This document shows, piece by piece, positions 1 to 64,000 of a DNA stretch of 64,000 bases. A program made the position numbers and the translations under genes. Source of the stretch: Microbacterium sp. cf046. Lineage in GTDB: Bacteria > Actinomycetota > Actinomycetes > Actinomycetales > Microbacteriaceae. Location: the NCBI RefSeq assembly GCF_900114345.1, contig NZ_FOZJ01000003.1, forward strand, positions 248,001 to 312,000, in the 5' to 3' direction. Position 1 is the first letter of the stretch; each line of letters begins with the position of its first letter. Under the pieces are notes generated by a model, which worked only from the letters and a program-made list of their open reading frames with translations, did no database searches and was not told the DNA's origin.

Positions 1-125
1 TCGGCCGAGCCGCCGCCGTCACTGCCGCCGCCGGAGCAGCCGGCGAGGATGAGCACACCGGCGCCGGCAAGGGCGAGGGTGCTGAGGAGCGGCTTCCGAA
101 GACGCCGCGATGTTGCTGTGGACAC
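1..125 (-). CDS. ABC sugar-transporter substrate-binding lipoprotein, N-terminus only
   Basis: The reverse strand reads from a GTG at 125 off the left edge. The first 41 codons give a basic start (STATSRRLRKP), a hydrophobic stretch and a lipobox LAGC at about residue 27, followed by a Gly/Ser-rich linker. This is a type II signal peptide of a lipoprotein, so the mature protein would be anchored outside the membrane. AAGGAGG lies 4 nt before the GTG. A Gly-rich linker after the lipobox is usual for extracellular solute-binding proteins of sugar ABC importers. With the GH63-like glycosidase and LacI genes next door, an oligosaccharide-binding protein is the best guess. The binding domain is outside the window, so the substrate cannot be judged. 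Confidence 0.75.
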   Translation of the reverse strand, partial: MSTATSRRLRKPLLSTLALAGAGVLILAGCSGGGSDGGGSA

Positions 126-153
126 GTTTCCTCCTTGAAATGTGGCGTCTGCG

Positions 154-221
154 TTGAGACGTTTCAATTGGGATGTTAGGTCAGACGCTCTGCGGCTGTC
201 AAGTGATTTGAAACGTCACAA
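154..221 (-). promoter_or_regulatory. strong sigma-70-type promoter with two LacI-type operators
   Basis: On the minus strand a perfect -35 TTGACA (202-197) and -10 TAACAT (178-173) are separated by 18 nt, directed at the lipoprotein gene starting at 125. Two near-palindromes of the LacI type flank it: 208-221 (TTGAAACGTCACAA) just upstream of the -35 and 154-167 (TTGAGACGTTTCAA) at the expected transcription start. A third copy of the motif lies before the GH63-like gene at 1561. The arrangement fits repression by looping or steric block by one of the LacI proteins at 1649-3672. Confidence 0.75.
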
Positions 222-251
222 TTCGGTAACGCACGAGCGCGCGCTCGGATG

Positions 252-1517
252 TCAGAACTCCGTGACCATGGGTCGGCCGTCCAGGTGGGCGATCATGTTC
301 AGCACGAGGAAGTTCCAGTTCTGGAAGCCCTTGGTCATGATCGGCTCCCCGCTGTCCGGGTGGTAGTACTCGTGGAGACAGCCGTTGGCGTCCATGTCCT
401 GCCCGAACAGCCGCACGGTCTTCTCGGCGAGCTCCCTCGCGTCGTCGGCGAAACCGTACTTGAGCAGCCCCCGGAAGACGAGGTAGTTGCTGATCCCCCA
501 GATCGGCCCGAGCCAGTTCGACGGGTTGTTCGATGCCCGCAGGTCGTACATCTTCTCGAGGCGGGACAGCGTGCGCACGCCGTAGGTCGCGTTGAAGGTT
601 CGCGGATCCAGGTACCGCTGCCGCATCCGCTCGGCCTGCTCCTGAGAGGCGAAGCCCGCCCACAGCGGCAGGAAGCTCGACCAGTTGTCGATGCGCAGCA
701 GCAGCGACGACCAGCGGCGCGGCGCCCCGCTGTGCAGCCAGTCGTCCTCGTCGATCGGGCGCAGATTCAGATCGACGCTGTAGAACGTGCCGTCCCGCTC
801 GTCCCAGCAGTACGTGTTCACGGCATCGGCGAGGTTCTGCGTGCGGCCGCGCCAGCGGTTCGCCTCCACCTGGCGGCCCGACTCCTCGAGCAGGTAGCCG
901 TAGGCGAGCAGCTCGCGGTAGAGCAGGCAGTTGAGGTAGATCGAGGCGGTGCTCTTCTCGGGCCGGTAGTAGACCGACGGGTCGTTGTCGACCCCCACGG
1001 CGAAGTCGGTCTGCCAGTACGCCAGGCCGGTCTCGTCGTGCACATGGCTCTCGAGGTAGCGGCTGAGGAACAGGCCGAGCGTGTCGATGTGGGCGGCGAG
1101 CCACTCCACATCGCCGCGGCGCTGCGCGATCATCGCTGCGTGCTGCGCGAGCACCGGCTTGTGCATGTTCTCGGAGAAGTCGCCCGTCCTGCCGGCATCG
1201 CGATGCGTCAGCGGTCCGTCCGGCTTCAGCTGGATCGGCATGACCCCGTCGGCGTCGGTGTGATCGAGGAAGTTCAGGATGCAGCCCTCTTCGTACGCGA
1301 AGAACCTGCCTCTGCGGTCCGTGTCCGCTTCGACCTGACCGAGCACCGCGCTGATGAACCACGAGTCCCAGTCCCACAGCGCGGACGAGTAGTAGGGCGA
1401 GTCCGGCGTGCTCGGCACCGTGTACGGATGGGTCAGGATTCCAGCCGGCTCGCGCATCATCTGCTCGCAGGACTGGCGGATGTCATCTTCGAGCAGGCGC
1501 TTCCAGCGCTCCAGCAT
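252..1517 (-). CDS. GH63/MGH-like alpha-glycosidase
   Basis: A 421-residue protein without a signal peptide, so cytoplasmic. It carries WDWDSWF at residues 48-54, typical of the (alpha/alpha)6-barrel family that includes GH63 mannosylglycerate/glucosylglycerate hydrolases and trehalase-like enzymes. Further family-like blocks are SNWLGPIWGISNY and EYYHPDSGEPI near the C-terminus. It would hydrolyse an alpha-linked mannosyl, glucosyl or related small glycoside imported by the adjacent ABC system. It lies downstream of and co-directional with nothing in the window, divergent from the LacI pair, with an operator-like motif just upstream (1560-1572). The length fits the compact bacterial MGH-like members. 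The exact substrate is not deducible from sequence. Confidence 0.72.
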   Translation of the reverse strand: MLERWKRLLEDDIRQSCEQMMREPAGILTHPYTVPSTPDSPYYSSALWDWDSWFISAVLGQVEADTDRRGRFFAYEEGCILNFLDHTDADGVMPIQLKPDGPLTHRDAGRTGDFSENMHKPVLAQHAAMIAQRRGDVEWLAAHIDTLGLFLSRYLESHVHDETGLAYWQTDFAVGVDNDPSVYYRPEKSTASIYLNCLLYRELLAYGYLLEESGRQVEANRWRGRTQNLADAVNTYCWDERDGTFYSVDLNLRPIDEDDWLHSGAPRRWSSLLLRIDNWSSFLPLWAGFASQEQAERMRQRYLDPRTFNATYGVRTLSRLEKMYDLRASNNPSNWLGPIWGISNYLVFRGLLKYGFADDARELAEKTVRLFGQDMDANGCLHEYYHPDSGEPIMTKGFQNWNFLVLNMIAHLDGRPMVTEF

Positions 1518-1559
1518 CTTTGCTCCTCTGGTGGGACGGGACGGCGATCACAGTCTGGC

Positions 1560-1572
1560 ATTGAAACGTTCC
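1560..1572. promoter_or_regulatory. LacI-type operator, third copy
   Basis: ATTGAAACGTTCC shares the TTGAAACGT core with the two operators at 154-221. It sits between the divergent GH63-like gene (start 1517) and the first lacI-type gene (start 1649), so it may serve both the catabolic gene and autoregulation. Confidence 0.6.
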
Positions 1573-1648
1573 GATGCGCCACCGTGCGGCATCCGGTCCT
1601 GTTGTACAGTCATGTTCAATGCGCATCGCTGCGCGGGAAGGCATGGGG

Positions 1649-2668
1649 ATGGCCAGGGTCGGGATTCGCGAGGTCGCCGCGCACGCCGGCGTCGCGGTCG
1701 GCACGGTCTCGCACTACCTGAACCATCCCGACAAGGTCTCCTCCGAGAAGGCCGACCGCATCCGCGTCTCGATCGAGACCCTCGGCTTCATCCCCAGCAA
1801 CGCGGGTCGGCAGCTGCGGATGGGAATCAGCACGGTGATCGGCTACATCGCCCCCGACGTGAGCAACCCGTACTTCGCCGAGATCGCCGAGAGCGTGGAG
1901 CGGCGCGCCTCCGACTTCGGGGTGAGCGTGTTCCTGGCCAACTCGCACCGCAGCAGGGAACGCGAGGATGCCTACCTCCGGGTCTTCGAGCAGCACCAGG
2001 TGCGCGGGCTCATCGTCTCGTCCCACCTTCCGATCGAAGACCGTCTGGCGGCGGTGCGCAGTCGCGGCACGCCCTCCGTGCTGGTCGGGCAGGCGGCCCG
2101 CTCGCACGAGCAGGCCTCCGTCTCGCTGGATGATGTCGACGGCGGCCGCCAGGCGATGGATCATCTGCTGAGCGTCGGATGCCGCCGCATCGCCTTCGTC
2201 GGAGGTCCGCTGGGCATTCCGCAGGTGGCCGACCGTCTGGCCGGTGCCAGTGAAGCGGTCAGCGCCGCCGGCGGCGCAGTCACCCTCGAGGTGATCAACG
2301 AGCCGGACCGCACGATCCGCGGCGGTCGAGAGGTGGCCGCGGCGCTGCTGGCCCGTCCCGCAGATCAGCGACCGGACGGTGTGTTCGCCGTGAACGACCT
2401 GCTCGCGCTCGGGATGCTGCAGACCCTGGTGGCAGGCGGGGTGCGGGTCCCCGAGGAGCTCGCGCTGGTCGGGTACGACGACAACGAGTTCGCGGAGGCG
2501 TCGATCATCCCGCTCAGCACGGTCCGCGGTCGCCACGAGGGGTTCGGAGTCGCGGTGGTCGACCTGCTGTTCGACGTCATCGAGGACAAGTCCTCAACCG
2601 CGCGCCACCGGGTCTTCAAACCCGAGCTCGTCGCACGGTCCAGCACGCTCGGGTTCGTCGCCCGATGA
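1649..2668 (+). CDS. LacI-family transcriptional regulator 1
   Basis: 339 residues from ATG 1649, chosen because GGGAAGG lies 7 nt upstream; two upstream in-frame ATGs (1619, 1643) have no usable ribosome site. The N-terminal LacI HTH (VGIREVAAHAGVAVGTVS) and hinge are followed by a periplasmic-binding-protein-like effector domain with the usual LVGYDDNEFAEA segment. It overlaps the next lacI-type gene by 4 nt (ATGA), so the two are co-translated. It is a good candidate to bind the three TTGAAACGT motifs at 154-221 and 1560 and to control the transporter and glycosidase. The inducer is unknown. Confidence 0.9.
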   Translation: MARVGIREVAAHAGVAVGTVSHYLNHPDKVSSEKADRIRVSIETLGFIPSNAGRQLRMGISTVIGYIAPDVSNPYFAEIAESVERRASDFGVSVFLANSHRSREREDAYLRVFEQHQVRGLIVSSHLPIEDRLAAVRSRGTPSVLVGQAARSHEQASVSLDDVDGGRQAMDHLLSVGCRRIAFVGGPLGIPQVADRLAGASEAVSAAGGAVTLEVINEPDRTIRGGREVAAALLARPADQRPDGVFAVNDLLALGMLQTLVAGGVRVPEELALVGYDDNEFAEASIIPLSTVRGRHEGFGVAVVDLLFDVIEDKSSTARHRVFKPELVARSSTLGFVAR

Positions 2669-3672
2669 CGGCGAACATCCGCGATGTCGCCGAGCGCGCA
2701 GGCGTGTCGGTCGGCACCGTCTCGAACGTGCTGAACCATCGCGAGAAGGTGTCGCCGGATGCGGTCCGGAGGGTGCGAGAGGCGATCGAGGAACTGGGCT
2801 ATGTGCGCAACGACGCCGCTCGTCAGCTTCGCGTCGGCCGCAGCTCGACGGTGGGGCTCGTGGTGCTCGATGTCAGGAACCCGTTCTTCACCGATCTCGC
2901 GCGCGGCGCCGAGAGCGAGGCGGCCAGGCACGGTCTGTCGGTCATCCTGGGCAACAGCGACGAGGATGTCGAGCGCGAGGCCGGGTACCTCGACCTGTTC
3001 GAAGAGCAGCGCGTGCGCGGCATCCTGATCTCCCCGTACCGCGAGGTCGGCCCCCAACTGCGACGCCTCCGCGAGCGCGGCACGCCGGCGGTGCTGGTGG
3101 ACCGTCGCAGCGAGGACGAGCTCTTCAGCTCGGTGAGCCTCGACGACGAGATGGGCGGCAGGCTGGCGGCGGAGCACCTGATCCAGACCGGCCGGCGGTG
3201 GATCCTGTTCACCGGGGGCCCCTTCGACATCCGTCAGATCGTCGACCGTGAGGCGGGCGCGCGCCGCGCCGTCGAGGCGGCGGCGGGTGTCACGTGGGAG
3301 ACCGTGCCGACCCCGGCCGCGAGCGTCGCCGACGGACGAGCGACCGGAGAGCTGATCGCCGCACGAGCACCAGAGGACCGGCCGGATGCGATCTTCGCGG
3401 CGAACGACCTCGTCGCGATGGGCGTGCTGCAGGGGCTCGCCGGTCACGGCATCCGCGTGCCGGAGGAGATCGCGATCATCGGCTTCGACGACATCGACTT
3501 CGCATCCGCGGCGGTCGTGCCGCTGTCCTCGATTCGTCAGCCGAGCCAACTGATGGGCGAGACGGCGCTGCGGATCCTGCTGTCGGAGATCGACGACCCG
3601 GACGGCGATGCTCAGCAGGTGGTCTTCGAGCCTGAGCTCGTGGTTCGCGCCTCCACCGCGCCGGCCGTGTAG
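2665..3672 (+). CDS. LacI-family transcriptional regulator 2 (tandem paralogue)
   Basis: 335 residues. The HTH block (IRDVAERAGVSVGTVSNVLNH) closely resembles that of the preceding gene, as do NPFFTDLARGAESEA and the FDDIDFASAAVVPLS effector-domain segments. The ATG at 2665 overlaps the previous stop (ATGA). Two paralogous LacI repressors in one operon could form a heteromer, bind the same operators with different inducers, or control different targets. A bidirectional hairpin terminator follows at 3724. Confidence 0.9.
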   Translation: MTANIRDVAERAGVSVGTVSNVLNHREKVSPDAVRRVREAIEELGYVRNDAARQLRVGRSSTVGLVVLDVRNPFFTDLARGAESEAARHGLSVILGNSDEDVEREAGYLDLFEEQRVRGILISPYREVGPQLRRLRERGTPAVLVDRRSEDELFSSVSLDDEMGGRLAAEHLIQTGRRWILFTGGPFDIRQIVDREAGARRAVEAAAGVTWETVPTPAASVADGRATGELIAARAPEDRPDAIFAANDLVAMGVLQGLAGHGIRVPEEIAIIGFDDIDFASAAVVPLSSIRQPSQLMGETALRILLSEIDDPDGDAQQVVFEPELVVRASTAPAV

Positions 3673-3723
3673 CACGTCCACTCGGACCGGTGTCGTCTGC
3701 GAGATCGCCTCGCGCATGGAAAA

Positions 3724-3753
3724 GGGCGCGCACGGCCTCGACCGTGCGCGCCC
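3724..3753. terminator. perfect 12-bp hairpin between convergent genes
   Basis: GGGCGCGCACGG (3724-3735) and its exact complement CCGTGCGCGCCC (3742-3753) enclose a 6-nt loop. It lies between the stop of the second lacI gene and the stop of the convergent membrane-protein gene (3764). It has no long U-tract, as is usual in high-GC actinobacteria. Confidence 0.75.
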
Positions 3754-3763
3754 TGAGACGGAA

Positions 3764-4156
3764 TTACGCCGTGATGCGCGCCTTGTCGTAGTCAGCCGAG
3801 CCGAATCCGAGGATGAGGTAGCCGATGAACGAGAAGAGCCACAGCAGGAAGATCGAGAATCCGGCGCCCTTGCCGAATCCCTTGCCCACGCGCAGCGAGA
3901 CGAAGATGTGGAAGATGACGTTGACGATCGGGATGAGGTAGAGCAGGCCCATCCAGGCGGAGTAACCGCCGATCTTGACGAGCACGAAGAGGTTGACGAT
4001 CGGGATGATGGCCAGCCACCCGGGGTAGCCGGCCTTCGAGAAGACCCGCCACAGGGCGATGACGGTGATGATGTAGACGATGAGCCCGATGACGCTGTAC
4101 GTCGTCGAGAGCGACGAGACGCTTGCCTGGTCGGTGATGGAAGTGAGTGCGATCAT
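3764..4156 (-). CDS. small membrane protein, DUF5684-like
   Basis: 130 residues with four hydrophobic segments (about 20-36, 46-62, 68-90, 98-117). The signature is KAGYPGWLAIIPIVNLFVLVK, seen in DUF5684-type small integral membrane proteins, where a Gly-Trp-Pro-rich second helix is typical. Function unknown. Start ATG 4156 is preceded by TATGCT plus 6 nt, a leaderless arrangement without a ribosome site. It is a single gene, convergent with the lacI pair. Confidence 0.75.
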   Translation of the reverse strand: MIALTSITDQASVSSLSTTYSVIGLIVYIITVIALWRVFSKAGYPGWLAIIPIVNLFVLVKIGGYSAWMGLLYLIPIVNVIFHIFVSLRVGKGFGKGAGFSIFLLWLFSFIGYLILGFGSADYDKARITA

Positions 4157-4301
4157 GCGCTCAGCATAGGGGTGGGGTGCGTGGTTGAGTTGACATGATG
4201 ACGCGGCGCGCGGCGGTTGCAGATCCTTCCGATTGCCGCCACGGCGGCGCGTGCAGGCGGGCGGCCGCTCGCATGCGCGATTCGAGGAGGTGGAACGGCA
4301 C

Positions 4302-4868
4302 ATGGGCAGCACGGTCCTGTACATGTCGATGTCGGTCGACGGCTTCATCGCGGGCCCGAACGAGACCGATGAGAACGGCCTCGGCGACGGTGGTGACCGG
4401 CTCCACGAGTGGGTGTTCCCGCCGGAGGGGGGCGTGAACAACCGGGTCATCGACGAGTTCATGTCCACCGGAGCCGTCGTCGCCGGTCGCGGCACGTTCG
4501 AGCCCGCCGACGGATGGCACGGCGACCATCACGACGGCGTGCCGATCTGGGTGCTCAGCCGTCGGCCCGCCCCCGAGTGGGCGGGCAGCATGCACTCGGT
4601 CACCTACACGAACGACATCCACGCGGCGTTCCGGGACGCCCGCAGCGCCGCCGGCGAGAAGGACGTGCTCGTGCACGGCGCGAGCACGGCGCAGCGCGCG
4701 ATCTCGGCGGGGCTGCTCGACGAGCTCGAGATCCACCTCATCCCCGTTCTGCTCGGCGAGGGACGCCGACTGTTCGAGCACCTCGGCGCGGAGCAGCGCC
4801 AGCTCGAACGCCTGCGGGTCCTGCCGGGCGAGGGCGGTGTGACCCACCTCCGCTACCGGATCCGCTGA
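4302..4868 (+). CDS. dihydrofolate reductase-like protein, RibD C-terminal domain
   Basis: 188 residues from ATG 4302, with GAGGAGG 11 nt upstream; an in-frame GTG at 4290 is possible. It shows YMSMSVDGFIAGPN near the N-terminus, GRGTFEP, and LVHGASTAQRAISAGLLDELEIHLIPVLLGEGRRLF, the typical layout of the RibD_C / DHFR-like NADPH reductase family (YwjB/YyaP-type). A cytosolic reductase of unknown substrate. Members are often general-metabolism or xenobiotic reductases, not true folate enzymes. It is divergent from the small membrane-protein gene. Confidence 0.85.
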   Translation: MGSTVLYMSMSVDGFIAGPNETDENGLGDGGDRLHEWVFPPEGGVNNRVIDEFMSTGAVVAGRGTFEPADGWHGDHHDGVPIWVLSRRPAPEWAGSMHSVTYTNDIHAAFRDARSAAGEKDVLVHGASTAQRAISAGLLDELEIHLIPVLLGEGRRLFEHLGAEQRQLERLRVLPGEGGVTHLRYRIR

Positions 4869-4876
4869 GTGGCGCG

Positions 4877-5332
4877 TCAGCGAACCGCCTCGAAGAGGAG
4901 CATCGCGGCATCCGGCTCGTCCGCGGTCACTCCGCGGATCTGTGGGAACCTGCCCAGGAGCCGGAACCCCAGCGCTTCATGCATCCGGATCGACGCGACG
5001 TTGGTCTCGTCTGTGAAGTAGCAGACCCGGCCGGCTCGCGCCCAGATCCAGTCCAGTCTCGCGATCGTCAGGCTGCTCCCGACGCCGCGTCGGCGGAAGC
5101 CCGGTGCCACGACGAGCCCGCCCAGATAGTGACCCGCGGGGGCCTCGCCATCGGGCTCGCCGTGGAAGTGGGTCTTCGCGGCGCCGACGACGACACCTCC
5201 CGTGACCGCCACGAGGGCCACGCGATCCTCGTTCGGACTGAGCATCCGCTCGGTCCAGCGCGCCCGGGCGCTCGCGTCGCACACGACGGCCACATCGGCC
5301 AGGTCGTCCACGCGGGCCTGGCGGATCTCCAT
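4877..5332 (-). CDS. GNAT-family N-acetyltransferase
   Basis: 151 residues from ATG 5332 (MEIRQARVDDLADVAVVC). The acetyl-CoA-binding motif is GLVVAPGFRRRGVGSSL, followed by ETNVASIRMHEALGFRLLGRF. All core GNAT motifs are present. The substrate is unknown. TACCCT ends 7 nt before the start and no ribosome site is visible, suggesting a leaderless message; upstream in-frame starts (5386, 5413) would add non-conserved residues. It is convergent with the RibD-like gene, with stop codons 8 nt apart. Confidence 0.85.
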   Translation of the reverse strand: MEIRQARVDDLADVAVVCDASARARWTERMLSPNEDRVALVAVTGGVVVGAAKTHFHGEPDGEAPAGHYLGGLVVAPGFRRRGVGSSLTIARLDWIWARAGRVCYFTDETNVASIRMHEALGFRLLGRFPQIRGVTADEPDAAMLLFEAVR

Positions 5333-5545
5333 GCCGGGAAGGGTAGCAATCGGCACCACGACATCGCCCGGGGTGGGCCGAACCATCGCTGCACACCCGG
5401 CCGTTTTCGCCAAGGTGGGCCGGTTTTCGCGGATCAGCTCGTGAATTTCTTGTTACGGCTTCTCCTTGCACCCGCCCGATCCCTAGGCTGATGCTCGCGA
5501 TCGCGCAGTTCGCCGTTGCCGCCCATCGATCAGGAGGGATCTCAC

Positions 5546-6343
5546 GTGCTCTGGTTCACCGGTCTCCCGTTGGCGGTCTCGCTGCCCCTGTTCGTCGGTG
5601 GCTTCGTGCTCGCGTCGTGCCTCATCGTGGTGGGCCTGCGGCCGGTCGTCCGCAGGATCGTCGATGACACGGAGCAGTGGGACAGGGTGCTCGGCCATGT
5701 CATCGGGACCTTCGGTGTGTTCTTCGGAATCCTGCTCGCACTGGTGGCCGTGTCGGTGTACGAGAACTATGCGGACACCCGGGAGGCGGCGCTTCACGAG
5801 GCGGGGCAGATCACCGCGCTCTACCGCGGCACCACCGGCCTGCCCGAGGAGGTCGCGGAACCGGTGCAGGAGACGATCAAGGAGTACCTGCGGGTCGTGA
5901 TCGAGGAGGACTGGCCGGATCAGCGACGGGGGGATCTCCCCGACGGCAGCCTCCTGCTCGTGAACCAGCTCGAAGAGGAGATCCACGATTACGAGCCCGA
6001 AGGGTTGCAGCAGCTCGCCGAGTTCCAGCAGCTCCTGGCCACCTTCGACGACTTCGTCGAGACCCGTCGCGTCCGCATCGACGCGACAACGCTCGAGCTG
6101 CCCCTGCTGTTCTGGGTCGCGATCTGGGTCGGGGCAGCGGTGAATGCAGTGCTGATCGGGCTCATCATCGTGAAGAGCCGTCGATTGCATCTGGTCATGG
6201 CCGGCATGCTCGCGCTGTTCATCGGACTCGTGATGTTCGCCACCGCAGACATGGACCTGCCCTATCAGGGATCGATCTTCATCGGTCCAGGCGCGTTCGA
6301 GCGCGTCACGGATCAGATCGACCTGATGGACGGCGGCCCGTGA
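5546..6343 (+). CDS. DUF4239 / bestrophin-like membrane protein
   Basis: 265 residues from GTG 5546, with AGGAGGG 7 nt upstream. Two N-terminal transmembrane helices (about 5-30 and 55-77) carry GTFGVFFGILLALVAVSVYENY. A soluble, acidic middle domain follows, then two C-terminal helices (about 188-207 and 214-232). The pattern of N-terminal helices, the EAGQITALYRGTTGLP segment and the C-terminal pair matches the DUF4239 family, which has been compared with bestrophin channels. The true function is unknown. Confidence 0.75.
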   Translation: MLWFTGLPLAVSLPLFVGGFVLASCLIVVGLRPVVRRIVDDTEQWDRVLGHVIGTFGVFFGILLALVAVSVYENYADTREAALHEAGQITALYRGTTGLPEEVAEPVQETIKEYLRVVIEEDWPDQRRGDLPDGSLLLVNQLEEEIHDYEPEGLQQLAEFQQLLATFDDFVETRRVRIDATTLELPLLFWVAIWVGAAVNAVLIGLIIVKSRRLHLVMAGMLALFIGLVMFATADMDLPYQGSIFIGPGAFERVTDQIDLMDGGP

Positions 6344-6432
6344 ATCGCCGCCGGCGGCGATTCTGCGGGTGTTAGCCTCGCACTGAATCGGGCGGCGTCG
6401 TCCGGTCCGATCACGTTCGCGTGAGGTGCGCC

Positions 6433-7275
6433 ATGACTCGTTGGACGGCGAACAGCCTGGTGAGGGCCGGTGTCTCGTCCGCGCCCGGCCGGTTCGCGTT
6501 GCGCGTCGCCCGAGATCTCGCCAGCATCTCGCTGATCGACCGCGGCATGACGATCGCGGCGCACGTGTTCACCTCGATTCTGCCGATCCTCATCGTCGCG
6601 GGCGCGCTGCGTTCGCGACTCGATCCTCAGACCGGACCGATCTTCGCCGAGCACCTCGGACTGGATGTTCCCACTGCCGACATCCTCGAGAAGTCACTGC
6701 CGGGGGGAGCGCAGGAACTGAGGGCTACGGGAGTGATCGGCCTGATCCTCCTCGTCATCGCGGCGACGTCCTTCGCGCGTGCCCTGGAGCGCAGCCTTCG
6801 CACGATCTGGCGCACGCCGTCGGTGAGCATCAAGTTCGCGTGGCGCTGGCTCGTGGCCCTCGCGGCGGTCGTCGCCGGTCTCGGACTCGTCGTGTCGGCT
6901 CGCATTCTCGTGGTCGGCGGGGGCCTGGTTGCGGTGGTGGAGTTCATCATCGAGGTCGTGCTCTGGAGCGGGCTGTGGTGGCTGACGTCGTGGATCGTCG
7001 TCAACCGCCGCGTCAGTCTGCAGCAGCTGCTTCCCGGCTGCGTGCTCGCCGGAATCGGGTTCTCGGTGGCGGGCCTGGTCGGCAAGTCCTTCCTTCCTCC
7101 CCTGCTCGCCGACTCGGCGACCCGGTTCGGCGTTCTCGGCATGGCGTTCACCTACATCGGCTGGCTGCTCGTACTCGCCTGCATCCTGCTCATCGCGACG
7201 ACGATCGGTCGAGTCGTCTACCTCACCTACACCGGGCAGGCATGGCGTCGTCACCCCGCGGATGTCCGGGCCTGA
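6433..7275 (+). CDS. YihY/virulence factor BrkB family membrane protein
   Basis: 280 residues from ATG 6433 (GAGG 6 nt upstream; an in-frame GTG at 6421 is weaker). Six hydrophobic segments and blocks such as DRGMTIAAHVFTSILPILIV, RALERSLRTIWR and LFMAFTYIGWLL-like segments match the YihY/BrkB family of integral membrane proteins. It was once called ribonuclease BN in error. The role is unsettled; transporter or envelope functions have been proposed. Single gene. Confidence 0.8.
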   Translation: MTRWTANSLVRAGVSSAPGRFALRVARDLASISLIDRGMTIAAHVFTSILPILIVAGALRSRLDPQTGPIFAEHLGLDVPTADILEKSLPGGAQELRATGVIGLILLVIAATSFARALERSLRTIWRTPSVSIKFAWRWLVALAAVVAGLGLVVSARILVVGGGLVAVVEFIIEVVLWSGLWWLTSWIVVNRRVSLQQLLPGCVLAGIGFSVAGLVGKSFLPPLLADSATRFGVLGMAFTYIGWLLVLACILLIATTIGRVVYLTYTGQAWRRHPADVRA

Positions 7276-7302
7276 GCTCGGTCGACCCGGCCTGCGGCGA
7301 TG

Positions 7303-7510
7303 TCAACGGGCATCGCGCACGGTGAGCAGGCTCCGGCCATGGGTCGAGCCGGGCCCGATCGGGCGCAGCTCGCGGAACCCGAGCTTCGCGAGCACCCGAC
7401 GCGAGGAGACATTCCAGTCCCAGACCTGCGCCCACAGTCGTGGGCATCCCGCGTCGGTCGCCCATTCCACGATCGCGCGTGCCGTCTGCGCTGCCCGGAT
7501 GCTGATAGTC
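7303..7510 (-). pseudogene. truncated GNAT acetyltransferase remnant
   Basis: The reverse strand encodes IRAAQTARAIVEWATDAG, CPRLWAQVWDWNVSSRRVL and AKLGFRELRPIG, then a stop at 7303. This is the second half of a GNAT fold: the helix after the acetyl-CoA loop, the Asn-x-x-Ser motif and the LGF block. The N-terminal half and the R/Q-x-x-G-x-G loop are missing. Upstream, the frame continues only as antisense to the FAD oxidoreductase gene. No start codon with a ribosome site is visible. Best read as a 5'-deleted relic; the 5' limit is approximate. Confidence 0.6.
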
Positions 7511-7560
7511 GCGCGCGAAGGACCATTGACGCGGACGACGGCCACTGCTCTGATGAGCGC

Positions 7561-8934
7561 ATGGAGGCGATCGCAGACGTCGACTATCTGGTCGTCGGGG
7601 CGGGCGCGATGGGCATGGCGTTCGTCGACGCGCTCACGGCGGCGGCGGACGTGTCCGTGGCCATCGTCGACCGGCGCTACGGCGCGGGCGGCCACTGGCT
7701 CGACGCCTATGGATTCGTGCGCCTTCACCAGGCCTCCGCCTTCTACGGGGTCGCCTCGACGCTGCTCGGCGGTGGACGGATCCAGACCGACGGACCCGAG
7801 CGCGGGCTCCACGAGCGGGCTCCCGCGGCCGAGGTGTGCGACTACTACGCCCGCGTCCTCGCGCGGCTCACCTCGACAGGTCGGGTCGTGTTCCACGGCC
7901 GGTGCGAGTATCTCGGCGATCGACGATTCGTGTCGACACTGAGCGGCATCCGGTTCCACGCGCCGCGGGCGCGCGTGGTCGACGCGCGATACCTGTCGCC
8001 CGACATCCCCGCCCTCACGCCCCCGCCGTTCGTGATCGAGGACGCGGCCAGAGTCCTGCCGGTCAACGAGCTCGTCCGCATCACCAACGCCCCGGAGCGG
8101 TATGTCATCGTCGGCGCGGGCAAGACGGCGATCGACACGTGCGTGTGGCTGCTGCAGAACGGCGTCTCGCCGAACGCGATCACCTGGGTGCGACCGCGCG
8201 ACGCGTGGCTGCTCAACCGCGCGGTGGTGCAGCCCGACCCCGCGATCTTCCTCGGGATGGCAGCCGACACGATGGTCGCGGCCGCCGGAGCGACCAGCCC
8301 CGACGACGCCTTCCTCCGGATGGAGGATGCCGGCATCATGCTGCGGATCGATCGAGCGGTGACGCCGACCATGGCGAAGACCCCCACGCTCGCGACGTGG
8401 GAGCTCGAGCTCGTCCGCACGATCGACGACGTCATCCGCCGGGGACACCTGCTCGCCGTGGCGGGCAGCCGGCTCGTCTTCGCGGACGGCGACGTGCGCA
8501 TCCCCGCAGACGCGCTCGTCGTGCACTGCGCGGCCGAGGGCCTCAAGTATCCCGGCCTGCGGCCGATCTGGACCCCCGAGGCGATCACTCCGCAACCCGT
8601 CCGCGTCGGGTTCCCGTGCTTCGGTGCAGCCCTCGCGGGCCACGTCGAAGCCGTACGCGATGACGATGCCGAGAAGAACCGGGTCTGCCGGCCGTCGCCG
8701 TATGCGAACACCCCGGCCGATTGGGCGAGCATGCAGACGATCGGCGGGGATGCGTCCATCGCGATGTCGAAGGAGACCGACCTGCGCGACTGGTCGAACA
8801 GCACGACGCTCAATCCGGCCCGCATCCCGCTCGATCGCGTCGACGATCCCGCGGTACTGACAGCGACGGCGCGCCTGAGGGAGTCGATCGGCGCCGGGCG
8901 TGCCCGCCTCGCCGAGTTCGCCGGCCGCACGTGA
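7561..8934 (+). CDS. NAD(P)/FAD-dependent oxidoreductase
   Basis: 457 residues from ATG 7561. Two Rossmann motifs are seen: VVGAGAMGMAFVDAL (glycines 13, 15, 18) for FAD and YVIVGAGKTAIDTCVWLL (residues 181-196) for NAD(P)H. This resembles flavin-containing monooxygenase or pyridine-nucleotide oxidoreductase architecture. Conserved-looking blocks include WLDAYGFVRLHQASAFYGV and VRPRDAWLLNR. The substrate is not recognisable. A methyltransferase follows 15 nt later on the same strand, suggesting paired expression. Confidence 0.7.
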   Translation: MEAIADVDYLVVGAGAMGMAFVDALTAAADVSVAIVDRRYGAGGHWLDAYGFVRLHQASAFYGVASTLLGGGRIQTDGPERGLHERAPAAEVCDYYARVLARLTSTGRVVFHGRCEYLGDRRFVSTLSGIRFHAPRARVVDARYLSPDIPALTPPPFVIEDAARVLPVNELVRITNAPERYVIVGAGKTAIDTCVWLLQNGVSPNAITWVRPRDAWLLNRAVVQPDPAIFLGMAADTMVAAAGATSPDDAFLRMEDAGIMLRIDRAVTPTMAKTPTLATWELELVRTIDDVIRRGHLLAVAGSRLVFADGDVRIPADALVVHCAAEGLKYPGLRPIWTPEAITPQPVRVGFPCFGAALAGHVEAVRDDDAEKNRVCRPSPYANTPADWASMQTIGGDASIAMSKETDLRDWSNSTTLNPARIPLDRVDDPAVLTATARLRESIGAGRARLAEFAGRT

Positions 8935-8949
8935 TGCGAGAATGACCGG

Positions 8950-9819
8950 GTGGCTGTCGAGGGCGTGGGTGTGACCTCGGTCGCGGTCGCCGCCGCCCGG
9001 GCGCTGGAGGCGAGCCGGCCCGATTCGCTGGTGACCGACCCGTGGGCTGCGGCGCTCGTCGAGCGATCGGGAGTGCAGACGCCCTTCCCGACCGAGTGGC
9101 CGTCCGAGCCTGCCTCGCTCCCAGCCTGGGACCGGTCGATGCTGCTTGGGGCGTCGTACATCGGGCTGCGCACGAGGTTCATCGACGACCGGCTGCTCGC
9201 CGATCCGCTGCCGCAGGTCGTCACTCTCGGCAGCGGGCTGGACACACGCGCGTGGCGGCTGGACTGGCCGGAGGGGACCACGGTCTTCGAACTCGACTCG
9301 GCCGAGGTCATCGCTCTGGTCGACTCGGTGCTCGCCTCCTGCGACGCCCGGCTCGGCTGCCGGCGTGTCGCCGTCGCAGCGGACGTGACGGCTCCGTGGG
9401 CCGCGACGATCGTCGCCCAGGGCTTCATCCCGTCCCAGCCGACGCACTGGGTGCTCGAAGGGCTTCTGCCGTATCTGAGCGCACACGATCAGGCGTCGGT
9501 GCTCGATGACGTCATCCACCTCTCCGCACCGGGTTCCGCCGCCGTGATCGAGCGTGCGCCGGCCCTCGAGGACACGCCCGAGACCCGCGAGCGACTCCGG
9601 GAGCTCGCACTCGCGACCGGGATGCCGATGGACGAGGTCCTCGCGCTCACGAGCCCGCCCGATCCCGCCGCAATGCTCAGCGCGGCGGGTTGGGTCGTTT
9701 CGGACCTGACCGTCGCCGACCTGGAGCGTCGATATCGGCGACCGCTCAGCGCCGGTTCGCCGGCAGATTCGAAGGGCCGAGGCGGGTTCGTGATCGCGCA
9801 ACGGCCGCCGAGAGACTGA
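8950..9819 (+). CDS. SAM-dependent methyltransferase, LCM/TIGR00027-type
   Basis: 289 residues from GTG 8950. EGVGVTSVAVAAARALE, VTDPWAAALV, RTRFIDDRL, VVTLGSGLDTRAWRLDWP and VLEGLLPYLS are typical of the leucine-carboxyl-methyltransferase-like class I O-methyltransferases common in actinobacteria. FELDSAEV supplies the acidic SAM-binding residue. The substrate is unknown. GAGAAT ends 6 nt before the GTG, so a separate leaderless transcript is possible in addition to read-through from the oxidoreductase gene. Confidence 0.85.
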   Translation: MAVEGVGVTSVAVAAARALEASRPDSLVTDPWAAALVERSGVQTPFPTEWPSEPASLPAWDRSMLLGASYIGLRTRFIDDRLLADPLPQVVTLGSGLDTRAWRLDWPEGTTVFELDSAEVIALVDSVLASCDARLGCRRVAVAADVTAPWAATIVAQGFIPSQPTHWVLEGLLPYLSAHDQASVLDDVIHLSAPGSAAVIERAPALEDTPETRERLRELALATGMPMDEVLALTSPPDPAAMLSAAGWVVSDLTVADLERRYRRPLSAGSPADSKGRGGFVIAQRPPRD

Positions 9820-9870
9820 GGGCGCCACCGATGATCCCGGAATCAGGGCGGCTCTGATCGCTCCCCAGCG

Positions 9871-10539
9871 TCAGGGGCCCCAGAACGGTCCGGAGAGTCC
9901 GACACTGCGGAAGTAGTCGGCCGCGAGCACGGGTTCCCGGCGCTCGTAGGGAGTGTCCAGACGGCCCTCGTACCAGTGCGCGGCGAGGTTCCAGAGCGTC
10001 GTCAGGGACATCACATACCCGCGATCGTTCCCGGTGCGGGCGAGCCAGTCCTCGACGCACGCCTCGGAGCAGAAGATCTGCTGGTTCTGGCACGCGTGAG
10101 CCGCGTCGGGCCAGATCTTGCTCGTCGGGACGAGGAAGTGGGCGACCTGATCGCCGTCGGGAGGGCCTTCGTTCGTGACGGTCCACGCGTGCGGCGTGCC
10201 GCATGCCGGACAGGTCGTCGCCACCAGGACCGAGGGTGCATCGGGCACGAGGTTCGGGATGGCGAAGGCATCCCACGCGCACCCGCCCCACCAGAGCGTC
10301 CGCGGTCCCATGACCGAGAACCGGAAGGACCGCGTGGCGAACGGGTGCGCCAGAACCACCTCCGCGCCGTCGAGGACGAGGTGGTGCGCCTGGGCGAGCT
10401 CCGCCATCGCGGCGAGCACATCAGACTCGGACATGTCCAGGAGTTCTGCGAGTTCAGCGGCGGAGAGGGATGATCCGGTTTCGGCGAGATGCCGGTACAG
10501 GCTCACCCTGACCAGCTCGGCCGCGCTCGAGACTGCCAT
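9871..10539 (-). CDS. alkylmercury lyase (MerB) family protein
   Basis: 222 residues from ATG 10539 (AAGGAGG 6 nt upstream). An N-terminal winged-helix-like part (LSAAELAELLDMSESDV) precedes a core with GGCAWDAFAIPN: Cys87 and Asp90 have the C-x-x-D spacing of MerB Cys96/Asp99. TTCPACG (Cys110, Cys113) and QIFCSEACVEDW (Cys157, Cys161) supply further cysteines; Cys157 could match MerB Cys159. True MerB cleaves carbon-mercury bonds in the cytoplasm. No merR, merA or merT is nearby, so this may be a stand-alone homologue with another role. Confidence 0.75.
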   Translation of the reverse strand: MAVSSAAELVRVSLYRHLAETGSSLSAAELAELLDMSESDVLAAMAELAQAHHLVLDGAEVVLAHPFATRSFRFSVMGPRTLWWGGCAWDAFAIPNLVPDAPSVLVATTCPACGTPHAWTVTNEGPPDGDQVAHFLVPTSKIWPDAAHACQNQQIFCSEACVEDWLARTGNDRGYVMSLTTLWNLAAHWYEGRLDTPYERREPVLAADYFRSVGLSGPFWGP

Positions 10540-10620
10540 GAGCGTCCTCCTTCGGCATGCGTCGTCCGCGTCCACGGTACCGTCGAGCCGCCGCCCGGAC
10601 CACGGCGCTACGCTCTGCGC

Positions 10621-11130
10621 ATGAGTCACGTACGCCTGCGAGCCTGGCTCGGCACGATCGGCTTCCTGCTTCTCGCGCCCGGAGTCGTGGCCGGGCTGAT
10701 CCCCTGGTTGATCACGCGCTGGCTGATCCCGTGGACCGGCGAAGCGGTGTGGCCGGTCGTGATCGTCGCGTCCGTGATGATCCTGAGCGGGATCGTCGTG
10801 CTGCTGAACGCGTTCATCCGCTTCGCCCGCGCCGACGGCACCCCCGCACCTCCGGCGCCCACGGCCCACCTCGTGGTCGTCGGCCCGTACCGATACGTGC
10901 GGAATCCGATGTATCTCGCGGTGCTCGCGATCATCCTCGGGCAGGCGCTGCTGTTCGCGAGCTGGGCGACGGTCTTCTACGCCGCGCTCGTCTTCGGCGC
11001 CGTGCTGCTGTTCGTGCGCACCTACGAGGAGCCGACGCTCGAACTCGAGTACGGCGACGAGTACCGCGAGTACCGGCGGAACGTGCGCGGATGGATCCCC
11101 AGAGTGCGTCCCTGGACGGCCCCCGACTGA
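10621..11130 (+). CDS. isoprenylcysteine carboxyl methyltransferase (ICMT)-family membrane protein
   Basis: 169 residues, with four hydrophobic segments. GPYRYVRNPMYLAVLAIILGQALL and the C-terminal EEPTLELEYGDEYREYRRNVRGWIPR are the hallmarks of the bacterial ICMT/PEMT-like family, integral membrane methyltransferases using SAM. The acceptor in bacteria is generally unknown. Start ATG 10621 follows TACGCT by 6 nt, a leaderless-type start. Divergent from the MerB-like gene. Confidence 0.85.
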   Translation: MSHVRLRAWLGTIGFLLLAPGVVAGLIPWLITRWLIPWTGEAVWPVVIVASVMILSGIVVLLNAFIRFARADGTPAPPAPTAHLVVVGPYRYVRNPMYLAVLAIILGQALLFASWATVFYAALVFGAVLLFVRTYEEPTLELEYGDEYREYRRNVRGWIPRVRPWTAPD

Positions 11131-11226
11131 GCGTCGCGCCCCGACGAGGTCGGCGACCGCTGATCGCGGGATCCGCCGTCAGCAGAAGCGGTGGCGCGAT
11201 GCGGCCGCGCGTCCCACGATGGTGAC

Positions 11227-12030
11227 ATGTCGGGGAACGAGCTGCGGGGCTTCTCCGGCGAGGTCGCGGAGTTCTATTCGCGGTTCCGGCGGGGCTATCC
11301 GCCCGCCGTCTTCGACGCCCTGACGGAGGCGTTCGGACTGGATGCCTCTGATGTCGTCGTCGACCTCGGATGCGGCACCGGTCAGCTCACTCTGCCTCTG
11401 GCAGCGCGAGTGCGCACGGCGATCGGGGTCGATCCCGAACCCGACATGCTGGAGCTCGCGGCCGAGGCCGCGCATCTGCAGGGCGTGGGCAACGTGTCGT
11501 GGATGCAGGGGTTCGACAGCGACCTGGCCGCGATCGCGGCGCAGATCGAGGACGGACCCATCGCCGCGGTCACCGCTGCGACCGCCATTCACTGGATGGA
11601 CCATGGGGCGCTGTTCGCAACGGCGCGTCGTATCGTGAGGGACGGCGGAGGCGTGGCCGTGGTGACCAACGGCGCCCCGCTGTGGCTGCAGGACTCCGAC
11701 TGGTCGCGCACACTCCGGTCGGTGCTCGAGGAGTGGACCGGCCGCCCGCTTGTCTCGTCCTGCGGCACCGACGCGGACGCGCGGAGCGGATACCGGCGTG
11801 CGATGGAGACCGCCGGCCATACCACCCGCGACATCGTCGTCGAATACGACGCAATGCTGGAGATGGAAGCCCTCGTCGGCAGCCTGTTCTCCGCGATGTC
11901 GAATGTCGACGTCGCTGATCCGGTTCGACGTCGCTCCTTCGAGAGCCGGGTGCGGGCCGCGCTCGCACCGCGCACGAACGTCGAAGAGCACGTGTGCGTC
12001 AGCGTCCTGACCGGCACCGTACGGCGCTGA
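11227..12030 (+). CDS. class I SAM-dependent methyltransferase
   Basis: 267 residues from ATG 11227. VVVDLGCGTGQLTLPLAAR is the glycine-rich SAM motif I and AIGVDPEPDML gives the acidic residue of motif II. The N-terminal GFSGEVAEFYSRFRRGYPP resembles Methyltransf_11/25-type enzymes of unknown acceptor. Small-molecule methylation in the cytoplasm is likely. No operon partner; the next gene is convergent with stop codons 7 nt apart. Confidence 0.85.
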   Translation: MSGNELRGFSGEVAEFYSRFRRGYPPAVFDALTEAFGLDASDVVVDLGCGTGQLTLPLAARVRTAIGVDPEPDMLELAAEAAHLQGVGNVSWMQGFDSDLAAIAAQIEDGPIAAVTAATAIHWMDHGALFATARRIVRDGGGVAVVTNGAPLWLQDSDWSRTLRSVLEEWTGRPLVSSCGTDADARSGYRRAMETAGHTTRDIVVEYDAMLEMEALVGSLFSAMSNVDVADPVRRRSFESRVRAALAPRTNVEEHVCVSVLTGTVRR

Positions 12031-12037
12031 CGACGGC

Positions 12038-12895
12038 TCAGGCTTCCGGACTCCGCTGCGCCGCGATGTGCTTCGCGCCCTGCTCGACGACGATGCGGAC
12101 GAGCTGCGTGCCAGGCACGAAGATGTTCACCGCCTCGACGCCCACATCGAGGAGGAACTTCGGCTCGAGGATCTTGCCCAGGTACTGCTCGAAGGTGGCG
12201 CCGTCGGGCCGGGTGTTCCCGGTCAGTCCGTCGAACTCGATCACGGCCTCCTTGCCGCCGTGACGATAGCGAAACGCGTACACCGGCCGATAGACCAGGT
12301 CGACGAGATCGACCGTTACCCGTTCCTCGAGCACGCGGTCTGCGTCGATCCTCCCGATCGCGCTCGCCATCACCTCGCGGACGAGCATCGACGCCTTCGC
12401 GTCCGGCGGAACCACGACGGTGCCGGATTCGGTCTCCGCGGCCAGGGTGGCGGCATCCGCAAGCGAACTCGCGAAGCTGTCGTACACGTTCAGTGCGGGG
12501 GTCTCGGCGCGGGTCAGGCCGTCGAACAGAACATCCCGCGCAGTCTCATCGAGGCAGGTCTCCAGGCCCGACAGCACGATGCGACCCTGGTCGACGGGCA
12601 GGGTCTGCTCGCCGATCTGCACGCTGCGCACGCTCGGGGCGACCGGCACGGCGTAATTGCGGGTGCGCTCGTATTCGGCGACCGTCGTGACATGCAGACG
12701 CCAGAACGGCTGCAGTCGGCGTTCGCGATAGATGCACTCGTAATCCTCGGACGTGGCGCGATTGAGCAGGCCTCCGAGCTTCGCGCCGGTGCCGAACGCA
12801 TCAGCTCGCCGTGACCACGCGCGCCCCTCGGCGTGATCGAGACTGAAGCGGTCGGCGAGCACGAGGATGCGCTCCTCAGCGATCACGACCTCCAT
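12038..12895 (-). CDS. uncharacterised conserved-looking protein
   Basis: 285 residues from ATG 12895 (GAGGGG 8 nt upstream). Not recognised. No signal peptide or membrane helix. Visible blocks are SEDYECIYRERRLQPFWRLH, an aromatic/basic stretch, YERTRNYAVPVAP, EERVTVDLVDLVYRPVYAFRYRH, and a C-terminal beta-rich part with FLLDVGVEAVNIFVPGTQLV. Codon use is like that of its neighbours, so the gene looks real. The alternating hydrophobic/charged C-terminal half suggests a beta-sandwich or tubby-like fold, but this is only an impression. Confidence 0.6.
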   Translation of the reverse strand: MEVVIAEERILVLADRFSLDHAEGRAWSRRADAFGTGAKLGGLLNRATSEDYECIYRERRLQPFWRLHVTTVAEYERTRNYAVPVAPSVRSVQIGEQTLPVDQGRIVLSGLETCLDETARDVLFDGLTRAETPALNVYDSFASSLADAATLAAETESGTVVVPPDAKASMLVREVMASAIGRIDADRVLEERVTVDLVDLVYRPVYAFRYRHGGKEAVIEFDGLTGNTRPDGATFEQYLGKILEPKFLLDVGVEAVNIFVPGTQLVRIVVEQGAKHIAAQRSPEA

Positions 12896-12967
12896 CGCAG
12901 CATCCCCTCTCGACGTCGTGGTCAGCATACGACCGGTCGGCCCGCGACGGCAGGGCTGCTCCGATCG

Positions 12968-14692
12968 TCAGCGCCGCGCGAAGGAGAAAGGCTCCAGCGG
13001 GACGACCACCGGTGCGGATCCGCCATCGATCACGAGCGTCACCTCGCGCGGGCGGATGTCGAGATTCGCGACCAGGACCGCATCGCCGCCCTGGCGTCGT
13101 GAGCCGACGGCCCACAGCAGGCCGTCCGGGCTGTCGCCCCAGAGCAGCTCCGCCCCAGGCCCCCCGAGCGCTGCGAGCGCCTCGATCGCCTCCGCGACGT
13201 CGAACGGCTCACCCGCCGAGGAGCGGATGCCGCGTTCGCCCCACTGTTCGAAGTAGGCGATGCTCGCCACCCCCGGCACCGCGAGAGCTGCCGCGCTTGC
13301 GATCGTCCACGCCGCGAGCTCGGGCGCGGACTGGCGCGGGTCCGCAGCGCCGGTGTACTCCGCGCCGTAGCCGCCCGACAGATCTGTTCCGGTGGGCAGC
13401 GGCTGGGGAGTGGTCGCGACGTCGTTGTAGCGCGGACGCAGGGTGACCGGCCCGATGTGCACCGGCATCCCGCCCGCCAGCTCGACCGCCTGCAGCGCGA
13501 TGGTGCGCTGCACCGCGACCGATTCGACCAGCTGCTCGGTGCCGAGCGAGTGGAACAGAGGAGTGGTGCTGAAGGCGATGCCGTCGAGCTCGCGCGGGAC
13601 GATCGCCCATTCACGATTGAGCTCGGTGAAGTGGGCACGAGAACCGCCGATGACCGAAGTCGTGACGCCCGCGCGATCCAGCGCCTGGCGCAGGGCACTC
13701 AGCACCGCTGCATCGGTGACGTGCAGGTCGGCTTCGAAGACGCCGATGCGCTTGACTCCCGGTGTGCTGGCGAGCGCGCGCACCGCCTCGGCCAGTGCGT
13801 CGTAGGGAGCATCGGCCGATGCGACCACGCGCACATCCAGTGGAGAGCCGGAGCCGGCCGCGCGCGACAGGGCGGCGCGCCAGTTCGGTGTCCGCAGATC
13901 GACCTCGACGAGCACGGCGCCGGCCGTGGTCGCGCCGGTCGGGTCCGGGCCCGGTGCGGTCGCGGCGCCGATGGCGAGTTCGAACACCGGGCCGGCCGCG
14001 TGCAGGTGGATCAGGTCCGAGTCGGCGGACGAAGCGGATGCCGCGACCTCGCGCACGTCGATCCGTACGCTCTGACGCACGCGTTCGGCGGCGGCGACGT
14101 CGTAGGGGAACGGCAGTCCGAGCGGCCGGCTGTAGGTCTTGTACGACGCATCCGACCAGTTGCGCTGATCCTCCATCTCGAACACGTCGCCGTCGAAGCC
14201 GACTGCGACTTCGGATCCCTCGTCGAGCCACGCCAGGCCCGCGATGTCCAAGACCGGCTGATGCGGACTGATCGCGCGTGGGAACGACGACTCCTCGACC
14301 GAACCGTCGGAGTGCGTGACGCGCAGCGCCGTGCCCGCGAGGCGGGGCGGATGCAGCACGACGAGACCAGTCCGGTTCGTCGAGAACGGGCCCTCGGCCT
14401 CGAGATCGGTGAGGACGACCAGGCGCGCCGCACCCCGCGCCTCCACTCGCACGATCCCGCTGAAACTCGACCCGAGGCCGTCCGATCGGACGTGGAGCGT
14501 CAGCGTGGCGCCCGAATCCTTCACGCGGTCGAGGACGAGGCGGGCCGTGTCCCAGTTGCGATCGCGCACGACGGCGCGCACCGAGCGCAGCACGACACGG
14601 CCCTCGAACGCGATGTCGGCGAACTCGTCATCGCGCAGCTGGAGCGACCAGGGGCCGCTCCGCCACGTGCGGGACTCGGTGGACCACGCCAT
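12968..14692 (-). CDS. apnL: putative D-apionate lactonase
   Basis: 574 residues, cytoplasmic. It has a beta-rich N-terminal domain and a C-terminal part like a TIM barrel with a trailing beta domain (LVANLDIRPREVTLVIDGG). I assign ApnL because it lies with apnO and oiaC homologues in one operon; ApnL opens apionolactone to D-apionate in the published D-apiose pathways. The block MPVHIGPVTLRPRYND and the ending LEPFSF are consistent with that family as I remember it. It is the last gene of the operon, 16 nt after the SDR gene. Sequence alone does not prove lactonase activity. Confidence 0.65.
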   Translation of the reverse strand: MAWSTESRTWRSGPWSLQLRDDEFADIAFEGRVVLRSVRAVVRDRNWDTARLVLDRVKDSGATLTLHVRSDGLGSSFSGIVRVEARGAARLVVLTDLEAEGPFSTNRTGLVVLHPPRLAGTALRVTHSDGSVEESSFPRAISPHQPVLDIAGLAWLDEGSEVAVGFDGDVFEMEDQRNWSDASYKTYSRPLGLPFPYDVAAAERVRQSVRIDVREVAASASSADSDLIHLHAAGPVFELAIGAATAPGPDPTGATTAGAVLVEVDLRTPNWRAALSRAAGSGSPLDVRVVASADAPYDALAEAVRALASTPGVKRIGVFEADLHVTDAAVLSALRQALDRAGVTTSVIGGSRAHFTELNREWAIVPRELDGIAFSTTPLFHSLGTEQLVESVAVQRTIALQAVELAGGMPVHIGPVTLRPRYNDVATTPQPLPTGTDLSGGYGAEYTGAADPRQSAPELAAWTIASAAALAVPGVASIAYFEQWGERGIRSSAGEPFDVAEAIEALAALGGPGAELLWGDSPDGLLWAVGSRRQGGDAVLVANLDIRPREVTLVIDGGSAPVVVPLEPFSFARR

Positions 14693-14708
14693 GATCAGCC
14701 GAAGCGGT

Positions 14709-15464
14709 TCACAGGGTCGTCATCCCGCCGTCGACCGCGAACAGCGAGCCGGTGGCGAATCCGGCGTCGTCGCTCGCGAGGAACACCATGATGCCCTCGA
14801 CGTCCGCTGGGGATCCCGCTCGCCCGAGCGGGATGCGGCCGATGATCGCCGCGCGCGAGTCGGGATCCGATGAGATCGCCGTGACCAGCGACGTCTCGGT
14901 GTAGCCCGGGACGACGGTGTTCACACGGATGCCGCGATCGGCATATGCCGACGCGACGGTGCGTGCGAGACCGTGGATGCCGGCCTTCGAGGCGCTGTAC
15001 GCCGTGAAGTCCCTGCCCTCGCCGTTCAGACCTGTGGGGCTTCCGGTCAGGATGATCGACCCGCCGCCCGTGGCGAGCATGCTGCGCACAGCGTGCTTCA
15101 CCGTGAGGAAGGTGCCGGTGAGGTTGATGTCGATCGTGCGCTTCCAGACCTCCAGATCGAGGTCGGCGGCGGCGGCATCGTGCCCGAACAGCTGCACACC
15201 GGCGTTGGCCACGACGACGTCCGGAGCCCAGCCCTCAGCGCTCAGCAGGCCGAACGCCGCCTCCACCGAGGCCTCATCGGAGATGTCCATGATGGCCGCG
15301 CGGGCGTTCCCGCCGATCGCGGCCACCGCGTCAGAAGCCGCAGCGGCATCGCGGTCGGCGATCACGACCCGCGCGCCCTCGCGGGCGAACCGCTCGGCGA
15401 CGGCTCGGCCGATCCCGGTGCCGGCGCCGGTGATGAGCGCCGTCTTTCCTTCGAGCCTGCTCAT
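14709..15464 (-). CDS. short-chain dehydrogenase/reductase, candidate sugar/polyol dehydrogenase of apiose pathway
   Basis: 251 residues from ATG 15464. Classical SDR: TGAGTGIG cofactor loop, NAGVQ, and catalytic Ser/Tyr/Lys in LTGSPTGLN and YSASK. VVIADRD after the second strand ends in Asp, favouring NAD+. It sits between apnL and apnO. In other bacteria a Gfo/Idh enzyme (ApsD) oxidises apiose; here the SDR may take that role, or oxidise a tetritol/apiitol to the ketose or aldose. The second choice would match SDR-type threitol dehydrogenases known beside lerK/lerI/derI. Confidence 0.85.
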   Translation of the reverse strand: MSRLEGKTALITGAGTGIGRAVAERFAREGARVVIADRDAAAASDAVAAIGGNARAAIMDISDEASVEAAFGLLSAEGWAPDVVVANAGVQLFGHDAAAADLDLEVWKRTIDINLTGTFLTVKHAVRSMLATGGGSIILTGSPTGLNGEGRDFTAYSASKAGIHGLARTVASAYADRGIRVNTVVPGYTETSLVTAISSDPDSRAAIIGRIPLGRAGSPADVEGIMVFLASDDAGFATGSLFAVDGGMTTL

Positions 15465-15475
15465 GCGGGATCCTC

Positions 15476-16339
15476 TCAGCGCTCGATGTGATCGAGGTGC
15501 AGCATCCGCGCGAGATTCTTGTCGAGCTCGTCGTCGCGGAAGATCTTCTTCCAGTCTTCCTTGATGATGCTCTCGCGCCCATAGTCCATCGCGATCAGGC
15601 AGGCGTCGCTGAACGGGTTGTCGCCGCGCAGTCCGTTGGCCAGTGCCACCTGCGTGTGACCGTACAGGATGCTGCGGGCCGCCGCTTCCGGCACTCCCAT
15701 CGTGTGGATGGCCTCGTCCAAGGCCTCGTTCAGCAGCGCGCCGATCATGCACGCGACCGTCTCAACGAGGGTGGGCTCGAGCTGGGCGAGCTGCTTGATC
15801 GTGACGAAGTGCACGTCGATCACGGGGGCGTAGATCGCACGGACCGTCGCCTCGACGATCGCGGCCTTAGCCGGGTCGTCGGACTCGACGGCGGCGATCG
15901 CGTCCTGCGCAGCGGCGATGCCGCCGAACGTGTCGGCGTACTCCTCGGGCGTCGTGCGCTGCAGGAAGATGGACGGGTGGCACGGGTGGGCCACGGCGCG
16001 GATGACGTCGTCGCGGTCGGTCAGCAGCCCCGCGTAGGCCGCGGCAGGATCGAGCGTCAGCGCGATCGAGCCGGGCTTCATCTGCGGCACCAGGTCGGCG
16101 GTCACCGGGCCGAGCGCCAGGTCGGGCACCGCGAAGACCACGATGTCGGCGTCGCCGACCGCGGTCGCGGCATCCGTCAGCTCGCGCCCGGCATCGCGGG
16201 TGCGCTGCTGGCCGGCGGGCGAGTTCTCGACGAAGAAGGCCTCATGCGCGGTCTTGACGAGGTTGTCGGACACCCGCATGCCCATCTTTCCGCCCGCGCC
16301 GATGACGGCGATCTTGTAGGTCTGAGTGGCGTCGGTCAC
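15476..16339 (-). CDS. apnO: D-apionate oxidoisomerase
   Basis: 287 residues from GTG 16339 (AGGAG 6 nt upstream, overlapping the oiaC stop). The N-terminal Rossmann motif is IAVIGAGGKMGMRVSDNL. The C-terminal half (LAQLEPTLVETVACMIGALL, ESIIKEDWKKIFRDDELDKN) resembles the phosphogluconate dehydrogenase C-terminal-like family that includes ApnO. ApnO converts D-apionate to 3-oxo-isoapionate using NAD+. The neighbours (oiaC, lerK, lerI, derI) supply exactly the downstream steps, which strongly supports the call. Confidence 0.78.
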   Translation of the reverse strand: MTDATQTYKIAVIGAGGKMGMRVSDNLVKTAHEAFFVENSPAGQQRTRDAGRELTDAATAVGDADIVVFAVPDLALGPVTADLVPQMKPGSIALTLDPAAAYAGLLTDRDDVIRAVAHPCHPSIFLQRTTPEEYADTFGGIAAAQDAIAAVESDDPAKAAIVEATVRAIYAPVIDVHFVTIKQLAQLEPTLVETVACMIGALLNEALDEAIHTMGVPEAAARSILYGHTQVALANGLRGDNPFSDACLIAMDYGRESIIKEDWKKIFRDDELDKNLARMLHLDHIER

Positions 16340-17130
16340 AGTGTGCTCCTGAGGTATTCGATGGTGGTGCGGGTCCAGTCCCGCTCGGTTCGGATGGTGG
16401 TCTCGGCATCGCCCTGCCAGGGCAGCCAGTGCTCGACGATCTCGTTGACGGCGCGCTCACGCGGGCGGACGGTCTCGAGCAGGTGGGGGTAGTCGTGCAG
16501 GCCGGTGCCCATCGGGGCGCCGGAGTAGGTGAAGCCGACCCAGCCGTCCTGGCGTGCGAACGCGAAGTCCTTCACGTGCACGTTCGCGACGAGCGGGGCG
16601 GTGAGCTCGACGGCGTCGCGCGGACGCTCGAGCCGCGCGACGACATTGCCGGGGTCGAGGCAGATGCCCAGCTGCGGGCTGCCGAAGGAGTCCACGAGGC
16701 TCACGAGGTCGGCCGTCGCGATCTGCTCGTAGGTCTCCAGGGCGAGGGTGACGTCGGCGGCCTCGAACCCCGGGAGTGCGGCGCGGAGCTGATCCTCCGC
16801 TTCCGCGAGCGTCGGGCGCGAGTCGGGGCCGTAGAGCATGCTGCGGACCAGCCGCGCGTCGAACACCTCGGCGAGCACGAGGAACCGCCTGAGGTGCTCG
16901 GGGTCGATGCCCTTCGTGCCGAGTTCGACCGTGAGGCCGAGATCGCGTGCGGCGGATGCGGCATCCTGCAGCTCTGCATCGCTCATGAGTTCGAGGGGCG
17001 CGTAGTCGCAGATCTGGAACAGGTCGACATCGAGCGCGCGCGTGGCCTCGAGCGCGCCGATGAGCGACAGGGGATCATCGACCCGGTCGGAGTGCTGCCA
17101 GAAGAACGCGTACGTTCCGAGCCCGATCAC
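16336..17130 (-). CDS. oiaC: 3-oxo-isoapionate decarboxylase, xylose-isomerase-like TIM barrel
   Basis: 264 residues from GTG 17130, overlapping the lerI stop by 4 nt. MIGLGTYAFFWQ, VDLFQICDY, VELGTKGI, LALETYEQ, LGICLDPGN, NVHVKDFAF and VEHWLPWQG are spaced as in AP-endonuclease-2/xylose isomerase TIM barrels, with metal ligands Glu, Asp and His at strand ends. In the D-apionate pathway OiaC decarboxylates 3-oxo-isoapionate to L-erythrulose. The context (apnO after it, L-erythrulose kinase before it) fits this exactly. Confidence 0.75.
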   Translation of the reverse strand: MIGLGTYAFFWQHSDRVDDPLSLIGALEATRALDVDLFQICDYAPLELMSDAELQDAASAARDLGLTVELGTKGIDPEHLRRFLVLAEVFDARLVRSMLYGPDSRPTLAEAEDQLRAALPGFEAADVTLALETYEQIATADLVSLVDSFGSPQLGICLDPGNVVARLERPRDAVELTAPLVANVHVKDFAFARQDGWVGFTYSGAPMGTGLHDYPHLLETVRPRERAVNEIVEHWLPWQGDAETTIRTERDWTRTTIEYLRSTL

Positions 17131-18044
17131 GCGCTGTCCTCTCGGGTGTCCGCCGCGTGGGTGTCCTCCGCCTCGGTGCCGTCCGCCTTGGCGTCCTCCG
17201 CCGAACCCATGCTCTCGCCGCGAACCCCTGCGTTCCCAGGGCCAGGAGCGGATGGGTTCGCGGCGAGCATGTGGGTTCGGCGAGGGTGCGAGGCGGCCAG
17301 AGCCGCGGCCTCGTCGAGGACAGCGGCCAGCGCGTCGGGATCGTGGGCGAACCGACCGAGGAACAGACCGTCCACCGTGTGGCCGAGCTCGGTGAGCAGG
17401 CCGGGTCCCGCGGAGCCGCCGTAGATCACGGAGCTTCCGGAGCGGGCCGGGTCGGCGTTCAGCGCCGCGCGAAGGGCCAGCGTGACTTCGCTGATGTGCG
17501 CGCCCGGCGCCGGGGCCGGAGCTCCGATCGCCCAGACGGGCTCGTACGCCACGATCACCGCGCCGGTGGGCGCGCCGATGAGATCGCGCTCGAGCTGCGC
17601 GACGGTCGCCGCGGCGGCATCCTGCGCGTCGAGCCGCTCAGCCTCGCCGATGCAGAGGACCGGCGTGATGCCGTTGCGCAGGGCGGCTGCCGCTTTCGCG
17701 GCGGTCACCTCATCGGTCTCGCCGAACAGCCTCCGGCGCTCGGCGTGGCCGATCTCGGCGACGGTCACGCCGATCTCGGCGAGTTCGACGGCACTCACCT
17801 CACCGGTGTACGGCCCGCTGTCCTCGGTGGCGACGTCCTGTGCGCCGATCCGCACGGGGGTGCCGGCGAATGCGGCGATGGCGGGCAGCAGCTGGGGGTA
17901 GGTCGGGATCACGAAGAAGCCGACCTCGCCCGAGCTGACGGCGGGGTGTTCGCGCACGAGTCCGGCGACCCGCTCGAACCACTCCAGAGCCTCGCGATGA
18001 CCGAAGTACATCTTGAGGCTCACGCCCACCAGTGCGTGCGGCAT
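17127..18044 (-). CDS. lerI: L-erythrulose-1-phosphate isomerase (triose-phosphate isomerase homologue)
   Basis: 305 residues from ATG 18044 (TGATG overlap with derI). Residues 1-250 are a TIM: VGVSLKMYFG (Lys replaces the Asn-x-Lys of true TIM), VAEIGHAERRR with catalytic His, IVAYEPVWAIG with catalytic Glu and IYGGSAGPG phosphate loop. Together with the DhaK-type kinase and RpiB-type isomerase this matches LerI, which makes D-erythrulose-4-phosphate. Oddity: a 50-residue tail follows the TIM fold. It is coded by a palindromic repeat (17200-17281) and a low-complexity Asp/Glu/Ala stretch, and looks like an extension created by repeat insertion. Confidence 0.78.
   Translation of the reverse strand: MPHALVGVSLKMYFGHREALEWFERVAGLVREHPAVSSGEVGFFVIPTYPQLLPAIAAFAGTPVRIGAQDVATEDSGPYTGEVSAVELAEIGVTVAEIGHAERRRLFGETDEVTAAKAAAALRNGITPVLCIGEAERLDAQDAAAATVAQLERDLIGAPTGAVIVAYEPVWAIGAPAPAPGAHISEVTLALRAALNADPARSGSSVIYGGSAGPGLLTELGHTVDGLFLGRFAHDPDALAAVLDEAAALAASHPRRTHMLAANPSAPGPGNAGVRGESMGSAEDAKADGTEAEDTHAADTREDSA
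17200..17281. repeat. imperfect palindromic repeat, copy A (inside lerI 3' end)
   Basis: Outer arms GCCGAACCCA / TGGGTTCGGC and inner arms CTCGCCGCGAACCC / GGGTTCGCGGCGAG form a ~28-bp interrupted inverted repeat around a 26-nt centre. The GCGAACCC core and GCCGAACCCAT end recur at 22493 and 23677. It encodes about residues 255-282 of the lerI product. Confidence 0.8.
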
Positions 18045-18514
18045 CAGCAGCTGCCGGTGCTCTCGTATTCGCCGATGACGGCGACCTTCTCGGCGGATGC
18101 CGATGTCGGGTCGAACCGGTAGGTCAGCCACTCGCGCACGAGGCGGCGGGCGAGCTCGATGCCGACGACGCGCTGACCCATCGTGAGCACCTGCGCGTCG
18201 TTGGAGAGGACGCCCCGCTCCACCGAATAGCTGTCGTGCGCGGTGACCGCGCGGATGCCGGCGACCTTGTTCGCGGCGATCGCGACGCCCAGGCCGGTGC
18301 CGCAGATCAGCAGCGCGCGGTCCGCTTCGCCGGATGCGACGAGCTCGGCCGCGGCGATCGCGACGCGCGGGTACGCGGTGTGTCCGTCGGCATCCACGCC
18401 CACATCGACGAGCGATGCGACTCCTGGGTCGCCCTCGAGGTCCCGCTTGAGGATCTCCTTGTAGTCGAATCCGGCGTCGTCGCTGCCGATCACGATCCGC
18501 AGTGCTTCCGTCAT
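18044..18514 (-). CDS. derI: D-erythrulose-4-phosphate isomerase (RpiB/LacAB family)
   Basis: 156 residues from ATG 18514. RpiB-type: [42 protein letters not shown] (catalytic-type Cys and the anion-hole GTGLG) and [14 protein letters not shown]. The length fits the family. Next to lerK and lerI it would isomerise D-erythrulose-4-phosphate to D-erythrose-4-phosphate (DerI/EryI role) instead of acting on ribose-5-phosphate. The start is 1 nt after the lerK stop, so the genes are tightly coupled. Confidence 0.85.
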
Positions 18515-18515
18515 G

Positions 18516-20237
18516 TCAGTTCCTTTCGAGGACGGCGCCGACGGCCGTCGCGATGAGGGCGAGCGAGTGAGCGCCCGGGTCCGGGGTGCCGAGCGACTTC
18601 TCGGCGTGCGGACGGGCGCGGCCCATCCGGGGGAGCAGGTCCGCGGTGGATGCGGCGGCACGGGTCGCCGCGTCCGCCGCGGTGGCCCAGGCCGCGGCGA
18701 GGGAGGCGCCGGAGTCGATGCCGTGCGTGAGCTCGACGCTGAACGGGACGAGCGCGTCGACGAGGGTCTTGTCGCCGACTTCCGCCTTGCCGTAGGTCAT
18801 GACCGACTGCACGCCGGCGGCGACGCCGCTCGCCACATCGGCGGAGGACGGCGAGCCCACGTCGCCGAGCTTGCCGGCGAGGCTCGCCAGGATGAGCCCC
18901 CACAGCGCACCCGAGGTGCCGCCGGCGCGGTCCGACCAGGCATCGGCGGCGCGGGCCAGGACGGTCTGGGCGCCGGCTCCGGCATCCCGTGCGGCGATCG
19001 CCGCGTCGCGCGCGGCGTGCGATCCGCGCTGCATGCCGATGCCGTGGTCGCCGTCGCCCGCGATCGAGTCCAGGCGGCCGAGCTCGTCCACATGCGCATC
19101 GACCGTCGCGGCGATGGTCTCGACGGCCTGCGCGACAGTCGCGGCGATCGCGCGCGATGCCTCGTCGGACGGGGGGATCGCCTCGGCGGCGAGGTCCGCA
19201 TCGGCCGAGGCATCCGCCTGTGCCGCCGCGACCACCGAGCCGCGACGATACGCCGGGGTGTCCACCGGCGTGTCCCACAGGGCCTCGAGCTCGGCATCCG
19301 GCCAGAAGAGGGTCAGCGAGGTGCCTGCCATGTCGAAGCTCGTGCAGTACTCGCCGACGTGCGGATCGATGATCTCCACGCCCGCCGCGCCGAGGAGCTC
19401 GGCGATGCGCCGGTACACGACGAACATCTCCTCGTACTTGAGCGAGCCGAGGCCGTTGAGGATCGGCACCACGCGTGCGCCCGACACGTCGACGCCCTCG
19501 GGCACCTCGTCCAGCAGGCGGGAGACGAGCAGCTCCGCGAGACCGTCGGCGGTGGGGATGCCGGTCTCGTCGATTCCGGGTTCGCCGTGGATGCCGAGAC
19601 CGATCGCCATGCGCCCGTCCGGCACCGAGAACAGCGGCTGCTCCGCGCCGGGCAGCGTGCAGCCGGTGAAGGCGACGCCGAAGGAGCGCGTGCGCTCGTT
19701 CGCGAGCCCGGCGACCCGGGTCACACCCGCAAGGTCGTAGCCGGCCTCGGCGGCAGCCGCCGCGACCCGGAAGACTGTGAGGTCGCCGGCGATGCCGCGC
19801 CTCTTGTGCTTCTCGGCGGGGGACGCGCTGAAGATGTCGTCGGTCACCGCGACCGTGTCGCACGGGATGCCGTCGGCGCGCAGGCGCTCCTGCGCGGCAT
19901 CGAAGTTGAGCACGTCGCCGGCGTAGTTTCCGTAGGAGAAGAAGACGCCGCCCCCGCGCTCGGCCGCGGACGCGACCGCGTGGATCTGCTGCGTCGACGG
20001 CGACGCGAAGAGGTTGCCCATCGCGGCCCCGTGTGCGAGGCCCTGACCGACCAGTCCGCCGAACGCCGGGTAGTGCCCCGACCCTCCGCCGACCACGACC
20101 GCGACCTGGCCCTGCGGGACGACGGTGCTGCGCACGACCCCGCCCGTGACGCGGCGGACGTAGCGCTCGTTCGCCGCGACGAAGCCTGCGATCATCTCGT
20201 CGGCGAAGTCCGCCGGGTCGTTCCAGAGTCTCGTCAT
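18516..20237 (-). CDS. lerK: L-erythrulose kinase (DhaK-DhaL fusion)
   Basis: 573 residues from ATG 20237 (AGGAG 5 nt upstream). Residues ~1-330 are a DhaK domain ([23 protein letters not shown], and [11 protein letters not shown] with the substrate-linking His). Residues ~375-573 are a DhaL domain ([15 protein letters not shown] for Mg-[12 protein letters not shown]). Single-chain ATP-dependent dihydroxyacetone kinases have this layout. The lerI/derI/oiaC neighbourhood points to L-erythrulose as substrate, giving L-erythrulose-1-phosphate. First gene of the operon, divergent from the GntR regulator. A general dihydroxyacetone kinase role is the alternative. Confidence 0.82.
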
Positions 20238-20317
20238 CGTGTCTCCTGGTTTCGCTCGCCGCAGACGGCGGTGTGTCGCTCGCACTGATGGCGAGCCATG
20301 GTGCTCGTCCGCCTATT

Positions 20318-20351
20318 GTGACAAACCGGTTGACCAATTGCAAGTGCAATT
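20318..20351. promoter_or_regulatory. divergent control region with inverted repeats for the GntR regulator
   Basis: Between lerK and gntR, AATTGCA-AG-TGCAATT (20336-20351) is a perfect 16-bp inverted repeat, and AACCGGTT lies in the adjoining GACAAACCGGTTGACC. Both are plausible FadR-subfamily operators controlling the operon and the regulator. Confidence 0.55.
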
Positions 20352-20378
20352 CCGGGCGCGGAGCGGTAGGTTGTCCCC

Positions 20379-21116
20379 ATGCCCGCCTACCCCGGAGATC
20401 GATCGGACGAGATCTCGGCCGCGCTCAGCGCGCTGCCGAGCGGTACGCCCGTCTCCGAGGTGGCCCGCCGTCTGCTCGACCTGTTCACCAGCGGCTCGAT
20501 CGCCCCGGGCACGAGGCTTCCTCCCGAGCGACAGCTCGCCAGCACGCTCGGAGTGGGTCGCTCGGCGGTGCGCGAAGCGCTCGCCGCGCTCGAGATCCTC
20601 GGAATCGTGGACGTGCGGCCCGGGTCGGGCACCTACCTGCGGGGCAACGCGAGCGAGCTTCTGCCGCAGACACTTCGGTGGGGCCTCCTGATCGGCGAGC
20701 GCAACACCGCGCAGCTGCTCGAACTGCGCTCCGGGCTGGAGATCTACGTCGCCCGCCTGGCGGCAGGTCGCGGCGACGCCGCCGAACTGCAGAAGGTATC
20801 GACGCAGCTCGAGCGCATGTCGGCGAACATCGACAATCTCAAGGCATTCGCCCGCGCCGACCTCGAGTTCCACCTCGCCCTCGGGCGGGCGGCGGGCAAT
20901 GACATGCTGGTCGACCTCCTGCAGGTGGTCCGGTCGCTGCTGCAGGTCTATGCCGACCGGGCGGTGCACGACCAGGCGGCGGCGGCGGTCGCCATCGACG
21001 AGCACGACGCCGTGTACCAGGCGGTCGTTCGCGGAGACGAGGATGCGGCGGCATCCGCGATGGCCGTGCACATGGCGACGGCATCCCGGCGTCTGTCCGC
21101 CGACGCCGCACGGTAG
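20379..21116 (+). CDS. GntR/FadR-family regulator (FCD domain)
   Basis: 245 residues. The winged HTH (PGTRLPPERQLASTLGVGRSAVREALAALEILGIV) is followed by an alpha-helical FCD domain with ADLEFHLALGRAAGND (metal-ligand Asp/His) and a late His in AVHMATASRR. FCD regulators usually respond to small organic acids or sugar acids, fitting an apionate or tetronate-type inducer. ATG 20379 follows TAGGTT by 6 nt (leaderless type). Divergent from lerK and 32 nt before the alditol oxidase gene, so it probably controls both directions. Confidence 0.88.
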   Translation: MPAYPGDRSDEISAALSALPSGTPVSEVARRLLDLFTSGSIAPGTRLPPERQLASTLGVGRSAVREALAALEILGIVDVRPGSGTYLRGNASELLPQTLRWGLLIGERNTAQLLELRSGLEIYVARLAAGRGDAAELQKVSTQLERMSANIDNLKAFARADLEFHLALGRAAGNDMLVDLLQVVRSLLQVYADRAVHDQAAAAVAIDEHDAVYQAVVRGDEDAAASAMAVHMATASRRLSADAAR

Positions 21117-21148
21117 CGTCGGCCGAAAGCTCGCTCGGAAGGAACCGC

Positions 21149-22399
21149 ATGACCGGCAATTGGGCAGGGACCTACGACTACGCGTCACCGCGCATCGTCA
21201 CCGCATCGTCCGTCGAGGAGGTGCAGCGCGCAGTCGCCGGAGGCGGCCGCGTGCACGCGCTCGGCACGCGTCACTCGTTCACCGACCTGCCCGACACCAC
21301 GGGGACGCTGATCGACCTCGCCGGGCTGACGGGCGGTTTCGCGCTCGACGAGGGCGCCTCGACCGTCGATGTCGCTGCGGGCACGCGGTACGGCGAACTC
21401 GCGCTGTGGCTCGATGCGCGCGGCTACGCGCTGCACAACCTCGGTTCGCTGCCGCACATCTCGGTCGGCGGTGCGACCGCGACGGCCACGCACGGCTCGG
21501 GCAACGCCAACGGCGTGCTCACGAGCGCGGTGCGCGGCATCCGCTACGTCGGCGCCGACGGCGACGTGCACGAGGTGCGGCAGGGCGATCCCGATTTCGC
21601 CGCGCTCGCCGTCGGCGTCGGCGGGTTCGGCGTGGTCGTGTCGCTCACCCTCGCCGTGCAGCCCACCTACCGCGCGCGTCAGGACGTCTACACCCGGGTC
21701 TCGTGGGATGCCGCGCTCGATCGGTTCGACGAGATCACCGGCGCCGGCTACAGCGTGTCGGTGTTCACGCGATGGGAGCCGGACCTGCTCGGCGACGTGT
21801 GGGTCAAGACCCGCCTCGAGGCGGACGACGATCCGGTGCCGGATGTGCTCCTGAATGGGAGTCGTGTCGTGGACGCGAACCCGCTCGAGGGGCTCCCCGA
21901 TCTCACCGAACTGGGCGGCGTGCCCGGACCCTGGCTGGCTCGGCTGCCGCACTTCCGGCTCGAGGGCAAGCCATCATTCGGAGACGAGATCCAGAGCGAG
22001 TACTTCGTGCCGCGGTCGGACGCGCCGGCGGCGCTGCGAGCGGTGCGCGAGCTCGCACCGAGGATCCAGCCCGTGCTGTTCGTCAGCGAGCTGCGGACGG
22101 CGGCATCCGACGATCTCTGGCTGAGCGGCGCATACCAGCGCGACTTCCTCGCGATCCACTTCACCTGGCACAACGACGATGCCGGCGTGCGGGCCGTGCT
22201 GCCCCTCGTCGAGGAGGCGCTGGCGCCGTTCCTCGCACGACCGCACTGGGGCAAGCTGCACCTGTTCGATGCGGCCGCGATCGCTCGGGTGCACCCGCGG
22301 CTCGCCGACGCGAGGGCCGTCTTCGAGCGGCTGGATCCAGAGGGCCGCTTCGTCAACGCGCACCTCGAGCGGGTTGGTCTGCGCGCGCCGCGCGGCTGA
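21149..22399 (+). CDS. FAD-dependent alditol oxidase
   Basis: 416 residues, close in length and layout to Streptomyces AldO. It has the VAO-type FAD-binding domain with GTRHSF (His42, position of the covalent FAD His46 of AldO), NLGSLPHISVGGATATATHGSGNANG, then a cap domain ending in FLARPHWGKLHLFDAAAIARVHPRL and LDPEGRFVNAHL. AldO oxidises terminal CH2OH of xylitol, sorbitol and other polyols with O2, giving the aldose and H2O2. Downstream of the GntR gene of the apionate cluster, it may produce the branched or tetrose sugar that the pathway uses. The true substrate is open. Confidence 0.85.
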   Translation: MTGNWAGTYDYASPRIVTASSVEEVQRAVAGGGRVHALGTRHSFTDLPDTTGTLIDLAGLTGGFALDEGASTVDVAAGTRYGELALWLDARGYALHNLGSLPHISVGGATATATHGSGNANGVLTSAVRGIRYVGADGDVHEVRQGDPDFAALAVGVGGFGVVVSLTLAVQPTYRARQDVYTRVSWDAALDRFDEITGAGYSVSVFTRWEPDLLGDVWVKTRLEADDDPVPDVLLNGSRVVDANPLEGLPDLTELGGVPGPWLARLPHFRLEGKPSFGDEIQSEYFVPRSDAPAALRAVRELAPRIQPVLFVSELRTAASDDLWLSGAYQRDFLAIHFTWHNDDAGVRAVLPLVEEALAPFLARPHWGKLHLFDAAAIARVHPRLADARAVFERLDPEGRFVNAHLERVGLRAPRG

Positions 22400-22492
22400 C
22401 TCTGCGCCTCTCAGTTCCTGAGCCGCTCACTGCCTGAGCCTCGCAAGGCCTGAGCCGCGCAGTGCTACGCCGCTCAGCCCGCGCAGCCTTCT

Positions 22493-22578
22493 GCGCCGAA
22501 CCCATAAGCTCCTCGCGAACCCTTGCGTTCGCGGGCGTACGAACGCAAGGGCTCGCGCGTAGGGCATGGGTTCGGCGC
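22493..22578. repeat. imperfect palindromic repeat, copy B
   Basis: 39-bp arms: GCGCCGAACCCAT...CGCGAACCCTTGCGTTCG pairs with CGAACGCAAGGGCTCGCG...ATGGGTTCGGCGC around an 8-nt centre. It lies between aldO (stop 22399) and the AbiEi/DUF559-like gene (stop 22596). The preceding 22414-22478 holds three short degenerate CCTGAGCC units. It shares ends and core with copies A and C. Confidence 0.8.
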
Positions 22579-22595
22579 CCGGGCTGAAGAATCCG

Positions 22596-23579
22596 TCAGC
22601 GCGCGGGAGCGATGCCGAAGGATGCGAGCCGGGAGCCGAGGGCCCGCGCCGTCGCGATGTGCGCGGAGCCCCAGCGGGCGAAGCGCCACTGACTGCGCCC
22701 TCGGATCCAGTCCTCCCGCTCCTTCTCGTCCTGCAGCGCCTTCCGGGAGGACGTGGTCCCGAGCATCTCCGTATCCAAGTACTTGCCCATTCCGTCGAAC
22801 TCACCCCACGCACGCACATCGTCGAGGCCGAAGTCGATCCGATAGACGGCGCCGTTCGGGCCGGGGAACGGCACCTGCAGACGAGGTCTGGCGAACCCGA
22901 GGTCGGCGAGATAGAGGCGACTCGTGCTCTCGCCGGGCAGCTGCGCACGTCCTTCGGCGAAGTCTGCGATCCAGCGCGCCTGGCGGATCCCTCGGGCTCC
23001 GGCGTTCCGGGCGATGCGTCCCTTCAACCCGGATCGCCACGTCTCAGCGGCTGCGTCGTCGTAGGTCAACCGCCCGTCGTCCCATGCGACGGAGCGCAGC
23101 GCTGCATCGGCGCATGCCAGCGCGGTCTCCCGCGATGTGGTGCGGATGAGGTCGTAGACCGTTCTCTGCAGTGACGTGACCGGGATGCCGCCCACGACCA
23201 CCCTGTCGGCGTCAGCGATCGCGATCTCGTGCCTCCGCAGGGCTCGGCCGCGCCTTACGATTCCGTCGGCGTGCGGCGTGCAGATGTGCGGAGCGCCGGC
23301 CTGATGCCGATAGAGCGGCAAGCCGTGCACGACGGCGGCCGACGCGAACGCGAAGACCGCGTCGTCGGATCGCCGGAACGCATCGGCCGCGACGACGGAG
23401 AGCAGGTGCCGAGACTCCCGGTAGGCGGCATCCCACCGATCGCTGCGGACGTACCGGCCGCGATGGACGGCGACGATCTCACCGCCGGATGCCATCGAGC
23501 GCACCCGCGACGCGGGAATCCCCTCGCGCTCGAGAGATGCCGTCGTGAGGAGCAGGGACCGTGCCTCATCGGGAGTCAT
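22596..23579 (-). CDS. AbiEi-type antitoxin-like protein with DUF559-like C-terminal domain
   Basis: 327 residues from ATG 23579. The N-terminal winged-helix part (LEREGIPASRVRSMASGGEIVAVHRGRYVR) is of the AbiEi antitoxin N-terminal type. The C-terminal part YRIDFGLDDVRAWGEFDGMGKY plus EKEREDWIR resembles the DUF559/PD-(D/E)XK nuclease-like domain common in actinobacterial proteins of this kind. No toxin (AbiEii) partner is adjacent. Palindromic repeats B (18 nt after the stop) and C (98 nt before the start) bracket it. Role unknown; a defence or selfish element is possible. Confidence 0.72.
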   Translation of the reverse strand: MTPDEARSLLLTTASLEREGIPASRVRSMASGGEIVAVHRGRYVRSDRWDAAYRESRHLLSVVAADAFRRSDDAVFAFASAAVVHGLPLYRHQAGAPHICTPHADGIVRRGRALRRHEIAIADADRVVVGGIPVTSLQRTVYDLIRTTSRETALACADAALRSVAWDDGRLTYDDAAAETWRSGLKGRIARNAGARGIRQARWIADFAEGRAQLPGESTSRLYLADLGFARPRLQVPFPGPNGAVYRIDFGLDDVRAWGEFDGMGKYLDTEMLGTTSSRKALQDEKEREDWIRGRSQWRFARWGSAHIATARALGSRLASFGIAPAR

Positions 23580-23676
23580 GGCAGCGAGCGTGCCCCCGCG
23601 GTGTCCGGCCACTTGAGCCTCGAGCACCCTCTGTGGAAACCTCCCCGAGCTCGAGCACCAGGGGAGGAATCCGCTT

Positions 23677-23763
23677 CGCCCGCGAACCCATACGTTCGCC
23701 GCGAACCCATGTGCTCCAACGCCCGAGACCATATGGGCTCGCGCTGAGAGTGTGGGCTCGGCG
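23677..23763. repeat. imperfect palindromic repeat, copy C
   Basis: CGCCCGCGAACCCATACGTTCGCCGCGAACCCATG on the left pairs imperfectly with CATATGGGCTCGCG...GTGTGGGCTCGGCG on the right. It shares the GCGAACCCAT core with copies A and B. It lies upstream of the AbiEi/DUF559-like gene. The rest of 23580-23879 (300 nt without a gene) holds this repeat and the tandem repeat at 23813. Confidence 0.72.
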
Positions 23764-23812
23764 GAGGAGGCGAGGGCACAGCGCGACGCCACAGAGTCAG
23801 GCCGCAGAGGGC

Positions 23813-23888
23813 GCGAGACCGATCAGCCGGTGCGAGACCGATCAGCCGGTGCGAGACCGATCAGCCGGTGCGAGACCGATCAGCCGGC
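23813..23888. repeat. four tandem copies of a 19-bp unit at the MFS gene stop
   Basis: GCGAGACCGATCAGCCGGT is repeated four times without gaps (only the last base of unit 4 differs). The last unit contains the last two codons and the TGA of the MFS gene, so each unit carries a copy of the gene's end (CCGGCTGATCGG on the minus strand). Likely slippage or duplication of the 3' end. Confidence 0.9.
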
Positions 23889-25232
23889 GCGGCGCAGGGG
23901 CTCGGTGCTCTGGGGGATGGGGATCGGAGTCGTCGCAGCGACCTCTTCGCTGAACTCCTCGGGCACGGGCTCGACCACCCGGATCGGCAGGGTCTCGTCG
24001 ATCGTGAGGCGGAAGCGCCGTGATTCGTGCCGGCGCAGTCGGCCGGACACCAGGAGCCATGTCGCGCCGATCCCGAACGCGACCAGGGCGGCCGCGGCGC
24101 CGAGCAGGATCGCCATGCGGGGCCCGTAGGTCGCTGCGACCCATCCGACGATCGGCGCGCCGATCGGGGTGCCGCCCATCAGGATCGCCATGTAGAGGGC
24201 CAGAACGCGGCCGCGCAGCGCCGGATCGGTCGTCGTCTGCACGTATCCGTTGGCCGTCGTCAGCATCGTGACCACCGCGAAGCCCGTGAACATGAGCGTG
24301 ACGGCATATGCCCAGTAGCCGGGCATGACCGCGGACACGGCCGCGGCGACGGCGAACAGCAGCGTGCCCGCGATCACCACGCGGATGCGGGCGCGATCGC
24401 GACGCGCAGCCAGGAGTGCCCCGGCCAGCGAGCCGATCGCGAGGATCGAGCTCAGGAGTCCGAACCCGTCGGCCTCCTGACCGAACTCGAGGGCCATCGT
24501 CGATGCGAAGATCGGGAAGTTCATGCCGAACGCGCCCACCAGGAACACCATCGAGAACGTCACGATGAGGTCGGGGCGGCGGGCGACGTACCGGAAGCCG
24601 TCGGCCAGGCGAGAAGCGCCGTTCGTGCTCGCGCGGGGGATCAGCTCGTGCGGTCGGATCAGGATCAGCGCGATGATCATGCCGAAGAACGTCACCGCGT
24701 TCAGGAGGAACACCCACCCGGTGCCGACCGCGACGATGACCACGCCGGCGACAGCGGGTCCGATCATGCGTGCGCCGTTGAAGGATGCCGCGTTCAACGC
24801 GACCGCATTCGACGCGTTCTCGCGCGTCACCACATCGGAGACGAATGCCTGACGGGCGGGATTGTCGAAGGCCGTCACGACTCCGAGCGCGAGGGCGAAC
24901 CCGTACATCATCATGAGCGTCATCTGCCCGGTGAGGATCATCACACCGAGTGCGACGGCGAGCATGAACAGCACGCCCTGCGTCACCATCAGCAGCTTGC
25001 GCCGCTCGAAACGGTCGGCGACCCACCCGGTGACCCCCACCAGCAGCAGCGGCGGCGCGAACTGGAGCGCCATGGTGATCCCCATCGCGGCGGCGTCGTT
25101 GTCGGTCAGCTCGGTCAGCACGACCCAGTTCTGAGCGGTCGCCTGCATCCACGCGCCGATGTTCGACACGAGCGCGCCGATGAACCAGACCCGGTAGTTG
25201 AACACCGAGAACGAGCGGAACATCGCGCTCAC
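23880..25232 (-). CDS. MFS transporter, MFS_3/enterobactin-exporter-like
   Basis: 450 residues from GTG 25232, overlapping the MarR stop (GTGA); ATG 25223 is an alternative start. Twelve hydrophobic segments. FRSFSVFNYRVWFIGALVSNIGAWMQATAQNWVVLTEL is the usual opening of the TMEM175-independent MFS_3-type exporters, followed by GWVADRFERRKLLMVTQ. A cytoplasmic acidic tail follows residue 405. Coupling to a MarR regulator suggests export of a toxic small molecule or drug. Substrate unknown. Confidence 0.85.
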   Translation of the reverse strand: MSAMFRSFSVFNYRVWFIGALVSNIGAWMQATAQNWVVLTELTDNDAAAMGITMALQFAPPLLLVGVTGWVADRFERRKLLMVTQGVLFMLAVALGVMILTGQMTLMMMYGFALALGVVTAFDNPARQAFVSDVVTRENASNAVALNAASFNGARMIGPAVAGVVIVAVGTGWVFLLNAVTFFGMIIALILIRPHELIPRASTNGASRLADGFRYVARRPDLIVTFSMVFLVGAFGMNFPIFASTMALEFGQEADGFGLLSSILAIGSLAGALLAARRDRARIRVVIAGTLLFAVAAAVSAVMPGYWAYAVTLMFTGFAVVTMLTTANGYVQTTTDPALRGRVLALYMAILMGGTPIGAPIVGWVAATYGPRMAILLGAAAALVAFGIGATWLLVSGRLRRHESRRFRLTIDETLPIRVVEPVPEEFSEEVAATTPIPIPQSTEPLRRAG

Positions 25233-25672
25233 AGGGCGACCATCCGCTGCATGATCGCGGCGGCCTTCGCGAGGATCTCGCGCTCGTCCGGATCGATGTC
25301 GGCCAGCGCCTCCTCGACCCACGCATCGCGGCGGCGCGCAGTCTCATCCACGACCGCCCGCCCGGCATCGGTCAGATCGATGACGACCTTGCGGCCGTCG
25401 CTCTCGTCGGCGCTGCGGGTGATGTACCCGGCATCCTGGAGGCAGTTGACCGTGCGATTCATCGCGGGGGACGACACGCGCTCGCGGTCAGCCAGCTCGG
25501 ACAGCGTGTGGGATCCGTGGACGAACAAGCCGGCGAGGACGGCGAACTGCCCGTCGCTCATGGAGTCGACCGCGCGCTGCGTGCGCATGCGTCGAGCGAG
25601 CCGGAAGGTGGCGATTCGCAGATCGGACGCCTCACGAGAGAGGTCGTGCGTCGAGTCTGGGGAGTCAGCCAT
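25229..25672 (-). CDS. MarR-family transcriptional regulator
   Basis: 147 residues. Winged HTH: SDGQFAVLAGLFVHGSHTLSELADRERVSSPAMNRTVNCLQDAGYITR, with ADESDGRKVVIDLTDAG forming the wing. AAGGA lies 5 nt before the ATG at 25672. It is translationally coupled to the MFS exporter and preceded by a palindrome (25679-25704), so it is likely an autorepressor controlling the exporter in response to a ligand. Confidence 0.9.
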   Translation of the reverse strand: MADSPDSTHDLSREASDLRIATFRLARRMRTQRAVDSMSDGQFAVLAGLFVHGSHTLSELADRERVSSPAMNRTVNCLQDAGYITRSADESDGRKVVIDLTDAGRAVVDETARRRDAWVEEALADIDPDEREILAKAAAIMQRMVAL

Positions 25673-25678
25673 AGATCC

Positions 25679-25704
25679 TTAGCATAGTTCATTATCCATG
25701 TTAA
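25679..25704. promoter_or_regulatory. MarR operator candidate
   Basis: TTAGCATAG-N8-CCATGTTAA is a 26-bp imperfect palindrome (7 of 9 arm positions match). It sits 7 nt upstream of the marR-type start in an unusually AT-rich stretch that also holds GATAAT/TATGCT -10-like boxes. This fits autoregulation. Confidence 0.65.
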
Positions 25705-25783
25705 GTAAATTCGGACAGTCTGGAGTGACCTGCGGCTGCTCGTCCGAAGGCTCCGCCGTGCGTCTCGTGTCTAGACTCAGCGC

Positions 25784-26647
25784 ATGCCCCAGTTCACCGA
25801 TGCCCGAGGCGTGCCGATCATCTATGACGTCTATCCGGCGCACGGCACGCCACGGGCCGTGGTCCAGTTGGCCCACGGCTACGGCGAGCACTCCGGGCGC
25901 TACGGTCGACTCATCGAGGCGCTGAAGAGCGGCGGCTACATCGTGTACGCGGACGACCATCTCGGCCACGGACGCACAGGCATGCTGCAGCACGGGAAGG
26001 ACGCCTCACGACTGGGCACCCTCGGGCGAGGTGGCGTGCCCGCTGCGGTCGACGCGCTCTGGGATTTCACTGAGATCATCCGTGGTGAGCACCCGGACCT
26101 GCCGCTGGTTCTGCTCGCGCACTCGTGGGGTTCGTTCATGGCGCAGATGCTCGTGAACCGGCACCCCGATGCGTACGATCTGGTCATCCTGAGCGGCACC
26201 GTGTACAGGCAGCTCGGTTCCGGCAACCTGGGCGATCTCAACAAGCAATGGAACGCACCGGGCGCGACCGGGATGGAGTGGCTGGCGAGCGACGACCACG
26301 TGGTGCACGATTTCATCGACGACCCGCTGTGCACCACGGTTCCCATGGGCCAGACGATCGGGCTGTTCGGACAGCTGCAGATGCTCGGCAAGCCGAGGCG
26401 CAAGCTCCGGGAGGCCGCGGGTCACGACGTCCCGATCCTGCTCATGGTGGGCCGCGACGACCCTGTGGGCGGGCCGCGCAGCGTGCATCGACTCGCCGAC
26501 GCGTACCGCACCCGTTCCGGGCTCACCGACGTGACCACCTACGTGTACCCCGACGCGCGGCACGAGATCTTCAACGAGGTCGGGCAGGAGAAGGTGCGCG
26601 CCGATCTCCTCGCGTGGCTGGACGCGCGCCTGCCGGCACGCGATTGA
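25784..26647 (+). CDS. alpha/beta hydrolase, monoacylglycerol-lipase-like
   Basis: 287 residues. Hydrolase_4/lysophospholipase type: VQLAHGYGEHSGRY (oxyanion loop), DDHLGHGRTG, nucleophile Ser in LLAHSWGSFMAQ, acid Asp in MVGRDDPVGG and His in YPDARHEIFNEV. Cytoplasmic esterase/lipase for monoacylglycerols or similar. TAGACT ends 6 nt before the ATG at 25784, the leaderless pattern. Divergent from the MarR gene; convergent with the TIM-barrel gene, stops 15 nt apart. Confidence 0.87.
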   Translation: MPQFTDARGVPIIYDVYPAHGTPRAVVQLAHGYGEHSGRYGRLIEALKSGGYIVYADDHLGHGRTGMLQHGKDASRLGTLGRGGVPAAVDALWDFTEIIRGEHPDLPLVLLAHSWGSFMAQMLVNRHPDAYDLVILSGTVYRQLGSGNLGDLNKQWNAPGATGMEWLASDDHVVHDFIDDPLCTTVPMGQTIGLFGQLQMLGKPRRKLREAAGHDVPILLMVGRDDPVGGPRSVHRLADAYRTRSGLTDVTTYVYPDARHEIFNEVGQEKVRADLLAWLDARLPARD

Positions 26648-26662
26648 ACTGCCGCGACCTGC

Positions 26663-27664
26663 TCAGCGCGAGCTGAACGCCGCGTCGAACGCCGCCTCAG
26701 GCGCAGCGAACGCGTTGCGCCTGACGAATTCGAGCGCCTCGGGCGCGCCCAGGAGCCGGTCCATTCCGGCGTCCTCCCACTCGACCGAGATCGGGCCGTC
26801 GTAGCCGATGCTGTTGAGCGCGCGGAACGCCGCCTCCCACGGCACGTCGCCGCGGCCCGTCGACACGAAGTCCCAGCCGCGGCGCAGGTCGGCCCACGCG
26901 AGGTGCGAGCCGAGCCGGCCGTTGCGGCCGTTGCCGAGGTTGAGCTTCACGTCCTTGCAGTCGACGTGGTAGATCAGGTCCTTGAACTCGAGGATGAAAT
27001 CCACCGGGTTCAGCTCCTGCCAGATGAAGTGCGACGGGTCCCAGTTCAGTCCGAACGTCTTGCGGTGTCCGATCGCCTCCAGCGTGCGGACCGTCGTCCA
27101 GTAGTCGTACGCGATCTCGCTCGGGTGCACCTCGTGCGCGAACCGGACGCCGACCTCGTCGAACACGTCGAGGATCGGGTTCCACCGGTCGGCGAAGTCC
27201 TTGTAGCCGGCATCCACCATCTCCTGCGAGACGGGCGGGAACATCGCGATGTACTTCCAGATGCTCGAGCCGGTGAACCCGATGACCGTCTCGACTCCGA
27301 GCTTGGCTGCGAGCCGGGCGGTGTCCTTCATCTGATCAGCAGCGCGCTGACGGACGCCTTCCGGGTCGCCGTCGCCCCACACCTTGTCGGAGAGGATGTC
27401 GCGGTGCCGCTGATCGATCGGGTCGTCGCAGACGGCCTGGCCGGTGAGGTGATTCGAGATCGCCCACACCTTCAGGTCGTACTTGGCCAGCAGATCGAGC
27501 TTGCCCTGGACGTAGTCCTCCTCGTTCCAGCGGTACGGATCGAGATGATCGCCCCAGCATGCGATCTCGAGGCCGTCGTAGCCCCACTCCGAAGCGAGGC
27601 GCGCGACCTCCTCGAGGGGGAGGTCGGCCCACTGGCCGGTGAAGAGGGTGATGGGTCGCGCCAT
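26663..27664 (-). CDS. sugar isomerase/epimerase-like TIM barrel protein
   Basis: 333 residues. Xylose-isomerase-like fold: [46 protein letters not shown] (Glu ligand), [10 protein letters not shown] (Asp), [10 protein letters not shown] (His) and [12 protein letters not shown] (Glu). Divalent-metal isomerases, epimerases or 3-keto-sugar lyases/hydrolases share these ligands. GGAAGGG lies 9 nt upstream. It follows the Gfo/Idh gene and SBP gene on the same strand, so it probably acts on the 3-keto or keto product of that dehydrogenase. Confidence 0.8.
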
Positions 27665-27749
27665 TGCTGTGTTCCCTTCCGAGTTCTCCGCCGCTCACGC
27701 GGAGGCTGTCTTCTCAATCTTGCAGGCCGCGCCGCGGCGGCGCACCGGG

Positions 27750-28937
27750 TCAGGCCGAGGTGGAGATCCAGCGGCTGCCTTCGGCGGAGCTGCGCTCGAC
27801 GGCATCCAGCACGCGCTGCACGTGCAGGCCGTCCGCGAACGACGGACGCGGCTGCCTGCCCTCGACGATGGCGTTCACGAAGTCGACCACCTGGTGGGAG
27901 AACCCGTGCTCGTAGCCGAGCATGTGACCTGCGGGCCACCAGGGCGCCAGATAGGGGTGATCGTGCTCGGTCACCAGGATCTTTCGGAATCCCTGCTCCG
28001 TCGGCGGCAGCGTCGCGTCGTAGAAGTCGAGTTCGTTCATCCGCTCGAGATCGAACGAGATGGCGCCGAGCGAGCCCGACACCTCGATCGTGAGCGCATT
28101 CTTGCGACCGGTCGCGAACCGCGTGGCCTCGAAGATGCCAAGCGGCGCGTAGCCGCCGCCTCCGGGGTTCGAGTACCGGCCCGAGAAGAGCGCGATGTCG
28201 TCCACCGTGACCTGGCCCCGCTCGGTGGAGGCCGTCCCCGACAGTCCGACGCCCTCGGCGAGCAGCGGGCGCTCGGCCACGATCGTGTCGATCACGCCCG
28301 ACACGCTCTCCAGGTGCAGGCCGGTGATGTATTCGGACAGGTCGACCGCGTGTGCGCCGATGTCGCCCAGGGCGCCGGAGCCGGCGCGATCCTTCTGCAT
28401 CCGCCAGGTGAGCGGCGCCTCGGCGTCCATCAGCCAGTCCTGCCGGTACGACGCGCGCACCTGTCGGATCTCGCCGACTCGGCCGGCGGCGATGAGGTCG
28501 CGCGCGAACGTGGCGGCGGGAACGCGCCGGTAGGTGAAGCCCACCATCGCGTGCACGCCGCGCTCAGCGGCGCGCGCGGCGGCATCCGTCATCGCCTCCG
28601 CTTCGGCGACCGTGTTGGCCAGGGGCTTCTCGCACAGCACGTGCTTGCCTGCCTCGAGGGCGGCGATGGCGATCTCGGCGTGCGTGTCGCCGGGGGTCAC
28701 GATGTCGACGACGTCGATGTCGTCGCGGGTGATCACCTCGCGCCAGTCGGTGGCCGCCTCAGCCCATCCCCACTTCTCAGCGGCTGCGGAGACCGCGGCG
28801 GGGTTGCGACCGACCACGACGGACATCGAAGGCTCGGCGGGCAGATCGAAGAAGCGGGGGGCGACGCGCCACCCCTGCGAGTGTGCGGCGCCCATGAAGC
28901 CGTAGCCGATCATGGCGACGCGAAGGTTCTCGGTCAC
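27750..28937 (-). CDS. Gfo/Idh/MocA-family oxidoreductase 1
   Basis: 395 residues from GTG 28937. The N-terminal Rossmann motif is VAMIGYGFMGAAHSQGW and the catalytic EKPLAN block is at ~100. The C-terminal alpha/beta domain has DIGAHAVDLSEYITG, with the usual Asp and His. Length and the SWRM/TWRMQKDRAGSGALGDI-type segment resemble levoglucosan dehydrogenase-like members that make 3-keto sugars. With the TIM-barrel partner and ribose-type importer this would be a pathway for a cyclic sugar, inositol or anhydrosugar. The substrate is not proven. Confidence 0.83.
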   Translation of the reverse strand: MTENLRVAMIGYGFMGAAHSQGWRVAPRFFDLPAEPSMSVVVGRNPAAVSAAAEKWGWAEAATDWREVITRDDIDVVDIVTPGDTHAEIAIAALEAGKHVLCEKPLANTVAEAEAMTDAAARAAERGVHAMVGFTYRRVPAATFARDLIAAGRVGEIRQVRASYRQDWLMDAEAPLTWRMQKDRAGSGALGDIGAHAVDLSEYITGLHLESVSGVIDTIVAERPLLAEGVGLSGTASTERGQVTVDDIALFSGRYSNPGGGGYAPLGIFEATRFATGRKNALTIEVSGSLGAISFDLERMNELDFYDATLPPTEQGFRKILVTEHDHPYLAPWWPAGHMLGYEHGFSHQVVDFVNAIVEGRQPRPSFADGLHVQRVLDAVERSSAEGSRWISTSA

Positions 28938-28980
28938 TGGTACTCCGTCGGTGGGTCGAAGGGACTGGATTGGAACGTGA

Positions 28981-29011
28981 AGGGGGCGCCCGCGTGCGGC
29001 GGACGCCCCCT
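28981..29011 (-). terminator. hairpin terminator after the substrate-binding protein gene
   Basis: AGGGGGCG (28981-28988) pairs with CGCCCCCT (29004-29011) around a GC-rich 15-nt loop, starting 25 nt after the stop at 29036. It could reduce read-through into the Gfo/Idh gene, giving more binding protein than enzyme, a usual ratio control. Confidence 0.65.
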
Positions 29012-29035
29012 CACCGTGTTCTCACTCCGAGCGGG

Positions 29036-30088
29036 TCAGGATGCGAAGGCCAGTCCGATGTACTGGTCGACGTTGTCCTTCGTGACGACCGGCGCGTCGA
29101 GCACGATCCGGTTCGGCACGCCCGGCGTGATCAGGTCGCTCATCGTCTTGCCCTGGGCGATCAGTCGCGCGAGCGCGATGCCGTCGGCCGCCTGCGTCGA
29201 CGGGTAGATGATCGTCGCCTTCAGCACCGTGTCATCGGCTGCGATGGCATCCATCGCGTTCTTCGAGCCGGCGCCGCCGACCATGAGCATCTCGTCGCGG
29301 CCCGCGGCCTCGATGGCGGCGAGGACGCCGACGCCCTGGTCGTCATCGTGGTTCCACAGCGCGTCGATCTGCGGGTTGGCGGACAGCAGCTGGGATGCCG
29401 CGGCCTCGCCGCCCTGGACGGTGAAGTCCGCGGCCACACGTGCCGAGACCTCGAGTCCGCAGTCGCTGAGCGCGTCGGCGAAGCCGGCCGAACGGTCCTG
29501 CGTGAGCGGGAGCGAGTCGATGCCGGGGATCTCCGCGATGATCGCGTCGGGGTTGTCCCCGACCTGCTCGCAGATGTACGTGCCGGCGCTGACGCCCATG
29601 CCGTAGTTGTCGCCGAGCACCGTGGTGCGGGCGGCGAACGGGCTGGAGAACTCGCGGTCGACGTTGATGACCGGGATGCCAGCCTCCATCGCCTTGATCG
29701 CGACCTCGGTCAGGGCGGCGCCGTCGCTGGGGAGCAGGACGATCGCATCGACACCGTCGTTGATGAAGGTCTCGACCGCCGCGATCTGGGCGTTGACGTC
29801 GTTCGTGCCCTCCGCGAGCTGCAGCTCGACATCGGGGAAGCTCTCGGCCGCGGCGACCGCGCCCGAGTTGATGGCGCCGAGCCAGCCGTGGTCGGCGGCG
29901 GGACCCGAGAAGCCGATGACGACGGTGTCGCCGCTGGCCTCGTTCTCCTCAGAGCTCGTGCCCTGGTCGACCACGTCCTCCTCCCCTTCGGGAGATCCGG
30001 CGGTGCAGCCCGCGAGCAGTGCGATCGCCGTCATCGCGGCGACGCCGGCGCCGATCGTCCGGATGCGCGCGCTTCGTGTTGTACGCAT
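29036..30088 (-). CDS. ribose-type ABC transporter substrate-binding lipoprotein
   Basis: 350 residues from ATG 30088 (AAGGAGG 5 nt upstream). Signal peptide with lipobox LLAGC at ~28. An acidic linker follows, then a Peripla_BP_4 domain: IGFSGPAADHGWLGAINSGA, FINDGVDAIVLLPSDGAALT, GIPVINVDREFSS and ALWNHDDDQGVGVLAAIE. Extracellular receptor for a monosaccharide or cyclitol. Unusually it is divergent from its ATPase and permease genes and heads the minus-strand unit with the dehydrogenase and isomerase. Confidence 0.9.
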   Translation of the reverse strand: MRTTRSARIRTIGAGVAAMTAIALLAGCTAGSPEGEEDVVDQGTSSEENEASGDTVVIGFSGPAADHGWLGAINSGAVAAAESFPDVELQLAEGTNDVNAQIAAVETFINDGVDAIVLLPSDGAALTEVAIKAMEAGIPVINVDREFSSPFAARTTVLGDNYGMGVSAGTYICEQVGDNPDAIIAEIPGIDSLPLTQDRSAGFADALSDCGLEVSARVAADFTVQGGEAAASQLLSANPQIDALWNHDDDQGVGVLAAIEAAGRDEMLMVGGAGSKNAMDAIAADDTVLKATIIYPSTQAADGIALARLIAQGKTMSDLITPGVPNRIVLDAPVVTKDNVDQYIGLAFAS

Positions 30089-30242
30089 GTATTCCTCCTT
30101 GAATGTGAATGCAGGGTCGGGTGCTGTGGGGGCCACGAAACGCGTTCGCGCGACGGTCCCCAGGGCTGACCGAGATCAACGTAGCAGAACACATCATCGG
30201 CGCGACACCTTTTGATTGGACACGAGCAGAAGCCGTTATGGT

Positions 30243-30255
30243 CCGAAAATTTCGG
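30243..30255. promoter_or_regulatory. palindromic operator candidate in the divergent importer promoter
   Basis: CCGAAA-A-TTTCGG is a perfect 13-bp palindrome in the 258-nt gap between the binding-protein and ATPase genes (30089-30346). It is a candidate site for the ROK repressor encoded at 33058. TATGGT at 30335-30340 is the likely -10 of the ATPase gene. Confidence 0.6.
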
Positions 30256-30346
30256 TCTGCAGGGCTGATCGGGCGGACTCGCGCCGAGCGCGCGATCGCG
30301 TAGGAATCCCTCGATCGCGGCTGGCGCGTCATGTTATGGTCGCCAT

Positions 30347-31867
30347 GTGATCAAAGGTGACCAGGATTCGGCGTTACTCGAGGTACGCGGCATCACGAAG
30401 AGCTTCGCCGGCGTCCATGCGCTGCGGGGAGTCGATCTCGACGTCCGTGCAGGAGAAGTGCACTGCGTGCTCGGACAGAACGGCGCCGGCAAGTCGACGC
30501 TCATCAAGACGCTCGCCGGCGTCCATCGTCCGGACGAGGGCACGATCGCGTGGCTCGGCGATGTCGTGGAGATCCCGACACCCGAAGCGGCCCTGGAGCT
30601 CGGCATCGCGACGATGTACCAGGAGCTGGACGTCGTCGACGGACTGACGATCGCCGAGAACATCTTCCTGGGCCACGAGCTCTCCCGGGGAGGCTTCACC
30701 AAGCGTTCGGAGGCCGCCCGGCAGACCAGAGAGCTGCTGCGCAGGCTCGGCCACGACAACCTGTCGCCGCATACCGAGGTCGGGCAGCTCAGCGCCGCGA
30801 ACAAGCAGATCGTGAGCATGGCGCGGGCCCTCTCGCACGACATCAAGCTCATCATCATGGATGAGCCCTCCGCGGTCCTGGACACCGAAGAGGTGAAGAA
30901 CCTCTTCCACGTCGTGAAGGAGCTGACCTCCGAAGGCATCGCCGTGGTCTACATCACCCACCGACTCGAGGAGATCCGCCAGATCGGCGACAGGATCACG
31001 GTCCTCAAGGACGGACGGTCGATGGCGTCGGGGATCCCGGTCGCCGAGACGCCGACGGCTGAGCTGATCCGCCTCATGACGGGGCGCGAAGTCGCGAACG
31101 TCTTCCCCCCGGCCGTTCCCGTGCCCGATGAGTCGCCCGTGGTGCTCGACGTCGACGGACTCGGGCTGGCCGGAGTGTTCTCCGACGTCTCGTTCACAGT
31201 GCGTGCGGGTGAGATCGTCGGGCTCGCCGGGCTGGTCGGGTCGGGACGCTCCGAGATCATCGAGACCATCTACGGCGCCCGCAAGGCGACTGCCGGCACG
31301 GTTCGCGTCAGTGCCAAGAAGCTCCGCCGTGGATCTGTCGTCGCGGCGGTCGATGCGGGCGTCGGACTGTCACCGGAGGAGCGCAAGAGTCAGGGACTCG
31401 TCCTGGATGAGCCCATCTTCGTGAACGTGACCCTCTCCTCGGTCTCCCGGTTCGCCAAGGCCGGTTTCCTCGACGAGCGCGCGGAACGCAAGGTCGCGAG
31501 CGAGCAGATCGAGGCGCTCGAGCTGCGGCCGGCGAACCCCGATCGACCGGCGCGCACACTGTCGGGCGGAAACCAGCAGAAGATCCTGCTCGCGCGGTGG
31601 CTCGTGCACGGTACCCGCGTGCTGCTCCTGGACGAGCCGACCCGCGGCGTCGACGTCGGCGCCCGAGCCGAGATCTACGCCCTCATCCGGCGGCTCGCCG
31701 CAGCGGGGAACGCCCTGGTCATCGTCTCGAGCGAGATCGAGGAGGTGCTCGGCCTCGCCGACACCGTGCTGATCGTCTCCGACGGGCGCGTCATCCAAAC
31801 CCTTCCCGCATCGCAGATCGACGAGCACGGCGTGCTCGACCTCGTCATGAAAGGAACAGCCGCGTGA
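30347..31867 (+). CDS. ribose-type ABC transporter ATPase (two ABC domains)
   Basis: 506 residues from GTG 30347, which lies 6 nt after TATGGT, so probably leaderless. Tandem ABC modules as in RbsA/MglA: Walker A GQNGAGKSTLIK, signature-like VGQLSAANKQIVSMARAL and Walker B LIIMDEPSAVLD in the first; LAGLVGSGRSEIIE, TLSGGNQQKILLARWL and VLLLDEPTRGVD in the second. The degenerate Walker A of the second module is usual for this family. It couples ATP hydrolysis to sugar import together with the permease, whose GTG overlaps its stop. Confidence 0.93.
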   Translation: MIKGDQDSALLEVRGITKSFAGVHALRGVDLDVRAGEVHCVLGQNGAGKSTLIKTLAGVHRPDEGTIAWLGDVVEIPTPEAALELGIATMYQELDVVDGLTIAENIFLGHELSRGGFTKRSEAARQTRELLRRLGHDNLSPHTEVGQLSAANKQIVSMARALSHDIKLIIMDEPSAVLDTEEVKNLFHVVKELTSEGIAVVYITHRLEEIRQIGDRITVLKDGRSMASGIPVAETPTAELIRLMTGREVANVFPPAVPVPDESPVVLDVDGLGLAGVFSDVSFTVRAGEIVGLAGLVGSGRSEIIETIYGARKATAGTVRVSAKKLRRGSVVAAVDAGVGLSPEERKSQGLVLDEPIFVNVTLSSVSRFAKAGFLDERAERKVASEQIEALELRPANPDRPARTLSGGNQQKILLARWLVHGTRVLLLDEPTRGVDVGARAEIYALIRRLAAAGNALVIVSSEIEEVLGLADTVLIVSDGRVIQTLPASQIDEHGVLDLVMKGTAA

Positions 31868-32931
31868 GCGAGCCAGTAACCACCGGGGACCTGGTCGGTC
31901 CGCCCCCCTCAGCGGACGCCCCGAACGGGGCTCCATCCGGGCGCGGCAAGGACAAGACCGGCCTGCAGAAGATCATGTCCGGCTCGGTCGGGCGCAATCT
32001 CGGACTCGTCCTCGCGCTGCTGCTGCTCGTGATCGTCGGCGCGGTCACGGCGGGCGACAGCTTCACCACCTTCAGCAACGCCCTCGTCATCCTGCGCCAG
32101 GCGTCGATCATCGGCGTGATCAGCATCGGCATGACCCTCGTCATCATCGCGGGCGGCATCGACCTCTCCGTCGGATCCGTGATGGGGCTCGCCTCCATCG
32201 TGGCGACCCTGGCGGCGATCCAGGACCTGGCCGATCAGACCCACTGGATCGTGATGGTCGTGATCGCCCTCGCCGTCGGCCTCGGCGCCGGGCTGATCAA
32301 CGGCGTCGTGATCGCCTACGGCAACGTCGTCGCGTTCATGGCCACGCTCGCGATGCTCGTCGCGGCGCGCGGCCTCGCCGAGATCCTCGCCGAGCGTCGG
32401 ACCCTGATCGTCGAGGATCGCGGCTTCATCAGCTTCATGAACTCCGACTTCATCGGCGTCGACATCCTGATCTGGATCTTCGCGATCGTCGCAGCGCTGG
32501 GGTGGGTTCTGCTGAACCGCACGACCTTCGGGCGGCGCACGGTCGCGATCGGCGGCAACCGCGAGGCCGCCCGCCTCGCGGGCATCAACGTGAAGCGCCA
32601 CACGATGTGGCTGTACGCGATCTCGGGCCTGAGCGCGGGCATCGCCGCGGTCATGATCCTCGGCCGCACAACGGCTGGAAGCTCGACCCACGGTCAGCTC
32701 TACGAACTCGACGCGATCGCAGCGGTCGTCGTCGGCGGCACGCTCCTCGTCGGCGGCCGCGGCACGATCACGGGCACCGTCTTCGGCGTCCTGATCTTCG
32801 CGACCCTGACGAACGTCTTCGTTCAGAACAACCTGTCCTCGTCGGTGCAGGCCGTCGCAAAGGGCGTGATCATCGTGATCGCGGTACTGCTGCAGCAGCG
32901 GTTCGCGAAGCCCGGCGGTCGAGAATCGTAG
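31864..32931 (+). CDS. ribose-type ABC transporter permease
   Basis: 355 residues from GTG 31864 (GTGA overlap). A ~50-residue cytoplasmic extension is followed by about 10 transmembrane segments of the BPD_transp_2 family: VISIGMTLVIIAGGIDLSVGSVMGL, NGVVIAYGNVVAFMATLAM, TTFGRRTVAIGGNREAARLAGI (EAA-like loop) and AAVVVGGTLLVGGRGTITGT. Forms the channel of the importer with the ATPase and the divergent lipoprotein. Confidence 0.93.
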   Translation: MSEPVTTGDLVGPPPSADAPNGAPSGRGKDKTGLQKIMSGSVGRNLGLVLALLLLVIVGAVTAGDSFTTFSNALVILRQASIIGVISIGMTLVIIAGGIDLSVGSVMGLASIVATLAAIQDLADQTHWIVMVVIALAVGLGAGLINGVVIAYGNVVAFMATLAMLVAARGLAEILAERRTLIVEDRGFISFMNSDFIGVDILIWIFAIVAALGWVLLNRTTFGRRTVAIGGNREAARLAGINVKRHTMWLYAISGLSAGIAAVMILGRTTAGSSTHGQLYELDAIAAVVVGGTLLVGGRGTITGTVFGVLIFATLTNVFVQNNLSSSVQAVAKGVIIVIAVLLQQRFAKPGGRES

Positions 32932-33019
32932 CCGCCACCGGGACTTCTGCCGAGTGTGTAGCCTGACGACCAGACAGGCGGCGCAAAGCAGGCATGACGA
33001 CGTACAGAACTAGCCGGAC

Positions 33020-33038
33020 TTCGGCCGATTCGGCCGAA
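33020..33038. promoter_or_regulatory. 19-bp perfect palindrome upstream of the ROK gene
   Basis: TTCGGCCGA-T-TCGGCCGAA is symmetric apart from the central base. It is 20-38 nt before the ROK start and likely an autoregulatory operator. It differs from the 30243 palindrome except for the TTCGG/CCGAA ends. Confidence 0.6.
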
Positions 33039-33057
33039 TGAGCGAGTGGATCGTGCA

Positions 33058-34236
33058 ATGGGTGGGGAAGCCGCTTCCGCGGGAATGGGCGTGACGGAGC
33101 TCTTCCAGCTGCTCCGTGACGGAGTTCCGCGCACGCGAGCGCAGCTGGCGAAATCGACAGGACTCGCGCGGTCGACGATCGCCGTCCGCGTGGACGAGCT
33201 GATGCGGATGGGGCTCGTGACCCCCGTCGCCGAGGCTGCCTCGACCGGCGGCCGGCCGCCGTCGCAGTTCGCGCTGAACCCCGGCGCCCGCGTCGTGGTC
33301 GCCGCCGACATCGGAGCATCCCACGCCACCGTGGCGATCACGGATCTCGGCGCCACGATCCTCGCCGAGCGCACCGAGCCGCTCGACATCACGCTCGGGC
33401 CGGTCCCCGTGCTGACGTGGACTCTCGAGACGGCGCTCGCACTCCTCGCCGAAGCCGGCCGCCCGGCGCGCGACATCGCCGCGATCGGGATCGGCGTGCC
33501 CGGGCCGGTCGAGTTCTCCACCGGCCGGCCGGTGAACCCGCCGATCATGCCCGGCTGGGATCGCTTCGACATCCCGGGGTGGGTGCGACAGCACCTCGAT
33601 GCCCCGGTGCTCGTGGACAACGACGTGAACATCATGGCGCTCGGCGAGCGGGCGACCGCATGGCCGGGGACCGAGCATCTGATGTTCGTCAAGATCGCAA
33701 CGGGCATCGGCGCCGGGGTCATCTCGGGAGGCCAGCTCCTCCGTGGCGCCCAGGGCGTCGCAGGCGACATCGGCCACGTGCGCGTGGCCCGCGGATCCGA
33801 CGTGCCCTGCAGCTGCGGCAACCGCGGGTGCCTCGAGGCGCTCGCCTCGGGACCGGCGATCGCTCGCGAACTGCGCGGGCAGGGCGTGGACGCCCAGAAC
33901 GGCAACGACGTCGTCGACCTCGTCAAGCACGGCAACATCGACGCGATCCAGGCCGTCCGTCAGGCCGGACGCGACATCGGCGAGGTGCTCACGGCCTGCG
34001 TGAGTCTGATGAACCCATCGGTGATCGCGATCGGAGGCTCGATGGCGCGCGTCGGCGAGCACCTGATCGCCGGTGTTCGCGAAGTCGTGTACACGCGGTC
34101 CACGCCGCTCGCGACCGAGCATCTGTCGATCGTGCAGTCCTCGGCCGCGGAGAACGCCGGCGTCAGCGGCGCGAGCATGCTCGCGATCGAGCACGCCCTC
34201 TCGCCGGCTGCGCTGCACATGCTCGTCACCGCCTGA
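33058..34236 (+). CDS. ROK-family transcriptional repressor
   Basis: 392 residues from ATG 33058 (GTG 33046 in frame is an alternative; neither has a clear ribosome site). The N-terminal winged HTH (RTRAQLAKSTGLARSTIAVRVDELMRMGLV) is followed by a ROK domain: ADIGASHATVAI phosphate loop, GIGVPGPVEFSTG, VLVDNDVNIMALGE, and the zinc motif GHVRVARGSDVPCSCGNRGCLE. NagC/XylR-type sugar-responsive repressor, most likely of the adjacent importer and of itself. Confidence 0.9.
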   Translation: MGGEAASAGMGVTELFQLLRDGVPRTRAQLAKSTGLARSTIAVRVDELMRMGLVTPVAEAASTGGRPPSQFALNPGARVVVAADIGASHATVAITDLGATILAERTEPLDITLGPVPVLTWTLETALALLAEAGRPARDIAAIGIGVPGPVEFSTGRPVNPPIMPGWDRFDIPGWVRQHLDAPVLVDNDVNIMALGERATAWPGTEHLMFVKIATGIGAGVISGGQLLRGAQGVAGDIGHVRVARGSDVPCSCGNRGCLEALASGPAIARELRGQGVDAQNGNDVVDLVKHGNIDAIQAVRQAGRDIGEVLTACVSLMNPSVIAIGGSMARVGEHLIAGVREVVYTRSTPLATEHLSIVQSSAAENAGVSGASMLAIEHALSPAALHMLVTA

Positions 34237-34272
34237 GCGGTCGGCGGCGGCCCCGGCCCCTACGCTGAAGTC

Positions 34273-35322
34273 ATGCACGGCGAATACAAGGTGCCCGGAG
34301 GCAAGCTGGTCGTCGTCGACCTCGAAGAGCGGGACGGCAGGATCGCCGAATTCCGGCTCGCGGGCGACTTCTTCCTCGAGCCCGACAGCGCGCTCGACGA
34401 CATCGACGCCGCCGTGAACGGACTGCCCATCGAAGCGGATGCCGCGGCCATCGCCGCCGCCGTGCGGTCCGCGCTGCCCGACGGCGCGCAGCTGCTCGGC
34501 TTCACACCCGAGGCTGTCGGAACCGCAGTTCGCCGTGCCCTGGTCACCGCCCCCGGATGGCGCGATTTCGACTGGGAGATCGTGCACGAGCGGCCCGTCT
34601 CGCCGAGGATGAACCTCGCGCTCGACGAGGTGCTCACGACTCGGGTGGGCGACGGCCGGCGCCGCCCGACCCTGCGGGTGTGGGAGTGGGACGAATCCGC
34701 CGTCGTGATCGGCTCGTTCCAGTCGTATCGGAACGAGGTCGACCCAAAGGGCGCGGCCCGACACGGGTACGACGTCGTGCGCCGCATCTCGGGCGGCGGC
34801 GCGATGATGATGGGCGCGAACTCGATCGTGACGTATTCGCTGTACGTCCCCGCATCCCTCGTCGCCGGCATGACCTTCGCCGACTCGTACGCGTTCCTGG
34901 ACGACTGGGTGCTGCAGGCGCTGCGCTCGCTCGGCATCGACGCGACCTACCAGCCGCTCAACGACATCGCCTCGCCGCAGGGCAAGATCGGCGGGGCCGC
35001 GCAGAAGCGGCTGGCGAACGGGGGAGTGCTGCACCACGCGACGCTGAGCTACGACATGGACGGCCAGGTCATGACCGAGGTGCTCCGCATCGGCCGCGAG
35101 AAGCTGAGCGACAAGGGCACGGTCTCCGCGGCGAAGCGGGTCGACCCGCTTCGCCGTCAGACCGGTCTGCCGCGCGAGGCGATCATCGAGCGCTTCATCG
35201 AGACGTTCGCGGCCCTGTACGGAGCCGTACAGGGCGGCATCAGCGACGAGGAGTACGCCGAAGCCGAAGCCCTGGTCGAATCCAAGTTCGCCACGGATCC
35301 GTGGCTGTACCGCGTGCCGTGA
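34273..35322 (+). CDS. lplA: lipoate-protein ligase A family, permuted domain order
   Basis: 349 residues. Residues ~1-90 resemble the small accessory domain normally at the C-terminus of LplA (EYKVPGGKLVVVDLEERDG, RLAGDFFLEP, LLGFTPEAVGTAVRRAL). Residues ~95-349 are the catalytic domain with VVIGSFQSYRNEVD, RRISGGGAMMMG and GKIGGAAQKRLANGGVLHHATLSYD, carrying the adenylate-binding Arg/Gly loop and the catalytic-type Lys. It attaches lipoate to lipoyl domains in the cytosol. TACGCT ends 6 nt before the ATG (leaderless type). It overlaps the DNA methyltransferase gene by 4 nt. Confidence 0.85.
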   Translation: MHGEYKVPGGKLVVVDLEERDGRIAEFRLAGDFFLEPDSALDDIDAAVNGLPIEADAAAIAAAVRSALPDGAQLLGFTPEAVGTAVRRALVTAPGWRDFDWEIVHERPVSPRMNLALDEVLTTRVGDGRRRPTLRVWEWDESAVVIGSFQSYRNEVDPKGAARHGYDVVRRISGGGAMMMGANSIVTYSLYVPASLVAGMTFADSYAFLDDWVLQALRSLGIDATYQPLNDIASPQGKIGGAAQKRLANGGVLHHATLSYDMDGQVMTEVLRIGREKLSDKGTVSAAKRVDPLRRQTGLPREAIIERFIETFAALYGAVQGGISDEEYAEAEALVESKFATDPWLYRVP

Positions 35323-36182
35323 GCGAGGCCGTCGAACCGGTCGAGCGCGGCGCGGTCGAGATCCATCTGGGCGACAACCTCGTCGTCGCGGCGGGCCTCG
35401 CCGACGGGTCGTTCACGCTGATCTATCTGGATCCGCCGTTCAACACCGGGCGCGTGCAGGGCAAAGCGGTCGAGACCGCTCAGTCGCGGACAGCCGATGG
35501 CCCTCCGGGCAGACGCGGATTCCACGGCCGTGAGTACGAGCGGCTGCGCGGTGATCTGCGCACGTACGACGACCGGTTCGACGACTACTGGGGCTTCCTC
35601 GAACCCCGGCTCGTCGAGGCATGGCGGCTGCTCGCCGACGACGGGACGCTCTACGTGCATCTCGATTACCGCGAGGCGCACTACGCCAAGGTGCTGATGG
35701 ATGCGCTGTTCGGTCGCGAGCGCTTCCTCAACGAGCTCATCTGGGCGTACGACTACGGCGCGAAGACCCGCAGGCGCTGGCCGACCAAGCACGACACGAT
35801 CCTCGTCTACGTCAAGGATCCGGACCGGTACTGGTTCGACTCGGATGCCGTGGACCGCGAGCCGTACATGGCCCCCGGGCTCGTGACCGCAGAGAAGGCG
35901 GCCCGCGGCAAGCTGCCCACGGACGTGTGGTGGCACACGATCGTCCCGACGACGGGCAGGGAGAAGACGGGCTATCCGACGCAGAAGCCGGAGGGGATCC
36001 TCCGACGCATCGTGCAGGCATCCAGTCGTCCGGGCGACCGCGTCCTGGACTTCTTCGCCGGCAGTGGGACGACCGGGGCCGTCGCATCGGCGCTCGGCCG
36101 TGACGCCGTGCTCGTCGACGCGAATCCCGAGGCAGTCGAGGTCATGCGCAGGCGGATGCCGCACGCCGAGGTCATCGACTGA
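35319..36182 (+). CDS. site-specific DNA methyltransferase (N4/N6), orphan
   Basis: 287 residues from GTG 35319 (GTGA overlap with lplA). Catalytic motif IV DPPFNTG (Asp38) comes first and SAM motif I DFFAGSGTTGAVA (residues 244-253) near the end, the beta-class order of N6-adenine/N4-cytosine methyltransferases. GYPTQKPEGILRRIVQASS is also typical. No restriction enzyme or specificity subunit is adjacent, so it may be a regulatory or housekeeping methyltransferase. The recognition sequence cannot be read from the protein. Confidence 0.88.
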   Translation: MSEAVEPVERGAVEIHLGDNLVVAAGLADGSFTLIYLDPPFNTGRVQGKAVETAQSRTADGPPGRRGFHGREYERLRGDLRTYDDRFDDYWGFLEPRLVEAWRLLADDGTLYVHLDYREAHYAKVLMDALFGRERFLNELIWAYDYGAKTRRRWPTKHDTILVYVKDPDRYWFDSDAVDREPYMAPGLVTAEKAARGKLPTDVWWHTIVPTTGREKTGYPTQKPEGILRRIVQASSRPGDRVLDFFAGSGTTGAVASALGRDAVLVDANPEAVEVMRRRMPHAEVID

Positions 36183-36200
36183 ACCCCCAGCGCCGGCGGT

Positions 36201-36923
36201 TCACGGGGCGAGCCGGCTCCAGCCGGCGTAGTCGTGCATCGCGATCCCTGCGAAGAGGGGGTCCGATCGCAGTGCGCTGACGGCGGCTGCGGTCTCGCGC
36301 TCGAGGACTCGCCGGCCATCATCGGCGAACGTGGTGTGAGGTTGCGCGGACGGCGTGGTGTCGACTCCGATCCGGTACCGGCTGCCGACGGATGCTGCGA
36401 CCTCGCGGGCCGCGTTCGAAAGGTCGAGGATCGCCGGCGCGCGGTCGCGGTACGACATGATCGTGACCGCCGAGGCGGCGAACAGCAAGGGGAACTCATT
36501 GACCAGCGCCGCGGGAACATCGACCTCGACCGGCAGTCTCGTGGTCGCGCGCACAGCACGGACCGCGTCGGCCAGACCCCCCAGGCGCCGCTCGTTGTGC
36601 GCCGGCCAGTCGTCGGCCGCCCAGGGCTCGACGTCGAGATGCACGGCGTCGAAGTCGCCGTCGGCCAGCGCTCGGTTCGCCCACGCGGCGGCGTTCGGCG
36701 GAGCATCGGCCCAATCGGCTCCGCTGCCCAGGCATGCGACCCGGGTGCCGCGGCGGCGCAGGCTGCGCGACAGCGTTCGCGTCGCGGCGCTCGGGCCGGC
36801 CCACGGCACCGTGAGGAACACCTCCCCGACTCGCTCGCGGTGCGCGAAGTCGACGACCGCTTCCGGAGCGAGGGCGTCGTCCCAGAGCCACATCGCCCGA
36901 GCATCGTGCGCCTCGTCGCCCAT
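36201..36923 (-). CDS. uncharacterised TIM-barrel-like protein
   Basis: 240 residues from ATG 36923; TAGGCT lies 7 nt upstream (leaderless type). Not assigned to a family. The regular alternation of strands and helices, with MWLWDD at the start, GEVFLTVPW, FDAVHLDVEPW (Asp98, Glu100), PVEVDVPAALV, VTIMSYRD and AGIAMHDYAGW at the end, reads as a beta/alpha barrel. LDVEP resembles the acidic strand-4 motif of some glycoside hydrolases, but catalysis is only a guess. Eleven nt separate its start from the MarR stop. Confidence 0.6.
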   Translation of the reverse strand: MGDEAHDARAMWLWDDALAPEAVVDFAHRERVGEVFLTVPWAGPSAATRTLSRSLRRRGTRVACLGSGADWADAPPNAAAWANRALADGDFDAVHLDVEPWAADDWPAHNERRLGGLADAVRAVRATTRLPVEVDVPAALVNEFPLLFAASAVTIMSYRDRAPAILDLSNAAREVAASVGSRYRIGVDTTPSAQPHTTFADDGRRVLERETAAAVSALRSDPLFAGIAMHDYAGWSRLAP

Positions 36924-36933
36924 GCGCCACAGC

Positions 36934-37407
36934 CTAGGACTCGCGGAGCAGCTCGATCTCCTCGCGGTTGACCTCGGCGGCGCGGGCGAACAGCTCGTTC
37001 GCGAACTCGATCTGCTCGTCGTCGAGCGTCGCCAGGTAGTCCGCCCATCGCTGCCCGACGCGGCCGTAGATCGGGCCGACCTTCTCGAGCACGGTCTCGA
37101 CGCGTGCGGTGACGATGACCTTGCGGCGGTCCTTCGCGTCGCGCTCGCGCGTGACGTAGCCCGCGCGCTCGAGGCGGTCCACGACCGCCGTGATCGCGCC
37201 CCCCGCAGTGAGTCCGGTGCGCTCGGCGAGCTCGCCGGGCGTGGCCGGCCCCTCACTCATCAGCAGGCTGACCGCCTGCATGTCGGTGCTGTTGATGCCG
37301 CCGTGCCGCGCCACCGCGTCCTGGAAGAGCACGGCGCGTGCCATGAACTCGCGCATGACCTCGCCCATGCGCTCGATCGAGGCCTCGCGCTTTGACTTCT
37401 TCGGCAT
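36934..37407 (-). CDS. MarR-family transcriptional regulator
   Basis: 157 residues. HTH/wing: STDMQAVSLLMSEGPATPGELAERTGLTAGGAITAVVDRLERAGYVTRERDAKDRRKVIV. Divergent from an FAD monooxygenase with GAGACTCT-type palindromes between the two starts, so probably a phenolic- or antibiotic-responsive repressor of the monooxygenase and of itself. Confidence 0.9.
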   Translation of the reverse strand: MPKKSKREASIERMGEVMREFMARAVLFQDAVARHGGINSTDMQAVSLLMSEGPATPGELAERTGLTAGGAITAVVDRLERAGYVTRERDAKDRRKVIVTARVETVLEKVGPIYGRVGQRWADYLATLDDEQIEFANELFARAAEVNREEIELLRES

Positions 37408-37414
37408 CCGTCAG

Positions 37415-37455
37415 TATTCTCTCTAAATACGAGAGACTCTAGAAGAGAGAGTCTC
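37415..37455. promoter_or_regulatory. MarR operator candidates between marR-type and monooxygenase genes
   Basis: GAGACTCT-N7-AGAGTCTC (37433-37455) is a perfect inverted repeat. Overlapping it to the left, CTCTC-TAAATAC-GAGAG (about 37419-37435) forms a second. They fill the 68-nt gap between the divergent starts. Confidence 0.7.
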
Positions 37456-37475
37456 GCCTGATTCAAGGATAGCAA

Positions 37476-38681
37476 ATGCCCAGAGCACTCGTCATCGGTG
37501 GCGGAGTCGCCGGCCCGGCAGCCGCCATGTTCCTCCAGCGAGCAGGCTGGGACGTCGAGGTCTTCGAGGCCGACCAAGAGCCCGACCCGTTCGAAGGGCT
37601 GTTCCTCAATGTCGCCACGAACGGACTCGCCGTGCTCGATCAGCTCGGTCTCCGAGATCGGCTCGGCTCGGATGGTCACCGGGCCCCGAAGATGGTGATG
37701 CGCAGCGGGACCGGCCGGGAGCTGGGGGCGGTCCCCAACGGGCCGGCCGGCGACCCCGGGCGGGGGAGCGTGATCGTGCGGCGCGGCTGGCTGCACCAGG
37801 TCATCCGCGAGGGCGCGATCGCAGCGGGGGTTCCGTTCACCTTCGGCGCGCGACTCGTGTCGATCGAGGAGACCCCGACGCTCGTCCGCGCGACCTTCGC
37901 GGACGGACGCATCGCCGAGGGCGACATCCTGATCGGGGCAGACGGGATCGGATCGCCGACGCGCCGCTGGATCGACCCGTCCGCGCCCGAACCTCGGTAC
38001 AGCGGGCTGGTCGGCACGGGTGGGTATGCGCGAGTGCACGGGCTCGAGCCGACCCCCGACACCCAGTACTTCGTGTTCGGCGCCCGCTCGTTCTTCGGCT
38101 ATCTGGTTCGCGCGGACGGCACGGTCTACTGGTTCGCGAACATGACGACGCCGGAACCGGCCAGAGGGTCGCTCCGCGAGGTGCCCAGCGCGCAGTGGCT
38201 CGCGCGGCTGCGCGACCTGCACAGCGACGACCCGTTTCCGGTGCCGCAGATCCTTGCGAACGTCACCGGAGAGGTCGGCGCATACCCGATCTTCGACCTG
38301 GTCGGCGTCACGTCGTGGAGCCGAGGTCGCGTCGTCGCGATCGGCGACGCAGTGCACGCCACCTCGCCGAGCGCGGGTCAGGGTGCATCCCTCGCGCTGG
38401 AGGACGCGATCACGCTCGCGAAGTGCCTCCGCGACGTTCCCGATCGGGCGGACGCGTTCGCCGAGTACCAGCGCGAGCGCCGGCCGCGGGCTGAGGCAGT
38501 GGTGAAGTACGCGCGCGTGATCGACTCGCAGAAGCGCGTGACGAAGTCGAGGATCGGCATCGCGATCCGCGACTGGATGATGCCGAAATTCCTGAAGAAC
38601 GCTGCCGACGACACCCGCAACGACTGGCTCTACAACCACCGGATCGCCTGGGAGAGTCCCGTTCCGTCGCCGCGGCCGTAG
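37476..38681 (+). CDS. FAD-dependent monooxygenase (PHBH-fold)
   Basis: 401 residues. LVIGGGVAGPAAAMFLQRAGWDVEVFEAD is the N-terminal GxGxxG and ribose-binding Glu/Asp. ILIGADGIGSPTRRW is the DG motif and RVVAIGDAVHATSPSAGQGASLALEDA the GD motif. These three make a class A flavoprotein hydroxylase (aromatic or polyketide/tetracycline-type). NADPH and O2 are expected co-substrates. With a divergent MarR, it could degrade or inactivate an aromatic compound; the substrate is unknown. Confidence 0.88.
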   Translation: MPRALVIGGGVAGPAAAMFLQRAGWDVEVFEADQEPDPFEGLFLNVATNGLAVLDQLGLRDRLGSDGHRAPKMVMRSGTGRELGAVPNGPAGDPGRGSVIVRRGWLHQVIREGAIAAGVPFTFGARLVSIEETPTLVRATFADGRIAEGDILIGADGIGSPTRRWIDPSAPEPRYSGLVGTGGYARVHGLEPTPDTQYFVFGARSFFGYLVRADGTVYWFANMTTPEPARGSLREVPSAQWLARLRDLHSDDPFPVPQILANVTGEVGAYPIFDLVGVTSWSRGRVVAIGDAVHATSPSAGQGASLALEDAITLAKCLRDVPDRADAFAEYQRERRPRAEAVVKYARVIDSQKRVTKSRIGIAIRDWMMPKFLKNAADDTRNDWLYNHRIAWESPVPSPRP

Positions 38682-38696
38682 CCTCGCAGCCGCGGC

Positions 38697-40172
38697 TCAG
38701 ACCAGGGCGCGCACGCTCGCGTACCCGTCGGCCTCGACGTCGGGGCGGGATGCTGTGCCGCCGAAGACCCTCGTGGATCCGGATGCCGAAGACCACGGCG
38801 TCCACCCGGGCTCGCCGTCCCGCACGAACGAGACCGCAGAGCCGTGCAGGCCCGCCGCCAGGGCGCGCGGGGGCTCGTCGCCGGCGATCGCCGTGACACC
38901 GTCGGCGTCGAGGCAGTCGAACCAGAACGGCACGTCGAGGCAGTGGCATGCCCAGCCGATCGTCGGCGATGACCAGGCGAACCTGTACACCCAGGTGGCG
39001 GCATCCCGGCGAGCCTCCGCGATGCGCACGACCCCGGCCCGGAAGACCTCGTCGGTGACGTAGCGACCGAGGACCGCAGCGGTGCCCTTGCGTCGCTGCG
39101 GGCCGTTGGCGGCGAGGTACTCCTTCCGCCTCGGCGCATCGAGCTTGAGCTTTGCGAGTGCGACCGACGCGGGGATGAGACGCAGCTTGTTCTTCGCGCC
39201 GTCGGTGGCCATGGTGAACTCGTCGTCGGTCGCTCCCAGCACCAGCGGCACATCCGCGCCGACACCCGCGCGCAGCGAGTCGAGCGTCGGCTGCCCGATC
39301 AGGTCGCCGTCGACCATCGGCCCCCAGCTCAGCCCGTCCTGGAGCAGGACGAGGATCCCCGCGAGGGGGTCCTTCGAGTCCGGGGAGGCCGCGGTCTCCT
39401 GCAGCTCGAAGAGCTTCGCCTCGGGGACCGTGGCGAAGCCGTCCCGCGTCGGGGCGACTCCGGCGAGGTTCGCCAGCTTGGCCGACAGCGTGCGCGCGCG
39501 TTCGGCTGCGACATCCGCGAGCGCGGGCGAGAGCGCCCACACCGCGTGGAAGAGCCCCTGGGCAGCCGGCATCCCGAGCAGCGTCAGCACCGCCCCGCCG
39601 CCGGCGGACTGGCCGGCGATCGTCACGCGGGACGGATCGCCGCCGAACGCCGCGATGTTCTCGCGCACCCATTCGAGTGCTGCCAGCCAGTCGCGCACGC
39701 CGCGGTTGCCGGGTGCGCCCGCGATGTGGCCGAAGCCGTCGAACCCGAGCCGATACGAGATCGAGACGGTCACCACCCCGTCGCGGTTGAACCCGGCGCC
39801 GTCGTACCAGGGGCTCGCGGGCGAGCCTTCGGTGAATCCGCCGCCGTGGATGTAGACGAGCACCGGAAGCGCGGCCGCGGGTTCGCCGGGAGCCGGCGTG
39901 AACACGTTGACGTTGAGGGTCGCGTCGCCGGGCACCGCGGGCTCCGGGATCAGCGTCTGCTCGCCCGGCTTCTCGCGCTTGGCGGTGGCGCCGTAGTCGA
40001 GCGCGTCGCGGACGTCGTCCCACGGCTCCGGGGGCACGGGTGCGGCGAATCGCAGGTCTCCGACGGGAGCCTGCGCGAAGGGGATGCCGAGGAACGCCGC
40101 GGAGTCGCCCCGCCAGAATCCGCGCACGCGGCCGGGTGCGATGGTCACGATCGGGTCGGGATGCTGCGTCAC
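38697..40172 (-). CDS. type B carboxylesterase
   Basis: 491 residues from GTG 40172 (GTGA overlap with the TetR stop). FLGIPFAQAPVGDLRF, VYIHGGGFTEGS (oxyanion loop), VSISYRLGFDGFG, GNRGVRDWLAALEWVRENI, FGGDPSRVTIAGQSAGGGAVL (catalytic Ser), a late DDEF acid and HCLDVPFWF (His) give the full type B esterase order. No signal peptide, so intracellular. Co-transcribed with the TetR gene and divergent from a sugar transporter and beta-glucosidase, it may remove acyl groups from imported acylated glycosides. Confidence 0.88.
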   Translation of the reverse strand: MTQHPDPIVTIAPGRVRGFWRGDSAAFLGIPFAQAPVGDLRFAAPVPPEPWDDVRDALDYGATAKREKPGEQTLIPEPAVPGDATLNVNVFTPAPGEPAAALPVLVYIHGGGFTEGSPASPWYDGAGFNRDGVVTVSISYRLGFDGFGHIAGAPGNRGVRDWLAALEWVRENIAAFGGDPSRVTIAGQSAGGGAVLTLLGMPAAQGLFHAVWALSPALADVAAERARTLSAKLANLAGVAPTRDGFATVPEAKLFELQETAASPDSKDPLAGILVLLQDGLSWGPMVDGDLIGQPTLDSLRAGVGADVPLVLGATDDEFTMATDGAKNKLRLIPASVALAKLKLDAPRRKEYLAANGPQRRKGTAAVLGRYVTDEVFRAGVVRIAEARRDAATWVYRFAWSSPTIGWACHCLDVPFWFDCLDADGVTAIAGDEPPRALAAGLHGSAVSFVRDGEPGWTPWSSASGSTRVFGGTASRPDVEADGYASVRALV

Positions 40173-40786
40173 TTGCTGTCGTCCTTCTCGGGTGGTGCGG
40201 GGGTGAGCGCGTCGAAGAGCGCATCGACCGTGGCCGCCATGTCGACTCGGGGATCCAGCATCCACTGGATCTGCAGGCCGTCGGCGACGGCCTGGAAGAT
40301 GCGGGAAAGCGTCTGCGCGTCGATGCGATCGGTGACCTGGCCCGCCGCCTGACGTTCGGCGAGCGCTGCAGCGAACACCTGCCGCAGATTGTCGTTGCGC
40401 TCGATGAAGTACTTGTGCGCGGGGTGGTCGGGGTCGGCCGCGTCGACGGACAGCCGCGAGAAGAGCTGGACGAGGCCCGGCACGTCGCTGTTGTGCCGGA
40501 TCACCTCGAGGTAGCCCTTGCGCAGGTCCAGCTCACCCGGGTCGACCGGGGGAAGCGGTCCGTAGTGGACCATGTCCACCTCGTCGCGCTTGCGGAGGAT
40601 CTCGGTGAAGAGCTCTTCCTTGCTGTCGAAGTAGTGCAGGAGTCCGGCCTGGCTCAGACCGACCGCTTCGGCGAGCTCCTTCACGGAAGCCCCTCGGTAG
40701 CCTTCGCGGGCGATGACCTCGAGGGCGCGCTCCAGGATCTCTTCGCGCTTGGCGACGCCCTTGGCGTAGGAACCTCTTCGTGCCAT
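40169..40786 (-). CDS. TetR/AcrR-family transcriptional regulator
   Basis: 205 residues from ATG 40786. HTH: REEILERALEVIAREGYRGASVKELAEAVGLSQAGLLHYFDSKEELF. The ligand domain ends in QAVADGLQIQWMLDP, usual for TetR C-terminal domains. It faces the GPH transporter gene across 100 nt that contain a perfect 8+9+8 inverted repeat. It is likely to repress both the esterase unit and the transporter/beta-glucosidase unit. Confidence 0.92.
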   Translation of the reverse strand: MARRGSYAKGVAKREEILERALEVIAREGYRGASVKELAEAVGLSQAGLLHYFDSKEELFTEILRKRDEVDMVHYGPLPPVDPGELDLRKGYLEVIRHNSDVPGLVQLFSRLSVDAADPDHPAHKYFIERNDNLRQVFAAALAERQAAGQVTDRIDAQTLSRIFQAVADGLQIQWMLDPRVDMAATVDALFDALTPAPPEKDDSK

Positions 40787-40819
40787 GTCCTCAGCGTAAA
40801 CCGAACAACGCTTGATTTT

Positions 40820-40844
40820 CAAAACCTAGTGTCATAAGGTTTTG
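40820..40844. promoter_or_regulatory. TetR operator candidate
   Basis: CAAAACCT-N9-AGGTTTTG is a perfect 25-bp inverted repeat, placed midway between the divergent tetR-type and transporter starts. Its AT-rich arms stand out from the surrounding high-GC DNA. Confidence 0.8.
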
Positions 40845-40886
40845 CTGGCTCAGAGCAGAGCCGTCCGAACTCCCCAAGGATCATCA

Positions 40887-42206
40887 ATGACACTGCCGTC
40901 CGAATCATCCACCTCGGCCCTCGACCCGAACGAGCCCGTCTCACCCATGACGGAGAACACGTTCGTCGCCACTGCCGCCGGCAATGACGACCCGCCCGCG
41001 CCCATCAAGGGCGTCCGTCGGCTGCTCTGGTGGATCATCCCCGCCAACCTGGGCATCTTCCTCATCTGGGGCGCCGTGCCCGGCATCCTGCTGCCCGCTC
41101 AGGTGACCGAGTTCGATTCGGCGAACAAGATCGTGAACCTGCTGATCGTCACGACGATCGGCTCCTTCGCGTCGATCCTCGCGCAGCCCATCGCCGGCCA
41201 GATCTCGGACCGCACGCGCTCGCGCTTCGGCCGCCGCGCACCGTGGATCATCATCGGATCGCTCGCCGGCGGCCTCGCGCTCACCGGTCTCGCCTTCGCG
41301 GATTCGCTCATCGGGATCGTGATCGCGTGGACCCTCGTGCAGATCTCGTACAACTTCGCCCAGGGACCGCTGAGCGCAGTCATGCCCGACCGCGTCCCCC
41401 TCGCGCGCCGTGGAACCTTCGCCGCGCTGTCGGGCATCGGCCTGATGGTCGGCGCGCTCGGCGGCTCGATCGTCGGCTCGCTGTTCCTGCACAGCATCGC
41501 GGCCGGCTACGTGATCTTCGCGATCATCTCGCTCGTCGTGCTCTCGCTGTTCGTGATCTTCAACCCCGACTACTCCAGCAAGGACATCGAGCCCGACCCG
41601 TTCAAGCTCGCCGACTTCCTGCGCACGTTCTGGGTCAACCCGGTCAAGCACCCCGACTTCTTCTGGGCGTTCACGGGGCGACTGCTCCTGTACACCGGCT
41701 ACTTCGCGGTCACCGGCTACCAGTTCTTCATCCTCACGGACTACCTCGGCGTCGAAGACCCGGCGACGGTCATCCCGATCCTCGGGCTGCTGAGCCTGGT
41801 CGGCATCCTGATCTCGACGATCATCTCCGGCCCGCTGTCCGACCGGATCGGCCGTCGCAAGCCCTTCATCTTCGGCTCGTCGGTGTTCGTCGGTCTCGCG
41901 ATGGTGATCCCGATCGTCTCGCCGACGATTGAGGCGTGGATGCTGATGACCTTCATCTCGGGCTTCGGCTTCGGCATGTTCCAGGCCGTCGACACCGCCC
42001 TGATGAGCCAGGTGCTGCCGTCGGCGAAGTCGTTCGCGAAGGACCTCGGCGTCGTCAACATCGCGGCCACACTGCCCCAGACCCTCGCCCCAGCGGTCGC
42101 GGGAGGGATCGTCCTCACGTTCGGCTACATCGGGCTCTTCCCCGTCGGCATTGTCCTCAGCATCCTCGGCGCCTTCGCGGTCTGGCCCATCAAGGCCAGC
42201 CGCTGA
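40887..42206 (+). CDS. GPH-type MFS sugar transporter
   Basis: 439 residues from ATG 40887 (AAGGA 6 nt upstream). About 50 hydrophilic residues are followed by 12 membrane segments. GQISDRTRSRFGRRAPWIIIG and PLSDRIGRRKPFIFGS are the two RxGRR loops; this cation-symporter-like arrangement resembles glycoside-pentoside-hexuronide/MFS_2 carriers. Likely imports the beta-glucoside handled by the GH3 enzyme that follows 42 nt later. Confidence 0.85.
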   Translation: MTLPSESSTSALDPNEPVSPMTENTFVATAAGNDDPPAPIKGVRRLLWWIIPANLGIFLIWGAVPGILLPAQVTEFDSANKIVNLLIVTTIGSFASILAQPIAGQISDRTRSRFGRRAPWIIIGSLAGGLALTGLAFADSLIGIVIAWTLVQISYNFAQGPLSAVMPDRVPLARRGTFAALSGIGLMVGALGGSIVGSLFLHSIAAGYVIFAIISLVVLSLFVIFNPDYSSKDIEPDPFKLADFLRTFWVNPVKHPDFFWAFTGRLLLYTGYFAVTGYQFFILTDYLGVEDPATVIPILGLLSLVGILISTIISGPLSDRIGRRKPFIFGSSVFVGLAMVIPIVSPTIEAWMLMTFISGFGFGMFQAVDTALMSQVLPSAKSFAKDLGVVNIAATLPQTLAPAVAGGIVLTFGYIGLFPVGIVLSILGAFAVWPIKASR

Positions 42207-42248
42207 TCCTCGACCACCTCACCTGACCCACACGAAACCGGAGTGATC

Positions 42249-44531
42249 ATGACCGATACGACCCTCACCGAAACGGCGGCGGGAATCGCCGATCTCACCC
42301 TCGAGGAGAAGGCGTCGCTCACCAGCGGCGGCAGCTTCTGGACCACGAAGCCGATCGAACGGGCCGGCATCCCGGCGATCATGCTGACCGACGGTCCGCA
42401 CGGCCTGCGCAAGCAGGCCGGCGCGAGCGATCACCTCGGCCTGGCCGAGAGCGTGCCGGCCACGTGCTTCCCTCCGGCGGTCGGACTGGGCTCGTCGTGG
42501 GATGCCGAGCTCGCCGAGCGCGTCGGTGCGGCGCTCGGCGTGGAGTCGGCGATCGAGAACGTCGCGGTCCTCCTTGGCCCCGGCGTCAACATCAAGCGCT
42601 CGCCGCTCTGCGGCCGCAACTTCGAGTACTTCTCCGAGGACCCGATCGTCTCGGGCGTGCTCGGCGCGGCTGTGGTGCGCGGCATCCAGTCGAAGGGCGT
42701 CGGATCCTCGCTCAAGCACTTCGCGGCCAACAACCAGGAGAACGACCGCATGCGCTCCTCGAGCGATGTCGACGAGCGGCCGCTGCGCGAGATCTACCTG
42801 CGCGGATTCCAGCGTGTCGTCGAAGGTGCGCAGCCGTGGACCGTGATGTGCGCGTACAACCGCATCAACGGCGTCTACGCGTCGGAAGACCCGTGGCTGC
42901 TCACGAAGGTGCTCCGCGATGAGTGGGGCTTCGACGGCCTGGTGGTCTCGGACTGGGGCGCCGTCAACGAGCGCATCCCGTCGGTCTCCGCGGGAATGGA
43001 TCTCGAGATGCCGTCCTCGGGTGGGCACACGGACGTCGAGCTGGTGGCGGCCGTGCAGGACGGCTCGCTCGATGAGAGCGTCGTGGACACAGCCGCAGGC
43101 CGCGTGCTCGACCTGATCCGCAAGTCGCAGGCCGGGGCCGGCTCGATCAGCGGACCCCTCGACGTGGACGCGCACCACGCGCTGGCCCGCGAGGCGGCCG
43201 GCCGGGCGATCGTGCTGCTGAAGAACGACGGCGATCTGCTGCCGCTGCGGTCGCAGCGATCCGTCGCCCTGATCGGCGCGTTCGTGGACCAGCCGCGCTT
43301 CCAGGGCGCCGGGTCGTCGATGATCAACCCGACCCGCGTCGACCAGGTCGCGCTCGAGATCGTCGCGAAGGCGGGCGAGGATTTCGTCTTCCAGGCGCCG
43401 GGATTCACGCTCAACGGATCCGGCGATGCGGCAGAGCTGCGAGCGGATGCCGTCGCACTGGCCGCGCAGAAGGATGTCGCGGTGGTCTTCCTCGGGCTGC
43501 CAGCCGCAGCCGAGTCGGAGGGCTACGACCGTGACCACATCGACCTGCCCGAGGTCCAGCTCGAGCTGCTCGACGCGGTGCTGGAGGTCAATCCGAACAC
43601 CGTGGTGATGCTCTCAAACGGCAGCGTCGTGGCGCTTCCGTTCCGCGACCGGGTGCCCGCGATCGTCGAGGGCTGGCTGCTCGGCCAGGCCGGCGGCGGC
43701 GCGATCGCCGACGTGCTCTACGGCGATGTGAACCCGTCCGGCAAGCTCACCGAGACGATCCCGGTCCGCCTGCAGGACACGTCGGCGTTCCTCGCCTTCG
43801 GCGGAACCGATGGGCACGTGCGCTACGGCGAGGGCATCTTCGTCGGATACCGCTGGTTCGATGCCCGCGACCTCGAGGTGGCGTTCCCGTTCGGCCACGG
43901 CCTCTCGTACACGACGTTCGCGTACGCGGATGCCGCGGCATCCGTCACCGCGAACGGGGACATCGACGTGCGCGTCACCGTCACCAACACCGGCGATCGC
44001 GATGGCCGCGAGGTCGTGCAGGTCTACACCTCGCTGCCCGGATCGTCCGTGCAGCGCCCGGTGCGCGAGCTGAAGGCGTTCGCGAGCGTCGCGCTCGCGG
44101 CCCGCGAGAGCCGTGAGGTCGTGCTGCCGGTGCGCCGGCAGGATCTGGCCTACTGGAGCGTGCGCGCCCAGCGCTGGGTCGTCGAGGGCGGCTCCTACGT
44201 CGTGGACGTCGCCGCGTCGAGCCGCGATCTGCGCGGGTCGGCGACCATCGAGGTCGAAGGCGACGCGGTGTCGCTCCCGCTCACGCGCGAATCGTCGATG
44301 GGCGAGGTGCTCGCACACCCGGTGGCCGGCCCGATCGTGCAGCATGCGATGGCCGGAATGGCCGACATGCTCGACGGCGCGGTCTCGATCATGCCCGAGG
44401 GCGTAGACATGATGAAGATGATGGACTCGTTCCCCATCGGCCGCATCGGCATGATGGCCGGCGAGGGGTTCTCGCCCGAGATGGTCGACCAGCTTCTCGC
44501 GATGGCGAACGCCTCCCAGCCGCAGGCGTAG
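42249..44531 (+). CDS. glycoside hydrolase family 3 beta-glucosidase
   Basis: 760 residues from ATG 42249. GH3 N-domain: MLTDGPHGLRKQ, GPGVNIKRSPLCGRNFEYFSEDP, KHFAANNQENDRM and nucleophile Asp235 in VVSDWGAV. GH3 C-domain with VFLGLPAAAESEGYDR, then fibronectin-III-like domain (FPFGHGLSYTTF onward). The acid/base Glu would lie in the AESEG loop. No signal peptide, so it acts on imported glycosides. A methionine-rich ~75-residue tail extends beyond the Fn3 domain (from about residue 685). Confidence 0.92.
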   Translation: MTDTTLTETAAGIADLTLEEKASLTSGGSFWTTKPIERAGIPAIMLTDGPHGLRKQAGASDHLGLAESVPATCFPPAVGLGSSWDAELAERVGAALGVESAIENVAVLLGPGVNIKRSPLCGRNFEYFSEDPIVSGVLGAAVVRGIQSKGVGSSLKHFAANNQENDRMRSSSDVDERPLREIYLRGFQRVVEGAQPWTVMCAYNRINGVYASEDPWLLTKVLRDEWGFDGLVVSDWGAVNERIPSVSAGMDLEMPSSGGHTDVELVAAVQDGSLDESVVDTAAGRVLDLIRKSQAGAGSISGPLDVDAHHALAREAAGRAIVLLKNDGDLLPLRSQRSVALIGAFVDQPRFQGAGSSMINPTRVDQVALEIVAKAGEDFVFQAPGFTLNGSGDAAELRADAVALAAQKDVAVVFLGLPAAAESEGYDRDHIDLPEVQLELLDAVLEVNPNTVVMLSNGSVVALPFRDRVPAIVEGWLLGQAGGGAIADVLYGDVNPSGKLTETIPVRLQDTSAFLAFGGTDGHVRYGEGIFVGYRWFDARDLEVAFPFGHGLSYTTFAYADAAASVTANGDIDVRVTVTNTGDRDGREVVQVYTSLPGSSVQRPVRELKAFASVALAARESREVVLPVRRQDLAYWSVRAQRWVVEGGSYVVDVAASSRDLRGSATIEVEGDAVSLPLTRESSMGEVLAHPVAGPIVQHAMAGMADMLDGAVSIMPEGVDMMKMMDSFPIGRIGMMAGEGFSPEMVDQLLAMANASQPQA

Positions 44532-44540
44532 CCCACCCGC

Positions 44541-44582
44541 CGAATCGCCCGCGCGCCCTCACGAGGTCGCGCGGGCGATTCG
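44541..44582. terminator. perfect 15-bp hairpin between convergent genes
   Basis: CGAATCGCCCGCGCG (44541-44555) and its exact complement (44568-44582) enclose 12 nt. It serves the GH3 gene (stop 44531) and the convergent DUF2834 gene; the right arm overlaps the last codons of the latter (stop at 44559-44561). Confidence 0.8.
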
Positions 44583-44900
44583 CGTCATGCGGCGCTGGCG
44601 CATCGCCAGGAACAGCGGGAACGTGAACGCGAAGGCGGTCAGCGCGGCGCCGGCCACGTAGAGCCAGCCGAACCGCATGCGCAGGCGCCGCGCCTCGACG
44701 ATCATGAAGACGCTTCCGGCTGTCGCGGCGACGAGCAGATCCACCGTGATCGACGACACCGCCGGGCCGCTGGTGACCAGATCGCCGATGAAGTCGGCCG
44801 TCTGCACGATCGCGAACACGTTGAACCACCATGTGCCGATGAGTCCGGCCACTGCCAGCAGCAGGTAGACGAAGGCCAGGGGAGTCCAGTCGCGGGTCAT
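44559..44900 (-). CDS. DUF2834 small membrane protein
   Basis: 113 residues. Three hydrophobic helices (about 8-27, 43-66, 75-98). FVYLLLAVAGLIGTWWFN and FIGDLVTSGPAVSSITVDLLVAATAGSVFMIVEARRLRMRF match DUF2834. Function unknown. Its 3' end forms part of the terminator hairpin shared with the GH3 gene. Confidence 0.82.
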   Translation of the reverse strand: MTRDWTPLAFVYLLLAVAGLIGTWWFNVFAIVQTADFIGDLVTSGPAVSSITVDLLVAATAGSVFMIVEARRLRMRFGWLYVAGAALTAFAFTFPLFLAMRQRRMTRIARATS

Positions 44901-44980
44901 GGCGCCATGATGCCATCCGCCGCACGCGGCGGGGCTGTCAACCCCTTCGCCGCCGCGGTCGCGCGACGTAGCGTGGCGGC

Positions 44981-45820
44981 ATGACCGACACCCTGCGCCA
45001 TCGACGGACCGACGCATCAGCATCCACCGGCCTCGATCTCGCGCGTCAGATCACGGTGATCTCCTCGCTCGGGTTCACGCTCGTGGCCGTGCTGGTCGGC
45101 GTGGGCGGCCTCGGGGGCACCGAGGTGGAGAACTCGCAGGGCGGGGCGCTCTCGGCGGAGGGGTCCTTCCTCGCCCCGGCGGGCCCCGCGTTCAGCATCT
45201 GGTCGGTGATCTACCTCGGGCTGATCGCGTATGCCGTCTGGCAGGCGCTGCCAGGACAGCGCGCGTCGGACCGGCAGCGCGCGATCGGCTGGTGGGTAGC
45301 CCTCACGATCGTGCTCAACGGACTGTGGCTCGTGGCGGCTCAGCTGCTCACGATCGAGTGGACGGTCATCGTGATCGTGCTGCTGCTGATCGCGCTCTGC
45401 GTCACGTTCCGGATCTCGGTGGTGACCCGCACACCGCGTGCCGGATGGGCCGACGCGCTGCTGATCGACGGCGTGACCGGGCTTCACCTCGGCTGGGTCA
45501 CCCTGGCGGCCGTCGCCAACATCGCCGCCTGGCTCACCGGCGTCGTGCCGGATTCATGGGCGGATGCCGCATCCGCGTGGGGCGTTGCGGTGCTCTGCGT
45601 CGTCGCCGTCATCGGGCTCGGGATCGCGTGGGCGAGCGGCTGGCGGGTCGCGCCCGGCCTCGCGCTGGCGTGGGGCCTGTCGTGGCTCGCCGTCGGGCGG
45701 CTCTCGGGCGAGCCGGCGAATCAGGCGATCGGAGTCACTGCGATCGTGGTGGCCGTGCTCGTCCTGGTGGTGCCCGTCGCGGTCGCCGGCCTGCGCGCGC
45801 TGCAGCCCGAGCACGACTGA
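44981..45820 (+). CDS. TspO/MBR-related tryptophan-rich membrane protein
   Basis: 279 residues with about seven hydrophobic segments. PAGPAFSIWSVIYLGLIAYAVWQ, WLVAAQLLTIEW and DGVTGLHLGWVTLAAVANIAAWL resemble the long TspO/MBR-related proteins of actinobacteria (tryptophan-rich sensory protein-like). Ligand and role are unknown. TAGCGT ends 6 nt before the ATG at 44981, a leaderless pattern. Confidence 0.78.
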   Translation: MTDTLRHRRTDASASTGLDLARQITVISSLGFTLVAVLVGVGGLGGTEVENSQGGALSAEGSFLAPAGPAFSIWSVIYLGLIAYAVWQALPGQRASDRQRAIGWWVALTIVLNGLWLVAAQLLTIEWTVIVIVLLLIALCVTFRISVVTRTPRAGWADALLIDGVTGLHLGWVTLAAVANIAAWLTGVVPDSWADAASAWGVAVLCVVAVIGLGIAWASGWRVAPGLALAWGLSWLAVGRLSGEPANQAIGVTAIVVAVLVLVVPVAVAGLRALQPEHD

Positions 45821-45869
45821 CCCTCCCCCTCCCGCGGGCTCCCGCCTCCCCGCGAGACGGCATCCGGAG

Positions 45870-45902
45870 GCCGAGACTGCGGGGCTCGACCGCAGTCTCG
45901 GC
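45870..45902. terminator. perfect 13-bp hairpin between convergent genes
   Basis: GCCGAGACTGCGG (45870-45882) pairs exactly with CCGCAGTCTCGGC (45890-45902), 7-nt loop. It is followed by a 15-bp direct repeat GCCGATGCGGTCTCG at 45905-45919 and 45928-45942, before the stop of the next, convergent gene at 45956. Confidence 0.78.
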
Positions 45903-45955
45903 GCGCCGATGCGGTCTCGACGGAGGGGCCGATGCGGTCTCGCGGGCGGGCGCCG

Positions 45956-46795
<840 letters not shown>

Positions 46796-46923
46796 TCACT
46801 CCCTCCGGCCGAGGCGTCGGATGCCCGGCACTCTTCGACGCTAGGCGCGCGCCGGCCATGCCCGCCAGGGGGTTGCGGCCGAAGAGTCGGACCGTTACGG
46901 CGCGGTCCGGGGTGACTCCGGGT

Positions 46924-48114
46924 TCACGCATCCCGACCCGCTCCGACGGACGGGACGACCGTGAACATCGTGGGGGCCGCGAACCCGGATGCCGCGAAGG
47001 CGGATGCCGCGGCATCCATCACCGTCTGCACCCGGTCGTGCTCGACGAGCGCGATGGCGGCGCCGCCGAAGCCACCGCCGGTCATGCGGGCGCCGATCGC
47101 GCCGGCGCTCATCGCGGCCTCGACGGCGGTGTCGAGCTCGGGGACCGAGATCTCGAAGTCGTCCCGCATCGAGGCGTGCGAGGCGAGCAGGAGCGCGCCG
47201 ATCGCCCTGGGGCCGTGATCGCGCAGCACCGCGACCGTGTCGAGGACGCGCTGGTTCTCGGTGACGATGTGGCGGACGCGCCGGAAGGTCACGTCGTCCA
47301 TGAGCTCGGCGGCCCGGGCGAGATCGTCGACCGACACGTCCCGCAGGGCGCGGACTCCCATGATCTCGGCCCCGCGCTCGCACGCCGCGCGGCGCTCGCC
47401 GTAGCCTCCGGTCGCGTGCGAGTGCTTCACTCCGGTGTCGATCACGACCAGCTGGAGCCCGGCATCGGCGAACCCGAGATCGACGACGGATGCCGCGAGC
47501 GAGCGGCAGTCGAGGAAGATCGCGGCATCGGCGCGCCCGAGCATCGACGCCATCTGGTCCATGATGCCGGTGGGAGCGCCGACCGCCTCGTTCTCCGCGG
47601 TGCGGCCGACCTGCGCAAGGGCGACACGGTCCAGACCGAGGCCCCACGCGTCGTTGAGCGTGGTCGCGACCGCTCCTTCGATCGCCGCAGAGGAGGAGAG
47701 CCCCGCCCCGATCGGCACGTCGGATGCGATGGCGAGGTCGACACCCGTCACGCTCACCGCCGACCTCCCGGTCCTCCGCAGGAGCGCCCATGCCACGCCC
47801 AGCGGGTAGGCGGCCCACTCGGGCACCTCGCCGCGGTTCGCCGGGAACAGCTCATCGAGCGCGGCCAGGTCGACCTCGACGGCATCCCCATCGAAGGTCG
47901 AGACGACACGGATCCGGCCATCGGCACGCGTGCCGAGCGCGACGTGGGTGCGCTGCTGGATCGCGAACGGGAGCACGAAGCCGTCGTTGTAGTCGGTGTG
48001 CTCGCCGATCAGGTTCACGCGTCCCGGTGCCGACCAGGTGCCGACGGGTTCGATCCCGGCGACCTCGGTCAGCAGGGCACGCGCGGCGGTCGCACTGCCC
48101 ACGACCCCGGTCAC
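46924..48114 (-). CDS. galK: galactokinase
   Basis: 396 residues from GTG 48114, overlapping the galT stop (GTGA). GRVNLIGEHTDYNDGFVLP is the galactokinase signature, PIGAGLSSSAAIEGA the GHMP ATP-binding loop and GARMTGGGFGGAAIALV the third GHMP motif. It phosphorylates alpha-D-galactose to galactose-1-phosphate for GalT. Last gene of the galTK unit; galE is not in the window. Confidence 0.96.
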   Translation of the reverse strand: MTGVVGSATAARALLTEVAGIEPVGTWSAPGRVNLIGEHTDYNDGFVLPFAIQQRTHVALGTRADGRIRVVSTFDGDAVEVDLAALDELFPANRGEVPEWAAYPLGVAWALLRRTGRSAVSVTGVDLAIASDVPIGAGLSSSAAIEGAVATTLNDAWGLGLDRVALAQVGRTAENEAVGAPTGIMDQMASMLGRADAAIFLDCRSLAASVVDLGFADAGLQLVVIDTGVKHSHATGGYGERRAACERGAEIMGVRALRDVSVDDLARAAELMDDVTFRRVRHIVTENQRVLDTVAVLRDHGPRAIGALLLASHASMRDDFEISVPELDTAVEAAMSAGAIGARMTGGGFGGAAIALVEHDRVQTVMDAAASAFAASGFAAPTMFTVVPSVGAGRDA

Positions 48115-49280
48115 AGCTTCACCTCCGGCACGGACTCGATCGCCGCGCGGAGCCGCGCCGCAGCGGACTCGGGCGGCACATCGCCGATCCACGCGCCCAT
48201 CGCGGCCTCGGAGCCGGCGAGGTACTTCAGCTTGTCAGCCGCGCGCCGAGGCGAGGTGAGCTCGAGCCGGAGCCGGACCGCCTCCCGGCCGACGTGCACC
48301 GGCGCCTGGTGCCACGCCGCGATGTACGGGGTGGGGGAGTCGTAGAGCGCATCCACGCCGCGAAGGAGCCGGAGGTAGAGGGGCGCCAGCTCATCGCGCT
48401 CGGCATCGGTCGTCCCTGCGATGTCGGTGACGTGCCGGTGCGGCATCAGGTGCACCTCGAGCGGCCAGCGTGCGGCGAACGGCACGAACGCGGTCCAGTG
48501 CTCGCCGCGCAGGAGCACTCGCTCGGAGTCCTGCTCGAACGCGAGGATCCGCGCGAACAGGTCGGGCCCCTCCCGCTCGGCGGCTTCGAGCAGCCGTCGC
48601 GTGCGCGGCGGGATGTACGGGTACGCGTAGATCTGGCCGTGCGGGTGGGCGAGCGTCACGCCGATCGCCTCGCCGCGGTTCTCGAACGGGAACACCTGCT
48701 CGATGCCGGGGAGCTCGGACAGCGCCGCGGATCGGTCGGCCCAGGCCTCGATCACGGTGCGGGCGCGAGTCGGGGTGAGCGTGCCGAAGGACCCCTCATG
48801 CTCCGGGCTGAAGCACACGACCTCGCAGCGGCCGACCGAGGTGCGGGTGCGTCCGAGGCCGGGCGTCTCGAGGTCGTCCAGGCCGAGCGGCGGGTCGACG
48901 GCCGCGGGTGCGTCGTCGGTGGCCCGTGCCAGCGCGGGGCCGAAGGAGGGGGAGCGGTTCTCGAAGACCGCGACGTCGTAGCGGGAGGGGATCTCCGACG
49001 GGTTGGTCGGCGTCTGCGGCGCCAGAGGATCGAGCTCCGCCGGGGGCAGGAAGGCGCGGTTCTGCCGGGCGGCGGCGACCGAGATCCAGTCGCCGGTGAG
49101 CACGTCGCGGCGCATGGTCGCCGTCTCCGCCCTGGCATCGAGTGCGCGGGTGTCGATGCTGCGCTCGTGGCCCAGCGTCGTGTCCGGGTCGTCGAAGTAC
49201 ATCAGCTCCCGCCCGTCGGCGAGGCGGGACCTTCGCTTGACGACGCCGGCACCGAGAGGCTCTGCTCGAAACTCCTGCAT
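48111..49280 (-). CDS. galT: galactose-1-phosphate uridylyltransferase
   Basis: 389 residues from ATG 49280. NRAFLPPAELDPLAP, ENRSPSF, EVVCFSPEHEGSF, and the catalytic His-Pro-His in GVTLAHPHGQIYAYP, then VPFAARWPLEVHLMPHRHVTDI: the two-domain GalT layout with the nucleophilic second His. The zinc-binding cysteines of the E. coli enzyme are not evident. It exchanges UMP between UDP-glucose and galactose-1-phosphate. Divergent from a LacI gene with a consensus-like promoter and operator between them. Confidence 0.95.
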   Translation of the reverse strand: MQEFRAEPLGAGVVKRRSRLADGRELMYFDDPDTTLGHERSIDTRALDARAETATMRRDVLTGDWISVAAARQNRAFLPPAELDPLAPQTPTNPSEIPSRYDVAVFENRSPSFGPALARATDDAPAAVDPPLGLDDLETPGLGRTRTSVGRCEVVCFSPEHEGSFGTLTPTRARTVIEAWADRSAALSELPGIEQVFPFENRGEAIGVTLAHPHGQIYAYPYIPPRTRRLLEAAEREGPDLFARILAFEQDSERVLLRGEHWTAFVPFAARWPLEVHLMPHRHVTDIAGTTDAERDELAPLYLRLLRGVDALYDSPTPYIAAWHQAPVHVGREAVRLRLELTSPRRAADKLKYLAGSEAAMGAWIGDVPPESAAARLRAAIESVPEVKL

Positions 49281-49292
49281 GTTCACGTCAAC

Positions 49293-49324
49293 ACGGTAAC
49301 AGGAGAGGCATGGTAACGTCAACA
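49293..49324 (-). promoter_or_regulatory. galTK promoter with overlapping LacI-type operator
   Basis: Minus-strand -35 TTGACG (49322-49317), 18-nt spacer, -10 TACCGT (49298-49293), 12 nt before the galT start. TGGTAAC-GTCAACA (49311-49324), a near-palindrome centred on CG, covers the -35, and a similar CGTCAACACGGTAAC half-site pair lies at 49287-49301. Expected target of the divergent LacI protein. Confidence 0.72.
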
Positions 49325-49384
49325 TGGTGCGGATCGGTGGAGTTTCGCCGAGCCGCCTCTGAAGCCCGGTCGGAAGGGGAGCTC

Positions 49385-50383
49385 ATGACGGATGCCGATC
49401 GCACGCGCCGGGTGTCGATGCGCGACGTCGCATCCCTTGCGGGAGTCTCGGGCCAGACGGTGTCGCGCGTGGTCAACGACAGCCCGCGGGTCGATCCGGC
49501 GACCCGTGAGCGTGTCGAGAGGGCCATGGCGCAGCTGGGCTACCGTCCGCACCGTGCGGCGCGGGCTCTGCGCACCGGCCGCACGCACACCATCGGCCTG
49601 GTGGTGTCGACACTCGCATCGGTGGGGAACTCGCGCATGCTGCAGGCGGTCGCGGATGCCGCATCCCATCGCGGCTATGCCCTCACCGTGGTCACCGCAG
49701 CCGAGGCCGACGCGCTGGCCGGCGCGTTCGAGCACCTGCGCGACCAGGGCGTCGACGGCGCGATCGTGCTGAACGAGGCGACGGCCGCCGCACGGAGGGC
49801 GGATGCGCCGACCGGTCTCGCACTGGTCGTCGTCGATTCGCCGCCGGACGAGCGGTTCGGCGTCGTGCAGTCCGACCACGAGGCGGGGGCGCGAGCGGCG
49901 ACCGAGCACCTGATCGATCTCGGACACGCGACGGTGTGGCATCTCGGCGGACCTGAGGACTCGTACGCGGCCGCCGAACGTGAGCGCGGATGGCGCGGCG
50001 CTCTGGAGGGAGCGGGGCTCGTCGCACCTCCCGTCGTCCGCGGGGATTGGACGGCGGCATCCGGTCACGCCGAAGGAGTGGCCCTCGCTGAGCGTCCGGA
50101 CGTCTCAGCGGTGTTCGCGGCGAACGATCAGATGGCGCTCGGTCTGCTTCGCGCGCTCGCGGAGGCGGGGCGACCGGTGCCCGCGGAGGTCGCCGTGGTC
50201 GGCTTCGACGACATCGCGGATGCGGCCGACTATCTGCCGCCACTCACGACCGTCCGCCAGGACTTCGACGACCTCGGCGAGCGCGCGGTGGAGGCGCTGA
50301 TCGGAGCGATCGACGGCGGTGCGCCCCGGACCGAGCTGGTGCCGACACGGCTGGTGGTGCGGGAGAGCTCGACTCCTGACTGA
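49385..50383 (+). CDS. LacI-family regulator of the gal genes
   Basis: 332 residues from ATG 49385 (GGAAGGGG 5 nt upstream). HTH: VSMRDVASLAGVSGQTVSRVVNDSPRVDPATRERV. The effector domain contains IGLVVSTLASVGNSRML and VVGFDDIADAADYLPPLTTVRQD. It is divergent from galTK, whose promoter carries a matching operator, so galactose or a derivative is the probable inducer. A role in the adjoining GH35/uronate operon is also possible. Confidence 0.92.
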   Translation: MTDADRTRRVSMRDVASLAGVSGQTVSRVVNDSPRVDPATRERVERAMAQLGYRPHRAARALRTGRTHTIGLVVSTLASVGNSRMLQAVADAASHRGYALTVVTAAEADALAGAFEHLRDQGVDGAIVLNEATAAARRADAPTGLALVVVDSPPDERFGVVQSDHEAGARAATEHLIDLGHATVWHLGGPEDSYAAAERERGWRGALEGAGLVAPPVVRGDWTAASGHAEGVALAERPDVSAVFAANDQMALGLLRALAEAGRPVPAEVAVVGFDDIADAADYLPPLTTVRQDFDDLGERAVEALIGAIDGGAPRTELVPTRLVVRESSTPD

Positions 50384-50475
50384 GCGTTCGAAGAGACGCG
50401 CGATGCGGAGGGTCGCACAGCGGCATCCCTCCCGAACCCGCGCATGGCGCATGCACTCAACGACCGTTGCAGCGG

Positions 50476-51453
50476 TCAGACGGCACCGATGATCGCATTG
50501 TCGAGCCGGTCGGTGTCGAGGGCGGGCAGAGACGCGTTCGCGAGAAGCACGTAGGCGATGCCGGCCGACGGATGGATCCAGTACTCCGCGCCGGCCCATC
50601 CGCCGTGTCCATAGGCGTCGCGGTCGATCAGTCCGGGCGCGCGGGTGGGCAGATTCCAGGTGAAGCCCCAGTCCTGGCCGCGCTCGGCGGGGTAGGGGTC
50701 GAGGCGGGGGATGTCACCGGTCAGCGGTCGCAGGGTCATCGCGAGCGTCGCGGGACGCACGATTCCTTCACCGGCACGGAGGAGTGCGGACCCGATGGCG
50801 AGCAGATCCTGGGCGCGTCCGATCAGGCCCGCTCCCGGATTGCGCTTGCGGGCGAACCTCTCGACGTCGAGTCCTTCTTCGGCTGCGCCGATCACCGGAT
50901 GCGGGTCGGCGGCCTCGTCGATCGTGAGGCCGCCAGCGCCCAGCGGCGTCGCCCATGCCGCGAGTTCGGCATCCCACTCCCGGCCCGTCGCGTGCGCCAC
51001 CAGAGCCGCGATGCCCTCGTACGCGATCGTCGAGTAGCGCGACACGGTGCCCGCGCGGAAGTCCCGACCGACCGCCAGAAGCTCCTCGCGCAGCGGCGTC
51101 GAGCTGTCCATCAGGGGCTCGGAGATGCCCGAGGTGTGACTCGCGAGGTGGCGCAGCCGGACCACGTCATCGCGGTTCGCGCCGAATGCGGGCAGCGCAT
51201 CGGTCAGCGGGGTCTCGGCGGTGAGCAGCCCGCGCTCGATCGCCCGCGCAGCGGTGAGCCCGACGAGCGGCTTGGTGACCGAGAACAGGCGGTAGTGGTC
51301 ATCGACGCGCGCGGTGCGCCCCGGGCTCGCGCCGAACGCGTCGAGGGCGACCGTGCCCTCTGCGGTTGCGATGCCCAGCACCGCCGTCGGGAGGACCCCC
51401 TCGGTGACCTGGCGCTCGGCCCAGTCGAAGGCGTGCGAGAACTGCTGGGACAT
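50476..51453 (-). CDS. serine hydrolase, beta-lactamase/esterase class C-like
   Basis: 325 residues from ATG 51453. FSVTKPLVG gives the Ser58-x-x-Lys61 dyad, RYSTIAYEG the Tyr motif and YGHGGWAGAEYW the third (HGG) motif. No signal peptide, so an intracellular esterase or amidase is more likely than a penicillin-interacting enzyme. It is the last gene of the seven-gene operon starting at 58942, 12 nt after the GH35 stop, so it may remove an ester (acetyl, feruloyl or methyl) from the imported glycan. Confidence 0.85.
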   Translation of the reverse strand: MSQQFSHAFDWAERQVTEGVLPTAVLGIATAEGTVALDAFGASPGRTARVDDHYRLFSVTKPLVGLTAARAIERGLLTAETPLTDALPAFGANRDDVVRLRHLASHTSGISEPLMDSSTPLREELLAVGRDFRAGTVSRYSTIAYEGIAALVAHATGREWDAELAAWATPLGAGGLTIDEAADPHPVIGAAEEGLDVERFARKRNPGAGLIGRAQDLLAIGSALLRAGEGIVRPATLAMTLRPLTGDIPRLDPYPAERGQDWGFTWNLPTRAPGLIDRDAYGHGGWAGAEYWIHPSAGIAYVLLANASLPALDTDRLDNAIIGAV

Positions 51454-51465
51454 CACTCCACCCGC

Positions 51466-53247
51466 CTACTCACTCGTGTGTCCGAGATCGGGGCGTGCGA
51501 GGAAGCGCGCAGTGGCGTCGGTCACCGCCTCGAGTTCGACGATGGTGACGAGGTTGTCGCCGGCGCGGGTGACCGGTGCGGGGACGAACAGCGTGCGCTG
51601 CGGACCGCGGCGCCAGTAGCGCCCGAGGAAGAATCCGTTGATCCAGGCGTAGCCCTTGCCCCAGCCGCGGGTGTCGAGGAACAGATCAGCCTGAGCATCG
51701 AGCGAGAACGTGCCCCGCAGGCCGACCGGTCCGGTGGCGCGACTGTCGACGACTGCGGTGGCCGAGGCCGGCGCATCCGCCACCGCCTGCCCGAGGGCGG
51801 CGACATCGAACGACCGCACATGCCACGGCCCCGGGATCGGGGCACCGTCGACACGCGCTGGGCCGATGAGCCCCTTGGGCTCGCCGATCTTCGTGTCGTA
51901 GTTGACGCGGCCGGTCTCTTCGACGAGAAGGCGCACCTCGCTGCCGGCGGGGATGGTCCAGCCACGCTCTCGGAGGGTGCGCTGTAGCGTGCCGGCGGGC
52001 CGCTCGTCCACCTGCACCCACGCGTGGTCGCGCACCTCGTCGAACTCCAGCACGGTTGCGCGGTCGGTTGCGGGAGTGCCGTGGAGGGATGCCGCGTACT
52101 GGACGAGCACGACATCGGCGCCGAGTTCGTCCATCGTCGGCGGCGCGGCAAAGGTGCCGCGGTCGGTCGCGACCAGGTGCAGAGGGTCATCGACGCCTTC
52201 GAGTGCGACCTCGAACACGGGTGCGTCGACCGGCTCGGGCAGTGGCTCGTCAGGCACTGGAGCATGCCTGGAGATCACATCGCGGAATGCGTGGAACTTG
52301 TCGGTGAGGTCGCCGGACTCGCTGATCGGCGAGTCGTAGTCGTACGAGGTGACCATCGGCAGGTAGCGACCGGAGTCGTTCGCGCCGGCGGTGAGGGCGA
52401 AGTTGGTGCCGCCGTGCACCATGTAGATGTTGACCGACGCGCCGGCGGCCAGCAGCGCGTCGAGGTCGGCGGCGCTGTCGGCGAAGTTCGTGGTGTGGTG
52501 CGTCTCGCCCCAGTGGTCGAACCAGCCGCACCAGAACTCCATGCACATCAGTGGCCCGGTGCGCTGGTGCTCGCGCAGGGTCGCGAGACGCTCATGGATG
52601 CGGGAGCCGAACGAGCCCGTCATGTGCAGTCCCACGTGCGACCCGTTCTCGAGCATCTGCGCGATGGGCTGGTCGACCTGGGTGAGCGGCACCGTGATGC
52701 CTGCATCCCGCGTCAGCCGGATGAGCTCCGCGAGGTAGGCCTTGTCGGAGCCGTACGCGCCGTACTCGTTCTCGATCTGCACCAGGATGACCGAGCCGCC
52801 CTGGTCGATCTGCCGAGGCACGAGGATCTCGTTGACGCGTGCGAGGTAGTCGCTGACGGCCGAGAGGTAGCGCGGGTCCGAGCTGCGGAGCTTCATCGCC
52901 GGGTCTGCGGTGAGCCAGGTGGGCAGACCCCCGTTGTGCCACTCGGCGCACACATACGGACCGGGCCGCACGATGGCGTGCAGGCCCTCCTCGGCGATCA
53001 GGTCGAGAAACCGGCCGAGGTCGACGCCACCGGTCTGCGACCACTGCCCGCGCACCGGTTCATGCGCATTCCAGTGCACATACGTCTCGATCGCGTTCAG
53101 GCCCATCAGTCGGGCCTTGCGGATGCGGTCGCGCCACTGGTCAGGATGCACTCGCGGGTAGTGGATCGCCCCCGAGATGATGCGATGCGGCTCGCCGTCG
53201 AGCAGGAAGTCGGCATCGCCGATCTGAAAACGGGAGGGGCGGGTCAT
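51466..53247 (-). CDS. glycoside hydrolase family 35 beta-galactosidase
   Basis: 593 residues from ATG 53247 (ATGA overlap with the dehydrogenase stop). GH35 TIM barrel: IISGAIHYPRVHPDQWRDRI, GLNAIETYVHWNAHEP, RPGPYVCAEWHNGG, acid/base Glu161 in VQIENEYGAYG and nucleophile Glu237 in MEFWCGWFDHWG. Two C-terminal jelly-roll domains end with the usual KGYAWINGFFLGRYWRRGPQ. Cytoplasmic; it would release galactose from beta-galactosides such as arabinogalactan or pectic galactan oligomers. Confidence 0.95.
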   Translation of the reverse strand: MTRPSRFQIGDADFLLDGEPHRIISGAIHYPRVHPDQWRDRIRKARLMGLNAIETYVHWNAHEPVRGQWSQTGGVDLGRFLDLIAEEGLHAIVRPGPYVCAEWHNGGLPTWLTADPAMKLRSSDPRYLSAVSDYLARVNEILVPRQIDQGGSVILVQIENEYGAYGSDKAYLAELIRLTRDAGITVPLTQVDQPIAQMLENGSHVGLHMTGSFGSRIHERLATLREHQRTGPLMCMEFWCGWFDHWGETHHTTNFADSAADLDALLAAGASVNIYMVHGGTNFALTAGANDSGRYLPMVTSYDYDSPISESGDLTDKFHAFRDVISRHAPVPDEPLPEPVDAPVFEVALEGVDDPLHLVATDRGTFAAPPTMDELGADVVLVQYAASLHGTPATDRATVLEFDEVRDHAWVQVDERPAGTLQRTLRERGWTIPAGSEVRLLVEETGRVNYDTKIGEPKGLIGPARVDGAPIPGPWHVRSFDVAALGQAVADAPASATAVVDSRATGPVGLRGTFSLDAQADLFLDTRGWGKGYAWINGFFLGRYWRRGPQRTLFVPAPVTRAGDNLVTIVELEAVTDATARFLARPDLGHTSE

Positions 53248-54698
53248 CGCGTCCTCACGGGTGCCTGCAGCACACCGTTGCGGCGGTGCGGAAGGGTCGC
53301 GAGTGCGTCGTCGCGAAGCACTGCCGGAAGGAGGGCCTGCGGGGCGGACTGGTACGCGACCGGCCGGAGGAACCGGCGGATCGCCGACGCGCCGACCGAG
53401 GTGTGCAGCGAGGTCGTCGCAGGCCACGGACCGCCATGCTGCTGCGACCACGTCACGGCCACGCCGGTCGGCCAGCCCGCGAAGAGCACCCGCCCGGCTC
53501 GCGCCTCCAGCAGGGCCAGGGTCTCGGCGACATCGTCGCCCGGGTCGGAGTGCAGGGTCGCGCTGAGGCTTCCCGGCACGGTGCGCAGCGCCGCGTGCAG
53601 CTCCTCCGGCGAGGAGTACCGCACGAGCAGACTGACGGGTCCGAAGCACTCCTCGAGCAGCACCTCGGGTCGCTCAGCAACGGCCGCGGCATCCGTCGTC
53701 AGCACGATCGGCTGGGCGCCGTCGCCGGCCACGGTGCCCCGCGCGAGCACCTCGACCGAGGGGTCTGCGGCCAGCGCGTCGATGCCCGACGGGAAGGCGG
53801 CGGTGATGCGGTCGGTGAGCAGTGCCCCACCGGTCGTGTCGGGCACGAGAGCCCCGACCAGCGACTCGAAACCTGCACCCGCCGGGACGAACACGACGCC
53901 GGGCTTGGTGCAGAACTGCCCGACACCCAGCGTGAACGAGCCGACGAGACCCTGGGCGAGCTCCTCGCCGCGAGAGCCGGCGGCCGCAGCCGTGATCACG
54001 ACGGGGTTCACGCTGCCCAGCTCGCCGTAAAACGGGATCGGGTCGGGGCGCCTGGTGGCAAGGTCGTACAGAGCGCGCCCACCGGAGAGCGAGCCGGTGA
54101 ATCCGGCGGCCTGGATCACCGGATGCTGCACCAGCGCGTTCCCGGCTTCCCTGCCCTCGACGAGGCCGAGCGATCCGGCAGGCGCCCCGGCGGCCTCGAG
54201 TGCCGCCGCCACGATCGCGGCCGTCCGCCGTGACAGCTCCGGATGCCCCGAGTGGGCCTTCACGATCACAGGGCTGCCCGCAGCCAGCGCCGAGGCCGTG
54301 TCTCCGCCGGCGACCGAGAATGCGAAGGGGAAGTTCGAGGCCGAGAAGACCGCGACCGGCCCGACCGGCACGAGCAGGCGCCTCAGCTCCGGACGCGGCG
54401 GAGTGGCGGTGGCATCCGCGTCGTCCACGGTGAGCTCGAGGTACGAGCCCTCTTCGACGACCGCGGCGAACAGGCGCAGCTGACCCGACGTGCGACCGAC
54501 CTCGCCGCGGAGGCGGGTTTCACCCAGACGGGTCTCGCGGTCGGCGATCGGCACGAGTTCATCGGCGGCGGCATCGAGCGCATCAGCCGCCGCGCGCAAC
54601 CAGGCGGCCCGGTCGGCAGCGCTCGAGCCGGCCCAGATCGGGGCCGCAGCAGCGGCCGACGCGACGATGGCCTCGAGTTCTTCCGAGGTGGTGGTCAC
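53244..54698 (-). CDS. 2,5-dioxovalerate (alpha-ketoglutarate semialdehyde) dehydrogenase
   Basis: 484 residues from GTG 54698. Aldehyde dehydrogenase of the NADP-type AraE/KGSADH subgroup: VGPVAVFSASNFPFAFSVAGGDTASALAAG, FTGSLSGGRAL, Glu in PFYGELGSVNPV, catalytic Cys263 in GVGQFCTKPG and EECFGPVSLLVRY. It oxidises 2,5-dioxopentanoate to 2-oxoglutarate, the product of KdgD encoded three genes upstream in the same overlapped operon. A general fatty-aldehyde role is unlikely in this context. Confidence 0.9.
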   Translation of the reverse strand: MTTTSEELEAIVASAAAAAPIWAGSSAADRAAWLRAAADALDAAADELVPIADRETRLGETRLRGEVGRTSGQLRLFAAVVEEGSYLELTVDDADATATPPRPELRRLLVPVGPVAVFSASNFPFAFSVAGGDTASALAAGSPVIVKAHSGHPELSRRTAAIVAAALEAAGAPAGSLGLVEGREAGNALVQHPVIQAAGFTGSLSGGRALYDLATRRPDPIPFYGELGSVNPVVITAAAAGSRGEELAQGLVGSFTLGVGQFCTKPGVVFVPAGAGFESLVGALVPDTTGGALLTDRITAAFPSGIDALAADPSVEVLARGTVAGDGAQPIVLTTDAAAVAERPEVLLEECFGPVSLLVRYSSPEELHAALRTVPGSLSATLHSDPGDDVAETLALLEARAGRVLFAGWPTGVAVTWSQQHGGPWPATTSLHTSVGASAIRRFLRPVAYQSAPQALLPAVLRDDALATLPHRRNGVLQAPVRTR

Positions 54699-55801
54699 GA
54701 GAGGTCCTTTCGGGCGAAGCGGAGTCCGAGGCCGAGGTGGGGGAGGTCCGTGAGGCATCCGTCGGCGATCGCCACCGGGCTCGGGTCGATGAGAGCACCG
54801 AGCGCGCCGAAGCCGGCGTCCTCGACGTCCTCCACCATAGGCTCGCCGTTCGTGAGCGTGAGCGCGAGCTGGCCAGAGAGCTCGGGAAGAAGATGCGGAT
54901 GCAGAGGCACGCCGTGCTCGGCGGCGAGCGCGGCGATGCGCCGGAACGGAGTGATGCCCCCGACCCGGACGATGTTCGGCTGTACGATCTGCGCGGCTCC
55001 GGCACGCAGGTACTCGTCGAATCGGAACGCGGTATGCAGGTTCTCGCCGACCGCGATCGGTACGTCGATCCGCCGCGCGAGTTCGGCGTGGGAGGCGAGG
55101 TCATCCGCGCGCAGGGGCTCTTCGATCCACGCCGGGGCGAACGCCCCAAGAGCCCGGACCGACCGCGTCGCGCGATCGAGATCCCACCGCTGGTTGGCGT
55201 CGATCATCAAGTCGCAGTCGGGTCCGAGCAGCTCTCGCACCGCCGCGACGCGGTCGACGTCTTCGGCAAGGTCGGGTTTTCCGACCTTGATCTTGACCGC
55301 GTCGAAGCCCGCGTCTATCCAGCGACCGACCTGGGCCAGCAGCTCGTCGAGCGAGTAGTGGAGGTTGACCCCGCTGCCGTAGGCGCGCACCGAGGCGCGC
55401 GCGCGACCGAGCAGATCCACCGCCGATATCCCGCGGCGCCGGGCCTCGGCATCCCACAGCGCGAGATCGAGGCCGGCGAGCGCGATCGTCGTCAGCCCTC
55501 CGCCGCCCGCCTCGTGGAGGTGCCGCCACAGCGGGTCCCACAGAGTCTCGGGGTCGGCATCCCGCCCCAGAGCGGCTGGAGCGATGTCGTGCACCAGCAG
55601 CTCGTGTACCGCCTGGGCGCCGATCTGCGGGGTCCATGAGAAGCCCCAGCCCTCGACGCCGTCCGAGCGCACGACGTGGGTCGCGATCACACCGACCGAC
55701 GTGACATCCCCCGCCCAGGCCCGGGCGAGGGGCACCCGCAGCAGACGCGCGTCGAACTCCGCGACCGTCACCCCCCGCGCGCTCGGGATCAACGCAGTCA
55801 C
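54695..55801 (-). CDS. enolase-superfamily sugar-acid dehydratase (mandelate racemase-like)
   Basis: 368 residues from GTG 55801. Lys170-x-Lys172 in AVKIKVGK, metal ligands Asp201 (MIDANQRW), Glu227 (AWIEEPL) and Glu253 (VGENLH), and His303 in PLHPHLLPE. The Asp that normally pairs with this His is replaced by Asn276 in VQPNIVRVGG. The family dehydrates aldonic and aldaric acids. Between kdgD and the dioxovalerate dehydrogenase gene it is expected to make 5-dehydro-4-deoxyglucarate from glucarate/galactarate, or a related keto-deoxy acid. Confidence 0.85.
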   Translation of the reverse strand: MTALIPSARGVTVAEFDARLLRVPLARAWAGDVTSVGVIATHVVRSDGVEGWGFSWTPQIGAQAVHELLVHDIAPAALGRDADPETLWDPLWRHLHEAGGGGLTTIALAGLDLALWDAEARRRGISAVDLLGRARASVRAYGSGVNLHYSLDELLAQVGRWIDAGFDAVKIKVGKPDLAEDVDRVAAVRELLGPDCDLMIDANQRWDLDRATRSVRALGAFAPAWIEEPLRADDLASHAELARRIDVPIAVGENLHTAFRFDEYLRAGAAQIVQPNIVRVGGITPFRRIAALAAEHGVPLHPHLLPELSGQLALTLTNGEPMVEDVEDAGFGALGALIDPSPVAIADGCLTDLPHLGLGLRFARKDLS

Positions 55802-56697
55802 AGCAGCGCGCGGCCCGCTCCGAGGATCGCGGCGAGGCGCTCCTCCTGCGCGGGCGTGGGGTCGACGAGCGGCGCGCGCACGCCGCCGACGGCGAGGCCG
55901 CTGCGGCGCAGGCCGGCCTTGATGAGCGAGACCCCGAAGCCGGGGGTCTCATCGCGCAGTGCGACGAGCGGCGCATAGAATCCGTCGAGCAGAGCCAGTC
56001 GCCGGTCCTCGTCGCCGTCGACGTAGGCGCGGTAGTACGCGTTCGCGATCTCGGGAGCCATCGCGAAAGCCGCGGACGAATACAGCGGGATGCCGATGCC
56101 CCGGTATGCGCCCTGGGTGAGCTCGGCGGTGAGCAGGCCGTTGAAGAACACGAAGTCTGTGCGTCCGGTGGCGGCGACCGCGCGGACGATGAGCTGGGCG
56201 GTGCCGATGTCTCCGACCCCGTCCTTGAAGCCGACGACCTTCGGGTTCTGCGAGAGTCGAACCACGGAGTCGACCGTGTACTGCGCGGTCCCGCGGTGGT
56301 AGATCGCGACGGGAAGATCGGATGCCGCGGCGATCGCCTCGACGTACGCGATGAGTCCCGCCTGTGTGCCTCCCACGAGGTACGGCGGCAGCACGAGCAG
56401 TCCGTCTGCGCCGGCGTCGGCGGCCGCTCGTGCGACCTCGGTCGCGTGACCGAGCTGCCCGCCCGCCCCGGCGATCACCGGCACCGAGCCGGCGACGGTG
56501 TCGACGGCGACCTGGACGACCGTGGCCGCCTCGGTCGCCGACAGGGCGTGGTACTCGCCGGTGCCGCACGCGGGGAACACCGCGCCTGGGGCATGCTCCA
56601 GGGTGCGCGCGATGTGGGTGGAGAGAAGATCGGTGTCGACCCGGTCGGATGAGTCGAACGGGGTCACCGGGAAGAAGAGGATGCCATCGAAGTTCAT
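55798..56697 (-). CDS. kdgD: 5-dehydro-4-deoxyglucarate dehydratase (decarboxylating)
   Basis: 299 residues. DapA/NAL-type TIM barrel: GILFFPVTPFDSSDRVD, FPACGTGEYHALSATE, Tyr133 in VAIYHRG, Schiff-base Lys158 in VVGFKDGVGD, and RTPL-like VRAPLVDPTPAQEERL. The order and segments agree with KdgD. It removes water and CO2 from 5-dehydro-4-deoxyglucarate to give 2,5-dioxopentanoate. 2-keto-3-deoxy-arabonate dehydratase is the close alternative. Overlaps both neighbours by 4 nt. Confidence 0.88.
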   Translation of the reverse strand: MNFDGILFFPVTPFDSSDRVDTDLLSTHIARTLEHAPGAVFPACGTGEYHALSATEAATVVQVAVDTVAGSVPVIAGAGGQLGHATEVARAAADAGADGLLVLPPYLVGGTQAGLIAYVEAIAAASDLPVAIYHRGTAQYTVDSVVRLSQNPKVVGFKDGVGDIGTAQLIVRAVAATGRTDFVFFNGLLTAELTQGAYRGIGIPLYSSAAFAMAPEIANAYYRAYVDGDEDRRLALLDGFYAPLVALRDETPGFGVSLIKAGLRRSGLAVGGVRAPLVDPTPAQEERLAAILGAGRALL

Positions 56698-57608
56698 GCG
56701 TGCACGTCCGATCGGTCGTCAGCGGCGGCCAGCTCGGTGCGCCAGTCGTGTGCGGGGGTCCAGCCGAGCAGCGCTCGCGCCTTGGCGTTCGAGAAGGCGG
56801 GCGTCGTGCCGGTGAGCTCTGCTGCGGCGGCTGCGGTGCCCGGGTGGAACCGGGGGAGCAGGTCCGCGAGTGGCTCGCGGGCGAGGGCATCGTCGGCGCC
56901 GACGAAGAAGACCTCGCCGCTCGGGATGTCGCCGAGGGCGGCGAGCAGCGTGTCGGCGAAGGTGGCGACATCGCGGGCGTCGACGTAGTTGAACAGGGCC
57001 GGCGCGGAAAGCGCGGGGTCGTCGAGCCGCTCGCGCACCGTGTGACCCTGCTGGGTCGGTGCGCCACCCCACTCCTCGGGAGCGATCACGTAGCAGGGCC
57101 GGAAGGCGGCGAAGCGCACGGCGTCGCCGGTCTGGCGCTGCAGCATCGCGATGGACTGCTCGATCAGCAGCTTCGACAGGGCGTAGGCGTTCCAGGGGAG
57201 CGTGGGCGACACCTCGTCGAGGGGCAGTCGGTCGGGCGTCCAGCCGGTCGGCGCTCCGTATCCGATCACGGTCGGGCTCGACGCGGCGACGATCTTGGGG
57301 ATGCCGGCCTGCACCGCGCCGCCGAGCACCGACATCGCCAGCGCGGCGTTCGTGCGCAGGATGACGTCCTCCGGCGCGCTGAACGGCACGGCGATCGCGG
57401 CGAGGTGGATCACCGCGTCGGCCTGCGCATCGGTGAGGGCGTGTGCCGTAGCCGCGGCATCCGTCAGATCCAGCGAGACGTGCGCGACCTGCAGGTTCTC
57501 CGCTGGAGCCCGGTCGAAGGAAACCACCTCGTGCCCGCGCTCGGCGAGACCCGCGACCAGGCTGCGCCCCAGCCGGCCGGCGCCGCCCGTGACGACGATG
57601 CGGCTCAT
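56694..57608 (-). CDS. NAD-dependent epimerase/dehydratase family, candidate uronate dehydrogenase
   Basis: 304 residues. Extended SDR: VVTGGAGRLGRSLVAGLAERGHEVVSFDR, IHLAAIAVPFSAPEDV, Ser in AASSPTVIGYG and YALSK (Tyr/Lys). Asp after the second strand favours NAD+. Placed directly before kdgD and the dehydratase, it could oxidise D-glucuronate or galacturonate to the aldaro-lactone (Udh role). Its segments are less Udh-like than those of KdgD are KdgD-like, so another sugar epimerase/dehydrogenase activity remains open. Start overlaps the Gfo/Idh stop (TGATG). Confidence 0.75.
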   Translation of the reverse strand: MSRIVVTGGAGRLGRSLVAGLAERGHEVVSFDRAPAENLQVAHVSLDLTDAAATAHALTDAQADAVIHLAAIAVPFSAPEDVILRTNAALAMSVLGGAVQAGIPKIVAASSPTVIGYGAPTGWTPDRLPLDEVSPTLPWNAYALSKLLIEQSIAMLQRQTGDAVRFAAFRPCYVIAPEEWGGAPTQQGHTVRERLDDPALSAPALFNYVDARDVATFADTLLAALGDIPSGEVFFVGADDALAREPLADLLPRFHPGTAAAAAELTGTTPAFSNAKARALLGWTPAHDWRTELAAADDRSDVHA

Positions 57609-58942
57609 CAGACGCGCTGGGCGAGCAGGCGGATGCCGAGATCGGCGACTTCGACGGGCATGCCGGTCGACAGCGATCGGTTGCCCGCGATTCCGACGGC
57701 GATCGACTGCACGCCGTCGCGCCAGTTCGCCGGGCGGGCGAGCGGGTCCTCGCCGGGACCGATGAAGACGTCGGACAGCAGGATTGCGTCACCACCGCCG
57801 TGGCCGCCATCGCCGCCGAGGATGGCGATCTCGACGGGCGCCTCCCAGTGGCGCTGCAGCAGCAGACGCTCGGATTCGGGGCGCAGCGACACTGAAGTGC
57901 CGGCATCGACCGCGCTCGGGTCGAGCGCCGGAGTGAGGCCTTCGGCTTCGACCACCGCGCCGCGCTCGACGACGTCGAGTTCGACGCGGCCGAGCGTTCC
58001 GTTCACTGCGACGCGGTAGCCCTCCCACGGTGCGTGCGCATTGAGCGAGTAGCTGAGCGTCGCCCCGTTCGCGTAGTCGACCACGAGCGCGAGGTTGTCC
58101 TCGATCGTGATGCCCTCGCCGAACACATCCCGGTCGCGCACGTACCCGTCGTGGCCTTCGGCGTCGAGGTAGAGCGCCTTCAGGTTCGGGTGATCGCGCA
58201 GGTCGAGGTCGAACCCGTCGTGTGCACCGTCACGGGTGCCACGGGCGGGTCGATCGCCGAGTCCGCGCATGGCGGCATTGTCGGCACCGTAGAAGCGCAG
58301 CCCTCCCGAGGCGAAGACGCGCCGCGGAGTGGAATGGATCCACCAGTTCACGAGATCGAAGTGGTGGCTGGCCTTGTGCACGAGCAGTCCGCCCGAGTTC
58401 TTCTTCTCGCGATGCCAGCGGCGGAAGTAGTCGGCGCCGTGCTTGGTGTCGAGCATCCACTGGAAGTCGATCGAGGTGACCTCGCCGATGACGCCGTCCT
58501 GGATGACCTGGCGCAGCGTGCTGTTGCGAGGCGAGTACCGGTAGTTGAACGTGAGCAGCACGTCGCCGCCGGTGCGCTCGACGGCGTCTTCGATCGCGGC
58601 CGCGCTGTCGGCGTCGATCGTGAGGGGCTTCTCGACGACCACGTCTGCGCCCGCCTCGAGTGCGCGGATGATCAGGGGCGCGTGCTGGTCGTCGCGGGCC
58701 GTGATGACGACCCGGTCGATCTTCTCGGTCGCGATGAGCTCGTCGAGCCGGTCGGGGTGCCACGTCGAAGGCGCGACGATGCCGGCCCCGACCGCGCGCT
58801 GCACTGCGAGCGCGGCGCGGACGGGGTTCGGCTCGCAGATCGCGACGAGCTCAGCGTGGTCGGCGTACGCGCCTGCGATGGCATCGACGTACATCTGCGA
58901 ACGGCTGCCGGCTCCGACGACGGCATAACGACGCCTGCTCAT
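57608..58942 (-). CDS. Gfo/Idh/MocA-family oxidoreductase 2
   Basis: 444 residues from ATG 58942. YAVVGAGSRSQMYVDAIAG Rossmann motif, VVVEKPLTIDADS, LLTFNYRYSPRN, and GGLLVHKASHHFDLVNWWI (Lys/His catalytic region). It is longer than usual because of an extended C-terminal domain, as in GH109-like and sugar-dehydrogenase members. First gene of the seven-gene operon, with a LacI-type palindrome at 58961-58975 in its leader. Probably NAD-dependent oxidation of a sugar or glycoside from the same glycan. Confidence 0.85.
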   Translation of the reverse strand: MSRRRYAVVGAGSRSQMYVDAIAGAYADHAELVAICEPNPVRAALAVQRAVGAGIVAPSTWHPDRLDELIATEKIDRVVITARDDQHAPLIIRALEAGADVVVEKPLTIDADSAAAIEDAVERTGGDVLLTFNYRYSPRNSTLRQVIQDGVIGEVTSIDFQWMLDTKHGADYFRRWHREKKNSGGLLVHKASHHFDLVNWWIHSTPRRVFASGGLRFYGADNAAMRGLGDRPARGTRDGAHDGFDLDLRDHPNLKALYLDAEGHDGYVRDRDVFGEGITIEDNLALVVDYANGATLSYSLNAHAPWEGYRVAVNGTLGRVELDVVERGAVVEAEGLTPALDPSAVDAGTSVSLRPESERLLLQRHWEAPVEIAILGGDGGHGGGDAILLSDVFIGPGEDPLARPANWRDGVQSIAVGIAGNRSLSTGMPVEVADLGIRLLAQRV

Positions 58943-58960
58943 TCGGGACTCCTCGAATCG

Positions 58961-58975
58961 GGGAAGCGTTTTCCC
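58961..58975. promoter_or_regulatory. LacI-type operator in the leader of the GH35/uronate operon
   Basis: GGGAAGCGTTTTCCC, near-symmetric, 19 nt upstream of the Gfo/Idh start at 58942. A second, related palindrome is at 59083. The responsible regulator is not adjacent; it may be the LacI protein at 49385 or one outside the window. Confidence 0.65.
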
Positions 58976-59074
58976 GCCTCTCGCGCCCACGGTAGCACAG
59001 GCCCTCTCGTGAGGGGAATGATGCGAGATCGGATTCGCTGGTGAACGGCCGCAAGGTGTGACTACCATGGAGCC

Positions 59075-60856
59075 GTGGCCAAGAAAGCGCTTTCCCGAAC
59101 CGGCGAGCTCATCGACGGCGCCCATCCGACGCGGTCGGTGCTGCGCTTGCTCGCGCGCCGCCCAGGGCGGATGTCGCTCGCGCTGTTCGCCTTCGCTATG
59201 AAGGAGATCCCGCTGTGGTTCCTCCCGGTCATCACCGCGGCGATCATCGACATCGTCGCCGACGGGGGAGAAGTGACGGCCGTGCTGTGGTGGCTCGCGC
59301 TCGCGGTCGTGCTCCTGCTGCAGAACTACCCGAACCACATCCTGTACACACGCAGCTTCATGACTGTCGTGCGCGACACCGGTGCCGACCTGCGCAACGC
59401 CCTTGCGGCCCGGCTGCAGAGCCTGTCGATCGGCTACCACACGCGGGTGAGCTCCTCGATCGTGCAGACCAAGGTCGTGCGCGACGTCGAGAACGTCGAG
59501 CTGATGCTTCAGCAGGTCACTCATCCGCTGCTGTCGGCGACCATGGTCATGATCGGCGCCCTGGCGATGACGGCGATCGCCGTTCCCGCGTTCCTGCCGG
59601 TCTATGCGCTCGCGGTGCCGATTGCGATCGGCATCCGGTACGGCATGCGCAACCGCTCGAAGGCCCGCAACGAGGACTTCCGCCGCGAGGTCGAGACGCT
59701 CTCGGCTCGCGTCGGTGAGATGGCCTCGCTCATTCCGGTGACGCGAGCCCACGGTCTCGAAGAGACCGCGGTCACCCGCGTCGGTCACGGGGCGGAAGGA
59801 GTGCGCCGCGCGGGGCTGCACCTCGACATGCTGAACGGCCACGTGGCATCGATCTCGTGGGTGGCCATGCAGCTGCTGGCCGTCGGATGCCTCGGCCTGG
59901 CGGCGATCTTCTCGCTGACCGGCATCCTTCCGATCACGCCCGGCGAGGTCGTGCTGCTGGCGACCTACTTCACGCTGCTGACCGGCGGTCTCACCCAGCT
60001 GCTCATGCTCATTCCAGTCGGGGCGCGCGGGCTCGAATCCGTCCGCTCGATCGCGGAGGTCATGCAGGAGCCCGACCTCGAGCTCAACGCGGGCAAGCGC
60101 GTCGTCGATCGCGTGAGCGGCGGCATCCGTCTCGCGCATGCCTCGCACCGCTATCCGGGCGCCGATGCCGACGCACTGCACGAGATCGACCTCGACATCA
60201 CCGCCGGCGAGACCGTCGCGCTGGTGGGCTCATCCGGCTCGGGCAAGTCGACCCTGCTGAACCTCGTGCTCGGGTTCGTACGGCCCACCGCCGGGCACAT
60301 CCTTCTCGACGGCGTCGACATGCAGCAGCTCGACATGCGCACCGCCCGCCGGTTCGTCTCGGTGGTGCCGCAGGAATCGGTGCTGTTCGAGGGCACGATC
60401 CGCGAGAACATCGCGTACGGGATGCCGCAGGCCGACGACGCCCGCATCATCCAGGCGCTGCGCGATGCGAACGCGCTCGATTTCGTGCAGGACCAGCCGC
60501 AGGGCTGGGACACCGTGGTGGGGGAGCGCGGGGCACGTCTGTCCGGCGGTCAGCGCCAGAGGCTTGCGATCGCCCGCGCGCTCGTCCGCGATCCGCGGAT
60601 CCTGCTGCTCGATGAGGCGACCTCCGCGCTCGACCCGGAATCGGAGGAGCTCGTGAAGGAGGCTCTCGGCCGCCTCATGCGCGGCCGCACGACCCTCGTC
60701 GTCGCGCACCGGCTCTCCACGATCCGCCAGGCCGACCGCATCGTCGTCCTCGAGCGCGGACGCATCGTGGAGCAGGGCAGCCATGACGCTCTGCTCGAAC
60801 GCGATGGACGGTATGCCCACCTCCACCTCACCCAGGCGGGTCTCGCCGGGCGATGA
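59075..60856 (+). CDS. ABC exporter-type half transporter (membrane-ATPase fusion)
   Basis: 593 residues from GTG 59075. Six N-terminal transmembrane helices (ABC_membrane) with SIGYHTRVSSSIVQTKVVRDVENVE, then an ATPase: Walker A LVGSSGSGKSTLL, Q-loop VVPQESVLFEGTIRENIAYG, signature ARLSGGQRQRLAIARAL, Walker B ILLLDEATSALD, switch His in VVAHRLST. Homodimeric exporter. It is odd at the head of a catabolic unit; it may export an inhibitory glycoside, or belong to a heterologous function. GTG follows TACCAT by 6 nt (leaderless type), and a LacI-type palindrome lies inside codons 3-7. Confidence 0.92.
   Translation: MAKKALSRTGELIDGAHPTRSVLRLLARRPGRMSLALFAFAMKEIPLWFLPVITAAIIDIVADGGEVTAVLWWLALAVVLLLQNYPNHILYTRSFMTVVRDTGADLRNALAARLQSLSIGYHTRVSSSIVQTKVVRDVENVELMLQQVTHPLLSATMVMIGALAMTAIAVPAFLPVYALAVPIAIGIRYGMRNRSKARNEDFRREVETLSARVGEMASLIPVTRAHGLEETAVTRVGHGAEGVRRAGLHLDMLNGHVASISWVAMQLLAVGCLGLAAIFSLTGILPITPGEVVLLATYFTLLTGGLTQLLMLIPVGARGLESVRSIAEVMQEPDLELNAGKRVVDRVSGGIRLAHASHRYPGADADALHEIDLDITAGETVALVGSSGSGKSTLLNLVLGFVRPTAGHILLDGVDMQQLDMRTARRFVSVVPQESVLFEGTIRENIAYGMPQADDARIIQALRDANALDFVQDQPQGWDTVVGERGARLSGGQRQRLAIARALVRDPRILLLDEATSALDPESEELVKEALGRLMRGRTTLVVAHRLSTIRQADRIVVLERGRIVEQGSHDALLERDGRYAHLHLTQAGLAGR
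59083..59094. promoter_or_regulatory. LacI-type operator inside the first codons of the exporter gene
   Basis: GAAAGCGCTTTC is a perfect 12-bp palindrome of the CcpA/LacI class, 8 nt downstream of the likely transcription and translation start at 59075. Binding here would act as a roadblock and, with 58961, could close a loop over the divergent promoters. Confidence 0.7.
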
Positions 60857-60879
60857 CTTTCGATCCTCAGGAGAATCAG

Positions 60880-61995
60880 ATGACGGATGCCGCACCTCGG
60901 CCGCTCAGAGCGGCGATCGTCGGAACCGGAGGCATTGCGCATGCGCATGCGCAGGCCATCGCTGATCTCGCGCCGCGCATCGAGCTCGCCGCGGTAGCCG
61001 ACGTCGACATCGAGCGAGCTCGTGCATTCGCCGACGGCTTTGCGCCGGCGGCCGCCGTCCACCCGAGCCTGAGCCTCCTGCTCGCTGCGGAGCAGATCGA
61101 TCTCGTGCACATCTGCACACCGCCGCAGACGCATGTGCCCCTGGCCATCGAGTCTCTACGCGCCGGAGTTCCCGTGCTCGTCGAGAAGCCCACCGCGCTC
61201 AGCCTCACCGAGATGGACAGACTCGTGGCGGTGTCGCGCGAGACCGGCGTGCCGGCTCTCACCGTCTTCCAGCATCGCTTCGGCCACGGCGCCCAGCGGC
61301 TCATCCGTCTGCTCCGCGACGGCGTTCTCGGCCGGTCCCTCGTCGCCACATGCGAGACGCTCTGGTACCGGCCCGCGGAGTATTTCGACGTGCCGTGGCG
61401 AGGGCGATGGGAGGTCGAAGGCGGCGGACCGACGATGGGTCACGGCATCCATCAGTTCGATCTGCTGCTCGCCGTGCTCGGCCCGTGGCGGCGCCTTTCG
61501 GCCTTCGCTGCGCGGCAGGCGCTGCCCACCGACACCGAAGACGTGTCGATGGCCGTCGTCGAGTTCGAGAGCGGCGCGCTGGCGACCGTCGTCAACTCGC
61601 TCGTCTCCCCGCGCGAATCGTCCCGCCTGCGCTTCGACTTCGAGCGCGCGACCGTCGAGGTCGAACACCTCTATGGCTACTCCGACGCCGACTGGGCCTT
61701 CACGCCGGCCAAGGGCCACGAGCACCTTTCCGCCGAGTGGGCGGCCGACGCATCCGACGAGGTGAGCAGTCACCGGCTGCAGATCTCAGCCATCATCGAC
61801 GCCCTCGCCGCGGGAACCGAACCCGCAGTCGGGGCCGAAGAAGCCCGCCGCACCCTCGAGTTCGCCGCCGCCACCTACGCGTCCGCCTTCCGCGGTGTGC
61901 CGGTGAGCGCCGGCGATATCGTCGACCCGGACCCGTTCCTGACGAGCATGGACGGCGGAGCCGTCCCCTGGCCGCCCCTCAAGGAGGTGCTATGA
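60880..61995 (+). CDS. Gfo/Idh/MocA-family oxidoreductase 3
   Basis: 371 residues from ATG 60880 (CAGGAG 6 nt upstream); an ATG at 60853 overlapping the exporter stop is in frame and possible. AAIVGTGGIAHAHAQAIAD, CTPPQTHVPLAIESLRAGVPVLVEKPTALS, QHRFGHGAQRLI and GGGPTMGHGIHQFDLLLAVLGPW show the full family order. Expected to oxidise or reduce a sugar derivative with NAD(P). Overlaps the DUF6807 gene by 4 nt (ATGA). Confidence 0.87.
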   Translation: MTDAAPRPLRAAIVGTGGIAHAHAQAIADLAPRIELAAVADVDIERARAFADGFAPAAAVHPSLSLLLAAEQIDLVHICTPPQTHVPLAIESLRAGVPVLVEKPTALSLTEMDRLVAVSRETGVPALTVFQHRFGHGAQRLIRLLRDGVLGRSLVATCETLWYRPAEYFDVPWRGRWEVEGGGPTMGHGIHQFDLLLAVLGPWRRLSAFAARQALPTDTEDVSMAVVEFESGALATVVNSLVSPRESSRLRFDFERATVEVEHLYGYSDADWAFTPAKGHEHLSAEWAADASDEVSSHRLQISAIIDALAAGTEPAVGAEEARRTLEFAAATYASAFRGVPVSAGDIVDPDPFLTSMDGGAVPWPPLKEVL

Positions 61996-62903
61996 CCCTT
62001 TCGATGAGCTCTGACGACCCCACCGCTTTCGCCGTGCACGACGACGACGTCGAACTGTTCCGCTACACCTACGTGCCCGACACCGTGCAGCTCGAATCGC
62101 CGAAGCCGTACCTGCATCCGATCCGCACGCGCTCGGGCCACCTCGTGAGCCTCTTCCGGCCACACGACCACGTGTGGCACAAGGGCATCGTGTGGTCGCT
62201 GCCTGTGGTCGGCGACGAGAACTTCTGGGGCGGACCGACCTACGTGCGCGACCAGGGGTACGTCCAGCTGCCCAACGACGGCGCGCAGGTCCACCTGCGG
62301 GTGGAGGCTTCCGGCGTCGACGCCCACGGTTCCGCGCGGTTCGTCCACGACCTCGAGTGGATCACCCAGGCGGGGGCGCGCCTGTTCACCGAGCGCCGCA
62401 CGATCGGCGCGCGCGTCCTCGACGGCGACAGCTGGGTGCTGACGTTCGAGACGGCGATGACGAACGTCTCGGCATCCGAGATCGCATTCGGCTCGCCGAC
62501 CACGAAGGGCCGCGAGAACGCAGGCTACGGCGGACTCTTCTGGAGGGGCCCGCGCTCGTTCACCGGCGGAACCCTTGTGACCACCGACGGCACCGGGACA
62601 GGCAGTGACGTCCGCGGCCAGCGGCACGAGTGGATGGGATTCGCGGGGCAGCACGACGAGGTAGACGCGTCGTCGCTCATCGTGATGGTCGACGATGCGC
62701 AGAACCCGCACCATCCGCCGCAGTGGTTCGCGCGCTCGGAGGAGTTCGCCGGCCTGAACCCCGCGCCGTTCTTCAGCGAAGAGCTCGTCGTGGCGGCGGG
62801 AGAGGTCGTGGTGTTCCGCTATGGCGTGGGGATCGCGGATGCCGACGCCGACGACGCCGGCGAGCTCGCGGATGCCGTGCGCGATGTTCTGAGGGCGCGG
62901 TGA
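61992..62903 (+). CDS. DUF6807 / PmoA-like protein
   Basis: 303 residues from ATG 61992 (AAGGAGG 4 nt upstream). SPKPYLHPIRTRSGHLVSLFRPHDHVWHKGIVWSL and FWGGPTYVRDQGY, then GRENAGYGGLFWRGPRSF and RHEWMGFAGQHDE, match the PmoA-like beta-sandwich family. It is regularly found beside Gfo/Idh enzymes in glycan-use clusters, with unknown function. His-rich YLHP...DHVWHKG could bind a metal or a sugar. TGATG overlap with the cupin gene. Confidence 0.82.
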   Translation: MTLSMSSDDPTAFAVHDDDVELFRYTYVPDTVQLESPKPYLHPIRTRSGHLVSLFRPHDHVWHKGIVWSLPVVGDENFWGGPTYVRDQGYVQLPNDGAQVHLRVEASGVDAHGSARFVHDLEWITQAGARLFTERRTIGARVLDGDSWVLTFETAMTNVSASEIAFGSPTTKGRENAGYGGLFWRGPRSFTGGTLVTTDGTGTGSDVRGQRHEWMGFAGQHDEVDASSLIVMVDDAQNPHHPPQWFARSEEFAGLNPAPFFSEELVVAAGEVVVFRYGVGIADADADDAGELADAVRDVLRAR

Positions 62904-63616
62904 TGACCACCCCGCTGTTTCCGGGCGGCGTCGCCGTGTCGGACCTCGCCGTGTACGACTGGGAGGCAGCCGACGGAATGTGCGGCGGGTCTCCGCACCT
63001 GCACACCGCGTCGAGCGAAGGATATGTCGTCGTCGCCGGATCGGGGTCGGTCCACACCCTGAGCGCGGACGGGGTCGCAGAGCACGCGCTCTCGCCGGGC
63101 GAGGTCGTGTGGTTCTCGCCGGGGACCGTGCACCGGCTCGTGAACGACGGCGGCCTGCGGCTGATCGTCGTGATGCAGAATTCCGGGCTGCCCGAAGCCG
63201 GCGATGCCGTGCTGACCTTTCCTGCACGTGTGCTCGATGATCCGGAGGCGTACGCCGCAGCGGCGGCTCTTCCGGCAGGCCCGGGACGAGAGACCGCGGT
63301 CAAGGCGCGCCGCGACCTCGCGATGGAGGGCTATCTCGAGCTTCGGGATGCCGTCGCCTCGGGCGGTCCGAGCGCGCTCGCCGCGCTGCACGCACGTGCC
63401 GCGCGCCTCGTGCAGCCGCGGGTCGCGGAGTGGCGCGCGACCTGGGATGCGACGGTGGCGGCCGAGGTCGAGCGCACCCGCCGCCAGCTGAATGCACTGA
63501 GCGAAGGCCTGCCCGGTGCGCTGAGCGCAGCTTCCGTCCACCGCGCTACGCCCGTCGGCGGTGACCCGGCGTTCGGCATGTGCGGGCGCCTGACCACCTG
63601 GCAGTGGCCGTGTTGA
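62903..63616 (+). CDS. cupin-domain protein
   Basis: 237 residues from ATG 62903. Cupin motif 1 GGSPHLHTASSEGYVVVAGSGSV (His, His, Glu ligands) and motif 2 LSPGEVVWFSPGTVHRLVNDGG (His). A helical C-terminal half (VKARRDLAMEGYLELRDAV; VAAEVERTRRQLNALSEG) is unusual and ends in MCGRLTTWQWPC. It could be a sugar isomerase-like or a regulatory sugar-binding protein of the same operon. Function not known. Confidence 0.8.
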   Translation: MTTPLFPGGVAVSDLAVYDWEAADGMCGGSPHLHTASSEGYVVVAGSGSVHTLSADGVAEHALSPGEVVWFSPGTVHRLVNDGGLRLIVVMQNSGLPEAGDAVLTFPARVLDDPEAYAAAAALPAGPGRETAVKARRDLAMEGYLELRDAVASGGPSALAALHARAARLVQPRVAEWRATWDATVAAEVERTRRQLNALSEGLPGALSAASVHRATPVGGDPAFGMCGRLTTWQWPC

Positions 63617-63632
63617 CCGGAGGGCGCGGAAC

Positions 63633-64000
63633 ATGAACGCGAAAGACATCGTCCCCGGCGAGGCCTTCATCGACGACCGGGGGCGCGTCGCGCAATTGCA
63701 CGGAATCGGACTGCAGCGCATCGGCGACCGCTGGTACGCGTGGGGCGAAGACAAGGCCGCAGGGGATCGCTTCACGGCGGTCTCGTGCTACTCATCGGAC
63801 GACCTCGCCACGTGGCGGTACGAGGGTGATTCTCTCGTCGCCGGCGCGGGTGAGCTGGCGACCGATCGCATCGTCGAACGCCCGAAGGTTCTGCAGCATC
63901 CCGACGGGCGCTGGGTCATGCTCGTCCACCTCGATACGGCCGACTACACCACCGCACGAGTCGGCTACGCCATCGCAGACGATCCGGTCGGACCGTACGA
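63633..64000 (+). CDS. glycoside hydrolase family 43 (exo-beta-1,3-galactanase-like), N-terminal part
   Basis: An open frame from ATG 63633 (GGAGG 9 nt upstream) to the window edge, 122 codons. IDDRGRVAQLHGIGLQRIGDRWYAWGEDKA, SCYSSDDLATWRYEGDSL, ERPKVLQHPDGRWVMLVHLD and VGYAIADDPVGPY follow the GH43 five-bladed propeller pattern. The opening is like GH43 subfamily 24 exo-beta-1,3-galactanases. No signal peptide. In this operon it points to arabinogalactan side-chain or backbone degradation. The catalytic Glu lies beyond the edge. Confidence 0.8.
   Translation, partial: MNAKDIVPGEAFIDDRGRVAQLHGIGLQRIGDRWYAWGEDKAAGDRFTAVSCYSSDDLATWRYEGDSLVAGAGELATDRIVERPKVLQHPDGRWVMLVHLDTADYTTARVGYAIADDPVGPY

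Follow-up and report, generated by a model that had tools for sequence, protein, structure and literature searches.

How is D-apiose oxidised by an operon that carries genes for a lactone-type apiose pathway and none for ApsD, the apiose dehydrogenase of the Gfo/Idh family? This question is raised by a seven-gene operon of Microbacterium sp. cf046, located on the minus strand at positions 12968-20237 of a 64,000-nucleotide stretch of DNA (hereafter the window, meaning this whole stretch), and very probably dedicated to the breakdown of the plant sugar apiose. Since apiose is a component of rhamnogalacturonan II and of numerous plant glycosides (PMC11747546), its breakdown matters to plant-associated microbes. 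From the ORF calls, neighbouring genes of the operon overlap by 1-4 nt or are separated by gaps of at most 16 nt, and transcription runs from the DhaK-DhaL gene through the RpiB, TIM, OiaC-like, ApnO-like and SDR genes to the ApnL-like gene. The features of the locus are the following:

18516-20237, minus strand: DhaK-DhaL kinase, LerK-like; ATG start; first gene transcribed
18044-18514, minus strand: RpiB-type isomerase, DerI-like; ATG start; 1-nt gap after the DhaK-DhaL gene
17127-18044, minus strand: TIM paralogue, LerI-like; ATG start; 1-nt overlap with the RpiB gene
16336-17130, minus strand: OiaC-like TIM barrel; GTG start; 4-nt overlap with the TIM gene
15476-16339, minus strand: ApnO-like protein; GTG start; 4-nt overlap with the OiaC-like gene
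14709-15464, minus strand: SDR of 251 aa; ATG start; 11-nt gap after the ApnO-like gene
12968-14692, minus strand: ApnL-like lactonase (putative) of 574 aa; ATG start; 16-nt gap after the SDR gene
20379-21116, plus strand: GntR/FCD-family regulator (PF00392, PF07729), divergent from the operon
21149-22399, plus strand: AldO-type alditol (xylitol) oxidase, accessory candidate (327 bits to PDB 2vfr)
252-1517, minus strand: GH63/MGH1-like glycoside hydrolase, accessory candidate (PF22422, 122 bits), 11 kb from the operon
20324-20340, no strand assigned: conserved 17-bp operator-like site AACCGGTTGACCAATTG between the divergent genes

An earlier note on this DNA had described the seven tightly packed minus-strand genes, and their reading frames are confirmed by protein conservation (~40-90% identity) and a gene order that recurs in other genera. 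It had also pointed out that the operon has neither a Gfo/Idh nor a transporter gene, which holds true: no Gfo/Idh gene lies inside the operon or adjoins it, the nearest one found being 7.5 kb away. The GntR/FCD regulator, the AldO-type oxidase and the 17-bp site had all gone unmentioned.

The roles proposed for the lower pathway (ApnO, OiaC, LerI, DerI and LerK) agree with the protein families and with the gene order of Erwinia and Pantoea operons. The previous assignment to an apionate/erythrulose pathway survives comparisons that might have overturned it. The ApnO-like protein, a putative D-apionate oxidoisomerase, belongs to its family through a C-terminal PF16896 domain (187 bits), with weak N-terminal matches to PF03446/PF03807; it matches PDB 5t57 over residues 8-278 (211 bits) and shares 58% identity with its Erwinia counterpart, which is encoded in an apionate-type operon. 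The OiaC-like protein, a putative 3-oxo-isoapionate decarboxylase, is a xylose-isomerase-like barrel (PF01261, 62 bits) whose gene adjoins that of ApnO in an erythrulose-type operon, in synteny with Erwinia and Pantoea, and it is 54% identical to the Erwinia TIM-barrel protein encoded beside ApnO; no OiaC model was among the NCBIfam matches of the window protein or of the Erwinia one. The LerI-like protein (PF00121, 171 bits), a putative L-erythrulose-1-phosphate isomerase, is a second TIM copy, a 306-bit TIM being encoded elsewhere in the genome. A second RpiB is likewise found elsewhere in the genome; the RpiB-type protein of the operon (PF02502) falls below the cut-off of the NCBIfam DerI model NF051858 (144 bits, cut-off 240) and passes TIGR02133 RPI_actino (205 bits, cut-off 168), and its putative DerI role, as a D-erythrulose-4-phosphate isomerase, rests on context. 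Lastly, the DhaK-DhaL protein, a putative L-erythrulose kinase, scores 732.6 bits against NF011049 (cut-off 492) and is 61% identical to its Erwinia counterpart.

The case of ApnL is less straightforward. It had been singled out as the least sure member, and rightly so, since the homology of the 574-aa protein is distant and its score lies far below the cut-off of the NCBIfam equivalog: of the profile searches suggested for ApnO and ApnL, the former succeeded, while the latter gave 211.9 bits (E 1.7e-62) against NF049900, whose cut-off is 750. The protein is hence ApnL-like and not a member of this equivalog, whereas three of the four proteobacterial ApnL in our 19-sequence set, from Rhizobium, Paraburkholderia and Roseibium, were scanned as controls and all three pass (770-1052 bits). 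In the wide sense, homology to ApnL is clear from a full-length collinear alignment and common invariant residues: 42 columns are invariant across the 19 sequences, the four proteobacterial ones among them, and include the motifs FEMEDxRNWxDxSxKxY and FTExNR, while all 35 members of a set of homologues (A3) match NF049900 at E <= 1e-10. The protein is a putative D-apionolactone hydrolase. In its structure model (pLDDT 92.6), the barrel resembles that of glycosidases, arabinofuranosidases and beta-glucuronidases among them (Z 21.6-24.2), in a fold search made with residues 223-574 that barely covers the N-terminal domain. This resemblance, and the distance of the homologue from its model (212 of 750 bits), would also suit a lactone-forming pair whose natural substrate is not apiose but some other aldose, branched or furanose, or a sugar derived from a glycoside. 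Such a specificity is quite improbable, because the invariant ApnL residues are kept and because the ApnO-like and OiaC-like genes, typical of apionate-type operons, would need apionate-type chemistry.

ApsD is rare where this ApnL is found. No ORF matched ApsD at E <= 1e-5 in 50 ApnL loci of the family; in 80 named ApnL loci there were two matches below 50 bits, plus a 60-bit piece from a locus outside the actinobacteria, and whole-genome searches found a clear ApsD relative (>100 bits) in one of 51 ApnL-positive family genomes. A hidden ApsD elsewhere in the cf046 genome was considered and rejected, none of the 17 Gfo/Idh matches reaching E <= 1e-20 to proteobacterial ApsD. A Gfo/Idh gene stands ahead of ApnL in each of the five proteobacterial plasmid loci inspected (out of 236 records), and it is mostly in this place, upstream of ApnL, that the SDR is found. 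Three ApnL proteins of these plasmid loci were scanned against NF049900, and all three exceed its cut-off.

The SDR is a classical member of its superfamily (PF13561/PF00106), with the glycine-rich nucleotide motif, the catalytic Asn-Ser-Tyr-Lys set and a Rossmann fold; residues D37, N114, S142, Y156 and K160 are invariant in 30 of 30 aligned orthologues. Its structure model (pLDDT 84.8) gives no pointer to the substrate: the best 50 structural matches (Z 31.2-32.9) are 29-41% identical to it, are practically tied and include no close SDR of established specificity. Pyridoxal 4-dehydrogenase and nepetalactone synthase, which oxidise lactols to lactones, occupy the top two rows, practically tied with the others. 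Searches of open-licence literature brought up, among the matches listed, nothing on an apiose dehydrogenase of the SDR type.

The distribution of the SDR is more informative. Orthologues (E <= 1e-75, scored from up to nine first-look candidates per genome) occur in 47 of 51 ApnL-positive and in none of 248 ApnL-negative genomes among the 299 of the family, counts that are not independent as the genomes are related (28 ApnL genera, 26 SDR genera). Within ApnO-positive genomes, the SDR accompanies ApnL in 46 of 50 cases and is absent from all 12 genomes devoid of ApnL. The SDR and ApnL genes are no more than 400 bp apart in 40 of the 47 family genomes that have the SDR, and in 55 of 58 SDR-positive loci out of the 80 named ones. 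These 80 were the top matches to an alignment headed by the window protein and therefore lean to its near relatives; 44 of the 55 SDR genes are upstream of ApnL on the same strand, 8 downstream and 3 on the opposite strand. ApnL can act without this SDR, since the latter is missing from four ApnL-positive family genomes (G056, G057, G228 and G268) and, in the stretch covered, from 22 of the 80 named loci, 13 of them Actinomycetota by title, with two Microbacterium.

These counts also bear on whether the SDR could instead belong to the C4 branch, as a dehydrogenase of polyols or ketoses like those of the DthD/GolD group, making erythrulose or apiose from threitol, erythritol or apiitol and forming no lactone. 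Its match to the NCBIfam GolD/DthD model (168 bits, cut-off 286), the sorbitol, galactitol and xylitol dehydrogenases among its structural neighbours and the alditol oxidase gene behind the regulator gene would agree with such a role. However, the SDR tracks ApnL and is absent from the ApnO genomes that have no ApnL, which disfavours this function, and in 21 of the 58 named loci that pair the SDR with ApnL, neither a kinase nor an isomerase gene appears in the stretch covered; we consider this role unlikely. The proposal that the SDR takes the place of the first-oxidation enzyme is, by comparison of sequences, strongly supported by its co-occurrence with ApnL, its adjacency to it and the rarity of ApsD. 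The SDR looks like a non-orthologous replacement of ApsD, and would be a putative NAD+-dependent D-apiose 1-dehydrogenase.

Expression of the operon is probably under the control of the divergent GntR-type regulator, whose relatives of at least 50% identity are encoded beside pathway genes in many genera, with the site at 20324-20340 as its putative operator. With up to 3 mismatches allowed, this 17-bp site occurs once in the window, against 0.01 matches expected, and it is kept in the corresponding intergenic region, ahead of the GntR gene, of other loci. Of 41 distinct SDR genes at the head of a unit of their own, 22 have the site in front and the other 19 are without it at the threshold used; it also precedes 5 of 6 DUF2291-type ABC transporter units. 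Together with SDR-ApnL co-occurrence and adjacency and the rarity of ApsD, this common site makes the SDR form look usual for the sampled ApnL loci of actinobacteria. The earlier note's "variant" stands as a probable replacement of ApsD and falls as an isolated case.

The gene behind the regulator raises another possibility, namely that in strain cf046 the oxidation of apiose or apiitol falls to the AldO-type oxidase rather than to the SDR. It occupies this position in several congeners as well, and in one of them (G106) it lies between ApnL and the SDR with an operator-like site ahead. Nonetheless, a close AldO is found in just 12 of 59 genomes of the genus, this one included; it is near the operon in six of these (again counting cf046), while the other six have no ApnL in the 19-kb stretch surrounding the AldO gene. 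This led us to reject AldO as a fixed operon partner. No AldO was found in 48 family-survey loci from other genera, and the 17-bp site is directly ahead of only one of seven distinct AldO genes, all of which makes this role for AldO very improbable.

We thus return to the SDR as the likely entry enzyme of an operon for D-apiose catabolism to D-erythrose 4-phosphate, with steps predicted from gene content and family matches. The SDR would oxidise the cyclic hemiacetal of D-apiose with NAD+ to D-apionolactone, whose ring would be opened by the ApnL-like protein to give D-apionate. The ApnO-like protein would then produce 3-oxo-isoapionate, to be decarboxylated by the OiaC-like protein to L-erythrulose, and the DhaK-DhaL kinase would form L-erythrulose 1-phosphate. 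The TIM-like and RpiB-like isomerases would convert this, via D-erythrulose 4-phosphate, into D-erythrose 4-phosphate, which would enter the pentose-phosphate pathway, and the GntR regulator would control the operon through the AACCGGTTGACC site.

With regard to uptake, several congeners carry an MFS gene at the operon position, of which the cf046 genome has no orthologue (best match 30 bits). Relatives of the GH63/MGH1-like hydrolase, 70-75% identical, adjoin ApnL in six distinct places, making it an operon neighbour of ApnL in some relatives. Tentatively, Actinomycetota may possess a complete apioside-to-erythrose-4-phosphate regulon built around an SDR-type apiose 1-dehydrogenase and one GntR operator, in which this hydrolase would free apiose (or apionate) from glycosides inside the cell and, in Microbacterium, AldO would feed in apiitol.

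Should the SDR be the actinobacterial apiose dehydrogenase, the route could be recognised in genomes whose annotation now overlooks it, ApnL scoring far under the cut-off for its name and ApsD being mostly absent, and the candidate regulatory site offers a means of finding further apioside genes. It would also be a clear case of one enzyme family replaced by another in a fixed pathway slot.

Three known systems come closest to this operon. The D-apiose pathway of Rhizobium-type bacteria, reportedly described by Carter and colleagues in 2018, is said to consist of ApsD, ApnL, ApnO, OiaK and OiaX. It shares with the window operon the lactone route via ApnL and ApnO, and several actinobacterial loci have the same DUF2291/ribose-type ABC transporter beside their entry enzymes; it differs by its Gfo/Idh ApsD, where the window operon has the SDR, and by OiaK/OiaX, instead of or besides which the latter has OiaC and the erythrulose branch. 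The apionate-type operons of Erwinia and Pantoea comprise MFS, LerK, LerI, OiaC and ApnO, the last four in the window order and, in Erwinia, 54-61% identical to the window proteins (45-61% across Erwinia counterparts of window genes). The Erwinia MFS transporter is 69% identical to that of a congener of cf046, whereas the window has no MFS gene; conversely, neither ApnL nor a dehydrogenase such as the SDR is present in these Erwinia and Pantoea operons, whose route would therefore start at D-apionate. Finally, the erythritol/threitol pathway of Mycobacterium smegmatis uses LerK, LerI and DerI, that is, the same kinase and two isomerases leading from L-erythrulose to D-erythrose 4-phosphate, but in the window operon L-erythrulose would stem from apionate, through ApnO and OiaC, and not from a tetritol.

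The seven minus-strand genes with tight spacing claimed by the earlier note were found at 12968-20237, spaced as claimed, in a window (C1:248001-312000 of a 4.0-Mb genome) with a GC content of 69.6%. They encode a DhaK-DhaL kinase (LerK-like), an RpiB-type protein (DerI-like), a TIM (LerI-like), OiaC-like and ApnO-like proteins, an SDR and an ApnL-like protein. Beyond the operon, on the plus strand, profile and structure-database matches identify a GntR/FCD regulator and an AldO-type oxidase. The features concerned are:

252-1517, minus strand: GH63/MGH1-like glycoside hydrolase (profile match), 11 kb from the ApnL-like gene
12968-14692, minus strand: ApnL-like, lactonase-like protein, 574 aa
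14709-15464, minus strand: SDR, 251 aa, putative D-apiose 1-dehydrogenase
20379-21116, plus strand: GntR/FCD regulator
21149-22399, plus strand: alditol oxidase of the AldO type, following the GntR gene (327 bits to xylitol oxidase 2vfr)
27750-28937, minus strand: Gfo/Idh-family gene lying 7.5 kb past the operon and only distantly related (74 bits) to ApsD, the Gfo/Idh-family apiose dehydrogenase of proteobacterial clusters

The kinase passes the NF011049 cut-off, and the OiaC-like protein matches PF01261 and is 54% identical to the product of an ApnO-adjacent gene on Erwinia and Pantoea plasmids. The TIM and RpiB genes are second copies, others being present elsewhere in the genome, and the RpiB-type protein scores below the DerI model cut-off (144 versus 240 bits). 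The ApnO-like assignment held in protein searches (PF16896, 187 bits; PDB 5t57, 211 bits). Judged from its sequence, this is a genuine, intact-looking apiose operon of the usual actinobacterial kind. Starting 39 bases downstream of the ApnL-like gene is a 296-aa open frame (12038-12928, minus strand), which matches nothing in Pfam or NCBIfam and, by tblastn, has no relative in 50 family loci.

The apnL assignment stood in part. With the ApnL model the 574-aa protein gives E 1.7e-62, and it aligns to proteobacterial ApnL end to end, with 42 invariant columns among 19 sequences, FEMEDxRNWxDxSxKxY among them, but its 212 bits fall short of the cut-off of 750; control ApnL of Rhizobium, Paraburkholderia and Roseibium reach 770-1052 bits on the same model. 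The predicted structure (pLDDT 92.6) combines a beta domain at the N-terminus with a barrel similar to those of arabinofuranosidases, beta-glucuronidase/heparanase and xylanases (Z 21.6-24.2). It is because of this sub-cut-off score, together with the full-length alignment, its invariant columns and the fold, that the protein is called ApnL-like.

The SDR has the features of its family: Asn114, Ser142, Tyr156, Lys160 and the glycine motif do not vary among the 30 aligned orthologues, and its model (pLDDT 84.8) has the standard SDR fold. Asp37, which closes the second strand, is equally invariant (30/30); at this place an Asp in SDRs favours NAD+. SDRs oxidising aldoses at C1 are well known, such as L-rhamnose and glucose 1-dehydrogenases, whose models the protein matches below cut-off.

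In a survey of 299 family genomes (G-numbers), ApnL occurs in 51 (own included), spread over 28 of 85 genera. With up to nine first-look candidates scored per genome, an SDR orthologue (E <= 1e-75) was found in 47 genomes, all ApnL-positive, and was absent from four ApnL-positive and 248 ApnL-negative ones (Fisher p 1.3e-50, the 299 genomes not being independent). In each of the 50 other ApnL genomes a single region of at most 20 kb around the ApnL match was compared; the SDR is mostly 61-82% identical across the family and usually lies beside ApnL, the pair being inside the operon or separate from it. ApnO (E <= 1e-40) is present in 62 genomes: the SDR accompanies it in 46 of the 50 that also have ApnL and in none of the 12, from eight genera, that do not (p 8e-10). 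The SDR thus goes with the lactonase and not with the apionate-to-erythrose-phosphate part, as would be expected if it makes the lactone.

Named records gave 80 ApnL loci (L-numbers), which lean towards near relatives since they are the best of at least 577 confirmed stretches. The SDR is found in 58 of them at 415 bits or more, other SDRs of those stretches reaching at most 140 bits, and lies within 400 bp of ApnL in 55 (44 upstream on the same strand, eight downstream, three on the opposite strand). By record names, all 58 are Actinomycetota, including Microbacteriaceae, Arthrobacter, Brachybacterium, Quadrisphaera, Nakamurella and Nocardioidaceae. The 22 loci with no SDR in the stretch examined comprise 13 from Actinomycetota, some on short contigs, and nine others; two of the 27 Microbacterium loci are among those lacking it.

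In L044, L048 and L070, ApnL has no nearby SDR and its neighbour reads as SMP-30/gluconolactonase-like, the pair being followed by an ABC sugar transporter in L044 and L070; SDR copies lie elsewhere in G087 (L044) and G246 (L048), and none in G268 (L070). L177 and L179-L189 carry ApnL-like genes with no SDR in the stretch examined, in MAGs titled Chloroflexi, Anaerolineae, Latescibacterota, Poribacteria, Gemmatimonadetes, Acidobacteria, Rubrobacter and other Actinomycetota.

Among 236 proteobacterial plasmid records with a match, the five loci inspected all have a Gfo/Idh gene upstream of ApnL, directly after a DUF2291-type ABC transporter in four; in a spread of 20 rows, a Gfo/Idh gene is named at the match edge in seven, the other 13 being unannotated there or hypothetical protein. 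A model of ApsD built from those five genes found no ORF (E <= 1e-5) in 50 family loci and window positions 5001-30000 except the distant relative at 27750-28937, and in the 80 named loci only two matches, below 50 bits (L142, L138). Across the 51 ApnL genomes, relatives reach 220 bits in G029 and 74-96 bits in nine more; the own genome has no match at E <= 1e-20, despite 17 Gfo/Idh matches. The absence of a Gfo/Idh apiose dehydrogenase, as earlier claimed, is borne out by these searches, and the SDR is probably a non-orthologous dehydrogenase in an apiose operon. A 60-bit ApsD-like tblastn piece adjoins ApnL in L179 (Latescibacterota MAG). The Gemmatimonadetes MAG L183 has an aldo/keto reductase gene (PF00248; 11352-12284, plus strand) amid ApnL-, OiaX-, OiaK- and ApnO-like genes, and its product may be a third kind of entry dehydrogenase.

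Of 65 intergenic stretches between GntR and a divergent pathway gene, some loci being counted twice, 59-62 share ten-base words from AACCGGTTGACC. The 17-base site occurs once in the window, at 20324-20340 (0.01 expected), where GntR presumably binds. A weight matrix derived from the 65 stretches gave no match at threshold on 0.99 Mb of shuffled loci and 177 matches in 122 distinct loci; of these, 156 fall in the 250 bases ahead of a pathway gene, partly by construction. Mostly outside the training stretches, the site is present at 22 of 41 SDR genes starting their own unit (19 have none), and directly in front of 5/6 DUF2291-type transporter units, 1/7 AldO genes and 1/6 GH genes.

AldO lies near the operon in six of the 12 genus genomes with a close copy (own included) and in named loci L111, L119 and L123; in G106 the stretch separating ApnL from AldO contains the site. 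The GH63/MGH1-like gene is divergent from two LacI-family genes (1574-2668 and 2665-3672, plus strand). The hydrolase is rare in the family survey (4/299 genomes, three ApnL-positive) and in G140 lies 500 kb from ApnL; among loci L031-L190, relatives 70-75% identical adjoin ApnL in six distinct places:

L098
L116, overlapping the ApnL stop codon
L125
L128, with the same kind of overlap
L134, likewise with this overlap
L047, with the site in front of the hydrolase

A simple picture in which the hydrolase would merely feed apiose to the SDR does not fit, since no SDR orthologue was found in the stretch examined of L128, L134 and L047; the protein is a candidate intracellular apioside or glycosyl-apionate hydrolase.

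No paper on an SDR-type apiose dehydrogenase was found in the open-licence literature searched. PMC11747546 reports a Rhodobacteraceae strain growing on D-apiose, its cluster annotated with apionolactonase, apiose dehydrogenase, apionate oxidoisomerase, 3-oxoisoapionate kinase and 4-phosphate decarboxylase. Exchange of entry enzymes has already been proposed elsewhere: PMC13001218 reports that E. coli grows on D-apiose with two oxidoreductases, both putative, which in its authors' view take the place of the apiose isomerase known from a different route. Within the scope of the searches, the SDR-bearing operon is new as a variant, and the surprise is modest.

The operon was also said to lack a transporter, and indeed no MFS gene is present in the window and a search of the own genome found no orthologue. 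An MFS gene adjoins pathway genes in 9 of the 27 named Microbacterium loci. Five genus genomes besides the own one have AldO close to the operon, and in four of these (G106, G342, G344 and G326; not G309) the MFS gene likewise adjoins pathway genes. In Erwinia and Pantoea, MFS, kinase, TIM, OiaC and ApnO stand in a row with, unlike in the window, neither ApnL nor a dehydrogenase seen there; the window genes are 45-61% identical to their Erwinia counterparts, and a congener's MFS is 69% identical to that of Erwinia. Given such a module and these identities, the actinobacterial operon looks like an apionate module to which an apiose entry module (SDR, ApnL) has been added.
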